From: Pseudomonadota bacterium
Lineage (GTDB): Bacteria; Pseudomonadota; Gammaproteobacteria; Steroidobacterales; Steroidobacteraceae
Length of the DNA stretch: 64,000 nt
Direction: 5' to 3'
Assembly (NCBI GenBank): GCA_018241505.1
Contig: JAFEDS010000005.1
Coordinates: 434,001 to 498,000 of the forward strand
Below, piece by piece: positions 1 through 64,000 of this stretch. Position 1 is the stretch's first letter. Every line of letters starts with the position of its first letter. The notes below the pieces were generated by a model, which did not search any database, was not told the DNA's origin, and worked only from the letters and a program-made list of their open reading frames with translations. Made by a program: the position numbers and the translations under genes.

Positions 1-1038
1 GGTCGAGCCCGGCTGGCGCGGTGTGAGTACCGTGTCGTATCCGGATTGACTGCCGCTCACGACCCACGCGAGTACCTCATTTCTCTCGTGATCGATGACG
101 AGCAGTCCCGCATCGTGGACGTGGCGTTTGGCCAGCCCCGCCATTGCACTGTCGAGAATCCTTTGGGATGTGAGCTGAATGTGGGGGTCCAACGTAGTGC
201 GAATCTGTGGGCGAACCGGACCGCCGCGTGAGACGTTCAATACCCGACCGACGAAATGACTGGCCTCAACCGATGGAACCGGTTCGTTGAGAACCCACGG
301 CTCGGAGCGTATCTGCTCGCGCTGGGCGGGGCTCAGCTCGCCTCGCATGCTGAGGCGGTCCGCGAGTTGATTGACGGCCCAGCGGGCCCTGGGAGCGTTC
401 CGCCGCAGATCCATGCCGACCGGCGAGCGAACGAGTACCGCCAGGGCCAATTGCTCGCCCGGCGACAGGGTATCCAGGCCCCGCCCAAAGTACAGTCTGG
501 CTGCCTGCGCGACACCGCGGCGCCGCTCGGCGTAAGGCACCTGGTTGAAATAGAACTCCAGTATCTGCGCCTTGGACACACGCGAGCTCAGGCGCATCGC
601 CTCAAATCCCTCCACCCAACGCGACCACAGGTTACGGGGACGCGGATGCACCATGCGCACAACCTGTTCGGTGAGAGAGCTCGCGCCCCGAACCGCGCCG
701 CCCATCCGGATGTCCAGGGCGAGGGCCGAAGCGCGTGCCGGCCAGTCCGCCCCGCTGTTCTGATAGAAATGTTGATCCTCGGAAACAATCAACGCCGTCT
801 GCAGCAGGGCAGGGACCGCGGTGAGCGCTACGACGTCCGTTGTATTCCAGTTGTTCTCGAGGGTGTAGCTCAGCGCGGTGCCATCACGGGCCAGCACCTG
901 AGATTTCACCGAGGCACCGGTCAATGAGCTCAGGTCATCGGGAAAGTCGTGCAGTGAAAACCAAGTGGCGAGCGCAAGAGTTGCCGTTGCCATCGTTGTG
1001 ACGATCAACGCTCCAATCCAGCAGCGTTTTTTACTCAT
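1..1038 (-). CDS. pbpC: Penicillin-binding protein 1C, N-terminal part (cut by window edge)
   Basis: Bifunctional inner-membrane peptidoglycan synthase of the PBP1C type; 346 residues are visible. Residues 8-28 form the membrane anchor. The GT51 glycosyltransferase domain follows, with catalytic Glu87 in SEDQHFY, then GASSLTEQ (a variant of the usual GGSTLTxQ) and the FNQVPYAERRRGV stretch. The window ends at PGST, which matches the start of the PBP1C transpeptidase S-T-x-K motif, so most of the transpeptidase half lies outside. The ATG overlaps the end of the alpha-2-macroglobulin gene by 8 nt, so the two are probably translationally coupled; this pairing is well known (E. coli yfhM-pbpC). 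Family is clear; transpeptidase activity cannot be judged here. Confidence 0.93.
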   Translation of the reverse strand, partial: MSKKRCWIGALIVTTMATATLALATWFSLHDFPDDLSSLTGASVKSQVLARDGTALSYTLENNWNTTDVVALTAVPALLQTALIVSEDQHFYQNSGADWPARASALALDIRMGGAVRGASSLTEQVVRMVHPRPRNLWSRWVEGFEAMRLSSRVSKAQILEFYFNQVPYAERRRGVAQAARLYFGRGLDTLSPGEQLALAVLVRSPVGMDLRRNAPRARWAVNQLADRLSMRGELSPAQREQIRSEPWVLNEPVPSVEASHFVGRVLNVSRGGPVRPQIRTTLDPHIQLTSQRILDSAMAGLAKRHVHDAGLLVIDHERNEVLAWVVSGSQSGYDTVLTPRQPGST

Positions 1039-4000
1039 GGCCCACCGACAAATGGCCCGGAAGCCCTTTGCCGTAGACATCCGGATCGTACATTTCCTCG
1101 GCTTTGGTGGCAGGCGCGCTGAACTCGCCTTCCGCCATGGCCTGCGCGCCGTAGCTCAGGTGATAGTTTCCGGCAGGGAGGTAGTCCGCATAGAAGCGCG
1201 CGGCCTCGTGCAGCAGCTCACGATGATAGAACGACCACAACTGGATCCCGTACTCGCTCCAGTCGGAGAATTTGAACCAGAACGAGCCGCCCGCGGCCTG
1301 GAACTCGGTGGCATCGGCATCCACGGTCGATCCGGTTGCCAGGTCGCGATTGACTGGCTCGAGTCCGCCCGGCACAGGGTCATCGACCACCACAAAGTGG
1401 CGGGGCGCCGGTAGAGACAGATACAGATCGACGCGTACCAACTCTCCGCGCCGCACGCGCATCGGAGCGGTGAGCAGTTGCCAGTTTCCGTTGCGTTGCA
1501 CGCTGTATTCGCGATGCAGTTCCATGCCCGCGTTGGTTTCTTTCGCAGCCTCATCGGTCAATGAGTAACTCAACCGCGTCGAGTAGTAGAGCCGGCCAGT
1601 GCCCTCGCGCTCGATGTGCATTGTTGCCTTGCGGCCTGCATCGGAAGAGCCGTTAGGGCGGCTGACGACCGCGGGCGGATCCTTCAGAGCGCTGAAGGTT
1701 GCGCTGCCAAGCGCCGCGCCATCGAGCGTTGCCGTCACCTTCAGGGCAGGTGTGTCCTTCTCATACAAGGCCGAGTAGCGAACCAGTGCCGAAGTGCAGA
1801 ACACATTCTCCTGGGTGTTCTCCCAATGATCGCGGCTGCCGCGGGTCTGAGTGATCACACGCACCAGCTTGAAGGGCACATCGCCCACGAGAGCCGCGCC
1901 TCGAGGTGTTTCGCCGTAGTCGAGGAATGCGTTCAAAATGGCGCAATTGCTGCGCAAAGGTGTACTCAACATCTGCGCATACCCATCATCCCACCGCTCA
2001 CTGAAATGAAACTGGCCACCACTCTGGTTGGCATGAGAGAGGATTTCACCGGCGATCCGGCGGGCCAGGTTGTCGGCGCCCTGGGTTTTGACTGCCGCAT
2101 CCAGATACGCCGCCAGCCCAAACAGATCCATTTGTGGAATGTATTTCTCGTAGCGTTGCAAGTCGGACAGGGTGACCTTCTGGCGCTCCGCCAGGGCCTG
2201 CAATGCCACGGCTCGCACGCTCGAGACCATTCCTTCGCTGTAGAAGCTGGGAGCGGTATTTGCGCGCAACAACGCCTGCAGGTAGCCGTCGAGGCGTTTC
2301 TCGACATCCTCCGGTACTGCAAACCCGGCGCTGCGCAGCCGGTTGAAGCCCAGCGCCGTTGCGGCCGAAAGGTATGGACTCACGCGGGAATTATCGGAAG
2401 TCCAGAAGCCCATGCCGCCATCGGGCGCCTGGAACGTGGAGGCGTCATTCAGGAAGGTCTGGGGCAGGGTTTTGGCTTCCGGCCACGCAACCCCACTGCC
2501 GAGGTAGGCTTGCAATTGAGTGTAGTTGGCGGCCATCAGCGCCTTGGTGAGTCTTTGCTCCCAACACAGGTAGGGATAATCGCGGATGTAGCGCATGGCG
2601 CCGTCGACATTGCCGATGACGCTGGGCGAAAAGGTGACGGAAGATTCGCCAATGCCCGCCATCATTCCCACCGGGAATTGCAGAGCCTCGTCCACCTCGG
2701 AGGCGAGGGTGGTGCCGTAGCTCGCGGCAACATCCAATGACACCCGTTTGTGAACCGGAAGAGTTTGCCCGAGCGCATCCTTGTCGAGTCTGTCGCCGGC
2801 TGTGGCCGTAAATCGGATGATGCCGTCACCGACCGTGCTCAGAGGCAGCCAGACAGTCTCCCGTTTGAAAGGGCCCAGCGTCAGAACCTGATGAGTGCTC
2901 GCATTCCCGGAGCCAATGGGCCCGTGAGCCTCGAGGCTCACATCCACTTTGCGCGCCTGGTCCGAGCGATTGAGGACACTGAAGCCCGCCGTGAAACGAT
3001 CGCCGGAAGTGAGCTGATTAGGCAATACCGGGCGCAGCTCCGTCAGCTTGGAGCTTTTGAATTTATATTCTCCCAGCCCAACCCGGTCCGCGGGTGTCAC
3101 CGCGATTGCAAATACACGCCAGCCGGTCAGGTTGTCCGGCAACTGGAAGGACACTGTGGCGCGGCCGCGCTTGTCGGCGATGACCGAGGGGTTCCAGTAG
3201 GCCACGTATTTATTGACGGTGCGCATGTCGAAGCCCGCACCGCCATCACCGCCGGAATTGGCGCCTTTCTTCGCAAACTTCTGCAGGCCGATGAGGCGCG
3301 TCAGCAGGCTGTAGTTCGACAGGTCCAGCTCATCGAGGCGATACAGGCCTCGATAGGGATCGAAGTAGCTCTTGCCGTCCTTGATGAGGTCAAACACCGA
3401 CTCATCGAGAACGGCTACTGCAAATTCGACCGGCTCATGGACACCGTTTGCGGCAAGCTGCACTTTGACGGTGTCGCGCGGCTCGTAGGAGGCACGATCG
3501 CTTTTCACGCGTACGTCGAGAGTCTTGTAGGGGTCGGCCACGTTGACCCTGAGGTATCCGATGCGATACGTCGGTCGTCCGAGGTCGACTCCTTCCTCGT
3601 TCAATGTGGGAGTGGCGGCCACGCGCGGCGAAGTAACCACCACTGACAGATAAAAGCCTGGCACGAAGTCCGGCTCGATCTTGAAGTCGATGACCGGTGT
3701 GTCGCCTGAGAGCACCTGCACCCAATGTTTGATGACACCGTAGCGTTCAATTGTGACGAGCGCCTTCGCGCCCGGGAAGGGGTTCTTGACCAGGTAGCGG
3801 GCGTGCTCTCCCACCTTGTAAGTGGGCTTTTCGGGAATGACACTCAGGCTCATGTCGGCCGGCTCCTCCCACAGCACCCGTCCCTTGCCGGTAACCCAGG
3901 TGCACAGCTCGCTCTGATGCACCTTGCCGTGAGTGTCCTTGACCGAAGCCAGGATGCTGTACAGGCCCGGATGGCTGGGTGTGAAAGTACAGTTCTGGGC

Positions 4001-6823
4001 CGCTGCGCCGGATGTGCCTGTGCACGAACCGTCGGGCTGCCACTCGGGCTCATAACTTGTCAGGTAGGCGCTGCCGGCGCCTTTGACGCGAGCGGCCTTG
4101 ACGATCTGGCCCTCCACCCCCACCGAGACGGGCTCCCCTTGGACGACCTTGCCGTTTTTGTCCACGACGAGAAACTGGACCGTGGCCGGCTTGCCTTCCT
4201 CCAGCGTCCAGTGCTCGTTGTGCAAGCCTACAAAGCGATCGCGGCCGCGAAACTCCGCGGAGCTGCGATTTGCAACATACTTGCCGCGTTCATCGCGGAC
4301 GGCGCTCTCCACCTCGAGCCGGCCGCTCAGCATCGGCGTGTCCGGCAAATTGAACTGCGTGGTGAATTCGCCGTTGTCGCTGGTGGTGGCGTCCGACTGG
4401 TGCACCATCTGAACATCGGACTCCCGTTGCCACGAGCAATGGCCCGGCGGCTCGACACTGTCGAATTGAAAGCCGTTCGCAACGGGAGCGGTTATCTCCA
4501 GAGCCTTCGGAAACAGGCGCGCCGTAACCCGCGACGACGCGCTTGCGTACGGACCGCCTGCATGAAGCGCGGCGCGCGTCGTGACTTCCACCGGGTCACC
4601 TGGCTGAAACAACTGGCCGTTGAGGGTGTTGCTCACCTGGAAGGGCGCCGGTGTGAAGTCGGCAACCAGCAGCCGCATGGGGTTCAAAGTACCTGGGTGT
4701 GACGGCCCTTTCAGGTTGAATTCATACCAACCGACCGCGCCCGCCAGGGGCACGTGAAATGAGCCGGCGAAGGCCCCGAATGGCGACAGGGTGAGATTCG
4801 ATTCGGTCTGGACGACCTTACCGGTGGGGTCGACAATGGTCAGCTCATAACCTGACTTGTCCTCCACGGGGGCCAGCGACAGGTTGTTCTGGTCGCGTAC
4901 GTAGACCTTGTACTGCACGGTGTCGCCGAGCTTGTAGACACCCTGGGCGGTAGTGCCCCAGGTATGGATGTGACTTTGCTGGTTGCCGTAGTCGGAACCG
5001 GACCAGAGAGTGCCTCGCGACGCCCGGTACAGATCGACGAGGAAGGTGGTATCGAGTGGCAGCAGCGCCATGTCGCCGCCGAGATCGACTCTGACCATGA
5101 GCGGATCGCGCTGATCGGGACTCGCCCGGTAGTCGCGCTCGAGGAGCTTGCGCCCAGGCAGAACCGCCAGGCCATCGCGATCGGTCACACCTTCCGCCAA
5201 CACCGGCTCGTTGCCTGTCAGATTCTGATAGCTGTTCCGGAACACGCGAACCCGTGCCTTTACAACCGGCAGTCCCTTGTCGAGCGAGGTGACCCACACC
5301 AGCGTGTTGTAGGCCCCGATCTTGGTATGGACCTGGTACGGAGTGACTTCCGCGAAAAAGTCCCGATCGGATGACCCGCGGGGCACACCAGGCTCATCCG
5401 CGTCGTCGAAATACCGATAGCCATTGACCGTGACAGTGGATGGGTGCGGATCGAAGGACCCGGTAATGACACCCGAGCGACCTTCCAACAGCTCGCGAAT
5501 CCGCGCGGGCGTGGCGTACGCGGTATCCCAGACTCGATCCATCGGCTGATTGAAAAAAAGCCCGGCCGCGCCGCCGGTGGACGTGATCCTGCGGTAGTGG
5601 ATGTCGAGGTCCGTCAGGTTGGTGACGTACAAGGGCATCGAGGTGGGGGCGTTCTTCTCGAGCACCGCCACCGGGTGGGTAACCTTCAGGCGCGGGGGGC
5701 GGTGGTCGGTCCGGAAGGCCAGGGTGGCAGGCCCGCTCAGCGTGCGACCGAACTCATCCCGAAGCCCCTGCAGGCTTGCAATGTTGTAGGACTGAAACGC
5801 TCGCAGGTACTCCGGCAACTCAACCGTGTACTCGGTCCCGCGCTTGTGAGGCGATCCCAGGTAGCTGCGTGGGTAAATGCTCGTCCACGGGTCATAGTCA
5901 GTGCGCCCGTTCAGCAGATCCGGGTTCAGTACCAGATGATTCTTCACCTCGAGCGCGATCACCGGTGATGAAAACACCAAGGAAACCGGTCCGAACGGGT
6001 TGCACGCCGGCTGCTTGTCGGCGGGCGCGGTGGTTGCAATCAGTGAGGTCCTGGCACCGGTCATGCAACGCACGCCCAGGAAGCGGAACGCGGGAAAAGT
6101 GTCGAAGGAAACGACGGTGCGCTTCTCGACGCCCGGCAGCGGACCCGCCGTGCTACGCAGACCCGGTAAGACCTTCAGTGGGATGGTTGCGTTAGCAGCA
6201 AGCTCCTGTGTTGGCGACACGAGCCATGAGCGTCCCGCCTCACCCGCATCCGCCGCTGCAGTCACGCTCTTCTGAGTACCAAAGTGCAATGAGGTCTGCA
6301 CGCTTTCCTGCGACACGGGCACATTGAATACGAGCCGGATGACGGGCATCCCGGGCGAGCGCCAGGTCTTGAAGGAATACTGGGTGACGGCGGGACGCTC
6401 GGTAGTAAACGTCCAGCTATACGCGCTCTCCAACACCGTGCCGTCCTGGGCCTTCACTGCTGGTGCCACGGTGACGGTGTACTCGGTAGCCGGAGCGAGC
6501 GCGTACTTTTGATCCAACTCGCAGGCGAGGGAGCGGGGATCCAGCCAATGCCACTGGCAGTTCACCGCCGGGGACACGGTGACCGGTGACTGGCCGCTGG
6601 GTACTGACAGGTCGCCCAGGGCTTTGACCGGACGATCGAAGGTGACGACAATCTGCCGGCCCGGGGAGGGGACCTGGCTGCCCTCAGGGATGACCCGCAG
6701 GACTTTGAGGCTCGTGCCATCAGGCACGGCCGCACTGTCAAAGACGCCCCAGGCGGCCCGCTCGAGCAGAATACCGGCCGCGACCAGGGCCGCCCAACCG
6801 AGAACCTTCCCTGCAAGCTTCAT
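1031..6823 (-). CDS. yfhM: Bacterial alpha-2-macroglobulin (thioester type)
   Basis: A 1930-residue periplasmic protease-trapping protein. It starts with a basic/hydrophobic segment (residues 1-27) acting as signal or membrane anchor. Ig-like MG domains and the A2M domain follow, and the thioester motif CWEQ sits at Cys1420-Gln1423, after YIRDYPYL. The thioester would covalently capture attacking proteases that cleave the bait region. E. coli YfhM is a lipoprotein; I see no lipobox Cys near this N-terminus, so anchoring would be by an uncleaved helix (inference). The start is supported by GGGAG seven bases upstream. The stop overlaps pbpC, consistent with joint work in envelope repair or defence. 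Confidence 0.95.
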   Translation of the reverse strand: MKLAGKVLGWAALVAAGILLERAAWGVFDSAAVPDGTSLKVLRVIPEGSQVPSPGRQIVVTFDRPVKALGDLSVPSGQSPVTVSPAVNCQWHWLDPRSLACELDQKYALAPATEYTVTVAPAVKAQDGTVLESAYSWTFTTERPAVTQYSFKTWRSPGMPVIRLVFNVPVSQESVQTSLHFGTQKSVTAAADAGEAGRSWLVSPTQELAANATIPLKVLPGLRSTAGPLPGVEKRTVVSFDTFPAFRFLGVRCMTGARTSLIATTAPADKQPACNPFGPVSLVFSSPVIALEVKNHLVLNPDLLNGRTDYDPWTSIYPRSYLGSPHKRGTEYTVELPEYLRAFQSYNIASLQGLRDEFGRTLSGPATLAFRTDHRPPRLKVTHPVAVLEKNAPTSMPLYVTNLTDLDIHYRRITSTGGAAGLFFNQPMDRVWDTAYATPARIRELLEGRSGVITGSFDPHPSTVTVNGYRYFDDADEPGVPRGSSDRDFFAEVTPYQVHTKIGAYNTLVWVTSLDKGLPVVKARVRVFRNSYQNLTGNEPVLAEGVTDRDGLAVLPGRKLLERDYRASPDQRDPLMVRVDLGGDMALLPLDTTFLVDLYRASRGTLWSGSDYGNQQSHIHTWGTTAQGVYKLGDTVQYKVYVRDQNNLSLAPVEDKSGYELTIVDPTGKVVQTESNLTLSPFGAFAGSFHVPLAGAVGWYEFNLKGPSHPGTLNPMRLLVADFTPAPFQVSNTLNGQLFQPGDPVEVTTRAALHAGGPYASASSRVTARLFPKALEITAPVANGFQFDSVEPPGHCSWQRESDVQMVHQSDATTSDNGEFTTQFNLPDTPMLSGRLEVESAVRDERGKYVANRSSAEFRGRDRFVGLHNEHWTLEEGKPATVQFLVVDKNGKVVQGEPVSVGVEGQIVKAARVKGAGSAYLTSYEPEWQPDGSCTGTSGAAAQNCTFTPSHPGLYSILASVKDTHGKVHQSELCTWVTGKGRVLWEEPADMSLSVIPEKPTYKVGEHARYLVKNPFPGAKALVTIERYGVIKHWVQVLSGDTPVIDFKIEPDFVPGFYLSVVVTSPRVAATPTLNEEGVDLGRPTYRIGYLRVNVADPYKTLDVRVKSDRASYEPRDTVKVQLAANGVHEPVEFAVAVLDESVFDLIKDGKSYFDPYRGLYRLDELDLSNYSLLTRLIGLQKFAKKGANSGGDGGAGFDMRTVNKYVAYWNPSVIADKRGRATVSFQLPDNLTGWRVFAIAVTPADRVGLGEYKFKSSKLTELRPVLPNQLTSGDRFTAGFSVLNRSDQARKVDVSLEAHGPIGSGNASTHQVLTLGPFKRETVWLPLSTVGDGIIRFTATAGDRLDKDALGQTLPVHKRVSLDVAASYGTTLASEVDEALQFPVGMMAGIGESSVTFSPSVIGNVDGAMRYIRDYPYLCWEQRLTKALMAANYTQLQAYLGSGVAWPEAKTLPQTFLNDASTFQAPDGGMGFWTSDNSRVSPYLSAATALGFNRLRSAGFAVPEDVEKRLDGYLQALLRANTAPSFYSEGMVSSVRAVALQALAERQKVTLSDLQRYEKYIPQMDLFGLAAYLDAAVKTQGADNLARRIAGEILSHANQSGGQFHFSERWDDGYAQMLSTPLRSNCAILNAFLDYGETPRGAALVGDVPFKLVRVITQTRGSRDHWENTQENVFCTSALVRYSALYEKDTPALKVTATLDGAALGSATFSALKDPPAVVSRPNGSSDAGRKATMHIEREGTGRLYYSTRLSYSLTDEAAKETNAGMELHREYSVQRNGNWQLLTAPMRVRRGELVRVDLYLSLPAPRHFVVVDDPVPGGLEPVNRDLATGSTVDADATEFQAAGGSFWFKFSDWSEYGIQLWSFYHRELLHEAARFYADYLPAGNYHLSYGAQAMAEGEFSAPATKAEEMYDPDVYGKGLPGHLSVGHE

Positions 6824-6930
6824 TCGACGCTCCCGTATCCAGCCGCCATTTCCGGCGCTAACGGCAGCAGCTTAGGCAGCAATCCCGTCCATATCGGGAC
6901 GCAAATGTGGCAATCCGGTGGCAGCGGCGC

Positions 6931-8010
6931 TCAGCGCGCGCTGAGAATCAAATTGGGAATGGACTCCAGCGGCACAACCCGGACGGCGGCTTCGAGCCGG
7001 ATGGCTTCCTTGGGCATCCCGAACACCACGCAGGTCGCTTCATCCTGCGCCAGGGTGTGAGCGCCGGCGTCGCGCATTTCCCGCAGCCCGCGAGCGCCGT
7101 CATCGCCCATGCCGGTCATGATGATCCCTAAGGCATTGCGCCCGGCGCACTTGGCCGTCGACCGGAACAACACGTCCACCGAAGGGCAGTGGCGATTCAC
7201 CGGAGGGCCTTCCTTGATTTCGACATGGTACTGCGCGCCGCTTCGATGCAGCATCATGTGCTTGCCACCCGGCGCTATCAGGGCGGTTCCCGGTACGACA
7301 CGATCATTGTCGCGGGCCTCGCGGACTTCGATCTGACACACGCTGTTCAAACGGGCCGCAAACGCGGCGGTAAACTGCGGCGGCATGTGTTGGACAATCA
7401 CAATTCCCGGAGTGACTGCCGGCAGCGCCGAAAGGACGGTTTGCAGCGCCTGCGTACCACCGGTTGAGGTGCCGATGGCGACTATGTGCTCAGTGGTCTG
7501 AGTCATTGCATTGGCGCGTGCCGTGGGCGCCTTCAACATGACATCGGCGTTGTTTTTCGCTGCAACCGGTACAGCGACCGAGCGCGCGGCAAGCCGTTTG
7601 ATATTCACACGGGCCGCGTTGCGAATCGCGCTGATCACTTCCTGGGCGGACTCGCTCATGAACTGTTTCAAGCCGATCTTCGGCTTGGTGATGATGGAGA
7701 CGGCGCCGGCACTCAGTGCTTCAATGGTCGTCGCGGCGCCCGCTTCGGTCAGCGTGGAGCAGATGACGACCGGTGTCGGCCGCTCCTGCATCAACTTCTT
7801 CAGGAACGTGATGCCGTCCATCCGCGGCATTTCCACATCCAGCAGGATGACATCGGGCCAATGACTCTTCATGCGCTCATAGGCGAAGATCGGGTCCGCC
7901 GCCGCGCCAATGAGATCGATGCCGGGATCGGACTCGAGCACGCCGGTCATGACCTGGCGCACCACCGCCGAGTCATCCACTATCATTACTTTGATGCGAT
8001 TGCCGGCCAC
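6931..8010 (-). CDS. cheB: CheB, protein-glutamate methylesterase / response regulator
   Basis: CheB demethylates and deamidates chemoreceptors when phosphorylated by CheA. The receiver domain has the VDDS acidic pair and phospho-acceptor Asp58 (LLDVEMP); the methylesterase domain has the triad Ser182 (GTSTGG), His208 (QHMP) and Asp304 (GMGDDG). I chose the GTG at 8010: AGGAAG lies eight bases upstream and the protein is then 359 aa, normal for CheB. Frame is open 30 codons further, but that overlaps cheR. The start is 2 nt after the cheR stop. Last gene of the chemotaxis operon. Confidence 0.95.
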
Positions 8011-8012
8011 TG

Positions 8013-8846
8013 TCACAACTTCCTGTAGATCGCCGGCGCAATGGTTTTCACGCCCTCGGAAATGCCATTCAGATTCTCGGAGTGGCCGATGAAGAACCAA
8101 CCGCCGGGCTGCAACACCGACAGCGCCCGGGCAACCACCTCGCGCTTGGTCTGCTGATTGAAGTAGATCAGCACATTGCGCAGGAACACAAAGTCGAACG
8201 TGCCGATGGCGGGCAACCGGTCGTTCAGGTTGATCTGCATGAAGCTGACCTTGGCGCGCAGGGAGCGATCGACCAGCAGCGTGTCCTGCAACTTCCCGGT
8301 CCCCTTGAGGCAGAAGCGCTGCAGATAGGTCTTGGGGACGTGACGCGCCCGTTCCATCGGGTAGTGTCCGGCCTTGGCCCGCTCCAATACCCGCGTGCTG
8401 ATATCGGAAGCGAGAATTTCATAGGGGCGGCCGGGGAAGCGATCCTCCATCAGCATCACGATACTGTAAGCCTCTTCACCGGTGGAACCGGCCGCGCTCC
8501 AGATGCGGATCGGATTCTGCCGGGCCGGGATGGCGGCCACCTGCTTCTCGAGGAACTCGAAGTGACGCGGCTCCCGGAAGAAATACGTCTCGTTGGTGGT
8601 GAGCAGGTCGATCGCGCGCTGCACCTCGGCGGGATTCTCGCCACTGTTCAACAGGCGGAAATACTGGGCGAAGCTGTTGTACCCGTGATGCTGGACCCGG
8701 CTGCCGAGGCGGCTGGTGACGAGCATCTTCTTGCTGTCCGCGAGAGTGATCCCGGCCGCATCGAAGATGAAACGCTGAAAGTGCGCGAACTCCTGATTAC
8801 TCAGCGAGGGCGGCGCACCCTGAGTGTCGCGAGCTGTGTTGGACAC
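8013..8846 (-). CDS. cheR: CheR, chemoreceptor glutamate methyltransferase
   Basis: SAM-dependent methyltransferase that methylates receptor glutamates, opposing CheB. At 277 aa it has an N-terminal helical CheR_N part ([19 protein letters not shown]) and the SAM-binding domain with [10 protein letters not shown] and [14 protein letters not shown], both hallmark CheR motifs. It starts at GTG with GAGG nine bases upstream, 12 nt after cheW. Immediately followed by cheB. The membrane receptor two genes upstream ends in a tether pentapeptide of the kind CheR binds. Confidence 0.95.
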
Positions 8847-8858
8847 CTGAGCCGGCCT

Positions 8859-9407
8859 CTAAGATCCGTCAGCGAGATTCTCATCCGTACGCAACAGCGC
8901 CGCTTCCTCTGGAGCCAACACACTGTTGACATCCAGGAGAATGACAAAGCGTCCATTGACTTTGCCCATGCCCTCGATGAAGTCGGTTGCAATGCGGGCA
9001 CCGAACGCCGGCGGGGGCTCGATTTGCTCCGGAGGAATATCCAGAACCGAGTCGACCGCATCGACGACGACGCCCACATCCTGGCGCTCACCCGCGGTGG
9101 TGATCTCGATGATCACAATGCAGGTCTTCTTGGTGACCGGGCTCGGAGTCTTGCCGAACCTGACTGACAGGTCGAGCACCGGGACGACGGCACCGCGCAG
9201 GTTGATGACCCCACGCACGTACGTGGGCATCATCGGCACTGAGGTGAGCGTCGAATATTCGATGATCTCCTTGATCGCCAGAATGCCGATCGCGAAGACT
9301 TCGCTGCCCAGCGTGAACGTCAGATACTGACGGGGTTGTTCGGCCTGCGCGGGCGGCGCACCGGCACCGCGCGCGACAGGAGCCTGTTGTGTGTTTGGCT
9401 GCGACAT
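8859..9407 (-). CDS. cheW: CheW coupling protein
   Basis: Scaffold that links receptors to CheA. 182 aa: a Pro/Gln/Ala-rich N-terminal tail of about 27 residues, then a CheW SH3-like fold with QYLTFTLGSEVFAIGI, YVRGVINLRGAVVPVLDL and a KTCIVIIE strand, as usual. ATG start. It sits 9 nt after the receptor gene and before cheR, so stoichiometric production with its receptor is likely. The tail makes it slightly longer than the ~165 aa of enteric CheW. Confidence 0.95.
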   Translation of the reverse strand: MSQPNTQQAPVARGAGAPPAQAEQPRQYLTFTLGSEVFAIGILAIKEIIEYSTLTSVPMMPTYVRGVINLRGAVVPVLDLSVRFGKTPSPVTKKTCIVIIEITTAGERQDVGVVVDAVDSVLDIPPEQIEPPPAFGARIATDFIEGMGKVNGRFVILLDVNSVLAPEEAALLRTDENLADGS

Positions 9408-9416
9408 GAGTGGTAC

Positions 9417-11354
9417 TCAGTTGAAGCGCGTGAACTGGGATTCATCCGGCTCCGCCTGCATGGCCGTGTTACCGGCCACTCGCAATAGCGCCTTCGGCTT
9501 GCGGCCTCCGGCAGCGGCGGCTGCGCCGGCGCTGGCAGTCCGGCCGGCCCCGCGTTCCAGCCTGAAGAAGCCCATGGTGTCCTTCAACTGACCGGCCTGG
9601 CCGTTCATTTCCTCGGCCGTGGCGGACAATTGCTCGGACGCCGCGGCGGCCTGCTGCGTGGTCTGGCTCAACTGCGTGATGGCCGAGTTGATCTGGCTCA
9701 CGCCCGTGGACTGCTCCTGCGAAGCAGCGGAGATTTCCTGCACGAGATCGGAGGTCTTGCGGATGCTCGGCACAATCTGATCGAGCAGGGTACCGGCCTT
9801 CTCGGCGAGCTCAACGCTGCCGGAGGCGACCGTGCTGATTTCCTGCGCGGCCACCTGGCTACGCTCGGCCAGCTTGCGCACTTCCGCCGCCACGACCGCG
9901 AAGCCTTTGCCGTGTTCACCGGCACGCGCCGCTTCGATGGCGGCGTTGAGGGCGAGCAGGTTGGTCTGGTAGGCGATGTCGTCGATGATGGAGATCTTCT
10001 GCGCGATCTGCTTCATCGCAGTGACCGTCTCCTTGACGGCCTCGCCACCCTCGGCGGCCTCGCCAGCAGCCTTGGAGGCCATGGTGTCGGTCACCTTCGC
10101 GTTGTCGGTGTTCTGCGAGATGGAGCCCGTCATCTGCTCCATGGAAGCGCTCGTTTCCTCGACGCTTGCCGCCTGCTCGCTGGCACCCTGCGACAGGGAC
10201 TGTGATGTCGCGGCAACCTGTTCGGCGGCGGTGGTCAACGCCTGGGCAGCGGTGTTAACTTCGCTGATGATGGCGGAGAGCTTGAAGACGGTGTCGTTGG
10301 CATAGTTCTTCATCTCGCCGTACGCACCCTGGTAGTCCTTCTCGATGGTGGTCGTCAGGTCGCCTTCCGACAGCGCCTTCATGGTGCGCTTCACATCCTC
10401 GATGGCAGAGCCGGTGGTCTCGGTCAGATTGTTCAGACCTTCGCCCATATTCTTCTGGAAGCCGGCCAGGCCGTCGAGCTCCACCCGCTCGCTGAAGTCG
10501 CCGCGGTTGGCGGCTTCAACCACGCGCTGTTGGCCGCTGATGACGCGCTTGAGGCGGGCAATCATGCCGTGAACCGCAAACAACATGCTGCGGTCGTCGC
10601 CGGCTTTGAGCCTGACATTGACATCGAGATTGCCGTCGGCAACCGTCTGCAGCAGCTCGGCGGCGTACTGCGGTTCACCACCCAACTGGTTGACGATGCT
10701 GCGCGTGACGAGTAATGCGGCAGTCATGGCGGCGATGACCGCGATCACTCCCAGGGTCCACATGAGCATACGGGCATCTGTGTAGGCCTTGGCGTCGCGG
10801 GCTGCTTCTTCGTCGGAGAGTTGCTGCTCGAACTCCACCAGCTTCTGAATCGTCTCGCGGAACGTAGTATTTTTGGATCCGCCGTCGGAATCGACGAAGT
10901 AGTACTTGTACGCCTCCTGGTGCTTCATCTGGCTGCCCAGCTCCGCCGTGTGCAGATAGATGGGCTTCACTTCCGCGAAGTCCACCTTGATCTTGGCAAT
11001 CAGCTCGTGCTCGGTCGGCGTAGTGCTGGCAATGGCATCGAACATCCTGGCCAGCTCGGTCTGCTGACTCTCGAACTGATCCACGAACTTGCGCAGGTTC
11101 GCGTTTTCTTTGGCGACCTTGTCCGCATCGGTGTACAGCATCATGTTGCGGATGGTCATGGACAGCTCATAGATCGAGCCGCGCATGCCCGTGGCGAGAT
11201 TCATCTCGACGTTGTTCTCCTTGGTGATGGATCGCACCCCCTCGTTGATCAACGCCAGGCGGTTCACGCCCACCACCAGGACGGCTCCCAACAGAACCAC
11301 GACGAGCCCGAAAGCTATCGCCAGCCGGGCGCCCACTTTCATACTGCTGAACAT
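9417..11354 (-). CDS. Transmembrane methyl-accepting chemotaxis protein with C-terminal tether
   Basis: 645-aa chemoreceptor. TM1 is residues 11-30, a periplasmic four-helix-bundle-type sensor domain spans about 31-195, TM2 196-217, then HAMP ([18 protein letters not shown] onward). The cytoplasmic coiled coil carries the signalling tip [20 protein letters not shown] and flanking helices. The last residues QFTRF-N fit the x-aromatic-x-x-aromatic pentapeptide used to dock CheR/CheB, after a flexible Ala/Gly-rich linker. GGAGA lies upstream of the ATG. The ligand cannot be read from sequence. Within the che operon between cheA and cheW. Confidence 0.95.
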
Positions 11355-11383
11355 CTCATGTCTCCAAAAGGAATTCTTGATTG

Positions 11384-13384
11384 TCAGGCCACCGCGGCCA
11401 GGCCCGGATCGGGAAGCTGCGTGGTCGCCGCCTGCGAACGCTGCATTGCGCGATCGAGAACGGCCGGTACATCCAGGATCAATGCCACGTCACCGGTGCC
11501 CAGGATGCTCGAGCCGCTGACGCAATCCACCCGCGTAAACATCTTGGCGAGTGGCTTGATGACCGTTTGGAATTCTCCTAACAACGTATCGACGACGATA
11601 CCGGCGCGCCGGCCACCGTGGCGTACCACCACGATGCTTTGACGTTTGGCCGGGGCCGCCTGGGTCGCAAACAGACTGCGCAGATGTATAAACGGCAACA
11701 CCTCGCCGCGCAGGCTCGTGAAATCGTGGCCTTCCGAGGCCGAGAACTCGACGCACTCGTCGATCGAATCCAGTGGCAGAACGTAGATTGAGCTGCCTAC
11801 GCCTACCTGGAAACCGTTGATGATGGCGAGCGTCAGAGGCAGGCGGACCGTTACCGTGGTACCCGCGCCCTCGACGCTCTTGATGTTGACGAGACCGCGG
11901 AGCGCCGTGATGTTACGTTTGACGACGTCCATGCCAACGCCGCGACCCGACAGGTTGGTGACGGCTTCGGCCGTGGAGAACCCCGGTTCGAAAATCAAAT
12001 TGAACAGGTCGGAATCGCTCGGCTTGGCACTCGCATCCAGCAAGCCGCGCTCAATGGCCTTCGCCAGGATCCGGTCGCGCTTCAAGCCGCCGCCATCGTC
12101 ACTGACCTCGATCACAATCGTGCCCGAGTCGTGGTAGGCGTTCAGCTTGATGGCACCTACCGCGCTCTTGCCGCGCGAAGCGCGCACATCGGCCGGCTCG
12201 ATGCCGTGATCGATGGCATTGCGGACCAGGTGGGTCAGGGGATCGGCGATCCGCTCGACCACGGTCTTGTCGAGCTCCGTGTCCTCACCATCGATCTGCA
12301 GCTCGATCTCTTTGCCGAGCTCGCGTGAAACATCGTGTACCACCCGCTTGAAGCGGCTGAAGGTGCCGCCGATTTTCACCATGCGCAGTTGCAGCGAGCC
12401 CTCGCGGATTTCTTCCACGAGGCTGGTGATGTTGGCCATGGACTCTTCAAAGTCCCGGCTGCCGGAGCGCCGGGCCACGAGATTGGCCCCGGCGACCGCG
12501 GTAATGAGCTCACCGATGCGGGTGATGAGGCCATCGAGCTTCTGGGAATCGACGCGAATGGTCTGATTGCCGCTTGCGCCTGCGGCCGCGCCCGGCTGTC
12601 CAGGAGCCGCGGCCGGCTGCCCGGGGGTTGCGGCCACGCCGGCGGCGGACTTCGGCGCGGGCGGTGTCAGCTTGAGCGTGCAGTCGTCGCGAACAAACTC
12701 AAAGGCGCCCTCGATCTTCTCGCGCGGCGCATCGGTCTCGAACGCGAACTCGTAACCCAGGTAGCATTTCTGCGCATCGAACTCGGCGACCGGCGGCAGG
12801 GCGTCGTCGACTATCGTCAGGTCCTTGATGGCGCCGAACGTGTTCAGGTACCGCAGGAAACCCAACGGGTCCATGCCCGCGACGAGAACCTCGGGACTGA
12901 AGCGCAGGCAGACCTGCCAGGCGCCCGTTGCCGCGGAGGCAGCCGCTTCACCGGAAGCGGATTTCCCCGCGGCCGCGGAGCCGGCTTCAGCACCCTTGGG
13001 CTGCGCGCCCAGTGACTTCAACAGCTTGTTGCCATTGTCGAGCATTTCGGCACTCGGCGCGGCATTGCCGCGCGAGGCCAGGGCCAGCAGCTTTTCAACA
13101 TGGTCGTTGCATTCGAGCAGCACGCTGGCCAGCTTCGAATCGAGCACCGCCTTTCCCAGGCGCACGCGATCCAGGCAAGCCTCCACTTCGTGAACGAAGG
13201 CGACTATGTTTTCAAATCCGAACAGGCCCGCGGATCCCTTGAGGGTGTGAGCACCACGGAAGATCCGGTTCACATCATCCGCGCTGGGAGCCGCGGAAGT
13301 GCAGGCGAGCAGGTCGGTTTCCATCTCCCGAAGCAGCTCGGCGGATTCGGCGAAGAAGGTGGGAAGTGCCTCGTCTATGTTCAC
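11384..13384 (-). CDS. cheA: CheA chemotaxis histidine kinase
   Basis: Cytoplasmic kinase that phosphorylates CheY and CheB under receptor control. Domains in order: Hpt/P1 with His46 ([12 protein letters not shown]); a middle region that may bind response regulators, embedded in Ala/Pro/Gly-rich linkers; dimerisation helices; HATPase with NAIDHG and DDGGGL; CheW-like P5 at the C-terminus. I chose the GTG at 13384, which overlaps the STAS stop as GTGA and has GGAGG just upstream, giving 666 aa; a longer in-frame reading exists but would run into the STAS gene. Confidence 0.95.
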
Positions 13385-13662
13385 GCGGCCTCCGACACGA
13401 GTTTCACGTTCATCAGTTCCAGTGTCGCGCGCACTCCAGGGCTGCACGCCACGATTTTGAGCCCGCCCAGCAGCTCACGATTCAACAACAACAGCAGTTG
13501 GACCGCCGAGGTGTCGAATTCCTGCACCTGCGCCAGGTCGAGGCGGCTGTTACCGGCGGCCACTTCCGCCAGCAGGGCCGTCTTGAGCTCCGCGGCGGCA
13601 TACACTGTCATGTCACCGGCTACACTGATGGTCCCGGCGCGCGACTCGATCTGAAATTCCAC
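13381..13662 (-). CDS. STAS-domain protein of the chemotaxis operon
   Basis: 93-aa single STAS domain, anti-sigma-factor-antagonist fold. The conserved phosphorylation-loop region reads EFDTSAVQLL, with Ser/Thr at the usual position. Such small STAS proteins occur beside cheA in several proteobacterial che clusters; their role there is poorly defined, possibly signal scaffolding. GTG start; overlaps cheA by 4 nt, so translational coupling is likely. Function beyond the fold is inference. Confidence 0.85.
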   Translation of the reverse strand: MEFQIESRAGTISVAGDMTVYAAAELKTALLAEVAAGNSRLDLAQVQEFDTSAVQLLLLLNRELLGGLKIVACSPGVRATLELMNVKLVSEAA

Positions 13663-13682
13663 GGCTGATCTACCTCGTAACG

Positions 13683-14051
13683 TCAGGCCATGACCAGCTT
13701 GGACACGGCTTCGAGCATGACGGCGGGTTGGAAGGGCTTGGTAATCCAGGCCTTGGCGCCGGCGGCGCGGCCTTCCTGCTTCTTGTCCTCGCCGGCCTCG
13801 GTCGTCAACATGATGACGGGCGTGAACTTGTAGTTGGGATGCTTCTTCACTTCCTTCAGGAAGCCGATGCCATCCAGTACCGGCATGTTGACGTCACTGA
13901 TGATCAGGTGAATGCGCTCGCCATTCAATTGCGAGAGTCCTTCTTGACCGTTGGCCGCTTCGACCACTTCGTAGCCGGCCCCGCGCAAGGCGATACCCGC
14001 CACGGTGCGCACGGAGGCCGAGTCATCCACCAACAGAATTCGTTTTGCCAT
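13683..14051 (-). CDS. cheY: CheY-type single-domain response regulator
   Basis: 122-aa stand-alone receiver. It has the acidic pair Asp9-Asp10, phospho-acceptor Asp53 (ISDVNMP), Thr83/Thr84 and Lys105 (TKPF), so it should be phosphorylatable by the adjacent CheA. No output domain, as expected for a flagellar- or pilus-motor regulator. 20 nt upstream of the STAS gene. No cheZ is in the operon, so dephosphorylation must be intrinsic or handled elsewhere. Confidence 0.93.
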   Translation of the reverse strand: MAKRILLVDDSASVRTVAGIALRGAGYEVVEAANGQEGLSQLNGERIHLIISDVNMPVLDGIGFLKEVKKHPNYKFTPVIMLTTEAGEDKKQEGRAAGAKAWITKPFQPAVMLEAVSKLVMA

Positions 14052-14062
14052 GTCTGCTTGCT

Positions 14063-15055
14063 CTAGAAAAAGGTAACCGCGCTCTGCTCGACTTCGCTCG
14101 TCTCGATACCCTGATGATTCAGCTTCTGTTCCTCGGTGGTGTAGCTGTTCATCATCTGATCTGCATGCTCCCGCGCGAGCTGCGCGGCCTCATCCGCCGT
14201 GGTGTTGGCGGCCTTGTTGCTCAGGTCGTTCATGCTGCCCACCACCTGGGCGAGGATCTGTCCGACGCGGTCCTGGAACTGCAACTGCACCAGGGACTCG
14301 CAGATCTCCGACTTGATGGCGGAGCTTTCCTCGTGCGAGCGTTGCGCGGCCTCGGCCATGGCCGCCGTGCTGCTTTCAAATCGGCCAATGACGGCACGAA
14401 TGCGCTCATCGGAGGCCTGCACGGCCTGGTCGTCGCGGGCGGCCACTTCTTCATTGGCGCGGCCGATCCGCACCAGCGCATCATTGATGAGGCCGACCTT
14501 TTTAGTGATCTGCTTGCCGGTATCGCGGGCGGCGTTGGACAAGGCGCGCACTTCCGTGGCCACCACGGCAAAGCCCTTGCCGCTTTCGCCGGCGTGGGCG
14601 GCCTCGATGGCCGCGTTCAATGACAGGATGTTGGTACGAAAGCCGATCTGATCGACCTCCGTCGCCATCTTGTGCAACTCTTCGGTGTAGTTGCTCAGGG
14701 TGCGGATCTGGTCCACCAGCTCGTTGCGGCTCAATTGAATGGCTTTGAGCGCATCGACCACCAGCGCGAGGTCCTTGCGGCTGCGCTCCGCCTCGGCGTG
14801 CGCATCGGTTTGCTGTGAAGCAGTTCCGCCGGTATTCAGCGCCGCCTCGATCCGCTGCACAATCTGCGAGAAGCGTTCGGTCAGCGCGACGATGGCCTCT
14901 TCGGTCTGCTTGCGGGAGGTCTCGACCTGGCGCGACCAGATCGGCAGCAGACTGCAGACTCCGTCGAAGGACGAGCTTTGCGCTGCACCACTTTCGGAGT
15001 CAGCGCCATCGGCAGTTTCGAGAACGTCGAGTACGTTCGGCTCAGACAGCTCCAT
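14063..15055 (-). CDS. Soluble methyl-accepting-type receptor, first gene of che operon
   Basis: About 330 aa with no transmembrane segment or signal peptide. The C-terminal half carries the receptor signalling helix hairpin ([34 protein letters not shown]) around residues 130-190; the N-terminal part is acidic and then helical. The tip departs from the standard [18 protein letters not shown], so coupling to CheA/CheW is likely but not certain. Start is uncertain: the ATG at 15055 is used here, but the frame is open to a GTG at 15145. No C-terminal tether (ends VTFF). Heads the che operon 11 nt before cheY. Confidence 0.8.
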
Positions 15056-15264
15056 TACATCCACTGCCAACACGAGCCGTGACTCCGCCACGAAACCGGT
15101 GATCGAGGTTGATGGACGCAAGCGACTGCTGGCGCATGACTTCACGACACTGAGGACAACTCATGGAGTTCAGTATCGTCCAGCGCGCGGCGGCCTGAAG
15201 TGGCCTATTCGACATTTTCCACACAACAGGTGACTGAAAACGCAGCATTGCTGCGTCGCGGCAG

Positions 15265-16656
15265 CTAGTTGTCAAATCTCGCGCGTGCAGCAATTTTGCT
15301 GAAAATCAAACTAACCGCGGCCCACGCCGCCATCAACATCCATTCCAACGGCAGGTGGCCCGGATGCTGCAGCAGCGGTCCGAAGAATGCAAAGCCGGCC
15401 ATCAGCAGCGCACCTGACAGGCAGATGAGAATGCTCGCGAGACCGCCCGGTACGGCAAATCCCGGCGAAAGCGGCTCACGACGGCGAAGCTTCAGCAACA
15501 CGATGAGCGCCAACACGAGTATGAGTGTGATGCAGATCGTCGCCATGTTGATGATGGGAATCAATGCGCCCTTGCCGAGCAACATGCCGGTGATGCTCAC
15601 CAATGTAATGAGCACAATGGCGTGCGCGGGCGCGCCGGCACGTGCATTCAGACGGGCGAAGACCGCCGGCACCATTCCGGCCCGCGCCTGCGCCAGCAGA
15701 ATGCGTGAGGCCATTAATAGTAGGGCATTCCAGGTTTTCGCTGTGGAGGCGATCGACACGAGCAGAATGATCTTGCCCACGGCTCCGCCGGGGATCAACA
15801 CATCGAACGCGGCAACGGCCGGCAGGTGAGCCGGCAGGATCTCGCGCCAGGGCATCATGCGACCGGCGGCGAGAATGATGCCGGCATAGAAGAAAGCCGC
15901 GGCCACGATACCGGCGACCATGCTGAGTGTGGTCGCGCGGACGCTGACATCGACCGCGCGCTCTTCAATCACGTACAACGCCGCCTGGAAGCCATTCAGC
16001 AACATCGCACACATGGCGAAGATCCAGAACGCACCCACGCTCCAGGGGTGACCATCCGGGGTTGCAAACATCGGCTGCAGGTTGGCGGCCGAACCGAACA
16101 CAAAGCCACAGGCAATGAGAAGGCACATGACGGCGATGAACGTGAACGTCACCACGCGTTGAAAAGTCACCGAGGATCGAACCCCGCGCAGATTCAACAC
16201 ACAGACGGTGAGTGCGCCCGCCAGCCCCAACACGAGAGCGTCGCTCGTCACTGACTCGCCGAGCAAGCGATACAGCGGCTTGCCCTGGGCGGACGGAATC
16301 AGCTCGGTGACCAGCCAGGGCAGCGCGGTCGCCTCGAACGCGCACATGGAAACGAGAAACAGGGTCAGAAACGAGCCGACGACAAATCCCGCGGTGCTCC
16401 CGAGTCCTTCGAGCGCGTACAGGAAGTCACCGCCGGCGCGGGGCAAGCGGGCAGCCAGCTCCGCATAACAGCAGCCCACCAGAGCCATCAGGGCGCCGCC
16501 CGCCAGCAGCGCGAGCAGGGCGCCTCCCGGCGCCGCACGTTGCAGCCAGTCACCGAGCAGGATGATCCAGCCCGAGCCGACCATGCTGCCGAAGCTCAGC
16601 GCAAAGAATCCGGCAGGTCGGACGACTCGCCGGGGGACGTTCGCTTCGCTCGACAT
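15265..16656 (-). CDS. APC-superfamily amino acid/amine permease
   Basis: 463-aa polytopic inner-membrane protein, about 12 predicted helices. The first helix carries the APC hallmark GSMVGSGWI, with the Gly-rich unwound segment that binds substrate, and the helix-2 region has YAELAARLPRAGGDFLYALEG. Closest in style to YjeH/ethanolamine- or amino-acid-type APC carriers; substrate unknown. ATG at 16656 has GGAG upstream, with a GTG one codon earlier. It follows the TBDT gene by about 10 nt, so outer- and inner-membrane uptake genes are co-transcribed. Confidence 0.9.
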   Translation of the reverse strand: MSSEANVPRRVVRPAGFFALSFGSMVGSGWIILLGDWLQRAAPGGALLALLAGGALMALVGCCYAELAARLPRAGGDFLYALEGLGSTAGFVVGSFLTLFLVSMCAFEATALPWLVTELIPSAQGKPLYRLLGESVTSDALVLGLAGALTVCVLNLRGVRSSVTFQRVVTFTFIAVMCLLIACGFVFGSAANLQPMFATPDGHPWSVGAFWIFAMCAMLLNGFQAALYVIEERAVDVSVRATTLSMVAGIVAAAFFYAGIILAAGRMMPWREILPAHLPAVAAFDVLIPGGAVGKIILLVSIASTAKTWNALLLMASRILLAQARAGMVPAVFARLNARAGAPAHAIVLITLVSITGMLLGKGALIPIINMATICITLILVLALIVLLKLRRREPLSPGFAVPGGLASILICLSGALLMAGFAFFGPLLQHPGHLPLEWMLMAAWAAVSLIFSKIAARARFDN

Positions 16657-16666
16657 CACTCTCCGG

Positions 16667-18943
16667 TCAGAACTGGTGCTGCAGCGACACTCCGACGGTG
16701 CGGGGCGTGTTCACGGCAATGCGCCGGGTGGTGGGAAGGTCGGCTGCAATCGCCACCGGCAGCGCGGTCTCACCTATCTTATTGAACACGTTGTCCAGGT
16801 ACAAAGAAGCCTTCCAGGCGGCCGGGGTCTCGAGACCGATGCGCAGGTTCATCAGCCCAAACCCATCGTAGTGATAGTAGGGGCTGGTGCGGTCGTACAG
16901 GGCGTTGGCGCCGTCGCGATCGGTGAAGTCGATTCGCGCAAACCCGGAGGTGTTCCCCATGACGGTCCGCTCGTACTCGCCGGAGATCGCCGCCGACCAG
17001 CGAGGAACATCGGTGAGACGGTCGCCCTTGCGGGCACTCGAGCCGGGAATCGCATTGCCGAGCGTCGCATCGGTATAGCTGCCCGAGGCAGTGAGCGTCA
17101 GGCCGTCCACCGGCACGTATGAAACCTCCAGCTCGCCACCCTTGCTGCTGGCCTTGCCGAAGTTGGCCGTGATGTTGAATCCGCAGCCGAGCACGATCTG
17201 CTGTTGGACCGCGGTCCAGTCGATGTAATAGACGGCACCGTTGACGGTCAGGCGCCGGTCCAGCCAGCGGGATTTGCCACCGAGCTCGTAGTTCCACAGA
17301 TGGTCGGATTTGTACTGGGTCAACTGGCTCTCACTCAGACCCAGCTTCTGCACATCCGGGCCGCAGACCGAAGCCGGCGCGGGATTGTTGGGACCGCCCG
17401 GCCGGTAACCCTTGGACGCGGTCACATAGACCATGTCATCGCCACTGAATGAATGGGCCAGGGTAACTTTTGGATTCGCGCCTGTGTCGCGCGAGTCACT
17501 GCCGTTGATGGTGGAGCCGCCGTTGAGGACGCCTTCGCCTGTCTGGAGGAAGGTTTGATCGACCCTGAAGCCGCGAACGCCGGCCGTAATCTTCACAATG
17601 TCGGGGATGTCGTAGGAAGCCTCACCATAGACGGCATATTCGCGCAGGCTCGCGTTTCGGGTACCGCCGTAGATAATCTCGCCGCCGAATGGATCCCCGA
17701 ACGCGGCCTGGTAGCCAGGGGTATCCGCAATCGAAGATGACAGCGGCGCCTGCACGTAGTGATAGAAGAGGCCGCCCGTGGCCTGGAAAGGCCCCTCGAA
17801 GGTCGAAGTGAACCGCAGCTCCTGCGTCCACTCCTTGTTGCGATAATCGCCGTGCATGGACACGGGGTACACCGAGTTCTGCGGTACCGGCGAGAAGAAG
17901 AAATACAGAACGTTGGAGGCGTCCTCGTTGATGACAATATCGCGGTCGTAGTAGGACGTGGATGACAGCAGCTCGAACTGCGGTAACGTCTCGCGCACCG
18001 TGACATTGCCGATCCAGGTCTTCTGGGTCGTGGGTTCGGCGGTATCCCGTGCCTGGATCAGGTTGCCGAAGCTGCCTTGCGGTGAATCGAAATTGAAGGG
18101 GCCGCCCAGGCGTTGTTCCTGGAATATCAGCGACGGCGTGATGGACAGATTCGAGGTCGCATCGATCTTCACTACGGCACGCACACCGGAGGTGTTTTCG
18201 GTATTCACATTGCGCACGACGCCGGCTGTCGGGTTGACGGCCAGGTAGTTGTTGGGATTGATGTTGTAGCGATCAATGAAGCCGTCGTTGTGGCGATAGA
18301 AGGCGGAGAGCCGGCCCGCAATCGAATCGGTGATGGGCACGTTGAGGGTGCCGGTGGTTTCGAGGTTCGGGCCACCCCCGTCCGTATAGGAGATCTGCGA
18401 GCCCACAGTTGCACTGAAGCGGGTGGTATCCGGCTGCGTCGTTACGTACTTGACGGTGCCGCCCATGGAGCTCGATCCGTACAGCGTGCCTTGGGGACCG
18501 CGCAAAACTTCCACTCGCGCCAGATCGAAGAGGGCAGGGTCGACAACGCCGCGAGCGGACAGCAGGGCCGCGTTGCTCGATGCCTGTATCGGGGTGTCAT
18601 CGAGGTAGTAGCCCACCGTTGCGGTGGTCCCTGCAGTCGATGAGATACCGCGCATGATCAAGATGTTCTGGCCGGGGCCGGAGGAAACGACATTCAGGCC
18701 CGGCACTTCGCGTGACAGATCCTTCAGGCTCGTGATGCCCATGCGCTCGATGTTGGTGCTGTCGAGGGCGGTGACACTCAACGGGACGGTCTGGAGATTT
18801 TCAGTACGCCGCTGCGCAGTCACAACGACTTCCTGAACGCCCGGGGTGCTGTTGTCTTCCGCGGCCAACGCGGTGCCGCCCACTGCCGTGCCCAATAGAA
18901 CGGCCGCCAGACCGCCGTACGAACTGACTCCGACCGACTTCAT
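16667..18943 (-). CDS. TonB-dependent outer-membrane receptor (siderophore/vitamin-type architecture)
   Basis: 757 aa. Signal peptide to about residue 28, TonB box QEVVVTAQ at 37-44, plug with GYYLDDTPI and the VEVLRGPQGTLYGSSSMGG signature, then a beta-barrel ending in an aromatic residue (LQHQF). Pumps a ligand across the outer membrane using TonB/ExbBD energy. I chose the ATG at 18943 because GGGGA lies upstream; a TTG ten codons earlier is possible. Coupled to the APC permease downstream and divergent from a cupin-type regulator, so the ligand may be an amino-acid-like compound (inference). Confidence 0.93.
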   Translation of the reverse strand: MKSVGVSSYGGLAAVLLGTAVGGTALAAEDNSTPGVQEVVVTAQRRTENLQTVPLSVTALDSTNIERMGITSLKDLSREVPGLNVVSSGPGQNILIMRGISSTAGTTATVGYYLDDTPIQASSNAALLSARGVVDPALFDLARVEVLRGPQGTLYGSSSMGGTVKYVTTQPDTTRFSATVGSQISYTDGGGPNLETTGTLNVPITDSIAGRLSAFYRHNDGFIDRYNINPNNYLAVNPTAGVVRNVNTENTSGVRAVVKIDATSNLSITPSLIFQEQRLGGPFNFDSPQGSFGNLIQARDTAEPTTQKTWIGNVTVRETLPQFELLSSTSYYDRDIVINEDASNVLYFFFSPVPQNSVYPVSMHGDYRNKEWTQELRFTSTFEGPFQATGGLFYHYVQAPLSSSIADTPGYQAAFGDPFGGEIIYGGTRNASLREYAVYGEASYDIPDIVKITAGVRGFRVDQTFLQTGEGVLNGGSTINGSDSRDTGANPKVTLAHSFSGDDMVYVTASKGYRPGGPNNPAPASVCGPDVQKLGLSESQLTQYKSDHLWNYELGGKSRWLDRRLTVNGAVYYIDWTAVQQQIVLGCGFNITANFGKASSKGGELEVSYVPVDGLTLTASGSYTDATLGNAIPGSSARKGDRLTDVPRWSAAISGEYERTVMGNTSGFARIDFTDRDGANALYDRTSPYYHYDGFGLMNLRIGLETPAAWKASLYLDNVFNKIGETALPVAIAADLPTTRRIAVNTPRTVGVSLQHQF

Positions 18944-18988
18944 GTTGTATTTCCCCGACAAGCTGATGCGCAACCACAGCGCCAGCCG

Positions 18989-19070
18989 AGAGTGTCACCG
19001 TCGGACCGGGCCGTCAAATATTTTTGATATCGCAACAAAAGTTGACAGCCTGTCCCTCGCTCGCCACTCT
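18989..19070. promoter_or_regulatory. Divergent promoter region with symmetric elements
   Basis: Between the TBDT gene and the SnoaL/XRE pair. Plus strand: TTGACA (19042-19047), 17 nt, CACTCT (19065-19070). Minus strand: TTGACG (19017-19012), 17 nt, CACTCT (18994-18989). Both -35-like boxes are good; the -10-like boxes are poor matches to TATAAT. Between them lies TCAAA-TATT-TTTGA (19014-19027), a plausible operator for the XRE-cupin regulator. Confidence 0.45.
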
Positions 19071-19077
19071 GCCGGTC

Positions 19078-19425
19078 ATGCAGCAGGAAATTGAGGCTCT
19101 GTTGAGTCGCAGCGCGGCGGCCTGGTCCGCCGGTGACCTCGATGCGTTCATGGAGTGTTATGAGGATTCACCGGACACGGTGTATCTGTCGGCGACCCGC
19201 CTCGTCAGCGGTTACGCAGCCATCCGCGCGATGTATTCTGAGCGCTTCGGCCAGTCTATGGGCTTACTTAAAATCAAGGTGTTACAGCTAAAACCTATTG
19301 GAGATTCTCACGCACTCGTGGTGGGCTCCTATGCGCTCGATGAGCACAGCGGCCTGTGTTCGTTGATTCTGCGTGCCACCCCGCGGGGTTGGCGGATCAG
19401 CGCCGACCACACCTGGTCCAACTGA
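19078..19425 (+). CDS. SnoaL/DUF4440-like small protein
   Basis: 115-aa cone-fold protein of the NTF2 superfamily. It shows the usual pattern: a helix with WSAGDLDAFMECYEDSPDTVYL, then GYAAIRAMYSERFG and C-terminal strands ending GWRISADHTWS. Family members may be enzymes or ligand binders; no catalytic residue is diagnostic here. ATG at 19078 is preferred to a TTG at 19024. Its stop is 2 nt before the regulator ATG, so it is probably co-transcribed with and functionally linked to the uptake unit. Confidence 0.7.
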   Translation: MQQEIEALLSRSAAAWSAGDLDAFMECYEDSPDTVYLSATRLVSGYAAIRAMYSERFGQSMGLLKIKVLQLKPIGDSHALVVGSYALDEHSGLCSLILRATPRGWRISADHTWSN

Positions 19426-19427
19426 AG

Positions 19428-19997
19428 ATGGCCAAAGCCAAGCGCTCTGCCTCAAAGGATCACCTGCCGATCGCTTCGGCGGTGCGCGCGCGCCGCCGGC
19501 GCCTCGGGCTGACGCTCCAGGAGTTGGCCGACAAGTCCGGCCTGTCGGCCCCTTTTCTGTCACAGGTGGAGCGCAGCCAGACCACGCCGTCGATCACATC
19601 GCTGATTGCGATTGCGCAGGCCCTGCAGACTGACATTCACTACTTCATCAATCCGCCGCCCTCCAGCCAGGTCGTGCGGCGTGCCAAGACGCCGGAGATC
19701 ATCGATACGGGCTCACCGGTGCGGTATGTGCGGTTGAGTGGCGGGCATCCCGAGCGCCAGATGGAAGGGCTCTTGATGTCGATCCCCGCAGGCAGTAAAG
19801 CACCCGCCACCGCGCGCGAAGGCGAGGGCTTCTACTACGTGCTCGAAGGCGAGCTCAAAATGACGATGGGCAGTGAGACGTTCATTCTGGGCCCGGGAGA
19901 CACCGCCCACTTCGATCAACGTCATTCCTTTGAAATGGCAAACGCGGGCAAGCGCGTCCTGCGCATGTTGTGGGTGGGCACGCCCCGGATTTTTTGA
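19428..19997 (+). CDS. XRE-family transcriptional regulator with C-terminal cupin
   Basis: 189 aa. HTH_3 domain at about residues 15-73 (RRRRLGLTLQELADKSGLSAPFLSQVERSQ) and a cupin_2 sensor domain at about 105-185 (EGEGFYYVLEGELKM, LGPGDTAHFD). The architecture matches PuuR/SutR-type regulators that sense small metabolites such as polyamines or amino acids. Its position divergent from the TBDT-APC operon suggests it controls that uptake system; binding to the TCAAA-N4-TTTGA element is a guess. Confidence 0.9.
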   Translation: MAKAKRSASKDHLPIASAVRARRRRLGLTLQELADKSGLSAPFLSQVERSQTTPSITSLIAIAQALQTDIHYFINPPPSSQVVRRAKTPEIIDTGSPVRYVRLSGGHPERQMEGLLMSIPAGSKAPATAREGEGFYYVLEGELKMTMGSETFILGPGDTAHFDQRHSFEMANAGKRVLRMLWVGTPRIF

Positions 19998-20010
19998 TTC
20001 GCGCGGGCAA

Positions 20011-20039
20011 TTGACGCGATCGTATTTGTCGGAGAATAT
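20011..20039 (+). promoter_or_regulatory. Candidate sigma-70 promoter of the GH3 gene
   Basis: TTGACG (20011-20016), 17-nt spacer, GAATAT (20034-20039). The -35 box is strong and the -10 box weak. The operator palindrome begins 11 nt after the -10 box, over the expected start site, as for a repressor. Confidence 0.45.
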
Positions 20040-20049
20040 GGATTCATAA

Positions 20050-20061
20050 GGTAGCGCTACC
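20050..20061. promoter_or_regulatory. Palindromic operator, copy 1 (GGTAGCGCTACC)
   Basis: Perfect 12-bp palindrome 21 nt before the GH3 start. With one flanking base it reads GGTAGCGCTACCA. It resembles XylR/LacI-family sites from xylose regulons (recalled: the Xanthomonas xyl-box TGGTAGCGCTAACA and a similar Caulobacter motif). Two further copies sit at 24953 and 33079. Confidence 0.7.
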
Positions 20062-20081
20062 ATCGCTTGGCAGGGGCGTCG

Positions 20082-22679
20082 ATGAATCCAGTGGCAGTGT
20101 GCATTCCGGGTCTGTTGGCCATCGCGGCCTCGGTGGCGGATGGCCAGGCGCTCTCCTTCGAAGCGCGCGCCTCCGCTCTGGTCCGGCAAATGACGCTGCC
20201 GGAGAAAGCCTCGCAGCTCGTCAACCAGGCTCGGGCAATCCAGCGCCTGGGCGTTCCCGCCTACGACTGGTGGAGCGAATCTCTGCACGGCGTGGCTCGG
20301 GATGGCACCACGGAATTTCCGGAGCCGATCGGACTGGCGGCCACATTTGATCCCGCGGCCATCCACGACATGGCTCAGGTCATCGGCATTGAAGGCCGCA
20401 TCAAACACGTGCAGGCCGCAGCCCGAGGCCATTCCAACATTTTTGAAGGATTGGATTTTTGGGCGCCCAACGTGAACATCTTCCGCGATCCCCGCTGGGG
20501 ACGGGGGCAGGAAACGTACGGCGAGGACCCGTATCTGAGTGGCCGGTTGGCCGTAGGGTATGTCACCGGCCTGCAAGGAAACGATCCCAAGTACTACCTT
20601 GCGATTGCGACCCCGAAGCATTTCGCCGTCCACAGCGGTCCAGAGCCGACACGGCATTTTACGGACGTGGATGTGAGCCGGCACGACCAGGAAGACACCT
20701 ATCTGCCGGCATTCCGTGCGGCTGTGGTTGAAGGACACGCGGGCTCGATCATGTGTGCTTACAACTCGATCAATGGAGAACCGGCCTGCGCCAATCGATT
20801 TCTGCTGCAACATACCTTGCGCGGTGCGTGGCAGTTCCAGGGCTACGTAGTCTCCGATTGTGGCGCCGTACGGGACATTTTCAGCGGGCATCACTATCGA
20901 CCCACGCAGGCTCAGTCCTCGGCGATCTCGCTGCAACGTGGCATGGACAACGAGTGCGTGGACTTCCTCGACCCGGTTGTGGACGATCATGACTACCGGC
21001 CCTATATCGAGGCCGTCCAGGGCGGCTATCTGTCCGAGCAGTCGATCGACCTGGCGCTGAATCGCCTGTTGGTTGCTCGGATGCGCTTGGGTATGTTCGA
21101 TCCTCCCGCGCAGGTGCCGTATTCGAAGCTGGACCCAGGCCTGCTCGACAGTGCCCCGCATCGGAGCATGGCGCGAAACCTGGCGGAAAAGTCCATGGTG
21201 CTCCTGCAGAACGACGGCACCTTACCCCTGCGAAACGTCAAACGGATCGCTGTAGTGGGACCCCTGGCCGAACAGACGGGCGTTCTGCTGGGCAATTACA
21301 ACGGCATTCCAACTCACACCGTCAGCGTGCTGGAGGGACTCAAAGCGGAATTCCCCAACGCGCGGATCGACTTCGTGCCCGGGACTCAGTTTCTGTCTAC
21401 GCGCGGCGATCCAGTGCCCGCAGGGATGCTGACAACAACAGATGGCAAGCAGGGTCTGACGGCCGTGTATTCCAGCGGAACGGGCATCGGCGCGGAGCCC
21501 ACCCCTGTGCTCACCCGCGTCGACCCGGAAGTCAGCGTCAAGAACCTTCCCAGTGAGCTGCAGGGGAAAGACGCTTTCAGCGTGAAATGGAGCGGCAACC
21601 TGAAGTCGCCCGTCACGGGTGATTATCTGTTGGGAGTGCAAGCCGAAGGCTTTGTGCAGGTGGTGCTCTTCGGGCAGCCCTTTGTTCAAAGCTTCGGTCG
21701 GGAAGGCAACCTGCGCCGTATTCACCTCGAGGCAGGTCACTCACTGCCTATCGAGATCCGCTACGGCCGGACGCCTTCGAAGACGCACCCGGATGTACGG
21801 TTTATCTGGGCCAAGGCTGCCCCTGGGACGGACCCGGCTGCCGTTGCCGCCGCTAGGAATGCCGACGCGGTTGTTGCCGTGGTCGGGATCACCAGTCGTC
21901 TGGAAGGCGAGGAGATGCCCGTTGACGAGCCGGGATTCATCGGGGGCGACCGCACGAACCTGGACATGCCCGCGGCAGAGGAGGAACTCCTGCACGCAGT
22001 GGCTGAGGCTCACAAGCCGCTAGTGGTCGTTCTACTGAACGGGAGCGCTCTGTCTCCGCAATGGGAGAAGGCTCACGCGAACGCGATCCTCGAAGCCTGG
22101 TACCCGGGCGAAGAGGGGGGATCCGCAATCGCCGCTACCGTGAGCGGTCGCAACAACCCCGCAGGTCGGCTGCCCGTGACGTTTTATCAGGGTGTACAGC
22201 AGTTACCGCATTTCGAGGACTACTCCATGAAGGGACGTACCTACCGGTACTTCCAGAAGGAGCCCTTGTGGCCGTTCGGCTACGGATTGAGCTATACGAC
22301 CTTCGAGTACAGCGGGTTGATGCTGCCGGCCGCGCCGCTCGGGCCGTCCGATCCGTTGAATGTGCGTGTGACGGTCACCAACACCGGAAAGGTCGAGGGC
22401 GATGAAGTCGCTCAGTTGTATCTCAAATTTCCTGACGTGGCGGGCGCACCGATCCGGGCGCTGCGCGGCTTCAAACGCATCCACCTGAAACCCGGCGCGA
22501 GACAACAGGTTGAATTCCAGCTTCAGGGCCGCGATTTGAGCATGGTGACTGACGCCGGCGACATTATCGTCGCTCAGGGAAAATACAGTTTGTCGGTGGG
22601 CGGCGGACAACCGGACACTGCGGCGCCCTCGGTGACGGGACAGTTCCAGGTGTCGCGGCCGATGGCATTACCGGAGTAA
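20082..22679 (+). CDS. Glycoside hydrolase family 3, beta-xylosidase/beta-glucosidase-like, with PA14 insert
   Basis: 865-aa exported enzyme; signal peptide about residues 1-22 (ending VADGQA). The N-terminal GH3 barrel carries RDPRWGRGQETYGEDP, the substrate-binding KH and the nucleophile Asp259 in GYVVSDCGAVRD. SDCGA and the later GGDRTNLDMP are typical of xylan 1,4-beta-xylosidase-type members. A PA14-like domain (about 420-580) is inserted in the C-terminal domain, and an FN3-like domain ends the protein. It should release sugars from oligosaccharides in the periplasm. ATG chosen over an earlier TTG. Operator copy 1 lies directly upstream. Confidence 0.92.
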   Translation: MNPVAVCIPGLLAIAASVADGQALSFEARASALVRQMTLPEKASQLVNQARAIQRLGVPAYDWWSESLHGVARDGTTEFPEPIGLAATFDPAAIHDMAQVIGIEGRIKHVQAAARGHSNIFEGLDFWAPNVNIFRDPRWGRGQETYGEDPYLSGRLAVGYVTGLQGNDPKYYLAIATPKHFAVHSGPEPTRHFTDVDVSRHDQEDTYLPAFRAAVVEGHAGSIMCAYNSINGEPACANRFLLQHTLRGAWQFQGYVVSDCGAVRDIFSGHHYRPTQAQSSAISLQRGMDNECVDFLDPVVDDHDYRPYIEAVQGGYLSEQSIDLALNRLLVARMRLGMFDPPAQVPYSKLDPGLLDSAPHRSMARNLAEKSMVLLQNDGTLPLRNVKRIAVVGPLAEQTGVLLGNYNGIPTHTVSVLEGLKAEFPNARIDFVPGTQFLSTRGDPVPAGMLTTTDGKQGLTAVYSSGTGIGAEPTPVLTRVDPEVSVKNLPSELQGKDAFSVKWSGNLKSPVTGDYLLGVQAEGFVQVVLFGQPFVQSFGREGNLRRIHLEAGHSLPIEIRYGRTPSKTHPDVRFIWAKAAPGTDPAAVAAARNADAVVAVVGITSRLEGEEMPVDEPGFIGGDRTNLDMPAAEEELLHAVAEAHKPLVVVLLNGSALSPQWEKAHANAILEAWYPGEEGGSAIAATVSGRNNPAGRLPVTFYQGVQQLPHFEDYSMKGRTYRYFQKEPLWPFGYGLSYTTFEYSGLMLPAAPLGPSDPLNVRVTVTNTGKVEGDEVAQLYLKFPDVAGAPIRALRGFKRIHLKPGARQQVEFQLQGRDLSMVTDAGDIIVAQGKYSLSVGGGQPDTAAPSVTGQFQVSRPMALPE

Positions 22680-22734
22680 CTCACGGCGCCGGCTGGCATG
22701 GGTTAACATCGCCCCCGAGGCAACGGAATACCAT

Positions 22735-24957
22735 ATGCAACAGGCGCCGTCGTCGCGCATCCAGGAGCTGATGGCCGGCGCATTGCGCCAGCACCGGGCC
22801 GGCCGCCTGGGCGATGCCGAGCGACTGTATCGCCAGGTCCTGCAGCTCGATCCTCATTTCGCCGATGCTTTGCACCTGCTGGGCGTTCTGAATCACCAGG
22901 TGGGCCGCAACGATGTCGCCGTTGAGCTCATCGGCCAGGCGATCGCGCAGAACGATCGCATGCCCGCGTACCACAATAACCTCGGGAACGCCTTCAAGGC
23001 CCAGGGCCGACTGGATGACGCTGTCAGTTCCTATGAACGGGCATTGGCGCACAAGCCGGATTATCCGGAGGCTCACTACAACCTGGGAGTGACCTTGCAG
23101 GCGCAAGGGAAACCGGATGAGGCAGCGCACTCCTACCGGCGAACCCTGGCTCTGAAGCCGAACCACGCCGCTGCCCACAACAACCTGGGAAATGCACTGC
23201 AATCCCAAGGCAGGTTGGAGGAAGCCGCAGTCGCATACCGGCACGCGTTGGCCAGCATGCCCCGCCACGTCGAAGCGCACATCAACCTCGGAAACGTTTC
23301 AAAGGCACGAGGCCAGCCGGACCAGGCATTGTCGTTTTACGAGCAAGCGCTGGCACTGCAGCCGGATTCGGCAGAAGCCCACAACAACGTGGGCCTGGTA
23401 CTGCTGGAGAAGAGCGAGTTGGTCGAGTCGGCGACCGCATTCGGACACGCCTTGCGTCACAAGCCCGAATACGCCGAGGCTCACTACAATCTCGGCAACG
23501 TTCTGCAGCAGCAGGGAAAGACAGCAGAGGCCGCCGCCGCTTACAAGCGTGCGCTCGAGCTGAAACCCGATTACGCCGAGGCACGCCTGGGGTTGGCCAT
23601 TGCAGTCATTCCGGTCTTCTCGGACACGGAGGCCGAAAGTCGGAATGCGGACGCTAATTTCGCACGCTCAATAGATGAACTGGCCGCCTGGGACCGGGCT
23701 AACCCAGGGCTGTTGGGAAGAGCGGCCGGAACCACCCAGCCATTCCTTCTTGCCTACAGGCCTGCTGATGTGAGCGCTTCGCTGAGCCGCTATGGTGACC
23801 TCATCTGCGCCGCCGCAGCCGAATTCTGGCACGGCAACCGCAAGCCAACTCATGCAGCGCGGGACCGTGTCCGTCTGGTGATAGTGAGCGGCCAGGTACG
23901 CCACCGACATCCTGTCTGGGACGTAGTGTTGCGTGGCCTCGTGTCGCATTTGAATCGAAACAGGTTCGAGCTGCTGCTGTATCACACCGTTGCGCTCGTC
24001 GACGATGAGACGGAATGGGCGCGGGCACACGTAGATCGTTTCGTGCAAGGGCCATTGCCAACTCGAGCCTGGCTCGCTGAGCTCGCTCGGGACCAACCTG
24101 ATGTTGTATTCTATCCGGAAGTCGGGATGGATCCTGCCACGTGTGCCTTGGCTGCGCTGCGCCTGGCGCCGCTGCAGATAGCCGGTTGGGGCCATCCGGT
24201 CACCACCGGACTGCCCACCATGGACCTGTTTGTGTCGGGCGAACTGCTCGAGGGCCCGGGTGCCGAGCGGCACTATCGCGAGAAACTCATCCGCTTGCCG
24301 GGAACTGGTGTTTGCACCGAGCTGGCGGCGATAGATCCTCAGCCCTGGCAGGGACCGCAGTCGAGCTCCGACAGGGTCCGCTTCACACTGTGTCATCAGC
24401 CGATCAAATTTGATCCGGCCGACGATGTCATTCTGACGCGCATTGCGAAGGCGGTCGGGCGCTGTGAGTTCTGGATTGCCGCGCCGGACAGGCTTGCGTG
24501 GACCGGTCCGCGGCTCCATGGCCGGCTCGCCGCCGCCTTTCGGGCGGCAGGGCTCGATCCCGACACCCACCTGCGGGTGCTCCCGTGGTTGCCGCGCAAT
24601 CAATTCGCAGGCTTCCTCGATTCGATGGATATTTATCTCGATTGCCCCGGCTTCTCCGGATATACGACAGCATGGCAGGCGATACATCGAGGCGTTCCAA
24701 TCGTTACTTCAGAGGGTACGTTTCAGCGTCAGCGCCTTGCGGCCGGACTTCTGCGGCAAATAGGCATTACGGACGGAATCGCCTCGAGCCACGACGAGTA
24801 CGTCAACATTGCCGTCAGTTGGGCGCGAGAGTGCCGCAGCGGTGACCGCCTGGCCCAGCGACGGGAAGCAATCAGACAGGCCGCGCGGAAAGCCGATGGG
24901 AACTTGTCCGCCGTGACTGCCTTCGAGAACGCGGTGCTGGAGCATCTGCCGCGATAG
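22735..24957 (+). CDS. TPR protein with OGT-like glycosyltransferase domain
   Basis: 740 aa. About eight tetratricopeptide repeats occupy residues 10-290 with a 34-residue period (EAHYNLGNVLQQQGK type). The C-terminal half resembles O-GlcNAc transferase/SPINDLY family GT41 (LQIAGWGHPVTTGLPTMDLFVSG, YLDCPGFSGYTTAWQAIHRGVPIVTSEG). It would transfer a sugar to proteins recognised by the TPR array; donor and target are unknown. It has no signal peptide, so it is cytoplasmic. 55 nt after the GH3 gene on the same strand. Its TAG stop forms part of operator copy 2. Confidence 0.85.
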   Translation: MQQAPSSRIQELMAGALRQHRAGRLGDAERLYRQVLQLDPHFADALHLLGVLNHQVGRNDVAVELIGQAIAQNDRMPAYHNNLGNAFKAQGRLDDAVSSYERALAHKPDYPEAHYNLGVTLQAQGKPDEAAHSYRRTLALKPNHAAAHNNLGNALQSQGRLEEAAVAYRHALASMPRHVEAHINLGNVSKARGQPDQALSFYEQALALQPDSAEAHNNVGLVLLEKSELVESATAFGHALRHKPEYAEAHYNLGNVLQQQGKTAEAAAAYKRALELKPDYAEARLGLAIAVIPVFSDTEAESRNADANFARSIDELAAWDRANPGLLGRAAGTTQPFLLAYRPADVSASLSRYGDLICAAAAEFWHGNRKPTHAARDRVRLVIVSGQVRHRHPVWDVVLRGLVSHLNRNRFELLLYHTVALVDDETEWARAHVDRFVQGPLPTRAWLAELARDQPDVVFYPEVGMDPATCALAALRLAPLQIAGWGHPVTTGLPTMDLFVSGELLEGPGAERHYREKLIRLPGTGVCTELAAIDPQPWQGPQSSSDRVRFTLCHQPIKFDPADDVILTRIAKAVGRCEFWIAAPDRLAWTGPRLHGRLAAAFRAAGLDPDTHLRVLPWLPRNQFAGFLDSMDIYLDCPGFSGYTTAWQAIHRGVPIVTSEGTFQRQRLAAGLLRQIGITDGIASSHDEYVNIAVSWARECRSGDRLAQRREAIRQAARKADGNLSAVTAFENAVLEHLPR

Positions 24958-24964
24958 CGCTACC
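24953..24964. promoter_or_regulatory. Operator copy 2 (GATAGCGCTACC)
   Basis: Shares TAGCGCTACCA with copies 1 and 3; one base departs from perfect symmetry. It overlaps the stop codon of the TPR gene and lies 39 nt before the halogenase start, so it could control an internal promoter. I see no clear -35/-10 pair next to it. Confidence 0.6.
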
Positions 24965-25003
24965 ATTCGCAGGCTACTGCAAGCCCAGAGGTATTCAACG
25001 GCC

Positions 25004-26509
25004 GTGCCGAACGAACCGATTCGCAGCGTCGCGATTGTAGGTGGGGGAACCGCCGGATGGATGACGGCTGCGATCCTGTCGAAGTTTCTCAACGAGGGGC
25101 CTTGCCGTATCCGCCTGATCGAGTCGGCCGACATCGGGACTATCGGGGTCGGTGAGGCGACGATCCCTCCGATCATTGATGCCATCCGGCTGCTCGGTAT
25201 CGATGAGAACGACTTGATCCGCAAAACGCACGCAAGCTTCAAGCTCGGCATTGAATTCAAGGATTGGACGCGGCCCGGACATTCCTACATCCATCCGTTC
25301 GGGCCAACAGGTTTGCCTCAGCAGGGGGTGGATTTTTCGGCCTACTGGTTCAAACACCGCGAGCGCGGCGAGGCGAGCCCACTCGAAGAGTATTCGCTGC
25401 AGGCGGCCGCGGCGCGTTTGGGAAAGTTCATGCGGCCGATCAACGTCACCAAGTCGCCCGTGGAAACCATTACGTATGCTTTGCATCTCGACGCCTCGCT
25501 GTTCGCAGCGTACCTGCGGACCTACGCAGAAGCGCGTGGCGTCACCCGGACGGAGGGCAAACTCGAGAGCGTGGCGCTTAGGCGCGAGGACGGTTTTATT
25601 GAGTCACTCGTGCTCGAGAGTGGCGAGCGGATCGAGGCGGATTTCTTTATCGACTGCACCGGCTTCCGAGGTGTGTTGATCGAAGGCGCGTTGCAGACTG
25701 GATATGAGGACTGGACGCGCTGGTTGCCTTGTGATCGCGCTGTAGCCGTCCCATGTGAACGGACTGGCCCGTTTTCCTCGCATACCCTTGCCACTGCGCG
25801 GGATGTCGGCTGGCAGTGGCGGATTCCTCTGCAGCATCGGGTCGGGAACGGCTATGTGTATTGCAGCAACTTCATCCAGGACGATGAGGCGCAGCAGAAG
25901 TTGATGTCGAGCCTCGAGGGCCGCGCGTTGCGTGAGCCACTGCGACTGCGATTCACGACGGGCCGGCGGCGACTGAGCTGGAACAAGAACTGTGTCGCGA
26001 TCGGGTTGGCCGCAGGATTTCTCGAGCCGCTCGAATCCAGTGGTATCTACCTGATTCAACGCGCCATCGCGCTGCTGTGGCAATTCTTTCCGGATCGCCG
26101 TTTCAGTCAACCGGACATCGATCGCTACAACAGCCAGGTTGCCTTCGAGTACGAGCGCATCCGCGACTTCCTGATCGTCCACTACAACAAGACGCAGCGT
26201 GAGGGTGAGTTCTGGCGGTACTGCCGCAACATGGAGTTGCCCGACAGCCTGAAGGAGCGCCTGGATCTCTTCCGCGGTTACGGCCGTATCGTCCGCGATG
26301 AAAACGAGCTGTTCAATGTGCAGAGCTGGCTGTTCCTGTTCGACGGTCAGGAGGTTCGTCCCGAAGGCTATGACCCGCGGGCTGACACGTTGAGCGCGGA
26401 AAAGGGCCGCAGAGCACTCGACAATATACGGGCGGTCGTTGCCATGTGTGCTGCCGACATGCCATTGCACGAAGCTTTCATCGCCCAACACTGTGCTATG
26501 ACATCCTGA
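25004..26509 (+). CDS. Flavin-dependent tryptophan halogenase family protein 1
   Basis: 501 aa. N-terminal FAD-binding GGGTAGW (13-19); conserved Lys80 in SFKLG, equivalent to PrnA Lys79, which forms the haloamine or positions HOX; the halogenase signature WxWxIP intact at Trp270-Pro275; Glu344 in LEPLESSG, equivalent to PrnA Glu346. All catalytic hallmarks are therefore present and it could halogenate an electron-rich aromatic. Reduced FAD must come from a reductase not seen here. GTG start; AGAGG is about 12 bases upstream. Homologues in TBDT loci of Xanthomonas and Brevundimonas have shown bromination in vitro (recalled), but their in vivo substrate is unknown. Confidence 0.92.
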   Translation: MPNEPIRSVAIVGGGTAGWMTAAILSKFLNEGPCRIRLIESADIGTIGVGEATIPPIIDAIRLLGIDENDLIRKTHASFKLGIEFKDWTRPGHSYIHPFGPTGLPQQGVDFSAYWFKHRERGEASPLEEYSLQAAAARLGKFMRPINVTKSPVETITYALHLDASLFAAYLRTYAEARGVTRTEGKLESVALRREDGFIESLVLESGERIEADFFIDCTGFRGVLIEGALQTGYEDWTRWLPCDRAVAVPCERTGPFSSHTLATARDVGWQWRIPLQHRVGNGYVYCSNFIQDDEAQQKLMSSLEGRALREPLRLRFTTGRRRLSWNKNCVAIGLAAGFLEPLESSGIYLIQRAIALLWQFFPDRRFSQPDIDRYNSQVAFEYERIRDFLIVHYNKTQREGEFWRYCRNMELPDSLKERLDLFRGYGRIVRDENELFNVQSWLFLFDGQEVRPEGYDPRADTLSAEKGRRALDNIRAVVAMCAADMPLHEAFIAQHCAMTS

Positions 26510-27512
26510 GCAGGCGCAGGATCCGCGCCCGGATTTTCGAGTAGTTGGCCGGTTTGAGCGGGCCGAGGAGCCCGTGATGTTGCGTGGGCAGGTGTGCGAG
26601 CGGATGGCCGTCGCTGCGGAAAACATAATGGTCGAAGAAGGCCTTCCACGCCTGCCGTTCCGCGGGCGGCCGCTCGGCGATGGTGATCATGCTGAAGAGC
26701 AGGGCGGTGTAGGGCAGGTCAGGCCCGGCGCTCGAGGCGTCCCACCAGTAGTTGACCAGCCCGTTGAATGGCGCCGTGGATTCGACCTGGTGCCACCAGA
26801 GCTTCGGCAGATACAGAGCATCGCCCGGTTCGAGTTGCGCGTGCAGCGCCTGGTCGCGGATTTGCGCAAATAACGGGAACTGCGCGTCGCTGCCCGGCGG
26901 CGCGGATGCGGCCAGGCTGACCGGAGGTCCGGACATGGTGTGGTCTATGGGTCCCACGTAGAGCTTGCCAATCAGCTCCGGTGCATAGAGGGTGAATCGC
27001 CGCTGTCCGGCGATGACACAGGCGAGGTTGTCGAACGTATCGTAATGGCTCGAAATGTTGGCTGGGGTCCCCAGCCACAGCCGCGGGCCGGCTCCGAAGT
27101 CTCCCAGCGACAACGAATTCCCCACTCCGAAGCCAGGAAGGCAGTCAGCCGTCGGCAGGGCTCCCACGTACACCGATGGTCCCCCTGGGCGATCGGCGGA
27201 CTCCAGGGCGCAATCCACGGCTTCCATGAGCTTCATGATGCGCCGTTCGAAGTTGAATCCGTCCAATCCCGGGTTGTAGTAGTACTTACCTTCGATGGCG
27301 CGGTCCCCGAAGAACACTTCGACGGGTTTACCCGCATCGAGCTTGGCGAGATAGTCCCGCAGCGCGCCCGCGGAGGCGCGCGCTGCCTTCACGACCGGCC
27401 ATTCGGCAACGAGTCCGCGGACGACGACCGGCCGGCAGCCCGGAATGATTTCCTGTTGGAATCGCGCCGGTGTCAGATCTCCGGCCGCGATCTCGGTAGG
27501 TGCATGAGGCAT
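26496..27512 (-). CDS. Cupin-like JmjC-type protein
   Basis: 338 aa, Cupin_8/JmjC fold of Fe(II)/2-oxoglutarate-dependent oxygenases. The facial triad appears complete: His156-x-Asp158 (SSHYD) and His241 (LWWHQVES). Such proteins hydroxylate proteins or small molecules, and they recur beside SapC and halogenase genes in TBDT loci. ATG at 27512 is chosen; the frame is open far upstream but that overlaps SapC. Its 3' end overlaps the halogenase-1 gene tail to tail by 14 nt. Last gene of the TBDT operon. Confidence 0.85.
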   Translation of the reverse strand: MPHAPTEIAAGDLTPARFQQEIIPGCRPVVVRGLVAEWPVVKAARASAGALRDYLAKLDAGKPVEVFFGDRAIEGKYYYNPGLDGFNFERRIMKLMEAVDCALESADRPGGPSVYVGALPTADCLPGFGVGNSLSLGDFGAGPRLWLGTPANISSHYDTFDNLACVIAGQRRFTLYAPELIGKLYVGPIDHTMSGPPVSLAASAPPGSDAQFPLFAQIRDQALHAQLEPGDALYLPKLWWHQVESTAPFNGLVNYWWDASSAGPDLPYTALLFSMITIAERPPAERQAWKAFFDHYVFRSDGHPLAHLPTQHHGLLGPLKPANYSKIRARILRLLRMS

Positions 27513-27547
27513 GGAAAGGCTCGAAACTCCCGCAGGTCGGGAGAATA

Positions 27548-28282
27548 TCAGCCCGAGGCGGAGGCGCGCGTCCCCGCCAGGCCCGCGGTGGCATCCAGCA
27601 GCCGCGCATTCTTCTTCCGTGCCAGGATCGCGACCTGCTTCTGAGAAGCGATCATGTAATGGATCAGGCGCAGATAGCCGCGCCTGTAGAGCTCCACGAC
27701 GGCCTCGTTGCCCAGCCTGAGCAACATTTCCTGGTCTATTGTGTAGAGGCCGACACATCTGCGGATGCTGCCGTCACTCAGCTCCACCTCGACATCGACC
27801 GGCTCAATGAGCTTCAACTCCAGCAACCGGGCGATGAACAGCTTGGTCATCTGGACGCCGGCCTCGAGATCCTGGAAGGCCCAGATGATACTTTGCAGAT
27901 AGCGGGTTGGCTTGCCTTGATCCGTGAACAGGGACTTGCCGTCTTCGGCTCCGACGCGGGGGTCATCCAGGTCGATCGCCACGTCCGGGCCCTGAGCGAA
28001 GAAGGGTCCGCGCTGCAGCATCAGGGGCCGGTAGAACTCCGGATCCTGCCACTCGTGGAGGAACAGATTCTCGCCCTCGTCAAATCCGAGAACCGCGCCA
28101 CAATAGAACTGGCCCGTTTGGGCGTCTTTCGAAAAGAGAATAGGATAGTGGACCAGAAGCTGACCAAACTCCTTGACGATCACTTGTACGAAGCGCCGGT
28201 TATCGCCATAAGCAGCCGATGAGCGCCCGTCGACCTTCAAGTCGCGGTGGGTTTCTCTGTTGAGAGGAACGATCTGCGTCAT
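27548..28282 (-). CDS. SapC family protein
   Basis: 244 aa, SapC family, named after a Campylobacter S-layer-associated gene. Recognisable by HYPILFSKDAQTGQFYCGAVLGFDEGENLFL and the central YRPLMLQRGPFF. No signal peptide or catalytic motif is evident; biochemical role unknown. It repeatedly occurs with TBDTs and tryptophan halogenases in Caulobacter/Xanthomonas-type carbohydrate loci. 10 nt after halogenase 2 and 35 nt before the cupin gene, so a firm operon member. Confidence 0.88.
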   Translation of the reverse strand: MTQIVPLNRETHRDLKVDGRSSAAYGDNRRFVQVIVKEFGQLLVHYPILFSKDAQTGQFYCGAVLGFDEGENLFLHEWQDPEFYRPLMLQRGPFFAQGPDVAIDLDDPRVGAEDGKSLFTDQGKPTRYLQSIIWAFQDLEAGVQMTKLFIARLLELKLIEPVDVEVELSDGSIRRCVGLYTIDQEMLLRLGNEAVVELYRRGYLRLIHYMIASQKQVAILARKKNARLLDATAGLAGTRASASG

Positions 28283-28292
28283 GTTGTTCCGT

Positions 28293-29846
28293 TCAAACCG
28301 GCTGCAGCCCGTACTGGTGGATCTTGTTCAGCAGCTCGCGGTTGGTGGGTAGCCGCGAGCGCAATTCGAAGGTCTGCCGCTCATTCTCCTGTCGCAGCCG
28401 CGCGGCGAGCAGCTCGGAATCGCGCGTATCCTCCGGCCGCACCTCGCTCTCGAATCCCATTCCGTAGAGCACGTATTGATAGCTGGCGGCCGGAAAAACC
28501 TCTTCCAGCCGGTCGAATTCATCGAAAAACCACGGCGGCCGGTATTTCCAGAGCTTCAAAAGCTCCTGCAGCCGTTGCGGAACGCTCGCCGGGTCCACGT
28601 TGTCGCGCCAGAACGCGGTATCGGTGCGCCGGGTGAGAACGTAATGCAGCTTGAGGAAATCGATGATCCGGCCCCACCGGTACAGCGTCACTTCATTGAA
28701 GCGTCTGGCCACAATGTCCATGATGTCGCGGTTGGCGGGTAGCTGCTCGGCAATCAACTTCGCGGACAGCTCGACCAGTACAATCGCGGAAGACTCCAGC
28801 GGCTCGAGGAAACCGCCGGCAAGGCCGACCGCAATGCAATTGTTCTTCCAGAAGGTCGCGCGATGACCGGAGCGGATCGGGATCTTCCGGGCCGGCAGAT
28901 CGCGATGTTGCGATCCAATGTAGCGTTGCAGAGTCTCACGCGCGGCCTCCTCGCTCGAATGGCGGCTCGAATAGACGTAACCGACTCCGCGCCGCGTGGG
29001 CAGACAGATGTCCCAGATCCAACCGGCTTCCTGTGCGGTGGAAATCGTCTGCGACGCCATAGGCGCATCGGGCGTCTCATACGGCACTTGGGACGCGAGC
29101 GCCGTATCGCAGAAGAGGACGTCGCTGCAATCCTTGAAGCCAACGCCGAGTGTCTTGCCGATGAGCAGTGCGGAAAAACCGCTGCAGTCGATAAACAGGT
29201 CGCCCGAAATCTCGCCGGCCTGCGGCGTGAGCACGCCTTCAATGTCGCCGGATTCCTTTTGGTTGACCTGCACGACGTCGGCCAGGACGTGGCGGACGCC
29301 TAGCTTCTCGGTGCAGTGCCGGGCGAGGAAGGGCGCGAATTTGCCGGCGTCCAGATGATAAGAATAGTTGGCGAGCGCCCGGTATTCCGGACTCGTGATC
29401 AGCTTCGGAGCCAACCCGTCGTCGCAGAGCAGCCCCTGGGGAGTGACAAAATCGCAGAAACTCTGGGTTGGGGCCGAGTGCATCCAATGCGGCACGAGGT
29501 TGAGCTGACTGAATCCCTGCGGAAGCATCAGCGGATGATAGTACGCATCATCCGCCGCCCCGGTGGTCCAGCCCGCGAACTTGCCTCCCTGTTTGAAAGC
29601 TGCGTCGCACTCGCGGAACAGCGCGGTCTCCGAAATGCCCATCGCCTCCAGCGAGCCCCGCATGGTCGGCCACGTGCCCTCCCCAACGCCGATGATCTTG
29701 ATGTCCGGTGACTCAATCAGCGTTACAGAGAGGCCGCCCGCTTTCATCCGAGCCTGATAGCGGGCGGCGATGATCCCAGCGGTCAGCCACCCGGCGGTTC
29801 CTCCGCCGACGATGACGACCGCTTTGAGGGGCTGTATCACGTTCAC
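28293..29846 (-). CDS. Flavin-dependent tryptophan halogenase family protein 2
   Basis: 517 aa, paralogue of the one at 25004. GGGTAGW at 14-20, Lys85 in AFKQG, Glu351 in LEPLESSA. The signature reads WIWDIC (276-281): the usual Pro is Cys and the next residues are LP, so it deviates from WxWxIP. Lys and Glu are kept, so activity is possible with altered specificity. GTG start 2 nt after the TBDT stop, so its expression is tied to the receptor. The alternative is a flavoprotein monooxygenase no longer halogenating. Confidence 0.88.
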   Translation of the reverse strand: MNVIQPLKAVVIVGGGTAGWLTAGIIAARYQARMKAGGLSVTLIESPDIKIIGVGEGTWPTMRGSLEAMGISETALFRECDAAFKQGGKFAGWTTGAADDAYYHPLMLPQGFSQLNLVPHWMHSAPTQSFCDFVTPQGLLCDDGLAPKLITSPEYRALANYSYHLDAGKFAPFLARHCTEKLGVRHVLADVVQVNQKESGDIEGVLTPQAGEISGDLFIDCSGFSALLIGKTLGVGFKDCSDVLFCDTALASQVPYETPDAPMASQTISTAQEAGWIWDICLPTRRGVGYVYSSRHSSEEAARETLQRYIGSQHRDLPARKIPIRSGHRATFWKNNCIAVGLAGGFLEPLESSAIVLVELSAKLIAEQLPANRDIMDIVARRFNEVTLYRWGRIIDFLKLHYVLTRRTDTAFWRDNVDPASVPQRLQELLKLWKYRPPWFFDEFDRLEEVFPAASYQYVLYGMGFESEVRPEDTRDSELLAARLRQENERQTFELRSRLPTNRELLNKIHQYGLQPV

Positions 29847-29848
29847 GT

Positions 29849-32800
29849 TTACAGTTTAGCGCGAACTCCTAGCGTGAACGAGCGGCCGTAATCCACCACG
29901 TTCAAGGTCTGGTTATCGAAGCGGCCACGCGTGTGGTAGATATTGTCCGTGAGGTTGATGGCCTCGAAGAACACGTTGAAATGACTGCTGATGTCGTACT
30001 GAGTGCTGAAATCCAACTCGGTGTTGGCTCGCAGATACGTCGGCTCATTGGGGAATGATCCGCCGTTCTGCTCCTGACCGATCTGCAGCAACTGCTCGCC
30101 CTGCCACTGCAGCGCGAGGCGAGCCTGGAAGCCGTAGTTCTGATAGAAGGCGATGAGGTTCGCCGAATTGCCGATACCCGGGATGGCGAACTGGTTGGCC
30201 TGCAGCTTGTACGGGTCAAAATTGGCGTTGCTGTGGACGTAGGTTCCGTTGACCTGGAATCCAAATCCGAGCGGCAACATCTGCTGCCAGGTCGCCTCTA
30301 TGCCGGTCACGTTGGCAGATTCACCGTTGGTGATGGTGCTCTCCTGGAAGACCGCCAGATTACCCTTGTTGTCGAGTACGCCCGGCACGGTAAGGGGTGT
30401 CACGGTCGAGACCGGAAATTGGGTGACGTGCTTGAAGAAGCCGTCCACGGACACGTAGTCGTTCGAGGCGTAGTACCACTCGGCACCCAGGTCGAAGTTA
30501 TGCGACAGGTAGGGCTTCAGAAACGCGTTGTTGCCCTGCGCCGTGAGTGAGCTCACCCGCCCACCGTAGGTAACGCCCGGGATGAGCTGAGCGTTGTTTG
30601 GCGGACTCTCGGTCCGCGAGTAATCCACTCGGACCTTCAGGTTCGGTTGGACCAGCAGGTTGAGATCCAGCGACGGCAGGAAATAGCCGTACGAGTTCTT
30701 GGCCGAGATCGGCGAAACCGTGCCGAGATTGAAATTATAGGCCGTGGGGTCGCCCTGCGGCACCGTCAGGGCGGTGAGCGGCTGCGTGAGTCCCGCGATA
30801 TAGACGTTCGTCTTCTGGTACCGGAATCCAACCTTGCTGTTGAGGGTCATATCCCCGAGTGGGAAGGACTGCTCCGCGGTGACAAACGGGGCGTAGTTCT
30901 TGCGGTCCACATGCTGCAGGCCACCGGGATTCTGCGGTACCACCGGGTACCCGCCTGCATAATTCGGATAGCCCGAGTTCGGCTTGTAGCCCGAATTGAT
31001 GGGTTGAGTGATGAGGTAATTGAGAACGTCATACGGGTTGTACAGGTTCACTCCAGGCGGCAGGTTGCCGCCTTTGTAGCCGGGAATGAAGTTCGGCAGC
31101 GATATCGGCGTGAAAAATTTCTGCGGCAGGGCGACACCACTGCCCACGTTGTTCGAGCCCGGTCCGTAGCCCGACCAGAGCTGCCACTCGCCGTTGACCA
31201 ATGTATTTCCGGTGCTCAGGTCCCAGACATCCTGCAGGAAGTGGGCTCCGAAATTCACCTTGGTGTCTGCGTTGTGCCAGGTCCCCTCGAGCTTGACCTG
31301 GTTGATCTTGTCAGTGTTGTACTGGACAGTGATCGGAACCACGTGCGAGCCGATGATGTACGGGTCCTGCCCGAGGAAGTTCGGCGAGTAGGCATTTGCC
31401 GTCCCGGCGACCGTGTTGGGGCCGTACGCAGTCCAGTAGGGTAGCGTCTTCGGGTCATTGCCGACCACGACACCGCCGGTATAGTTGTTCGTCTTCGGGT
31501 CTCCGTTACCGTAGCCGGTGTCGACGTCGAAGGCGGTCCATGTATGGTTCGGGTTCAGATGCGCCGTGGATTGGGCGATGTCCAGCTCGCCTGTCAGGCT
31601 ATCGCTGATATCCCAGTGCACATTGAGCCCGGGGGTGTTGGTGGTGATGTAAGTCCGGTTGGCGTTGGCGTTGAAGTCCGTGGGCTGCTGAGTGGTGGTG
31701 AAGTCGGTGATCGTCCCGTTAGCGTCCTGCGTTACATTCATGCACGAGGATGGAAAGCATCCAAACCAGGTGCTGAACTGCCAGCTATCGGTAACCTCGC
31801 TATCGGACGAGTAATTGTCGTCCACCGTGATTAACAGCGTATCCGAGGGACGCCACTGCAGCGCAACCCGCCCATCCCTGCGCGTTGAGCTGGTCCGTTC
31901 CAGATACATGGCCTGGTCCTGGATGTACCAGCTCGGAAAGCTGTTGGGGGCCGTTGTGTAGTTGCCTTTGGCGTCCGTCTGGCAGGCAGGCCCTCCGGCC
32001 ATCTGGCAGGGATCCAGGAACGCGCCTTTCCAACCCACGATGTCGAAATGGTGGCCGACGATCTCCTTCTTCGTATAGTCGCCGGCGACCAGGATGCCGA
32101 ACGTATCGTCGAAGAAAGTGTCGCTGAACAGAGCCCCGCCGGCGGGCTTGACGCCGCCGTCCTTCTGAAAGTCGTTGGCGGAAACGAAAGCCCGCGCCTG
32201 CAGTCCGGGTTTGTCGAATGGCCGGGGTGACTTGATGTTGATTGTCGCGCCCACCGCGCCGGCGGAGAGGCTGTAGTCGGGCGTCTTGTGAATATCGAGC
32301 TCGCCGACGTACTCAGCGCCCAGGGCGGAGAAGTCGAAGTTCTGGCCGTTGCCCGAAGCGACCTGCCGGCCCTCGGTCAGGATCTCATTGAATTGCGTGC
32401 CGAATCCACGCACCGTGATTCCGGTCGTGGCGCCAGTAGATGTCGGGGGACCGCCGCCCGCCATATTACTGATCGAGCCCCGGTTCACCGTGACACCCGG
32501 GATGCGGCTCAGGGCTTCGCCGATCGAGGCGTCCGGGAACTGACCGATGTCCTCCGCGGAGACCGCGTCCACGACACCGACCGCCGCCTGTTTGATGTCT
32601 AATGAACGCTGTAGGGAGGCCCGGATACCGGTGACCACCACTTCCTGCAGTTCCTGCGGATTGTTGGAAGCGGAAGCAGGGCCTGTACCCGCATTGTCCG
32701 CCGGCTCGGCGGCCAGCAGCGAGCGGCCAATGGCCATGGACCCCAACGTGAAGCCTGACAGACCCGCCTTGGCAAGCGCGCCCACCCTGGAGGTGGCGCT

Positions 32801-32851
32801 TGCGGCTTTGGCTGCCTTTTGGAACGCATTCCGCCGTGTCTTTCGGCTCAT
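29849..32851 (-). CDS. Large TonB-dependent receptor, carbohydrate type
   Basis: 1000 aa, of the Xanthomonas/Caulobacter-type TBDT group. Arg-rich N-terminus with a long hydrophobic signal (to about residue 48), TonB box QEVVVTG at 69-75, plug with DIGQFPDASIGEALSRIPGV and GITVRGFGTQFNEILTEGR, which is characteristic of the group. Large extracellular loops. ATG at 32851 has AGGGGGA upstream; the longer reading begins upstream of that site. First gene of the TBDT-halogenase-SapC-cupin operon. Probably imports an oligosaccharide or a modified aromatic-sugar compound; the xylo-type operator and GH3 enzyme favour a plant-polymer product (inference). Confidence 0.93.
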   Translation of the reverse strand: MSRKTRRNAFQKAAKAASATSRVGALAKAGLSGFTLGSMAIGRSLLAAEPADNAGTGPASASNNPQELQEVVVTGIRASLQRSLDIKQAAVGVVDAVSAEDIGQFPDASIGEALSRIPGVTVNRGSISNMAGGGPPTSTGATTGITVRGFGTQFNEILTEGRQVASGNGQNFDFSALGAEYVGELDIHKTPDYSLSAGAVGATINIKSPRPFDKPGLQARAFVSANDFQKDGGVKPAGGALFSDTFFDDTFGILVAGDYTKKEIVGHHFDIVGWKGAFLDPCQMAGGPACQTDAKGNYTTAPNSFPSWYIQDQAMYLERTSSTRRDGRVALQWRPSDTLLITVDDNYSSDSEVTDSWQFSTWFGCFPSSCMNVTQDANGTITDFTTTQQPTDFNANANRTYITTNTPGLNVHWDISDSLTGELDIAQSTAHLNPNHTWTAFDVDTGYGNGDPKTNNYTGGVVVGNDPKTLPYWTAYGPNTVAGTANAYSPNFLGQDPYIIGSHVVPITVQYNTDKINQVKLEGTWHNADTKVNFGAHFLQDVWDLSTGNTLVNGEWQLWSGYGPGSNNVGSGVALPQKFFTPISLPNFIPGYKGGNLPPGVNLYNPYDVLNYLITQPINSGYKPNSGYPNYAGGYPVVPQNPGGLQHVDRKNYAPFVTAEQSFPLGDMTLNSKVGFRYQKTNVYIAGLTQPLTALTVPQGDPTAYNFNLGTVSPISAKNSYGYFLPSLDLNLLVQPNLKVRVDYSRTESPPNNAQLIPGVTYGGRVSSLTAQGNNAFLKPYLSHNFDLGAEWYYASNDYVSVDGFFKHVTQFPVSTVTPLTVPGVLDNKGNLAVFQESTITNGESANVTGIEATWQQMLPLGFGFQVNGTYVHSNANFDPYKLQANQFAIPGIGNSANLIAFYQNYGFQARLALQWQGEQLLQIGQEQNGGSFPNEPTYLRANTELDFSTQYDISSHFNVFFEAINLTDNIYHTRGRFDNQTLNVVDYGRSFTLGVRAKL

Positions 32852-33029
32852 TCGAATTTCCCCCTGCCCAGAAGATGTTGCAAACACGCACCAACGGGCC
32901 GCGCCACTTGCCTGGCATCGCCCGTTACATGAATTTCGCCTGGAACCCCCTCAACATCGTCTCTCCACGCCCAATTTGGGTGCGATGAGGTCCGATCTCG
33001 CGCATCACCAATGTCAGCGCTGTCATACT

Positions 33030-33059
33030 ATAATACTCAGCTCTCTGGCCGGAGAGCAA
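33030..33059 (-). promoter_or_regulatory. Sigma-70 promoter of the TBDT-halogenase operon with spacer palindrome
   Basis: On the minus strand: TTGCTC (33059-33054), 18-nt spacer, TATTAT (33035-33030). The spacer and the edge of the -35 box contain the near-perfect palindrome CTCTCTGGCCGGAGAG (33041-33056), a second possible operator. The AT-rich -10 region stands out from its surroundings. Confidence 0.6.
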
Positions 33060-33078
33060 GGCATCCTAGTCATTCTTT

Positions 33079-33090
33079 GGTAGCGCTATC
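33079..33090. promoter_or_regulatory. Operator copy 3 (GATAGCGCTACC on minus strand)
   Basis: Identical to copy 2 when read on the minus strand, including the following A. It lies 20 nt upstream of the -35 box of the TBDT operon, a position that would suit activation or looping rather than simple blocking. Confidence 0.65.
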
Positions 33091-33253
33091 TTGATGCGAC
33101 CGAGTATAGGCGTACTTTCAGCCTGTTCGCAACTGGGGCGGCCTCAGGTACTGATGTACTGTCGCAACAGGGGGCCGAATCGGTAGGGCGTTCAGAGGGG
33201 ATGCGAGTACCGCCGCACTACAGTGACAGCGGTGAACATTTTGGATTTATTGG

Positions 33254-33274
33254 GGGGGCCGCATGGCGGCCCCC
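33254..33274. terminator. Hairpin downstream of leuA
   Basis: GGGGGCCGC, 3-nt loop, GCGGCCCCC: a perfect 9-bp GC-rich stem 23 nt after the leuA stop. On the leuA strand only a weak A/T-rich tail follows (CAATAAAT), so it may be a Rho-aided terminator or an mRNA-stabilising hairpin. Confidence 0.6.
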
Positions 33275-33296
33275 GTTGTGGCGCAGCTTCGCGATA

Positions 33297-35132
<1,836 letters not shown>

Positions 35133-35143
<11 letters not shown>

Positions 35144-35216
35144 GAAGGAGGAGCGCGAGCGTAAGCGACGGCCGGGGGCCGTGCTCGAGGGACGTGAATT
35201 TCGCGCTGAAGGACAT
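35133..35216 (-). CDS. Leucine leader peptide upstream of leuA
   Basis: A 27-codon reading frame, too short for ordinary gene finding. It begins ATG-TCC-TTC and ends LALLLLRP-stop, with four consecutive Leu codons (CTC CTC CTT CTG) just before the stop and two more Leu codons close by. AGGG lies about eight bases before the ATG. Four Leu in a row also occur in E. coli leuL. Ribosome stalling at the Leu run when charged tRNA-Leu is scarce would disfavour the downstream terminator. The peptide itself probably has no other job. Confidence 0.75.
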
Positions 35217-35315
35217 GCGTTCGACCCTAACATTGGGGCGGGGGGCGGTGCAAGTGACGTGTGTGTGACGGGCTCGGAGTATCATCACGTCCAATTTGAA
35301 AATTGAGGGGTTTCC

Positions 35316-37079
35316 ATGGTCCGACGTCGCTTCAGCACGCCAGCCGCCTGCCTCCTGCTCCTGGGCTCAACGTTGCCCGCACTCTCCATAGCTGCGGAGC
35401 AAAGCACCATCCACGATCTCGTGATCCACCACGGAGTGGTCTACGACGGCTCCGGTCAGCCGGGGCATCCGGGGGAGGTGGCAATCGACGGTGATCGCAT
35501 CTCCTATGTAGGTCCCGAAAAGGGCCTGCACGGGCGCAAGGAAATTGATGCCAAGGGACAGGCCATTGCCCCCGGTTTCGTGAACATGCTGGCCCACCCC
35601 GAAGAATCGTTCTTCGCCGACGGGCGGGCTCTTAGCGACCTGACTCAGGGTGTAACGCTGGAAGTCATGGGCGAGTTCTCGATGGGACCGCTCAACGCCG
35701 AAATGAAGCGCCTGATGGCCGAGCGCGAAGGCGACATCAAATTCCCGGTTACGTGGTCAACGCTGGGCGAATACCTCAACACCATCGAGCACAAAGGGAT
35801 CTCGCCGAACGTCGCGGCGTTCGTGGGTGCCCCAACGGTGCGGACTTATGTACTGGGCGAGAAAGATGTGGATCCGACGCCCCCGCAGTTGGAGCAAATG
35901 AAGGGGTTGGTTCGGCAGGCCATGGAAGAGGGCGCCCTCGGCGTAACGACCATGCTCATTTACGCACCAGCCAACTTCGCCAAGACACCGGAGCTGATCG
36001 CCCTCGCCCAGGAATCTGCGCGTTGCGGCGGCATCTACACGGCACACATGCGCAGCGAAGGTGACCGCATCGAATCCGCGGTGCAGGAAACCATTGATAT
36101 CGCCAAGGCGAGTGGCGCTCCGGCCGAGATCTACCACCTCAAGCTCGCTGGCAAGGACAACTGGAACAAGCTCGACAAGGTAGTCAGCATGGTTGACGCC
36201 TCTCGCGCCGCCGGCGTCCGAATCTCCGCCAACATGTATACATACACCGCGGGCGCAACGGGTCTCGACGCTGCCATGCCCTTGTGGGTTCAGGACGGTG
36301 GGCTCGAAGCATGGATCGCGCGTCTACGCGACCCCGCAACACGTGCGAAAGTGATCGCAGAGATGAAGGTCGCACATCCCAAGAACTGGGAAAACCTCTA
36401 CAGCGCGGCTGGGGCGCAGGGCGTCCTGATGTTGGCGTTCAAAAACCCGAAGCTGAAACCCCTCACCGGCAAGACGCTGGCAGAAGTTGCGAAGGAGCGT
36501 GGAGTGACGCCTGAGGATGCCGCCATTGATCTGGTGATCGAAGACGGCAGTCGCGTTGGGGTCGCGTATTTCCTCATGAAGGAGGACAACATTCGGCGAC
36601 AGGTTGCGTTGCCTTGGGTCAGCTTTGGTTCGGATGAGCAAGGTGATGCCCCGGAAGGTGTATTCCTGCTGTCCGCCAACCATCCGCGCGCTTATGGCAA
36701 CTTCGCGCGCGTCTTTGCTCAGTACGTCCGCAAAGATCATGTTCTCACCGTCGAAGAGGCCGTGCGCAAGCTCAGCGCACTTCCAGCCGACAATCTTTCG
36801 CTGAAGGATCGCGGACGGCTGAAGTCAGGATATTTCGCGGACGTCGTTGTGTTCGACCCGAACACAATTCAGGACCATGCCACGTACGAAAAGCCGCATC
36901 AGTTGAGCACTGGTGTCAGTTACGTTGTCGTCAACGGTAAACTGGCCCTCGATGATGGCAAGGCGACCGGGGCGCCTACGGGCCGCATCGTTCGGGGCAG
37001 GGCGTGGAAGGGTGGCGGTGGTGCGTGCCGCGCATCCGCGAAGGACTGGACCTGGAATGGTGGAGGCGGCGGCAAGTAG
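35316..37079 (+). CDS. Secreted amidohydrolase, N-acyl-D-amino-acid deacylase family, altered metal site
   Basis: 587 aa with a signal peptide (about 1-27). Amidohydrolase fold of the D-aminoacylase group: GHPGEVAIDGDRISYVG, IAPGFVN, YTAHMRSEGD, AEIYHLKLAG and SFGSDEQGD. The normal D-x-H-x-H metal motif reads N90-M-L92-A-H94: the first His is Leu, so metal binding must differ or activity is lost. The C-terminus is Gly/Trp-rich (GGGG runs). GAGGGG precedes the ATG. Divergent from the leu leader; the acyltransferase gene overlaps its 3' end by 23 nt. Substrate unknown. Confidence 0.82.
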   Translation: MVRRRFSTPAACLLLLGSTLPALSIAAEQSTIHDLVIHHGVVYDGSGQPGHPGEVAIDGDRISYVGPEKGLHGRKEIDAKGQAIAPGFVNMLAHPEESFFADGRALSDLTQGVTLEVMGEFSMGPLNAEMKRLMAEREGDIKFPVTWSTLGEYLNTIEHKGISPNVAAFVGAPTVRTYVLGEKDVDPTPPQLEQMKGLVRQAMEEGALGVTTMLIYAPANFAKTPELIALAQESARCGGIYTAHMRSEGDRIESAVQETIDIAKASGAPAEIYHLKLAGKDNWNKLDKVVSMVDASRAAGVRISANMYTYTAGATGLDAAMPLWVQDGGLEAWIARLRDPATRAKVIAEMKVAHPKNWENLYSAAGAQGVLMLAFKNPKLKPLTGKTLAEVAKERGVTPEDAAIDLVIEDGSRVGVAYFLMKEDNIRRQVALPWVSFGSDEQGDAPEGVFLLSANHPRAYGNFARVFAQYVRKDHVLTVEEAVRKLSALPADNLSLKDRGRLKSGYFADVVVFDPNTIQDHATYEKPHQLSTGVSYVVVNGKLALDDGKATGAPTGRIVRGRAWKGGGGACRASAKDWTWNGGGGGK

Positions 37080-38325
37080 ACGGCCGCTGGTCGTGGCAGG
37101 GAGCAGCCGATACTACCGACCCGAGCTGGATCTACTACGGTTCTTCGCCTTCCTGCTCGTATTTCTGAGCCACGTCGTCCCTGGCGACGTGGCTTTCTAC
37201 GAGCAGAGTCACATTCCGCTGCCCATCGGACGGTTCGTTGTGGCCTTCGCCGCGGGCGGATCCTGGGGCGTCGACCTGTTTTTTGCGCTGAGCGCCTATC
37301 TCATAACCACCCTGTTACTGCGCGAGCGACACGAGCTAGGTCGGGTTGACGTGGGGTCGTTCTATGTGCGACGCGCCTTGCGCATCTGGCCCCTGTACTT
37401 CGTGTTTCTGCTTGGCGCATTGCCGCTCATCCGCGGGCTTTTTCCGGGCGATCAAATGTCAGGGAAATACCTGCTCGCGTTCGCGCTTTTTGTCGGGAAT
37501 TGGGCATGCACGCTGTGGGGCTATCCACACAGTATTGCCGGCCAGCTCTGGTCGGTGTCCATTGAAGAGCAATTCTATCTGACCTGGCCGCTGATTCTGC
37601 GCCGCTTCGCAGATCATATGATGGCTGTTGCCTGCATCCTGTTGGTTGTTGCTTTCGCCGCGCGCGGTTGGCTGGTGTCGCACGGCGCTGTGCATCCGCA
37701 AATCTGGTGCAATACGCTGGCGCGGCTGGATCCGATAGCGGGTGGGGCGCTGTTGGCGGTGTATGTGCAACGTAGGGCGATTGTGATGGCTGGGAGTTGC
37801 CGTGTCTCCCCGCCCGGAGGCGCCGCTGCGTCGCCGGGCGAGGGCGGCCACAGAATGTTGGGCGCCGAGTGTCTTGCGATGCCTTCGGCTGCCGATCGCA
37901 CGTTGCGTCGCTCCGGTCGCGTAGCCCTGTTGGTCTGCGGGCTTCTTGGATTCGCCGCGTTGGGTCAATTCGGCGATTTCGCGGGGCGCGGAGCGATGAT
38001 CACCTTTCCTGCCGGAGCAGTGGCTTGCATGGCGCTGCTGATCGCCGTGCTCGGCGCTTCGCTTCCGACACGGGGCGTGTTGGTTGCCATCCTGATTTAT
38101 CTGGGGCGCATCAGCTACGGCCTGTATGTGTTCCATTTGGTGTTCATTGACGCGTTTGGCGTGGCCGCCGCCCACGATCCGCTCGGCCGACTGGCCCGCA
38201 TCGGTGCGGCACTCGCTGCGACCATCGCGGCGGCGGGGTGCTCGTACCGATTTCTCGAGATGCCGTTTCTGCGGCTGAAGGGCAGATTCACCCACATCGC
38301 GACGGCACCCCCGCCCTCGCAATGA
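37057..38325 (+). CDS. Acyltransferase 3 (OafA/YrhL-type) membrane protein
   Basis: 422 aa, about ten transmembrane helices. Acyltransferase_3 hallmarks: RPELDLLRFFAFLLVFLSHV with His39, a WGVDLFFALSAYLIT helix, YVRRALRIWPLY and SIEEQFYLTWPL. It O-acylates a surface sugar or lipid head group using an acyl donor. I chose the ATG at 37057 (AAGGA upstream), which overlaps the preceding stop region; a longer frame back to 36913 lies inside the amidohydrolase gene. A hydrophilic Gly/Ser/Pro segment at about 250-285 interrupts the helices and coincides with a strong hairpin in the DNA. Confidence 0.88.
   Translation: MVEAAASRRPLVVAGSSRYYRPELDLLRFFAFLLVFLSHVVPGDVAFYEQSHIPLPIGRFVVAFAAGGSWGVDLFFALSAYLITTLLLRERHELGRVDVGSFYVRRALRIWPLYFVFLLGALPLIRGLFPGDQMSGKYLLAFALFVGNWACTLWGYPHSIAGQLWSVSIEEQFYLTWPLILRRFADHMMAVACILLVVAFAARGWLVSHGAVHPQIWCNTLARLDPIAGGALLAVYVQRRAIVMAGSCRVSPPGGAAASPGEGGHRMLGAECLAMPSAADRTLRRSGRVALLVCGLLGFAALGQFGDFAGRGAMITFPAGAVACMALLIAVLGASLPTRGVLVAILIYLGRISYGLYVFHLVFIDAFGVAAAHDPLGRLARIGAALAATIAAAGCSYRFLEMPFLRLKGRFTHIATAPPPSQ
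37811..37840. repeat. Strong hairpin inside the acyltransferase gene
   Basis: CGCCCGG (37811-37817) pairs with CCGGGCG (37834-37840); after one mismatch the stem continues five more pairs to a 4-nt loop. It encodes a non-conserved loop of the protein and looks like a small REP-type hairpin tolerated in frame. Confidence 0.5.
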
Positions 38326-38543
38326 CTGCCTCGCCAGGCGCGATTGTCATCGAGTTCCCAACGTTGGAAGGCTGCGTTGATTTCGACGTAAGGTTCGGAC
38401 GTCGTTTTGCACGTCGATTCGACCATTGGCTAAACACGTCCGCAGGGCGCCAAGACACCGTTGATTTCTGCATAAACACACAATCAAACTCTGTATCATT
38501 CGAGTGCCGACAGCCATAAGATCATTCGTAATCATCTTTGCGA

Positions 38544-39062
38544 ATGAAGAGCATGGCAATTCGAGCACAAGCGGTTGATATTCTCGTGCGGAAGGCTCAC
38601 TTTGAACCGGAAGTGGCCCTCGGAATTGCCGAAGCAATAGAAATGTCACATTCCATGGCTCAACTCGTTACAGTTTCCGATCTCGATGCACGTCTTCAGG
38701 ACCTGAAACACGAGATCAAGGATGACATACACATGCTCAGGGGCGAGATTCACGCCCTGAGAGCGGAATTCAAGGGCGAAATTCAAGCCGTCCGAGCGGA
38801 GTTCAAGGGCGAGACTCAAACGGCGCGAGCGGAGCTCAAGACCGAATTCACGGGTGAGTTCGGCAAGATGCAGGCTTTGCTGGCCAATGAGTTGGGGAAA
38901 ATGCACCTCGAAATCCAAAAGATGCACACGGAGCTGCAAAAGGTGCATACGGAAATGCAAAAGGTCAGGGCTGATTTGGTTCGGTGGGTCTTTCTGACCA
39001 TGCTCGGCAGCGTCGCTCTCAGCACGAGCGCCAGCACGGTTCTGAAAATGCTCGCGAACTAA
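38544..39062 (+). CDS. Coiled-coil protein with hendecad repeats and C-terminal membrane helix
   Basis: 172 aa, resembling DUF1640/CCDC90-type proteins (weak). An N-terminal helical part (VDILVRKAHFEPEVALGIAEAI) precedes about three 11-residue repeats (GEIHALRAEFK, GEIQAVRAEFK, GETQTARAELK), then heptads (EIQKMHT, ELQKVHT, EMQKVRA), then a hydrophobic segment (VFLTMLGSVALSTSASTVL). In the DNA the repeats are an imperfect 33-bp tandem at about 38750-38848. Base composition here and just upstream is clearly less GC-rich than neighbours, hinting at acquisition. A membrane-tethered rod is the best structural guess; function unknown. Confidence 0.75.
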   Translation: MKSMAIRAQAVDILVRKAHFEPEVALGIAEAIEMSHSMAQLVTVSDLDARLQDLKHEIKDDIHMLRGEIHALRAEFKGEIQAVRAEFKGETQTARAELKTEFTGEFGKMQALLANELGKMHLEIQKMHTELQKVHTEMQKVRADLVRWVFLTMLGSVALSTSASTVLKMLAN

Positions 39063-39094
39063 CGTTGGCGAGTGCGCGACTTGCGCACTCGTCG

Positions 39095-42073
39095 CTACGA
39101 CGCGGATTGGGGCACGGGCGCCCCAGGCATCGATTGGGCGGCAGAGGTGAGCTCCGCCAGTACGGCACGCAACTCGGTCAGTTTTGGCGGTTTGCTTAGA
39201 ACGCGGTCGACGTGTGGGGGCAGGTCGTTTTCCGCCTGCAGTCGATAAGCCCAGCCCGTGAGCAGTACCACTGGCACGGTAGGGGCGCGGAGTTTGATCG
39301 TGGTTGCCACCGTTCGACCATCCACGTGAGGCATACCCAGATCGGTTATCACCAGGTCAAACGATTCCCCGCCTTGTTGCGCGGCACGGAATGCATCGAT
39401 CCCCGCCTGCCCCCCTTCCGCAACATCAATCCGATGGCCGTCACCTTCGAGCGAGTCGCGCAGAGATTGCAGAATCAGGGGGTCATCATCCACAAGCAGA
39501 ATACGCAATTGACCCACAGGCCGTGCATGCGGACCACCCACATCGGAGACGCGAGTCGCCGCGACGGGAAAGATGAGCCGCATGGTCGTACCAACACCCA
39601 CCTCACTGTGGATTTCGAGGTCTGCACCATGACGCTGGGTCATGCCGTACACCATGGCGAGGCCAAGCCCGGTGCCACGTTCACCCTTGGTAGTAAAGAA
39701 AGGCTCGAGGCAACTGTTGCGCACGTCCTCTGTCATCCCGATGCCGGTATCGCACACTTCAACCAACGCTCGTGCAACCGACGCCGATGCGGCAGGGAGT
39801 GATTTTGAACGAATGATCAGAGTGCCCCCCTCGGGCATCGCATCCACAGCGTTCAAGACCAGATTGGTGAGCGCGTCCCGAATTTCACTTTCCGCCCCGA
39901 GAATGCCCGGCAGCGGTTGCGCCAGTTCACGTTGCAAACGAATCAGAATCCCGCGCTCCTGCGGCATGGCGCTCCAGCTTGCGCGTGTCAGATCCAGAAC
40001 CTGTTGCAGGACCCTGTTCAGATCGACGGGAAGAAGGGCGGCCTGGGCTTCGCGGGGGCGATAAAACTCGCGCATGCGAGCGATAGTGTTCGCTACGTCC
40101 TCGATGGCGCGCAGGGTGATCCTGAGATAGTTCCGCGCTTCCGCTCCCAAGGAGCGATCACGGTCGAGAAGCGATTGTAGGTAGAGAGCCGCTGGTGTCA
40201 GCGCATTGTTCACATCGTGCGCGATCCCACTGGCCATTTGACCCAGGGCGCGCAGGCGCTCCTGTTTCATGACCGTTTGCTGCGTCTGGCGCAGATCCTC
40301 ATACGCGCGTTGCAGGGCCTCGTACAGTTGGCTCTGGTGGGCGGCGAGTGCGACATGGCCGCTCAGTTGCCGCAGGAACTCGCAATCTTCGCTCGAAAAG
40401 CCGCTCACCGCGCGCCGCGCCGCGATCATCACGCCGAACACTTTGCTGTCCACCATCAACGGAGCAAACACCACCGAGCGCAATTCGAGGCGACCGAGCC
40501 GCTCCATGAAGGTCGAAGGCGAGTCGCCGATGTCGGATTCGTAAACCAATTGCCCTTGTACACAGCAGCGACTCAAACAACTGTCATCGACCAGGACAGG
40601 TACCTGCTCCGCCACTTTCAGGTCGGGCGGGAGCGCCTGGCCTTTTACACCGAGGCTGGCGACTGTCAAGGTTTGCCGGGCCGGATCATAGAGACAGGCG
40701 CAACCGAAATCGATTGGCAGATGCTCCTCGAGATTGCGCAGCACCACCTGAAAGAGGCGGCGCAGATCCTGGCGCTCGCCAATGGCTCGCGTGGTCTCAT
40801 CGAGGAGACTCAGACGCGCGAGCTGTGAACGCAAGCGCTCTTCGTCGCGTTTGCGTTCGGTGATGTCGGTGGAGATCCCGAATATGGCATTCACCTGGCC
40901 GGCATCATCGCGCAACGGCGCCTTGACGGAGATGTAGGTATGCAGCCCATCCGCCTGCGGTACCGTCTCCTCCGCAATCACAGCGTGATCCCCCTTGGCC
41001 ACGCGCGCATCCAGTTCGCGGAACGTCTCCGCAGTACCCGGTGCAAACAGATCGTGGTCGGTCAGACCGAGAATCTCAGCCCGCGAACGGCCGAAAATCT
41101 GCTCAAACTGGCGGTTCACGAGTTGGAACCGGCCCTCCAGGTCCTTGACATACACAACCGTTTGCGAGTTGTCGATAATGGCCTGCAGCAGCTTTTGACT
41201 CTCGCGCCGCGCGGCCACTTGTGCATGCAGGTTTTCGTTCACTGACTGCAGTTGCGCGGTCCGATCGAGTACGCGCTGCTCCAACGCCTCGTTGGCGAGA
41301 CGCAGCGCCTCGGCTGAGCGCGCGATTGTCGAATGCAATTGGGCATCGATGACGGAGAGCAGAAGGGTGGAACCGAGAATGAGAAACGTGAACATTGCGA
41401 TGGTGATGGCAAGCCAGTTCGCATCCAGGCGGGGGCCGCTGGAGATGCAGACCGCATTCGGCGCGAAGTGAGCTGCCCACATTCCCGTGTAGTGCATGCC
41501 AACGATCGCCGCGCCCATGACGGCGGCGGCAGCGATCTTGTACCAGCGGCGGCGAGCGCCGCTGTGGGGTAGGCTGAAGGCAATCCACAATGCGGCGATC
41601 GCAGCCGCAATACCGACGAGCACCGACGCCGCGAACAGCAGGGGGTCGTAATCGATGCCCGGAAACATCTGCATTGCCGCCATGCCGGTGTAGTGCATAG
41701 CGGAAATGCCGATGCCAATGAACACACCCGGCACCGCAATGCCGCTCGCTGTTGTATCGTTGCGGTGGAAGCGGTGCAACGCAAACCCGGATACAACGAC
41801 AGCAATCAGCCACGATGTCACGGTCAGTGACAGATCGTAGGCAACCTGCACGGGTAGATGGAATGCGAGCATGCCGATGAAATGCATCGACCAGATGCCC
41901 GTGCCCATCGAGAATGCGCCGCCCACAATCCAGGGCGAAAAGGAGGGCTTGTGTTCCAGGTTTGCACCGTAGGTCGGGTGCAGCCGCTGCGCGAGGCTCA
42001 GTGTGACGTGCGAAGCCAGCACGGCAACAATGTAGGAAAGAACAACTAGTGGGAGCGAATAGCTGCTTTGCAT
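39095..42073 (-). CDS. Hybrid sensor histidine kinase MHYT-PAS-GAF-HisKA-HATPase-REC
   Basis: 992 aa. The N-terminal seven-helix MHYT domain (about 1-235) has three metal/gas-sensing motifs: SMHFIGM, AMHYTGM and GMHYTGM. Then a coiled coil, PAS (about 290-405), GAF (about 425-590), dimerisation/phospho-acceptor His619 (GIAHDVNNAL), HATPase with NLVLNAVDAM and GTGLGLAMVYG, and a C-terminal receiver with Asp911 (VITDLGMP). MHYT is proposed to sense O2, CO or NO through copper. It follows another hybrid kinase by 31 nt; no DNA-binding output is encoded with them. Confidence 0.93.
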   Translation of the reverse strand: MQSSYSLPLVVLSYIVAVLASHVTLSLAQRLHPTYGANLEHKPSFSPWIVGGAFSMGTGIWSMHFIGMLAFHLPVQVAYDLSLTVTSWLIAVVVSGFALHRFHRNDTTASGIAVPGVFIGIGISAMHYTGMAAMQMFPGIDYDPLLFAASVLVGIAAAIAALWIAFSLPHSGARRRWYKIAAAAVMGAAIVGMHYTGMWAAHFAPNAVCISSGPRLDANWLAITIAMFTFLILGSTLLLSVIDAQLHSTIARSAEALRLANEALEQRVLDRTAQLQSVNENLHAQVAARRESQKLLQAIIDNSQTVVYVKDLEGRFQLVNRQFEQIFGRSRAEILGLTDHDLFAPGTAETFRELDARVAKGDHAVIAEETVPQADGLHTYISVKAPLRDDAGQVNAIFGISTDITERKRDEERLRSQLARLSLLDETTRAIGERQDLRRLFQVVLRNLEEHLPIDFGCACLYDPARQTLTVASLGVKGQALPPDLKVAEQVPVLVDDSCLSRCCVQGQLVYESDIGDSPSTFMERLGRLELRSVVFAPLMVDSKVFGVMIAARRAVSGFSSEDCEFLRQLSGHVALAAHQSQLYEALQRAYEDLRQTQQTVMKQERLRALGQMASGIAHDVNNALTPAALYLQSLLDRDRSLGAEARNYLRITLRAIEDVANTIARMREFYRPREAQAALLPVDLNRVLQQVLDLTRASWSAMPQERGILIRLQRELAQPLPGILGAESEIRDALTNLVLNAVDAMPEGGTLIIRSKSLPAASASVARALVEVCDTGIGMTEDVRNSCLEPFFTTKGERGTGLGLAMVYGMTQRHGADLEIHSEVGVGTTMRLIFPVAATRVSDVGGPHARPVGQLRILLVDDDPLILQSLRDSLEGDGHRIDVAEGGQAGIDAFRAAQQGGESFDLVITDLGMPHVDGRTVATTIKLRAPTVPVVLLTGWAYRLQAENDLPPHVDRVLSKPPKLTELRAVLAELTSAAQSMPGAPVPQSAS

Positions 42074-42104
42074 TACGATTTCAATACCAAACGGGCCAGC
42101 CGAT

Positions 42105-43991
42105 TCAACGCGACGCTCGCAACACGCTGTGCAGGGCGTCGAGACTGACTGGTTTGGTCAAGTGGCCATCCATTCCAGCAGCGCGCGTTCGGTCCCGGTC
42201 TGCTTCCTGTCCCCATCCGGTTAGCGCAACTATCCGCACATGCTCACCGTTGGGCAGACTGCGAATGCGTCGCGCGGCCTCCAGGCCATCCAACCGCGGC
42301 ATGGCCAGATCCATGAAGATAACATGAGGTCCAAAGGTGCGGGCACACTCAATGGCCTCCTCACCGTCCGCGGCGGTGCACACCTCGTGATCTTCCATTT
42401 TCAACAGCAAGGCCAAAGATGTCGCGGCATCCGTGTTGTCATCGACTACGAGGACGCGTTGGCCTCGATTCTGCGTCGTCGGCGAGGACACGACATCCGG
42501 CAGGTCGGAACCCTCGGCAATCGGCAACCGAACGGTGATTCGCGCTCCCAAACCGGGTCCTTCGCTGAATGCACTCACCGTCCCGTTGTGCAATTGCACG
42601 AGCGTGCGGACCAGAGAAAGTCCGATGCCGAGACCTTCGGCGCCGCGCACCTCGTGTGAACGCACCTGCGCAAACATGTCGAACACCTGTTCGAGTGCCT
42701 GCGGAGGAATACCAATCCCGTTGTCCTCGACGGTGACAACCGCCTCACCGTTGTCACAATCGAGCGCAAGTGTGATGCGGCCGCCGGCGTCGGTGTACTT
42801 GGCTGCGTTCAACAGCAGGTTCGAGAACACCTGAGCGAGGCGCTCAGGATCGCCATTGACCCAGAGGCGAGGGGCACGGACGCAAACCGTCAACTCGTGG
42901 CGGCTCGATTCAATGGCCGCCCGGGTCGACTCCACTGCACTGCCCAGTATGTCCGCAAGAAGCACCTTGCGCTGGCGCAATTCGAGCCGGCCGCGCGTAA
43001 TGCGACTCACATCCAACAGATCATCCACCAGGCGCACCAGGTGCGTCATCTGGCGGTCCATCATGTTGACCGTGTCGGCGATAGCAACCTGCGCAGCCGA
43101 GTGCCGCTTCAGGATGTGCAAACCATTGCGCAGCGGAGCCAATGGATTGCGCAACTCGTGCGCCAGAACCGCCAGGAACTCATTCTTTCTTCGGTCCGCG
43201 TCCCGCAACTGCTCTTCGGCCAGCTTGCGGTCCGTGACGTCGCGGAAATAGACGGCCAAGCCCTGCTGCGTGGGATAAGCGCGTACCTCCACCCAACGAT
43301 TGCTGATGCGAGAGATGGTTTCGAACGAGACAGAGCGCTGCTCCTTCAGGGCGAGCTCATACTCCTGATGAAACAGAGAACCGCGCGTCTGCGGAAAAAC
43401 CTCCCAGAGAACTCGCCCGAGCAATGCCTCCCGGGTGGCATTGAAGTGATCGAGCGCGCGCTGGTTGAGGTAGGTGAAACGAAACTCGCGGTCCAGGGCA
43501 AAGAAGGCATCGGTGATGCTCTCGAGCAGGGCCGCTCGCTCCATCAGGGTCTGCTCGATGGCCTCGCGGCGCGCGGCCTCCTCGCGGCGCCGGGCGGACT
43601 GCAACATCGAACCGATATAGGCTCGCAGCTCCAGCTCCGTGTACGGTTTGGCCAGGTAGCCGTCAGCGCCTTCCTTGAAACCCTCGATGCGCTGCTCGTG
43701 AATGGCCAGGCCGGAAATGAGCAACACCGGGATCATCCGGGTGCGTTCGCTGCTGCGCAGGGCCTTGAGCAGCGCGATGCCATCGAACGTAGGCATCACA
43801 ATATCGGTAACGACGAGCGCAGGAGGCGAGCGCATCACCGATTCGAGCGCCTCCTGGCCGTTACCCGCCGTATCCACGGCATATTCATCGGAGAGCACCC
43901 GTGCCAGGTGCCCGCGCAGCACGGCTTCGTCTTCGACCAACAGGATGCGGGGTTTGCCGGTGCCCGGGGGTGGAAGCTCTCCGTTGTGCAT
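42105..43991 (-). CDS. Cytoplasmic hybrid kinase REC-PAS-HisKA-HATPase-REC
   Basis: 628 aa, no membrane segment. N-terminal receiver with Asp63 (VVTDIVMP) and Lys115; PAS at about 150-255; HisKA with His278 (LAHELRNPL); HATPase with NLLLNAAKYTD, DNGIGIPP and GLGIGLSLV; C-terminal receiver with Asp561 (FMDLAMP). Receivers at both ends suggest it accepts phosphate from another kinase and relays onward, perhaps with the MHYT kinase 31 nt downstream in the same transcript. Downstream target unknown. ATG start. Confidence 0.93.
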   Translation of the reverse strand: MHNGELPPPGTGKPRILLVEDEAVLRGHLARVLSDEYAVDTAGNGQEALESVMRSPPALVVTDIVMPTFDGIALLKALRSSERTRMIPVLLISGLAIHEQRIEGFKEGADGYLAKPYTELELRAYIGSMLQSARRREEAARREAIEQTLMERAALLESITDAFFALDREFRFTYLNQRALDHFNATREALLGRVLWEVFPQTRGSLFHQEYELALKEQRSVSFETISRISNRWVEVRAYPTQQGLAVYFRDVTDRKLAEEQLRDADRRKNEFLAVLAHELRNPLAPLRNGLHILKRHSAAQVAIADTVNMMDRQMTHLVRLVDDLLDVSRITRGRLELRQRKVLLADILGSAVESTRAAIESSRHELTVCVRAPRLWVNGDPERLAQVFSNLLLNAAKYTDAGGRITLALDCDNGEAVVTVEDNGIGIPPQALEQVFDMFAQVRSHEVRGAEGLGIGLSLVRTLVQLHNGTVSAFSEGPGLGARITVRLPIAEGSDLPDVVSSPTTQNRGQRVLVVDDNTDAATSLALLLKMEDHEVCTAADGEEAIECARTFGPHVIFMDLAMPRLDGLEAARRIRSLPNGEHVRIVALTGWGQEADRDRTRAAGMDGHLTKPVSLDALHSVLRASR

Positions 43992-44109
43992 CGACCTTGC
44001 AGGCTCCTTTTAGATGCGGCAACCGCGCGTCAATCATAAGCTCGGCTGTACGCCAAGTCCTTGTGGTACCGGCGCAGCGGATGCTACCCGCTACACTGAC
44101 GGCGCTTCA

Positions 44110-44613
44110 ATGGGCATAAGCCTTGCTGAGGGCATGAGTCTCGGATGGAGGCTCGGCCTCATGCACGCAAAGCAACAACAGTACGCCGCGGGCAGTACGC
44201 AACGCGGCAGCGATTGGATAGCGATTGGTATACAGATCGGGGCGGCGACGATTTTCTCGGGCGTCATTGCCTACGTGGCAACCAATCCGCAACAGCTCGC
44301 TCAGGCTGTAACGGATAGTCACATTTACACGCCCGCACCCGCACGCGCACCCGCATCGCCGCTGCCGCCCCCACCACCTCCCGCGGTACAGGGCGAGCCG
44401 GTCAAGGTGGCAAACCCATTCGATGCCAGCGAGGTTTTCCAGTTTCCGGCCGGCACCACTGCGACGGATGCCCATCTGGCTGTTGCCGGCATTTTGTTGC
44501 AGCGTGCGCGGGACCGGCAGGATGAGTGGTCACGCAGCCAGCACCGAAGTAAGAAGCCAGCCAGTCAGCCAGCGTCTGATGAGACAGTCTTAGCCCAGGC
44601 GAGCACCGGCTGA
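44110..44613 (+). CDS. Hypothetical single-pass membrane protein with Pro-rich linker
   Basis: 167 aa, family not recognised. One transmembrane helix at about residues 37-57 (IAIGIQIGAATIFSGVIAYVA), then a Pro/Ala-rich stretch with seven consecutive Pro, then a small C-terminal part (PFDASEVFQFPAGTTATDAHLAVAGILLQRARDR). The last segment may be periplasmic. ATG at 44110 is chosen, since the frame upstream to 44014 lacks support. Divergent from the kinase pair; its 3' end overlaps the convergent beta-propeller gene by 49 nt. Confidence 0.6.
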   Translation: MGISLAEGMSLGWRLGLMHAKQQQYAAGSTQRGSDWIAIGIQIGAATIFSGVIAYVATNPQQLAQAVTDSHIYTPAPARAPASPLPPPPPPAVQGEPVKVANPFDASEVFQFPAGTTATDAHLAVAGILLQRARDRQDEWSRSQHRSKKPASQPASDETVLAQASTG

Positions 44614-45464
44614 AAGGGCGTCTGCCAGATTTTACCGTCGTGAGAAAAGTAGAGCGTGCGCTGGTCGGCGCTCAGTCGCGCCTCAGTGTTGCTGCTGGCG
44701 CCATTGACCGCATCAGGCAAGCGCATCGGCTTGGACCAACCCCCGCCGCGGCGGAAGGCGACGAATAGATTGAGCCGGCCTGGTGTCTCCCGGGAGGAAC
44801 AGAAAACCAGGTAGGACTGATCCGGCGCAACCGCCGAGTCAACGTCCGTGACCTTCTCGTCGGTGAAGGGCATCGGCGCGACCTGCGCATAGGTCCCACC
44901 GACGAGGCTGGCGCGGAAGAGATGGAACTTGCCGGTTACCGGGTCCGGCTTCATGAAGTACAGCGTGCCATCGGCCGCGATCGCGGGAGCGAAGACGGAG
45001 GTGCCGTCGTTGACAATATCCGGCAAACGCACCGGAGCGCCCCAGCCGCTGCCTTTTCGCTCTACCTTCCACAAGGCGCCGCCGGAGGAGGGATAGTCCT
45101 TTCCGCCCCAATGACCGTCGAGAGGGTCACCGTGACCGCTCGCCGGGCGTGACGATGCAAAGATGATTACGCGTCCATTGGGCGCGACCGCAGGCTCCAG
45201 ATCGCGCCAGCTACCGGAGAAGGGAGCGGTCCTGGACGCCGTCCACTTGCCATGGCTCTGAGTCGAGAGGCGCAGCTCATATCCCTGGCTATTCGCTGGC
45301 GTGGAGTTCTTCTCGGCGTGCGTGAAGATGACCATTCGCCCTCCCGGGAAGAAAGAGGGGGAGGTGGCCACCGCGCTGCCCGACGGGACCTCAGGTAGGA
45401 ATTCGGTCGGTGTAGCGAGCGTCGTGGACGCGCTGAGAGTCAACCAGAATGCCAGGCCGATCAT
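44565..45464 (-). CDS. Secreted PD40-type beta-propeller protein
   Basis: 299 aa. Signal peptide (about 1-18, ending STTLATP). Repeated blades of the WD40-like PD40 type as in TolB: SPSFFPGGRMVIFTHAE, PAVAPNGRVIIFASSR, PAIAADGTLYFMKPD, SAVAPDQSYLVFCSSR and ARLSADQRTLYFSHDGK. Probably binds a ligand or partner in the periplasm; no catalytic domain. Not linked to a hydrolase, unlike many PD40 proteins. Confidence 0.8.
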   Translation of the reverse strand: MIGLAFWLTLSASTTLATPTEFLPEVPSGSAVATSPSFFPGGRMVIFTHAEKNSTPANSQGYELRLSTQSHGKWTASRTAPFSGSWRDLEPAVAPNGRVIIFASSRPASGHGDPLDGHWGGKDYPSSGGALWKVERKGSGWGAPVRLPDIVNDGTSVFAPAIAADGTLYFMKPDPVTGKFHLFRASLVGGTYAQVAPMPFTDEKVTDVDSAVAPDQSYLVFCSSRETPGRLNLFVAFRRGGGWSKPMRLPDAVNGASSNTEARLSADQRTLYFSHDGKIWQTPFQPVLAWAKTVSSDAG

Positions 45465-45550
45465 TCAACTCTCCCGATTGCAGAGCCTCGGGCTGACTGT
45501 AGCAATTGCTCTGCGACCACTCACGACCAACTCGATCGGCCACTTCTCGG

Positions 45551-45880
45551 CTACCGCGGGGTCGCTGGCTGACGATGGAAAACCTTGCGCAGCTCCTGTT
45601 TCGCTTGATTCAACACGTGGCGTCGCTCCGCGGACAAGTTCTTGCCGCCGCGGTTGATCTCGAAGTTGAGCATGGACATGGCGGACCGGAAGGGCGGCGA
45701 TTTGCGCCGCGAGCTGTGTTCCACGGAGCGTTTGAGCGACAGCGCGATTTGTCGGGCAGTGCGCTTCTTGAAAACGCCCTCCTCGAGGTCCATTGCGTCA
45801 CTGCGCTTCATGACCGCAGCAGACCACTTGCGCCCAGAGGGCCGCTTCTTCGCCATTTTCTTTTTGGGTTTACTTGCCAT
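45551..45880 (-). CDS. DUF3175 family small basic protein
   Basis: 109 aa, strongly basic, matching DUF3175: KWSAAVMKRSDAMDLEEGVFKKRTARQIALSLKRSVEHSSRRK, then SAMSMLNFEINRGGKNLSAERRHVLNQAKQELRKVF. The Lys-rich N-terminus (SKPKKKMAKKRPSGRK) suggests nucleic-acid contact, but the family has no known function. ATG at 45880 is supported by GGGAG a few bases upstream; the longer frame to 46033 is unlikely. Single gene, divergent from the transporter. Confidence 0.82.
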   Translation of the reverse strand: MASKPKKKMAKKRPSGRKWSAAVMKRSDAMDLEEGVFKKRTARQIALSLKRSVEHSSRRKSPPFRSAMSMLNFEINRGGKNLSAERRHVLNQAKQELRKVFHRQPATPR

Positions 45881-46079
45881 ATGAGCTCCCGCTGTCCCGA
45901 CAAGTGTCCAAGCACGTGGCGTTCCTCTGGAGGTGAGTCTTCCGAAGGTTTCGGGAGTGTAGGACTCGTCCCACGCGTAGCTTCGGGCTTTGCGGGGTGG
46001 GGTGCTGCTAACCACAGGCGTATACTCCGCCATGAATATTCTGATCAGGCTCGACCCCTAACGTGCTGGCGACCCGCGG

Positions 46080-47858
46080 GTGACCCTTCTCCAAGCCGAG
46101 GCATTTGCGCTCGTCGCGCTCATGCTGGGCCTCTTTGCGTGGGGCCGCATCCGCTACGATCTCGTCGCGGCATTGCTGCTGTCCGTCGCGACCGTCCTGG
46201 GAGTTGTTCCGGCAGACAAGGCCTTCTCCGGGTTCGCGAATCCCGTGATCATTATCATTGCGGCAGTCCTCATCGTCGGCCGCGCCATCGCGGTATCCGG
46301 TGTCGTCGAAGCCATGATGCGGCCGGTGCTGAGCCGATTGCGGTGGGTGTCGGTGCAAATCGGTCTGCTCACGGGCTGCGTCACCTTGCTGTCAGCCTTC
46401 ATGAAGAATGTCGGGACGCTGGGAATCTTCATGCCCATCGCCATTCAAACGGCCGAGCACAACAAGCGATCCGCGTCCGAATACCTGATGCCCTTGTCTT
46501 TCGGTTCATTGCTCGGCGGCACTATCACACTGGTGGGCACCTCGCCCAATCTCCTCATTTCAACGGTCCGCGAGCAGCTCGTGGGACGACCCTTTCAACT
46601 GTTTGACTTCGCGCCGGTGGGATTACCACTCTCCATGGTGGCACTCGCCTTCCTGAGCATCGGCTGGAAGTTGCTGCCGAAGCGGCCCAACCCCGAGACG
46701 CCGGCCGAAAAACGCTTCCAGATTGAGCAATACCTGACCGAAGCGGTCGTTCCTGAAGGATCGGCCGCGGTCAATGAAACGGTCAGTCAGGTCGAAGCGC
46801 TCGGCGACGGGGATGTGTCCATTGTCGCGATTGTCCGTGAAGGCGGGCGACGTTACCGTCCTCGAGGCCATTGGACCCTGTACGCGAACGATATTCTCGT
46901 GTTACGGGCGGACCCTGTCGCTCTCGAAAGCTTCATCGACCGTGCGGGCTTACAGTTGCAGGACAAGGCAAAGGTCGGAGAGTTGGAATCGAGTGAGGGT
47001 TTGCTCGGCACTGTTGAGGCCGTTGTGGGCGCGGATTCGATGCTCGTTGGACGGACGCCGGCGCAGCTCAATTTGCGCAACCGCTTCGACGTGCAGGTCC
47101 TGGCGATTGGACGCGGCGGCACGGAGATCAAAACGCGCCTGTCGCAAACCCATTTCAGCGTGGCCGATGTGATCCTGCTCCAGGGTCCACAACGTGTACT
47201 CCCGGAGCTGCTGAGCCGCTTGGGATGCTTGCCACTGGCGGAGCGCGACCTGGCGATCGGACGCCGGCGCCCGAAGCCTTTCGCGCTTCTCATCCTCCTG
47301 GTTGCGATGGGGTTGGTCGCCTTGCATAGGTTGCCGGTTGCGACAGCATTTTTCATCGCCGCGGTCTTGATAGCCGTGTTCCGCTTGCTGCCGGCACGCG
47401 AGATTTATGCTGCAGTCGATTGGCGAATCATCATCATGCTTGGGTGCTTGATACCGGTCGGAGAAGCACTCAAAGACACCGGCGCCACCGCATTGGTCGG
47501 CAACTTCCTGACCGTGGCGACCGAACATGTCTCCCCGACAACTGCGATCGCAATGATATTGACGGCCTCGATGTTGATGACGCCTTTTCTACACCACGCG
47601 GCCGCCGTTCTGGTCATGGGACCCATTGCAGCATCCGTTGCGCAGAATCTCGGCTATGCGCCGGATCCGTTCTTGATGGCGGTGGCATTGGGTGCATCGT
47701 GCGACTTCCTGACGCCCATTGGGCATCAGAACAACCTGCTGATCATGGGCCCTGGCGGCTACCGATTCGGTGACTACTGGCGCCTGGGGTTACCTCTGTC
47801 CATTCTCGTGGTGTACCTGGGGACTCGGCTCATTGAATATACCTGGCCGGTGCATTAG
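46080..47858 (+). CDS. SLC13-type transporter with two internal TrkA-C domains
   Basis: 592 aa. Two sets of membrane helices flank a soluble middle region (about 205-400) that contains two TrkA-C/RCK-C domains (GDVSIVAIVREGGRRY...ANDILVLRADP and FDVQVLAIGRGG...SVADVILLQGP). The helices carry NVGTLGIFMPIAI and TLVGTSPNLLIS, typical of the divalent anion/Na+ symporter family. Likely carries sulfate, dicarboxylate or a related anion; the TrkA-C pair suggests nucleotide or ion gating. GTG start, with an in-frame stop seven codons earlier. Confidence 0.9.
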   Translation: MTLLQAEAFALVALMLGLFAWGRIRYDLVAALLLSVATVLGVVPADKAFSGFANPVIIIIAAVLIVGRAIAVSGVVEAMMRPVLSRLRWVSVQIGLLTGCVTLLSAFMKNVGTLGIFMPIAIQTAEHNKRSASEYLMPLSFGSLLGGTITLVGTSPNLLISTVREQLVGRPFQLFDFAPVGLPLSMVALAFLSIGWKLLPKRPNPETPAEKRFQIEQYLTEAVVPEGSAAVNETVSQVEALGDGDVSIVAIVREGGRRYRPRGHWTLYANDILVLRADPVALESFIDRAGLQLQDKAKVGELESSEGLLGTVEAVVGADSMLVGRTPAQLNLRNRFDVQVLAIGRGGTEIKTRLSQTHFSVADVILLQGPQRVLPELLSRLGCLPLAERDLAIGRRRPKPFALLILLVAMGLVALHRLPVATAFFIAAVLIAVFRLLPAREIYAAVDWRIIIMLGCLIPVGEALKDTGATALVGNFLTVATEHVSPTTAIAMILTASMLMTPFLHHAAAVLVMGPIAASVAQNLGYAPDPFLMAVALGASCDFLTPIGHQNNLLIMGPGGYRFGDYWRLGLPLSILVVYLGTRLIEYTWPVH

Positions 47859-47872
47859 AAATCGTTAATGTC

Positions 47873-47889
47873 GTGTCTGAGATAGACAC
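47873..47889 (+). terminator. Possible terminator after the transporter gene
   Basis: GTGTCT, 5-nt loop, AGACAC, then an A/T-rich tract (ACTTATTGATTTT) starting 14 nt after the transporter stop. The stem is short, so termination is only plausible. The following AT-rich DNA to 47945 may hold the promoter of the sigma-factor gene. Confidence 0.35.
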
Positions 47890-48020
47890 CACAACTTATT
47901 GATTTTAAACAAAACTTAGGCGACTTCTTGGGGCCTGCGAAATAATTGTGGCCGTGCAGGTGTCCACTGACCCCTTCGAAACGCTCTTTTCGGCGGGGCG
48001 TGGTCCGTTCGAGGTCGAGT

Positions 48021-48539
48021 TTGAAGGCTGAGAGCAAAGAGGCATTGATTGCGCGGCTGGCGGTGAGCTGTGGCGAGCAGTTGCGCCGCTTCCTGGTCAA
48101 GCGCGTCCGTAACGTTGCGGACGTATCGGACATCATCCAGGAGATATTCCTGCGCCTGCTGCGTATTCCCGATCACGAATCCATCCGCTGCCCCGAGGCA
48201 TATCTCTTCACCGTAGCGCGGCACGTGGTCCAGCAGCACACATTGCGACAGGCCGCGGAGCCGGTGTCGAGGCAACTTCAGGAAATGCTCACGGAAGTCT
48301 ATGCCGTCTCGCATGTCGACCCCGAGATGGAAGTGAGCGCGCAGGAATGCCTCGCTCATATGGAGCGAGCGCTCGAGCAGCTATCACCCAAGGCAAGGGC
48401 GACCTTCCTGCTGCATCAGCGCGACGGCTTGACGCTGCACGAGATTGGCACGCGGCTCGGTATTTCGCGATCGATGGCCAAAAAATATCTCGTGCAGGCA
48501 CTCGTTCATTTCCGCAAGCGGCTCGAGGACACGGAGTAG
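48021..48539 (+). CDS. ECF sigma factor, FecI type
   Basis: About 172 aa. Sigma region 2 (LRRFLVKRVRNVADVSDIIQEIFLRLL, YLFTVARHVV) and region 4 (LEQLSPKARATFLLHQRDGLTLHEIGTRLGISRSMAKKYLVQALVHFRKRL), with the short linker of iron-starvation-type ECF sigmas. Start uncertain: TTG at 48021 with GAGG five bases before is used; GTG at 48000 and TTG at 47946 are in frame. Seven nt before the FecR-like gene, and the TBDT after it has an STN domain, so this is a complete cell-surface signalling set. Confidence 0.9.
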   Translation: MKAESKEALIARLAVSCGEQLRRFLVKRVRNVADVSDIIQEIFLRLLRIPDHESIRCPEAYLFTVARHVVQQHTLRQAAEPVSRQLQEMLTEVYAVSHVDPEMEVSAQECLAHMERALEQLSPKARATFLLHQRDGLTLHEIGTRLGISRSMAKKYLVQALVHFRKRLEDTE

Positions 48540-48546
48540 CCCAATC

Positions 48547-49662
48547 ATGAGAGGCCGCAAGCTGTCCGATTCGAATACGCGGGTTTATACGCAAGCGAGC
48601 GAGTGGTTCGTTGAGTTCCGCGCCGGCGACATCGATGCAGCGGCGCGCCGGGATTTCAACGAGTGGCTGCGCAAGGCCCCCGAAAATGTGCGCGCCTATC
48701 TCGAGATCGCGGCGATCTGGAACGAAAGCGTCTCTCTCGATCCCCAGCGGCGATTCAGCGTGGACGAGTTGATTGCCTGTGCTCAGGCGGACCCCGCAAA
48801 TGTGGTGCCCTTGGAGTTTGGAACGTCCTTTCCTGCCGAGACCGCGCGAGTTGCAGCGGTCGAAGTGCCGCAACGAAGATCAGCGGGCGCTCATCCAAGC
48901 AGTTCCTTTCGATCCGTGCGGGCCCGCCCGCGTCTTTTCGCGGCTTGTGCTTTGGTGTTCATGGCGGCGATTGCGCTGATTGGATACCGCCTGTATGGGG
49001 GTGAGACCTACGCCACGGGTGTCGGCGAACAGCGTGTGATTGCACTCGCCGACGGATCTACCGTCGAGCTCAACACCAGATCGCAGATCCGGTTGCGCTT
49101 TACGCCTGAGCGCAGAGCGGTAGATTTGGTAGAGGGACAGGCGCTCTTCCATGTTGCAAAAGACGCGGCGAGGCCCTTCATTGTCTATAGCGATCGGGTG
49201 CGAGTCCGGGCGGTTGGGACTCAATTCGACGTATACAGGAGAAAGGGGCGCACCACAGTGACCGTGGTTGAAGGGCGTGTGGCGGTCATGGAGGCTCGTG
49301 CGCCTGCAGCGAGCACGCGCGATCCCGGGGACGGGCTCCCGCCCCCGGTGCTTCTGTCAGATGGAGAGCAGGTGACCGTCACACCTGACATGAAGGCACT
49401 GCCCATTCGCGCGAATGCGGTCACGGCGACCGCCTGGACGCAGCGGCGAATCGTGTTCGAGTCGGCCTCGCTCGCCGAGGCGGCTGAGGAGTTCAACCGC
49501 TACAACGCGCGCCAGATTGTCATTCACGGCGTGAATCGGGACTTCCACATAAACGGGATGTTCTCATCCAGCGATCCGGCATCACTCGTGCGCTTCCTGC
49601 AGGCGCGCACCCATTTCAAAATCGTCGAGACGAGCCGGCAGATAGACATCAGCAGCAACTAG
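48547..49662 (+). CDS. FecR-type anti-sigma / sigma regulator
   Basis: 371 aa. Cytoplasmic N-terminal domain (ASEWFVEFRAGDIDAAARRDFNEWLRKAPENVRAYLE) that binds the sigma factor, one membrane helix (LFAACALVFMAAIALIGY), then the periplasmic FecR domain (GVGEQRVIALADGSTVELNTRSQI, VDLVEGQALFHVAKDAARPFIV) and a C-terminal secretin-like part that meets the receptor's STN domain. It would pass the ligand signal from the TBDT at 49683 to the sigma factor. ATG seven nt after the sigma stop. Confidence 0.93.
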   Translation: MRGRKLSDSNTRVYTQASEWFVEFRAGDIDAAARRDFNEWLRKAPENVRAYLEIAAIWNESVSLDPQRRFSVDELIACAQADPANVVPLEFGTSFPAETARVAAVEVPQRRSAGAHPSSSFRSVRARPRLFAACALVFMAAIALIGYRLYGGETYATGVGEQRVIALADGSTVELNTRSQIRLRFTPERRAVDLVEGQALFHVAKDAARPFIVYSDRVRVRAVGTQFDVYRRKGRTTVTVVEGRVAVMEARAPAASTRDPGDGLPPPVLLSDGEQVTVTPDMKALPIRANAVTATAWTQRRIVFESASLAEAAEEFNRYNARQIVIHGVNRDFHINGMFSSSDPASLVRFLQARTHFKIVETSRQIDISSN

Positions 49663-49682
49663 CTGCGCCGTCCGCGCACTCG

Positions 49683-52424
49683 ATGTTGGAAAAAATATCT
49701 TCTAACAAGGTGTCCACTGCCGGCACTCTCACGCTCTTTAGGGCAGTGAGACTGCTGTTACTCAATTCGACCTTTAGCCTGGGGCTCATCACGGATGCCG
49801 GCGGGCTGGCTCGCGCGACGATTGCGGCGGGAACACTGTGGTTCTACGCAAGTGCACCCGCTGTTGCGTCCAACTCGAAGGCCTCCAGCCGGAAAGCAAC
49901 CGCCATTCCACCGCAAGAATTGTGGAGCGCGTTGCAGACGCTCGGGAAAGATCGAGAGCTCCAGGTTGTCTACATCTGGGAGGAGGTTAGATCGCTGCGC
50001 ACCACGGGTGCCTCTGGCGATCTGACTTGCGACGAGGCGCTGCAGCAGCTCTTGAGAGGTACCGGGCTCACCTACGCGTACTTGGATGAAAAGACGATCA
50101 CCGTCTTTCCGGTCCATCCTACCTCATCCGGTGAGGGCGGCAAGGGGACTTCAGCCTCGGGCGGCGGCGATGCGGGCGCGAGCCGATCGCCTCCGGCAAC
50201 GGTAGGGAAATCGCAGTCATCCGGTCGAGACGATGTTGACCTGAAAGCGCGCCGGCGCACCCAAGAAACCCTCGAAACGACTGAGGCGCTGGCGCAGATC
50301 GTCGTCACAGCACAGAAGCGTACCGAGAACGTGCAGGAGGTTCCTGCTTCCATCAGCGTTTTGGTCGGTAGGCAGTTGGAGAGTCAGCACGTCGCTCAGC
50401 TAACGGAGTATGCGAGCTACGTGCCTGGACTGCAGGTTGATAGTCATGGGACGCCAGGACAAGCCCAGATCACCTTACGTGGAATCGCCGCCGATCCGTA
50501 CGCAAGTGCGACCGTAGGTACCTATATCGATGACATCCCTGTCGGCTCGAGCTCCCTGTTTGCACAGGGTTCGAGTTTCCAACTCGATTTACTCCCTTAT
50601 GACCTCGACCGGATCGAGATACTGCGCGGACCGCAGGGCACGCTTTACGGTGCCAGCACAATGGGCGGCCTGCTGAAGTATGTCACTCGGGCGCCGCGGC
50701 TCGACTCACTGGAAATACGTGCCGGCGCGGAAACCTCGACGATCAAAGGCGCCGCCGGAATCGGATGGACCGGGCGCGGCAGCCTCAATCTGCCTCTCAT
50801 TGACGACGAGCTGGCAATCAGAGTCAGCACTTTCGATGCCTATGCGCCGGGATATATCAACAACTTTCTGACGGCTCGCAAGGACGAGAATGCGGTCCGC
50901 GAGGCAGGCGGCCGGGTCCAACTTCTTTGGCACCCGACCGAACGGCTATCGCTGAAGCTGCAGACGCTGATTCAAAATATCGATGCGCAAGCGGCCGCGA
51001 CGGTGGCTGTGAATTTTGCGCCCCGTCTACCGACCGGCATAACGATCACGGGGCCGACGTTCGCAGATCTGGTTGGCGGACATCGCGCCTCTACGGCATT
51101 TGCGCAGCGGCTGCAGGTCCACGCGGCCACACTCAACTACGACCTTGGATGGGCGGGGCTGACTTCAGCCACGAGTTACAGTCGGGCCAGCTCACGGATC
51201 AGTAATGATCTGAGCGCGAGCTTTGGCAGCAAGCTTCCCGGTTTGTGCCGGCAGACTCCCGGATGCACCGCGGCCAACGGTCCGCTCGATCCGGGCGTGG
51301 TGTCGCTATATACCCCGCTGGAAATCAAGAAGGTCACGCAAGAGCTGCGCGTGGCTTCTCCGGCCGGTCGACAGGTCGATTGGCTCGTGGGGTTGTTTTA
51401 TACCGACGAGCGGGCTGCCCAGGATACGACTCTGGGAGCCCAGAGCGTGCTCGGTCAGCCGATCCTCGTTCTCGATCCCCTCGCTCTTCTGGTCGAACCC
51501 TCGAAATATCGCGAGTACGCGCTCTTCGGCGATACCACCTATCGGTTCACGGATACATTCGACTTCACAGCCGGTCTGCGTTGGGCGCGCAACGAGCAAA
51601 CTAGCGCTCACGCCGCCTCAGGAAGCCTGGGCATAGGGACTGTGAGTGGCCGCTCCGACGAAAGCGTGGCGACGTACATGGCAAGTCCGCGTCTTCATCT
51701 GACGCCGACGACGATGCTCTACGGCAGGATCGCCAGCGGTTACCGACCCGGTGGTCCCAACCAACCCTTTGCGGGTATCCCGGCACGCGTCGAAGCCGAC
51801 CAACTCGTCAATTATGAGTTTGGAGTGAAGTCGGAGCTGACGAACCACAAAGCCCTGATCGACGCGACGCTGTTCTACATCGACTGGCGGAATGTCCAGG
51901 TCGGCGGTGTCACCCAGAGCGGATTCAACTTCAACATCAATGGCGGATCGGCCCAAAGCCGGGGTGTGGAGCTGGCTGCGGAGGTTTCACCGCTTGCAGG
52001 CCTGCGAATCGGCTTCGGCGTAGCCTACACCGACGCACGGCTGACACAGGATATCCCGCCACTCGGTGGTTTGTCAGGCGACCGCCTGGCGCTGACTCCG
52101 AAATGGAACACCGCGCTCACAGCCGGCTACGAACACGCGTTGAATGAGCGTTGGAATGCGCAGTTGAGCGCGGACTATCGCCATGTCGGGGAGCGGTTTT
52201 CGCAAGTTGAAAGTAGCCCGACAGCGGCGCCACTTGCAGCGTATGGGGTTGCCGATCTGCGAGCGAGTATCTCGAACGAGCGGCTAACGTTCGCGCTATT
52301 TGCAAAGAATGTGTGTGACGAGCGCGCATATCTGACGAGCTTCACCGCCCGCGCCAGCAATCCCCTGGCGGCCAACATTCTGCAGCCGCGGACCTTGGGC
52401 GTGAGCCTCGACGTCAATTTCTGA
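49683..52424 (+). CDS. TonB-dependent transducer receptor with STN signalling domain
   Basis: 913 aa. Long N-terminal signal region, STN domain at about 75-143 (IPPQELWSALQTLGKDRELQVVYIW), a Ser/Gly-rich linker, TonB box AQIVVTAQ near 204-211, plug with DRIEILRGPQGTLYGASTMGG, barrel ending in Phe (LDVNF). The STN domain lets it signal to the FecR protein encoded 20 nt upstream when ligand binds, switching on transcription. It is closely similar over its length to the receptor at 53982, which lacks STN. Ligand unknown; downstream enzymes suggest a peptide. Confidence 0.94.
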   Translation: MLEKISSNKVSTAGTLTLFRAVRLLLLNSTFSLGLITDAGGLARATIAAGTLWFYASAPAVASNSKASSRKATAIPPQELWSALQTLGKDRELQVVYIWEEVRSLRTTGASGDLTCDEALQQLLRGTGLTYAYLDEKTITVFPVHPTSSGEGGKGTSASGGGDAGASRSPPATVGKSQSSGRDDVDLKARRRTQETLETTEALAQIVVTAQKRTENVQEVPASISVLVGRQLESQHVAQLTEYASYVPGLQVDSHGTPGQAQITLRGIAADPYASATVGTYIDDIPVGSSSLFAQGSSFQLDLLPYDLDRIEILRGPQGTLYGASTMGGLLKYVTRAPRLDSLEIRAGAETSTIKGAAGIGWTGRGSLNLPLIDDELAIRVSTFDAYAPGYINNFLTARKDENAVREAGGRVQLLWHPTERLSLKLQTLIQNIDAQAAATVAVNFAPRLPTGITITGPTFADLVGGHRASTAFAQRLQVHAATLNYDLGWAGLTSATSYSRASSRISNDLSASFGSKLPGLCRQTPGCTAANGPLDPGVVSLYTPLEIKKVTQELRVASPAGRQVDWLVGLFYTDERAAQDTTLGAQSVLGQPILVLDPLALLVEPSKYREYALFGDTTYRFTDTFDFTAGLRWARNEQTSAHAASGSLGIGTVSGRSDESVATYMASPRLHLTPTTMLYGRIASGYRPGGPNQPFAGIPARVEADQLVNYEFGVKSELTNHKALIDATLFYIDWRNVQVGGVTQSGFNFNINGGSAQSRGVELAAEVSPLAGLRIGFGVAYTDARLTQDIPPLGGLSGDRLALTPKWNTALTAGYEHALNERWNAQLSADYRHVGERFSQVESSPTAAPLAAYGVADLRASISNERLTFALFAKNVCDERAYLTSFTARASNPLAANILQPRTLGVSLDVNF

Positions 52425-52438
52425 ACTAACGGGACGCT

Positions 52439-53959
52439 ATGAATAAGTCATTCCTTGTTGCCTTGGCATTGGCAGGGAGCCTGATGGCTGGCGATGGCCG
52501 CGGCGCGCAGCGCTACGATGTGGTCTTGCGCGGCGGTCTGGTGATGGATCCGGAGTCAGGCCTGCAAGCGCCGCGCAATCTTGGGCTTCGAGCCGGAAAG
52601 GTCGCCGCGATCTCGGAGGCACCCCTCACGGGCGATCGAGTAATTGACGTTCGGGGTCGAGTGGTCGCGCCGGGATTCGTCGATGTTCACTCACATGCTC
52701 AAAGCCTGTTAGGTGGGCGGGTGCAGGCGTTCGACGGGGTAACAACGGCTATTGAGAGCGAAATCGGCCAGTTTCCTGTCGCGGCAGCATACACCGACGC
52801 GCTAACCCCGGGGCGTGCGATTCACTATGGATACACCGTTGCTTGGGATCTCATTCGAGATTCGGTTCTCGGGGGTGCGTCGCCGGATGGAACGCTGCGG
52901 GGTAGGGCAGCTTCCCGAGCGAAGGCTGCGCAAACCATAGGGAGAGCGGCGACTCCAGAAGAGCGTCAGAAGATTCTGCAACTGTTGGAACGAAGCATCG
53001 ACGAAGGTGCCGTCGGCATAGGTCTCGCGTTGGGGTACATCCCTGGCGCGACACCTGAAGAGGTCCAGGAGGTCTCGCAGTTGGCGGCTCGCAAAGGCGT
53101 TACCGTCTTCGTGCACATGCGTAGCGGAGTATCCGACTTCGCGGCCACCGAGGAAGTCATCGCCAATGCCGCAACGACCGGCGCACATTGGCACATCATG
53201 CATGTCTATTGGGATAGCGATGAGCAGTTGGACATGCTTGCGCGTGCCATGCGGGCGGGGTTGCCCATCACGCCTGACACAAAGGGTTGGCTGAGTAGCT
53301 CTACTTTCCTCGGAGCGCCATTCCTTTCCGCCGCGGCGCTCCGCGCCTCCGGAGACTCACCCAACGACATTCTCTACTACGGGCGCCGCATCGCCTCCGA
53401 TGAAGAGTTGGAGCAATTGCGGGCACGAGACCCTGGTGCGCTCATTGTTGCATTGGAAAAGTACGACGACACGGTCGATCTACACAAGAGGGAGGAAACC
53501 GCGCGGCGCCTGAAAACGCCGGGCTGGGTGCTCGCCACGGATGCGATGCCCTGGACAACGCCGCAGAGCCAACCAGTGCCCGCTACAACCTGGCCGCTGC
53601 CTCGCAATGCCTGGGCACATCCGCGCTCCGCAGCCACATATTCACGGGTCATCCAGGAGTACGTCCGTAACTGGAAGCTCGTCAGTCTGATGGACGTATT
53701 GCGCGCGAGCTCGCTCAACCCCGCGCGCGAGCTCGAGCAGTCGGTTCCGCAGCTCCATGACAAGGGGCGTATCAGAGTCGGAGCGGACGCGGACATCATC
53801 GTTTTCGATCCCGAGAAGGTCGCGGCGATGGCGACGGTGGAACAGCCGGCCGCGCTGTCGGCGGGGATGGAGTATGTGCTGGTCGCAGGCACGCTCCTGA
53901 TAGACAAGGGTCGCCTCAATACGGCCGTGTTTCCGGGCAAGGCCATTCGGCGTCAATGA
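52439..53959 (+). CDS. Secreted D-aminoacylase-family amidohydrolase
   Basis: 506 aa with a signal peptide (about 1-23). N-acyl-D-amino-acid deacylase group: YDVVLRGGLVMDPESG, VVAPGFVDVHSH with metal ligands His84 and His86 intact, VFVHMRSG, HIMHVY, LATDAMPW, GRIRVGADADIIVFDP. It would cleave N-acyl-D-amino acids or D-amino-acid-containing dipeptides in the periplasm. It begins 14 nt after the transducer receptor and ends 22 nt before the second receptor, so enzyme and transporters are co-expressed. Confidence 0.85.
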   Translation: MNKSFLVALALAGSLMAGDGRGAQRYDVVLRGGLVMDPESGLQAPRNLGLRAGKVAAISEAPLTGDRVIDVRGRVVAPGFVDVHSHAQSLLGGRVQAFDGVTTAIESEIGQFPVAAAYTDALTPGRAIHYGYTVAWDLIRDSVLGGASPDGTLRGRAASRAKAAQTIGRAATPEERQKILQLLERSIDEGAVGIGLALGYIPGATPEEVQEVSQLAARKGVTVFVHMRSGVSDFAATEEVIANAATTGAHWHIMHVYWDSDEQLDMLARAMRAGLPITPDTKGWLSSSTFLGAPFLSAAALRASGDSPNDILYYGRRIASDEELEQLRARDPGALIVALEKYDDTVDLHKREETARRLKTPGWVLATDAMPWTTPQSQPVPATTWPLPRNAWAHPRSAATYSRVIQEYVRNWKLVSLMDVLRASSLNPARELEQSVPQLHDKGRIRVGADADIIVFDPEKVAAMATVEQPAALSAGMEYVLVAGTLLIDKGRLNTAVFPGKAIRRQ

Positions 53960-53981
53960 AATAGAAGAAGGGGAGGTTGAA

Positions 53982-56219
53982 GTGCTAACCGTTGGAAGTG
54001 CGGCAAAATCGATCACCTGGCTGAGCGCAGTTGCGGTCCCACTCGTGTTACAGACTTTCACGGCGGCCGCGGCCGAATCGACCGTGGACACACTGGAGGA
54101 GATCGTCGTAACCGCTCAGAAGCGGAGCGAGAACGTTCAGGATGTCCCCAGCTCGATCAGCGTTCTGGGAGGCGAGCAACTTCAGACACTCCATGCGGTG
54201 CAACTGACCGACTACGCTGCGTATGTCCCCGGTTTCCAGGTGGATACTCGCGGCTCTCCCGGTCAGGCGCAGTTGACTTTGCGTGGCGTCGCGGCGTCCA
54301 TTTCCTCGGGACCGACAGTTGGCGTCTATCTGGATGACTCGCCGGTCGGCTCCAGCTCGATATTCGCACAGGGCTCGAGTTTTCAAGTCGATCTGATGCC
54401 CTATGACATCGAGCGGATCGAGGTCCTGCGTGGGCCGCAAGGAACGCTCTATGGCGCCAGCACAATGGGTGGGCTTCTCAAGTATGTGACTCGCGCGCCC
54501 GATCTGGACTCATTCGAACTGCGTGCGGGAACCGACGTACTAACAATCAAGGGTGGGAGCGGCACCGGATGGGGTGGCCGAGCCGGCATCAACGTACCGC
54601 TCATCGACGGCAAGCTTGCACTGCGAGCCAGTGTCTACAAGGAATACACGCCCGGCTATATAGACAACGCACTCAGCGGACGCAAGGACGAGAACGCGTT
54701 GGAGCAGTTAGGCGGCCGGGCTGCCCTGCTGTGGAGGGCAAACGACCAACTGTCGGTGAAGCTCTCGGCAATGATCCAGAATGTCGACAGCGAAAGCGGG
54801 GCGACCGTGGTCGTCAACCCCGTGCCGCGCTCAGCGGCAGGGGGCATCGAGATTGGGCGACCGATCTATGGCGATCTCTTCAGCGCTCATGCGCTTCCCA
54901 CGCCGTTCTCCCAGCGATTCCACTTCTATTCGGCGACGGTGAACTACGATCTCGGCTGGGCCGAGCTCGTTTCCGCGACCAGCTATAGCCTTTCACACCT
55001 GCGGATCAACATCGATTTCAGTCAGGCCGCTTTCGGCTCGCTCGTGTGCCAGCTCGACCCTGCCTGTCCCGCGGGTGGACACGGGCTCGCGCCGCTGCAC
55101 ACCGAATTGCCACTCGAGAAAGTGACGCAGGAGCTGCGCCTGGCCTCGCCGACCGGCGGCCGCTTCGAGTGGCTGCTGGGCGGGTTCTACACCAACGAGG
55201 ATGCCCCGATGTCCGAACGGCTCGGGGCCTCGAGCTCGTCTCAGGTGCCGTTGCCATTCATCGATCCGCTCGCGTTTCTCGAGGAGCCATCGAAGTACCG
55301 CGAGATCGCAGTTTTTGGCGATGCGACCTATCGATTCAACGAGCTGTTCGACACGACGGCCGGGCTGCGTTGGGCGCGTAACAGCCAATCAACCAGCACG
55401 ACTTCGAGTGGCTTGATATTCGACCCGCCTTCCATAACGAACGCAGGCTCGTCCGAAGATGTGGTGACCTACATGGTCAGTCCCCGGCTGCATTTGACCA
55501 AGGACGTCATGCTGTACGCGCGAGTCGCCAGCGGCTATCGCCCCGGCGGGCCGAATGCGCCTTTCCCGGGCGTGCCGCCCAAGGCGGACTCCGATCGGCT
55601 GACGAACTATGAGCTGGGATTCAAATCCGAGCTGCTGGAGCACCGGGCGACGCTCGATCTGTCAGTGTTCGACATCGAATGGAAGGACATCCAGGTTCAA
55701 GGCATCACGCCGGACGGCCTCAATTACAACACGAACGGCGGTACGGCCAGGAGCCGCGGCGTTGAGCTCGCTACGCTGTATGCGCCGCTTGCCGGTCTCC
55801 ATCTAGGGCTGAACACGAGTTATACCGATGCGCATCTCACAGAGCCGCTGCCGTCGCTGCAGGGTCAAACGGGAGACCGTCTGCCGCTCTCGGCCAAGGT
55901 CAGTGCCTCGCTGACCGCGGAGTATGCATTCCCACTTCAGGGTGATTGGACCGGCCGAGCCGGTGGCGGCTATCGCTACGTCGGCGATCGATTCTCCGAG
56001 GTCGAGAGCAGCCCGACATCGGCACGCCTCCCAGCGTATCGCATGCTCGATCTGAACATCGGTCTGTCCAACGGCCGCTTCAATCTCAACCTGTTCGCGA
56101 AGAATGTCCTGGACGAGCGCGCCTACCTGAGCACGATCACCGATCGCGTCCGCGCGGTTCTGCCAGTCAACATCGCCCAGCCCCGGACGATCGGTGCGAG
56201 CCTGGACGTCAGGTTTTGA
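53982..56219 (+). CDS. TonB-dependent receptor, STN-less paralogue of the upstream receptor
   Basis: 745 aa. Signal peptide to about residue 31, TonB box EEIVVTAQ at 39-46, plug and barrel very similar to 49683-52424: both share VGSSS-(L/I)-FAQGSSFQ and RGPQGTLYGASTMGGLLKYVTRAP, and both end in Phe. No STN domain, so it can transport but not signal. GTG start with GGGGAGG upstream. Probably a tandem duplication that separated sensing from bulk uptake or widened the ligand range. Confidence 0.94.
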   Translation: MLTVGSAAKSITWLSAVAVPLVLQTFTAAAAESTVDTLEEIVVTAQKRSENVQDVPSSISVLGGEQLQTLHAVQLTDYAAYVPGFQVDTRGSPGQAQLTLRGVAASISSGPTVGVYLDDSPVGSSSIFAQGSSFQVDLMPYDIERIEVLRGPQGTLYGASTMGGLLKYVTRAPDLDSFELRAGTDVLTIKGGSGTGWGGRAGINVPLIDGKLALRASVYKEYTPGYIDNALSGRKDENALEQLGGRAALLWRANDQLSVKLSAMIQNVDSESGATVVVNPVPRSAAGGIEIGRPIYGDLFSAHALPTPFSQRFHFYSATVNYDLGWAELVSATSYSLSHLRINIDFSQAAFGSLVCQLDPACPAGGHGLAPLHTELPLEKVTQELRLASPTGGRFEWLLGGFYTNEDAPMSERLGASSSSQVPLPFIDPLAFLEEPSKYREIAVFGDATYRFNELFDTTAGLRWARNSQSTSTTSSGLIFDPPSITNAGSSEDVVTYMVSPRLHLTKDVMLYARVASGYRPGGPNAPFPGVPPKADSDRLTNYELGFKSELLEHRATLDLSVFDIEWKDIQVQGITPDGLNYNTNGGTARSRGVELATLYAPLAGLHLGLNTSYTDAHLTEPLPSLQGQTGDRLPLSAKVSASLTAEYAFPLQGDWTGRAGGGYRYVGDRFSEVESSPTSARLPAYRMLDLNIGLSNGRFNLNLFAKNVLDERAYLSTITDRVRAVLPVNIAQPRTIGASLDVRF

Positions 56220-56247
56220 GTCTCATCGAAATTCATGTGAGGAGCCT

Positions 56248-57459
56248 ATGGACCGCAGGAAAGTGAAATTCACGCCATTGCTGGCCGCAGTGCTTGCAAC
56301 ATGCGCAGTCGTTTGCGCCGCGACCGCCAGCGCGGCCTCGGACAACACCTCGCCCGCGGGGCTTTCGAGCGCCACGCAGACCCGGATTGATTCAATCGCG
56401 AATGCTTGGATCCGTTCGGGCAGGTCGGCTGGACTTGCAGTCGGCATTGCGCGCGACGGTACAATGGTGTTTGCGCGGGGCTACGGCTATGCAAATCTGG
56501 AGGATAAGGTTCCGGTAACTGCGGACACCGTATTTCGCATTGGTTCCATTACCAAGCAGTTCACCGCCGCGGCGCTTGCTCTGCTCGCCGAGCACGGGCA
56601 GTTGTCTCTAGAGGATCCCGTATCGAAATACATACCGGGCTTTCCGAAGGGCGGGGCGGTCAGTATCCGGCGCCTCCTGAACCACACTTCCGGAATTCAC
56701 AACATGGTGGAAGATCTGTTGGTGGACCCACGGATGCTGCAGCAGCTTCGCCTGGATCACACCCCCGAGGATCTGCTGGCGAACCTCGAGTCGCACCCAG
56801 CGTTGTACGATTTTCCGCCCGGGACCGGATGGCATTACAGCAACTCGGGCTACATGGTGGCCGGTATGATCGCCGAGCGGGTCTGCCGCGAAGACCTGCA
56901 ACAGTACCTGCAGGAGCAGATTTTCACGAAGCTCGGCATGACTCATTCGGCGATCGACGACAACGAGACGGTCGTGGAGCATCGCGCGGTGGGATACGAC
57001 CCGAGTCCGGCCCGGCCCGGCACTTTTCAGCGCGCTCAATTCGCGGCGATGAGTGGCGCCAAGTGGTCGGGCGGCATTCGCTCGACGTTGGGAGATTTGG
57101 TACGCTGGCACGACGCCCTGTTTTCGGGGCGGGTCCTAGGACCTGTCATGCTCAAACAGATGTTGACTCCAGGCAAGCTGCTCGACGGACGTCCAGCCAA
57201 TCAGGGCGAAGTGCCCAAGGATCAGTCCGATGAACCCATGGCCGCCGGCGAGTATGCTTTGGGGTTGAACATTTCCGAGCTTGCCGGCCACCGGCAGATC
57301 GGGCATGACGGCAATCTGTTCGGCGCCAGCGCGATTCTGAACTCCTATCCCGACGATCGGTTGACCCTGGTGGTTCTCTCGAATACTTCCGGCGGGGTCG
57401 AGGGTGGGAAAACGCCCGTCTGGGCGGAAATCGCACTGGCTGTTCTGCAGCCAAAGTAG
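56248..57459 (+). CDS. Secreted serine hydrolase, beta-lactamase/DD-peptidase fold
   Basis: 403 aa with a signal peptide (about 1-30). Class C beta-lactamase-like: nucleophile Ser100 and Lys103 in SITK, Tyr197-x-Asn199 in HYSNSGY. Family members include D-aminopeptidases, esterases and DD-peptidases, so action on D-amino acid peptides fits the locus. GGAG lies just before the ATG, 28 nt after the receptor stop. Substrate not predictable from sequence alone. Confidence 0.9.
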   Translation: MDRRKVKFTPLLAAVLATCAVVCAATASAASDNTSPAGLSSATQTRIDSIANAWIRSGRSAGLAVGIARDGTMVFARGYGYANLEDKVPVTADTVFRIGSITKQFTAAALALLAEHGQLSLEDPVSKYIPGFPKGGAVSIRRLLNHTSGIHNMVEDLLVDPRMLQQLRLDHTPEDLLANLESHPALYDFPPGTGWHYSNSGYMVAGMIAERVCREDLQQYLQEQIFTKLGMTHSAIDDNETVVEHRAVGYDPSPARPGTFQRAQFAAMSGAKWSGGIRSTLGDLVRWHDALFSGRVLGPVMLKQMLTPGKLLDGRPANQGEVPKDQSDEPMAAGEYALGLNISELAGHRQIGHDGNLFGASAILNSYPDDRLTLVVLSNTSGGVEGGKTPVWAEIALAVLQPK

Positions 57460-57472
57460 CAGGAGGTCATTC

Positions 57473-59566
57473 GTGAAAGCCAGGACCTTTGCAATCGCCG
57501 TATGCTGGGTGGCCTCTACTGTACCGACCCCCGCATATGAGCTGCCGAGCCTCCTGGATGTGCCGTATCCCACGGAGCTCACCGCTGCCGCTGCGGCCGA
57601 CCGCATCGCCTGGATTTCCAACGAGCGGGGTGCGCGCAATGTGTGGATAGCTTCCGCGCCATCATTCACACCGCAAGCGCTCACGCACTCGACGGCCGAT
57701 GACGGCCAGGAGTTGAGCTCACTGCAACTGAGCCGGGATGGCTCGGTTGCAACCTGGGTGAGGGGAGGGAATCCCGATGCGGCTGGCTTTTCCCAGAATC
57801 CGCAAAGCGTGCCCGGTGGCGTGGAGCAGGAGATCTGGGTCGCGACCGATGGCACGGCACGGAAGCTGGCAGCAGGCCGTTCACCGGTACTTTCACCGGA
57901 TGGGCGGGTAGTTGCGTTCATCCGGGATGGAACAGTGCAGTGTCAGGTTGTCGCCAGTGGAGCGACTGCGCCGCAGTGGTGCACCACACCGCTGTTGAAG
58001 CTGCGGGGAAGCAACCAACGGCCGGTTTTTTCCCCCGACGGCAGCCGCATTGCTTTTGTGAGCGATCGGGGTGACCACAGCTTCATTGGAATTTTCAACA
58101 CCGCCACGCGCGCCGTTACCTGGCTTGCGCCTGAGGCAGATCGCGATGATCTGCCCGCATGGTCCCCTGATGGCCGATCCGTTGCATTTATTCGCATTGC
58201 GGGCGCCCGGTTTGGGGAATTGTTGAATATCACCGGCGCCTGGCCCTTTGAGATCTGGGTGGCCGATGCACAGACCGGCGCGGGCCATCGCGTCTGGCGC
58301 TCAGGCGATACGGCTGGGGGGTTTGCCCAGATCGACTTGGAGGGACCGGCGCGCGCGCCGCTCTCGTGGACTGCAGGCAATCAACTGCTGTTCTACTCGG
58401 AAGAGTCCGGGTGGCTGCACCTGTATGCGTTGTCCCCGGAAGGCGGGCAGCCGCGTGATCTGACACCGGGTCAGTGTGAGGTCGAGAGCCACGGACTTTC
58501 GGCGGACGGTCGTAGTGTGATTGTGAGTGGCAATTGCGCCGAAATTGACGGGCGGCAACTCTTTCGCGTGTCCGTTGCCGGTGGCAAACCCGAGCGCCTG
58601 GCCGGTGCGACCATCGATGTAGGGCCGGTCTTCATAGGCACGAGCCAGCGGTATGCCTACCGCAGCGCCGATGCCATTCAACCCACAGCCGTCGCGATTG
58701 CGAGTGGCTCTGGTGCGCCGAAACGGATCTTTCCTGCGGCGTTGCCCGCCACCTTTCCGGCTCGAGATCTCGTGAATCCTGAAGTGGTCACCTTCAAAGC
58801 CGCCGACGGACTCACCATCCACGGACAGCTCTTCCGACCCGCGCACGCTGCGGGCAAACGGCCTGCCGCCATCTTCGTCCACGGCGGCCCGGTGCGGCAG
58901 ATGCTGCCCGGTTGGCATTACATGGATTACTACCGGAATTCCTACGGAATGAACCAGTACCTCGCAAGCCGCGGGTTTGTCGTGCTGTCAATCAACTACC
59001 GGGACGGTATCGGCTACGGTCAGGCGTTTCGCCGGGCCGCGAACCAAGGTCCCCGTGGCGCATCGGAATACCAGGATGTCGTTGCAGGACATGATTTCCT
59101 GGCGCATCGCGCCGATGTAGATCCTGCTCACATCGGGATCTGGGGCGGATCCTACGGAGGATTATTGACTGCCCAAGCGCTGGCCCGGAATTCCGATTTG
59201 TTTGCCGCCGGTGTCGATTTCCACGGGGTACACGACTGGGCACAGTTCGGTAAGGATTATCACGGCGGCGGCTGGGCGCTGGATGAGTCCACTTTCAATC
59301 AGGCGCACGAGTCCTCTCCGGATGCCGCGGTCGAGCAGTGGCGCTCGCCGGTGCTCCTCATTCATGGGGATGATGACCGAAGCGTGCCGTTCAACCAAAC
59401 AGTGGATCTGCTGCAACGGCTCCGTGCGCAGCACGTGCATGTCGAGACTCTGATCCTTCCGGACGAGGAGCACGATTTCCTACGCTATGAAAGTTGGCGG
59501 CGAGCCTATGCAGCCACTGCTGAATTTCTGGAACGGACTCTGGCGGCGCCCAAGGCAGATCGGTGA
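57473..59566 (+). CDS. Secreted S9 prolyl-oligopeptidase-family peptidase
   Basis: 697 aa. Signal peptide (about 1-22), N-terminal beta-propeller with PD40 blades, then an alpha/beta-hydrolase domain with Ser560 (GGSYGG), Asp635 (HGDDDRSVP) and His667 (DEEHDF). Cleaves short peptides admitted through the propeller. GTG start with AGGAGG upstream, 13 nt after the serine hydrolase. S9 enzymes beside TBDT/FecIR sets include the lasso-peptide isopeptidases, an attractive but unproven parallel. Confidence 0.92.
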   Translation: MKARTFAIAVCWVASTVPTPAYELPSLLDVPYPTELTAAAAADRIAWISNERGARNVWIASAPSFTPQALTHSTADDGQELSSLQLSRDGSVATWVRGGNPDAAGFSQNPQSVPGGVEQEIWVATDGTARKLAAGRSPVLSPDGRVVAFIRDGTVQCQVVASGATAPQWCTTPLLKLRGSNQRPVFSPDGSRIAFVSDRGDHSFIGIFNTATRAVTWLAPEADRDDLPAWSPDGRSVAFIRIAGARFGELLNITGAWPFEIWVADAQTGAGHRVWRSGDTAGGFAQIDLEGPARAPLSWTAGNQLLFYSEESGWLHLYALSPEGGQPRDLTPGQCEVESHGLSADGRSVIVSGNCAEIDGRQLFRVSVAGGKPERLAGATIDVGPVFIGTSQRYAYRSADAIQPTAVAIASGSGAPKRIFPAALPATFPARDLVNPEVVTFKAADGLTIHGQLFRPAHAAGKRPAAIFVHGGPVRQMLPGWHYMDYYRNSYGMNQYLASRGFVVLSINYRDGIGYGQAFRRAANQGPRGASEYQDVVAGHDFLAHRADVDPAHIGIWGGSYGGLLTAQALARNSDLFAAGVDFHGVHDWAQFGKDYHGGGWALDESTFNQAHESSPDAAVEQWRSPVLLIHGDDDRSVPFNQTVDLLQRLRAQHVHVETLILPDEEHDFLRYESWRRAYAATAEFLERTLAAPKADR

Positions 59567-59988
59567 TGAGCTCGAATCGAGTTCGCATCGTTGCGGGACC
59601 TTGGACTTTTGCAGCGCGGCTCGAAGAAGAGCTGGCACCTCGGACCTGTGCGGCCTTTCGCAAGATGCTGCCGTTTCATCAGAAGCTCATACACGTACGC
59701 TGGAGTGGGGAAGGGTGTTGGATACCCATGGGAGATTTTGTCACGGATTTCGGCTATGAGAATGCAACGAGCTATCCGGCGCCGGGGCAGTTGATTTTCT
59801 ATCCGGGTGGCTGTAGTGAAACGGAGATCCTGCTGGCGTATGGGGGAGTTCGGTTTGCCAGCAAGGTGGGGCAGTTGGGCGGGAATCACTTCCTGAGCAT
59901 TACCCAGGGCGCCGAGAATCTGGGTGAGCTGGGTCGACGAACGCTATGGGAGGGAGCGGTGGATATTGATTTTTCGCTGTCTGACTGA
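59566..59988 (+). CDS. DUF3830 family protein
   Basis: 140 aa, DUF3830 (cyclophilin-like fold): LEEELAPRTCAAFRKMLPF, WSGEGCWIPMG, ENATSYPAPGQLIFYPGG and EILLAYG...GQLGGNHFLSI. No signal peptide, so cytoplasmic. The family is of unknown activity but tends to accompany D-amino-acid/peptide and racemase genes (recalled), which fits this operon. Its ATG shares the last base of the S9 stop (TGATG), implying translational coupling. Confidence 0.85.
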   Translation: MSSNRVRIVAGPWTFAARLEEELAPRTCAAFRKMLPFHQKLIHVRWSGEGCWIPMGDFVTDFGYENATSYPAPGQLIFYPGGCSETEILLAYGGVRFASKVGQLGGNHFLSITQGAENLGELGRRTLWEGAVDIDFSLSD

Positions 59989-60086
59989 AGGCGGGCAGCC
60001 GCCGATCGAAAGTGCATTCGCACAGAAATTCCCATAATCTACGCCGCTGGATACGCAACTGCCTGCGCATGAGGACGGAGCTGCCG

Positions 60087-60803
60087 ATGAAAATTCGCAC
60101 TGCCGCAATCGCGCTGTGCCTGTGCGGCGCCAGTGTTGTGCAGACCGCCTCGCCACAATATCCCTTGGAGCCGCCGGGCCACGGCGAGAATGGCGACTGG
60201 GCCTTCCTGAGTCGGTTTCGCGCGCAAAATGCAGCGCTCAGTGCCGATCCCTCGCGAGTGGTCTTTTTCGGTGATTCGATCACCGAAGGCTGGGGGCATG
60301 TGCCCTTCATTGCCGAAAATGCCCATTACGTGGCGCGTGGAATCGGCGGTCAGACCACGCAGCAATTGCTGGTGCGCTTCCGGACCGACGTGATCGATTT
60401 GAAACCCGTCCTGGTACACATCATGGCGGGCACGAATGATGTGGCGGGTAACAATGGTCCAGAAAGCGATACCGACATCGAGGAAGCCATCGAGTCGATG
60501 GTGGAACTTGCGCTTTCCCACCGTATCAAAGTAGTGCTGGCCTCCATTCCGCCCGCCATCGACTTCAGTTGGCATCCGGGACTGAGTCCCGCAGCCCGCA
60601 TCCGCCGACTCAACTCATGGATCAAATCCTATGCAAGCAGGATCGGCGTCGGGTACGTCGATTATTGGCCCGCGTTGGCTACCGAAGAGGGCGGTATGAA
60701 ATCGAATCTGTCAATCGATGGAGTGCATCCTAACGGTCGGGGCTACAAGGCTATGCAGCCGCTGGCCGCGGCAGCGATTCAGGCGAGTCTCGGCAAACCT
60801 TAG
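60087..60803 (+). CDS. Secreted SGNH/GDSL hydrolase
   Basis: 238 aa with a signal peptide (about 1-21). SGNH blocks: VVFFGDSITEGWG with nucleophile Ser64, GIGGQTTQQLL (block II Gly), MAGTNDVAG (block III Asn), DGVHPNGRGY (Asp/His). Esterase or acetyl-hydrolase, probably on acylated sugars or peptides. The ATG at 60087 has GGAG upstream; an ATG at 60069 would spoil the signal peptide. 98 nt after DUF3830, so its place in the same operon is less certain. Confidence 0.9.
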   Translation: MKIRTAAIALCLCGASVVQTASPQYPLEPPGHGENGDWAFLSRFRAQNAALSADPSRVVFFGDSITEGWGHVPFIAENAHYVARGIGGQTTQQLLVRFRTDVIDLKPVLVHIMAGTNDVAGNNGPESDTDIEEAIESMVELALSHRIKVVLASIPPAIDFSWHPGLSPAARIRRLNSWIKSYASRIGVGYVDYWPALATEEGGMKSNLSIDGVHPNGRGYKAMQPLAAAAIQASLGKP

Positions 60804-60824
60804 CCGGCCGCACGTCTAACCGTC

Positions 60825-60858
60825 GCGCGGCAAATGCGACTGCGGTCGCATCGCGCGA
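60825..60858. terminator. Two-tier hairpin between convergent genes
   Basis: TGCGAC-TGCG-GTCGCA (60836-60851) nested in an outer CGCGCG/CGCGCG pairing (60825-60830 with 60853-60858). It lies between the GDSL and S9 stop codons and is symmetric, so it could serve both strands; no T run on either side. Confidence 0.45.
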
Positions 60859-60886
60859 AGCCGGTAAGTACCCGTCCTCGGCACTC

Positions 60887-62893
60887 CTACTGCACAAACT
60901 TCGCGTACCATGAAATGTAACGCCGCAGACGATCGAGTTGAAAGCTGGGACGGGAGATACGGTGATGTTCCTGCGGATATACGATGAGTTGCGTCGGGAT
61001 TTTCAGACTCTTGAGAGCCTGATACATTTGTTCACCACCCACCAGCGGCACATTAAAATCAAGCTGTCCGCCTAAGAACAGCGTCGGCGTCCGAATTGCG
61101 TTGGCTTCAAAGAGCGGATACGACAGGCGCATCCACAATTGCGGGTTCACCCAGGGTGGCTGCAGCTCATTGTCATACACATACGCGTACTGGTCCGTAC
61201 CATAGAGCGAGATCAGGTTGCCGTATCCGGCACCGGCAATCGCCGCCTTAAATCGCGTGTCGCGCGCAATGACGTAGTTTGTCATTATGCCGCCGTTGCT
61301 CCAGCCGCCGACCATCATGTGCTCCGGGTCCGCAATGCCCCGCGCGATAGCGTCATTGACGCCATCCAGTAAGTCAGACAGGTCTTTGTTACCCCAGTCT
61401 GCAAAAATGCCATGGCCGAACCCTGCGCCGCGTCCGCTGCTCCCGCGGTAGTTCACTTGCAGCACGGCATAGCCCTGCGCCGCGAAAAGCTGCCGCTGAA
61501 AATCAAACTCGTAACTATCCTGGCCGTACGGTCCACCGTGAATCCACAGTACCAGAGGACAGCGCCGGCCTTGCCGGTGCTCAATCGGGCTGGTGAGTAG
61601 AGCCGACACTGTCGTGCCATCGCTTGCCGAAAACTCGAGCCCCTGTGTTGGGCCAAATTCGACTGGCGCCAACCACTCGCCATTGTGGGCCGTCAAGGGA
61701 CGCAATCTACCCTTGTCTATGGCGTACACCTCCGCCGGACTCTTCGGGTCGCTCACTAACGCGACCACGCGGCCCGCCGCGGTCATCAAGTCGGATACCG
61801 CGCGTTCGCCATCAACTTGTCGTTCAGCAACTCCTCCCACGCTTTTCACCCGCGCTAAATACATCTGGCGGTCGTCCTCGACGAGGAAATGGATATACCT
61901 TCCGTCACGTGAAAAGGTTGGCTTACTGACGTCCCGATCCAGCGAACCTGCCGGATAACGCGGCGGCCCTCCGTTCGCGGAGACGATCGCGAGGCGGTTC
62001 GGACCATAGTATGAAAACCGGGGCTCCGGCCCTTCGATATACAGAATCTCCGTCCCATCGGGGCGCCAAACCGGAGCCGAATCCGATCCCTGGGAGGTTG
62101 AAACACGATGTGGCCTCACTCCTGCATTCGTCTCCGCGACCCATATCGACTCATTGATTGTGCGGTCCCAATCCGCGTCGCGGTTGCTGACAAATGCGAT
62201 TCGGGCTCCGTCGGGCGACCAGGCCGGCGCCGTTTCTTCGAATCGATCGTCGTCGGTCAGAGCGTTGAGTGTCTTTGAAGCAATGTCATAGAGGTAAATT
62301 CGGGGATGCGGCAATCCGGAGTACACATAGCCGTCCTGGTCATTCTTGAACTGGTAGCGATCGATGACGAGCGGCATCGGTCGCGCATCCTTGCCGGGCG
62401 CGCCGCCCGGCTTCGCGCCACGCATCACCAGCGCTAGGCGTTTGCCATCCGGAGACCAGGCGAAGTCGGAAATATCGCTTCCCAGATCGGTCAATTGCCG
62501 CGCATCGCCGTCCCGTTCGTCAAAGACCCAGACCTCCGCACCGGCTTTCTCTCCAGTTGCATCTCGGTCCACGAGAAAGGCGAGAGCGGTATCATCTGGG
62601 TTCCAGCGTGGCTGACTCGCGGAGTTGGCTCCATGTGTCAATCGCCTGCGCTGTTTCGCATCCCAACTCACTTTCCACACCTGTGTGCGCAATTCGTCGG
62701 ATTGCAGATCCATTTGCTCCACGGTGTATGCCACCCATCTGCCATCGGGCGAAAGCTGGGGATCGGCAACCTGCTGCACGCGGCTCAAATCGTCCACGAC
62801 GAGCACGCGAGCGTCCGCGGCCATTGACATACAAAGAACGCCGGTAAATGCAAGGGACATGAACATTCGTTTCAGCAATGACCTACGCTCCAT
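60887..62893 (-). CDS. Secreted S9 acylaminoacyl-peptidase-type enzyme
   Basis: 668 aa. Signal peptide (about 1-28, ending AADARV), N-terminal PD40 beta-propeller (PQLSPDGRWVAYTVEQMD, FAWSPDGKRLALVMR), C-terminal alpha/beta-hydrolase with Ser532 (GGWSNGG), Asp612 (GGQLDFNVP) and His643/His644 (QEHHRI). Likely a dipeptidyl- or acylaminoacyl-peptidase of the periplasm. Only distantly like the S9 enzyme at 57473. Convergent with the island's last gene and divergent from the right-edge hydrolase, so separately transcribed. Confidence 0.93.
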   Translation of the reverse strand: MERRSLLKRMFMSLAFTGVLCMSMAADARVLVVDDLSRVQQVADPQLSPDGRWVAYTVEQMDLQSDELRTQVWKVSWDAKQRRRLTHGANSASQPRWNPDDTALAFLVDRDATGEKAGAEVWVFDERDGDARQLTDLGSDISDFAWSPDGKRLALVMRGAKPGGAPGKDARPMPLVIDRYQFKNDQDGYVYSGLPHPRIYLYDIASKTLNALTDDDRFEETAPAWSPDGARIAFVSNRDADWDRTINESIWVAETNAGVRPHRVSTSQGSDSAPVWRPDGTEILYIEGPEPRFSYYGPNRLAIVSANGGPPRYPAGSLDRDVSKPTFSRDGRYIHFLVEDDRQMYLARVKSVGGVAERQVDGERAVSDLMTAAGRVVALVSDPKSPAEVYAIDKGRLRPLTAHNGEWLAPVEFGPTQGLEFSASDGTTVSALLTSPIEHRQGRRCPLVLWIHGGPYGQDSYEFDFQRQLFAAQGYAVLQVNYRGSSGRGAGFGHGIFADWGNKDLSDLLDGVNDAIARGIADPEHMMVGGWSNGGIMTNYVIARDTRFKAAIAGAGYGNLISLYGTDQYAYVYDNELQPPWVNPQLWMRLSYPLFEANAIRTPTLFLGGQLDFNVPLVGGEQMYQALKSLKIPTQLIVYPQEHHRISRPSFQLDRLRRYISWYAKFVQ

Positions 62894-63069
62894 AACACTG
62901 AACTAACAAAGGCGACCCAACAATGACGGTTGGCGAAGCGGGAGTCAAATAGGCAGCCGATCGCCATACCCCTCCCGAGGGGGATGGCGCTCCTGCCTCG
63001 GCCGTGGAAGAGTAACAACAGAAAGTCCTTGCCTTCGAGCACGACCTAACAATAGCTAGGGGCGGTGTC

Positions 63070-64000
63070 ATGCGGCTGTATGTCGGATTGTTGATTGGGA
63101 TGTGGGCGGTGTCGGTAGCGGCTCGAGCGGACACTGCGCCAATGGATGCCGCCGCCGTGGCTGCTCGCATGGGAGCCGTGGATCAATTCATTGCAGCCGA
63201 GATGCACCGGCAGAAAGTCCCGGGATTAGCCATCGGTATCGTGAGCCATGGCCAGGTGATTGCCGCCAAGGGCTACGGCGAGGCCAATGTGGAGCTACAT
63301 GCGCCCGTAACCTCCGCCTCGGTCTTCGAATCCGCGTCGGTGGGCAAGCAGTTCACCGCGGTGGTCGTGATGTTGCTGGTGGAACGAGGCAAGCTCGGCC
63401 TCGATGATTCGGTGACGAAGTACTTTACGGATGCGCCGCCCGCCTGGCGGGAAATTACCGTGCGCAATCTCCTGACCCACACCTCGGGTATACCGGACTT
63501 TGAGAGCCTCTGGGCCGACGCCCACTCGACGCACGAAGTCTTTGACTATCGCCGCGATTACACGGATGAGCAACTTGCCAAGATCGCGTATGCGCTGCCT
63601 TTGCAATTCCGCCCTGGAACCCGCTGGAACTACAGCAACACGGGTTATGTGTTGTTGGGCATCCTGATACGCAAAGTGTCCGGCGAATTTTACGGCAACC
63701 TTCTGCGCGATCGCGTCTTCAAACCGCTGGGGATGAAGAGCGCACGGGTCATCAGCGAAGCTGACATCGTACCGAACCGCACGGCCGGCTATCGCCTGAT
63801 CGACGGCAATCTCGCGAATCAGGAGTGGGTCTCGCCCAGTCTCAACTCCACGGCGGATGGATCGCTTTACCTCTCCATCGCCGATTTCGTCGCCTGGGAC
63901 CAGGGGCTGCGCGCCCACGCGATCCTCGAGCCCCAGAGCTGGGCGCAGATTTATACGCCGGTGACCCTCGAGAGCGGCAAGAGCTTCCCCTACGGTTTCG
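63070..64000 (+). CDS. Secreted serine hydrolase, beta-lactamase fold (cut by right edge)
   Basis: 310 residues visible; frame open to the window end. Signal peptide (about 1-20, ending VAARA). Class C beta-lactamase/CubicO-type: SASVGKQF with the S-x-x-K pair, LLTHTSGIP, and Y-x-N in WNYSNTGY. GGGGCGG lies upstream of the ATG. Same superfamily as 56248-57459 but clearly diverged. Divergent from the S9 peptidase with a 176-nt intergenic region. Confidence 0.9.
   Translation, partial: MRLYVGLLIGMWAVSVAARADTAPMDAAAVAARMGAVDQFIAAEMHRQKVPGLAIGIVSHGQVIAAKGYGEANVELHAPVTSASVFESASVGKQFTAVVVMLLVERGKLGLDDSVTKYFTDAPPAWREITVRNLLTHTSGIPDFESLWADAHSTHEVFDYRRDYTDEQLAKIAYALPLQFRPGTRWNYSNTGYVLLGILIRKVSGEFYGNLLRDRVFKPLGMKSARVISEADIVPNRTAGYRLIDGNLANQEWVSPSLNSTADGSLYLSIADFVAWDQGLRAHAILEPQSWAQIYTPVTLESGKSFPYGF

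What the first reader, a model, noticed from the sequence alone, without database searches (positions are those of the whole stretch)
20050..33090. Operator-linked locus combining GH3, OGT-like glycosyltransferase, two halogenases, JmjC cupin, SapC and a large TBDT
Seven genes on two converging transcripts appear to form one system. Both halogenases keep the catalytic Lys and Glu, yet no secondary-metabolite pathway (PKS, NRPS, tryptophan genes) is present. Halogenase-TBDT-SapC-cupin linkage is known in Xanthomonas/Caulobacter relatives, but the physiological substrate is not. The GH3 xylosidase type and xylo-type operators suggest plant-derived aromatic-sugar conjugates (for example feruloyl or indolic glycosides) taken up by the TBDT, then deglycosylated and halogenated or oxidised. 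The OGT-like gene within the same arc is an added, unusual partner. This is the best candidate here for an undescribed pathway.
Basis: partly seen in the sequence, partly recalled or inferred. Interest (0 to 1): 0.72.

Follow-up and report, generated by a model that had tools for sequence, protein, structure and literature searches.

The report
Halogenase cassette in xylan-uptake locus
A bacterial gene cluster that probably takes up plant xylan sugars carries, beside its outer-membrane sugar receptor, two halogen-adding enzymes, an oxygenase and a protein of unknown role; the same set is found with such receptors in different sugar contexts, which suggests a job on the receptor or the cell envelope rather than on one nutrient.

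Summary
The seven genes and three operators are real. The operator (GRTAGCGCTAYC) lies before GH3, HalA and the TBDT; its seven other sites in the genome precede two GH3 genes (one behind GH67), GH31, a sugar porter, two esterases and a CelD_N protein, and relatives' modules carry xylose kinase and isomerase-type genes. So this is a xylan/xylose uptake (CUT-type) locus. The halogenase pair is not an oddity: TBDT-HalB-SapC-cupin-HalA is a recurrent operon; here HalA is flipped. Elsewhere it accompanies GH16 glucanase-type genes, and in 20 genomes 81 of 112 halogenases lie within 5 kb of a TIGR01782 TBDT (about 3 expected). This argues against aromatic-glycoside processing. Catalytic residues are kept; the cupin's and glycosyltransferase's solved relatives modify proteins; HalA's relatives (BrvH, Xcc4156) have open active sites, reject free tryptophan and were already proposed to halogenate peptides. 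The TBDT is the most economical protein substrate. That step is inference: one TBDT Trp is kept in 48 of 49 linked receptors and lost in some, not all, unlinked ones. I found no paper on the linkage in the open library. No chemistry is shown.

The parts
20049..20062 (.). operator AGGTAGCGCTACCA before GH3
20067..22679 (+). GH3 enzyme, xylosidase type, with PA14 insert and hydrophobic N-terminus (export likely)
   Evidence: (best NCBIfam Xyl3A, 797 bits, below its 1250 cut-off)
22735..24957 (+). TPR plus GT41/HMW1C-like protein glycosyltransferase
24952..24965 (.). operator CGATAGCGCTACCA before HalA
25004..26509 (+). HalA, BrvH/Xcc4156-type flavin-dependent halogenase; flipped relative to the usual operon
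26496..27758 (-). Cupin_8/JmjC oxygenase, HxD...H triad kept; likely start at 27512
27548..28282 (-). SapC (PF07277), function unknown
28293..29846 (-). HalB, 2PYX-type flavin-dependent halogenase
29849..32887 (-). TIGR01782 TonB-dependent transporter; likely start at 32851
31766..31768 (-). codon of Trp374 (ORF numbering; Trp362 from the ATG), conserved in SapC-linked TBDTs; candidate modified residue
33078..33091 (.). operator TGGTAGCGCTATCT before the TBDT operon; a similar site stands before the TBDT in ten relatives' modules

Best explanation
(a) A xylose-regulator-type gene pair of transcripts for xylan: the TBDT brings xylo-oligosaccharides through the outer membrane and the exported GH3 trims them. 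(b) HalB, SapC, the JmjC cupin and HalA form a cytoplasmic accessory cassette that modifies an exported protein, most likely the unfolded precursor of the TBDT made from the same operon, by halogenating Trp and hydroxylating or otherwise oxidising side chains before export; the OGT-like enzyme may add a sugar to the same or another protein. Shown by sequence: gene set, operators, their other sites, recurrence of the operon, conserved catalytic residues, variation of cargo genes. Inferred: cellular place, substrate, order of steps, effect on transport. I put (a) at about 0.85 and (b) with the TBDT as substrate at about 0.25-0.3; the confidence given is for the whole, with (b) leading but unproven.
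For: Regulon: the seven other operator sites precede a sugar porter, a GH3, a PF00756 esterase, a second GH3 (behind a GH67 gene), a SASA esterase, a GH31 and a CelD_N protein; relatives' modules hold an FGGY (xylulokinase-type) homologue in 10 and a xylose-isomerase-type homologue in 9 of 64. Cassette: TBDT-HalB-SapC-Cup-HalA collinear; 81 of 112 halogenases within 5 kb of a TIGR01782 TBDT, 2.9 expected; halogenase-linked TBDTs without SapC in several other tree lineages. Cargo differs: GH16 in 17, xylose kinase in 10, no overlap, of 64. Protein-acting solved relatives: JMJD7, FIH, JMJD5; OGT, SPINDLY, HMW1C. BrvH and Xcc4156: open site, no free Trp, peptide proposed (passages of PMC5945002 and PMC7336383). 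Gaps over 150 nt: HalB>SapC 0 of 50, SapC>Cup 1 of 50, TBDT>HalB 2 of 47, Cup>HalA 0 of 39 (ORFs taken from the most upstream start, so gaps are lower bounds). Of 79 columns conserved in 49 SapC-linked TBDTs only Trp374 is changed in both unlinked members then known.
Against: Trp374 does not track the cassette cleanly: it is kept in L218-L221, whose four genomes (one 64% complete) have no PF04820 hit at E<=1e-30, and in unlinked L217; it is lost in linked L132 and in a clade of 8 of which 4 have a halogenase within 5.6 kb; 7 of 8 HalB-less modules keep it. It may simply bind sugar; its topology is unknown because the model failed (pLDDT 26). 78 of 129 listed TIGR01782 TBDTs have no halogenase within 5 kb, and 31 of 112 halogenases are not within 5 kb of such a TBDT, 27 not within 10 kb. 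In one search the commonest single pattern is SapC with none of the other profiled genes (17 of 83 loci; the full order alone 16). 20 of 79 SapC loci show no halogenase within 7.5 kb, some cut by contig ends. HalB-less modules have a TBDT>SapC gap over 150 nt in 4 of 11, and TBDT>HalA in 2 of 6. Cytoplasmic location rests on a crude hydropathy scan in which HalB (1.83) scores above the exported TBDT (1.26). SapC gave no usable model (pLDDT 33). No halogenated protein is shown.
Confidence: 0.4

Rival explanations
1. Small-molecule tailoring: the TBDT imports, or the cell makes, an aromatic compound (indolic or phenolic, perhaps plant-derived) that HalA and HalB halogenate and the cupin oxidises, as a signal, toxin or detoxification product.
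For: BrvH brominates indole in vitro (passages of PMC5945002); the families are best known from small-molecule halogenation (recalled); esterases stand near some relatives' modules (AXE1 homologue 6, GCE 5 of 64) and behind two operator sites.
Confidence: 0.25
2. The cassette modifies another envelope protein or a peptide encoded elsewhere (a TonB/ExbBD part, a secreted hydrolase, a RiPP-like peptide); TBDT linkage reflects co-regulation only.
For: Trp374 does not track the cassette; some SapC and halogenase loci lack a TBDT of this kind.
Against: The TBDT is the recurrent exported protein of the operon; SapC-linked TBDTs fall mainly in one clade (50 of 52; L094 and L158 lie outside it).
Confidence: 0.2
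3. The 'halogenases' act in vivo as flavin monooxygenases (hydroxylases) on an exported protein, as QhpG does (recalled), rather than as halogenases.
For: Weak NCBIfam similarity of both to QhpG and GoxB, and of HalA to LodB, far below cut-offs.
Against: Lys and Glu kept in both; WxWxIP kept in HalA (HalB has WIWDIC); BrvH and Xcc4156 brominate in vitro.
Confidence: 0.15

Closest known systems
Carbohydrate-utilisation loci with TBDT (CUT loci) of Xanthomonas and Caulobacter, the xylose ones (XCC4120/CC2832, XCC2828/CC0999)
   Same: Xylose-induced TBDTs with a palindromic motif upstream (passages of PMC1790865); I did not compare the motif letters, which the paper's text does not give.
   Different: The words halogenase, SapC and cupin do not occur in that paper's main text; here two halogenases, SapC, cupin and an OGT-like gene are in the locus and no inner-membrane transporter is.
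BrvH (6frl) and Xcc4156 (6y1w)
   Same: HalA's best PDB matches (E 9.4e-154 and 2.8e-136); BrvH too has a second halogenase gene beside it.
   Different: Native substrate unknown there; 'TonB' occurs in neither main text.
2PYX tryptophan halogenase entry, with 9LTB and 9LU2
   Same: HalB's best PDB matches (E 1.3e-162 to 1.4e-129).
   Different: I saw no functional study of these.
JmjC hydroxylases JMJD7/FIH/JMJD5
   Same: Aligned JmjC core, HxD...H triad.
   Different: Low similarity (best E 4.9e-12); Cupin_8 family; substrate unknown.
OGT / SPINDLY / HMW1C protein glycosyltransferases
   Same: TPR superhelix plus GT41-like C-terminus.
   Different: Only 43 bits on Pfam GT41; diverged catalytic part; acceptor unknown.

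Membership tests
CUT-type xylan/xylose uptake locus | TBDT gene with carbohydrate-active enzyme gene | tested here: met
CUT-type xylan/xylose uptake locus | shared xylose-type operator and regulon | tested here: met
   the regulator itself was not identified
CUT-type xylan/xylose uptake locus | inner-membrane sugar transporter in the locus | tested here: not met
   none at 20-33 kb; a Sugar_tr porter lies behind the same operator elsewhere
CUT-type xylan/xylose uptake locus | induction by the sugar | not testable with these tools
   needs RNA data
Flavin-dependent halogenases (PF04820) | GxGxxG, catalytic Lys and Glu, WxWxIP | tested here: met
   HalB lacks the last Pro (WIWDIC)
Flavin-dependent halogenases (PF04820) | halogenating activity | not testable with these tools
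   assay needed
Cupin_8/JmjC Fe(II) oxygenases | HxD...H triad | tested here: met
   H238, D240, H323, invariant at 97% or more of 65
GT41 (OGT) family | TPR plus full two-lobed GT41 catalytic domain | tested here: inconclusive
   43 bits against a cut-off of 25, but the best stretch covers only profile 445-520 of 543
TIGR01782 TonB-Xanth-Caul transporters | score over the curated cut-off, full length | tested here: met
   501 bits against 310, profile 1-867 of 868

The most novel reading that the evidence does not exclude
Many Pseudomonadota (SapC in 137 of 398 sampled genomes; not all SapC loci have halogenases) post-translationally halogenate and hydroxylate their large sugar-type TonB-dependent transporters, with a dedicated HalB-SapC-JmjC-HalA cassette acting on the precursor in the cytoplasm. 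This would be a new kind of outer-membrane protein modification and would give BrvH-type halogenases their missing native substrate.
Probability: 0.25. Interest if true: 0.9.

Novelty: new variant of a known kind. Interest (0 to 1): 0.6.

Why it matters
The native substrates of BrvH and three Xanthomonas halogenases are stated to be unknown (PMC7336383, passages). The present data give a context: a recurrent operon with a TBDT in differing sugar settings, and an economical protein candidate, down to one conserved Trp. One proteomics experiment could settle it. SapC, found in about a third of sampled genomes of the phylum, has no function assigned by the models I used.

Tried and rejected
Trp286 was dropped as a signature: it is also in half of the TBDTs without SapC or halogenase nearby. 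Trp374 as a strict signature was dropped. A precursor peptide inside the operon was considered and looks unlikely from gene spacing; I did not search for small ORFs.
Full report
Observation. Searches confirm the seven genes, their strands and order. HalA and the cupin gene meet tail to tail, with overlapping ends. The TBDT scores 501 bits on TIGR01782 (cut-off 310). The OGT-like protein is a TPR superhelix with a diverged GT41/HMW1C-type C-terminus (43 bits on GT41; PDB matches to OGT, SPINDLY, HMW1C).

Operators and regulon. The palindrome GRTAGCGCTAYC lies at 20049, 24952 and 33078, before GH3, HalA and the TBDT. In the whole genome DGRTAGCGCTAYCH has 9 sites (reversed-pattern control 3). 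Two of them are inside this 13-kb locus (P about 1e-4; post hoc). The seven others stand before a Sugar_tr porter, a GH3, a PF00756 esterase, a second GH3 that follows a GH67 gene, a SASA esterase, a GH31 and a CelD_N protein. With a slightly wider pattern a site lies 66-146 nt upstream of the TBDT start in L071, L072, L136, L138-L141, L147, L154 and L155, and 76-342 nt upstream in L092, L095 and L105; none was found in other modules such as L069, L135, L146 and L159. In several of the first set another site stands before the xylose kinase or isomerase-type gene. Ten of 64 module loci hold a homologue of that kinase and nine of the isomerase-type protein. Their Pfam hits are FGGY kinase and AP_endonuc_2 'xylose isomerase-like'; the finer names are my reading.

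The cassette. SapC occurs in 83 of 296 genomes of the order and 137 of 398 of the phylum. Of the 109 SapC places that one search lists outside the own genome I fetched the surroundings of 80 (L082-L161); those left out are contig-edge places and some others low in the list. SapC was called by my profile in 79 of the 80: 59 have a halogenase within 7.5 kb, 49 a TBDT of this type, 47 the cupin, 25 all of these with both halogenases; 20 have no halogenase. In 83 loci sorted by order, 16 show exactly TBDT-HalB-SapC-Cup-HalA, further ones contain it with extra genes, and 17 show SapC with none of the other profiled genes. In the window HalA is on the other strand with its own operator. The genome has a second module on contig C17, 30% (TBDT), 35% (SapC) and 54% (HalB) identical to this one.

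Cargo. Of 64 loci with SapC and a halogenase (window included) 17 have a GH16 homologue, 19 LacI, 14 a GH3 of another kind, 11 a sugar porter, 10 the xylose kinase; the GH16 and kinase sets do not overlap (phmmer E<=1e-15 anywhere in the fetched stretch; families by Pfam). That GH16 means beta-glucan here is my reading. In 20 genomes 81 of 112 halogenases (E<=1e-40) are within 5 kb of one of 129 TIGR01782 TBDTs (E<=1e-90); 2.9 are expected for uniform placement. Halogenases in tandem are not independent, and one search scored at most 27 TBDT candidates a genome, so both the TBDT list and the expectation are lower bounds. In a tree of 105 TBDTs 50 of 52 SapC-linked ones fall in one clade, and halogenase-linked ones without SapC appear in several other lineages.

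What the enzymes are. HalA's best solved relatives are BrvH and Xcc4156, HalB's is 2PYX. Both keep Lys and Glu; the cupin keeps HxD...H. In the passages I read of PMC7336383 and PMC5945002, BrvH and Xcc4156 have an open substrate site, do not take free tryptophan, have unknown native substrates, and a peptide substrate was proposed; BrvH has a second halogenase gene next to it. The cupin's nearest solved relatives are JMJD7, FIH and JMJD5, which hydroxylate proteins (recalled).

Mechanism. A crude hydropathy scan of the N-termini gives a clear export-like stretch for GH3 only (2.57); HalB scores 1.83 (its FAD-binding strand), HalA 1.32, SapC 1.31, GT 1.29, TBDT 1.26, cupin 0.11. It does not pick out the TBDT, so it is weak; the flavin- and iron-enzyme families are cytoplasmic as a rule (recalled). 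Gene spacing leaves little room for a precursor peptide between HalB, SapC, Cup and HalA, somewhat more after the TBDT in HalB-less modules (4 of 11 over 150 nt). I therefore place the cassette in the cytoplasm, acting on an unfolded exported protein, most economically the TBDT. SapC could be the adaptor that holds the precursor; that is a guess.

The Trp test. Among 49 SapC-linked TBDTs of the main clade (L158, L094 and L160 set aside before the count) 79 columns are conserved at 90% or more. Only one is changed in both unlinked members then at hand (L176, L179): Trp374, Phe in both; it is Trp in 48 of 49 linked (found after looking at Trp columns). I then added 26 TBDTs (three repeat loci already counted). 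Phe also in L208-L211 (same lineage as L179) and in L222, at the base of the tree. But Trp in L217 (no SapC found in its genome) and in L218-L221 (four genomes without a halogenase hit at E<=1e-30), and Phe/Tyr in a clade of 8 of which 4 have a halogenase within 5.6 kb, and Phe in linked L132. Five further rows (L206, L207, L223, L224, L227), near contig edges or of unclear linkage, have Trp. So the residue is a candidate, not a signature.

Literature. Ten searches of the open library listed no paper on this operon. Five papers hold both 'halogenase' and 'TonB-dependent receptor'; I read passages of one (PMC11337851), which does not concern linkage, and saw only the listing of the other four. 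Passages of PMC8269204 (no 'TonB') and PMC8245568 added nothing on it. Subscription journals are not held, so absence from print is not shown. PMC1790865 (passages) describes xylose CUT loci and their palindrome without halogenases. A transposon hit in a 'tryptophan halogenase' gene is listed in a Sphingomonas exopolysaccharide screen (PMC11340318, passage); I draw nothing from it.

Verdict. An ordinary kind of uptake locus with an unexplained, widespread halogenase cassette whose neighbours' sugar type varies. The aromatic-glycoside idea is disfavoured; modification of the receptor or another envelope protein is the leading, untested idea.

Noticed in passing
L069 (G000:C17) and L070 (G000:C31): The same genome has a second TBDT-HalB-SapC module (C17), and a lone HalA-type gene (C31) in a stretch that also holds an operator site before a SASA esterase.
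   Followed up: partly
L084, L106, L108, L113, L117, L159: DUF6445 (PF20043) homologues lie at SapC modules; L108 and L159 lack the Cupin_8 gene, so it may substitute for the cupin there.
   Followed up: partly
L167, L175: Four (L167) and three (L175) neighbouring halogenase genes lie beside a single TBDT without SapC.
   Followed up: no
L139, L154, L155: TPR-GT genes (GT41 by Pfam in L139 and L155) distant from the window's recur at module loci of the genus; L071 also has a TPR-sulfotransferase near its module.
   Followed up: partly
window 16667-18973 and 15265-16659: A smaller TBDT next to an amino-acid permease gene, adjacent to but apart from this locus.
   Followed up: no
window 7000-15145: A run of minus-strand genes that look like a chemotaxis cluster (read by eye from the translations).
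   Followed up: no
window 1031-6823: A bacterial alpha-2-macroglobulin of 1930 aa.
   Followed up: partly
window 33297-35048: 2-isopropylmalate synthase (LeuA, yeast-type model) directly behind the TBDT promoter region, apparently unrelated.
   Followed up: no
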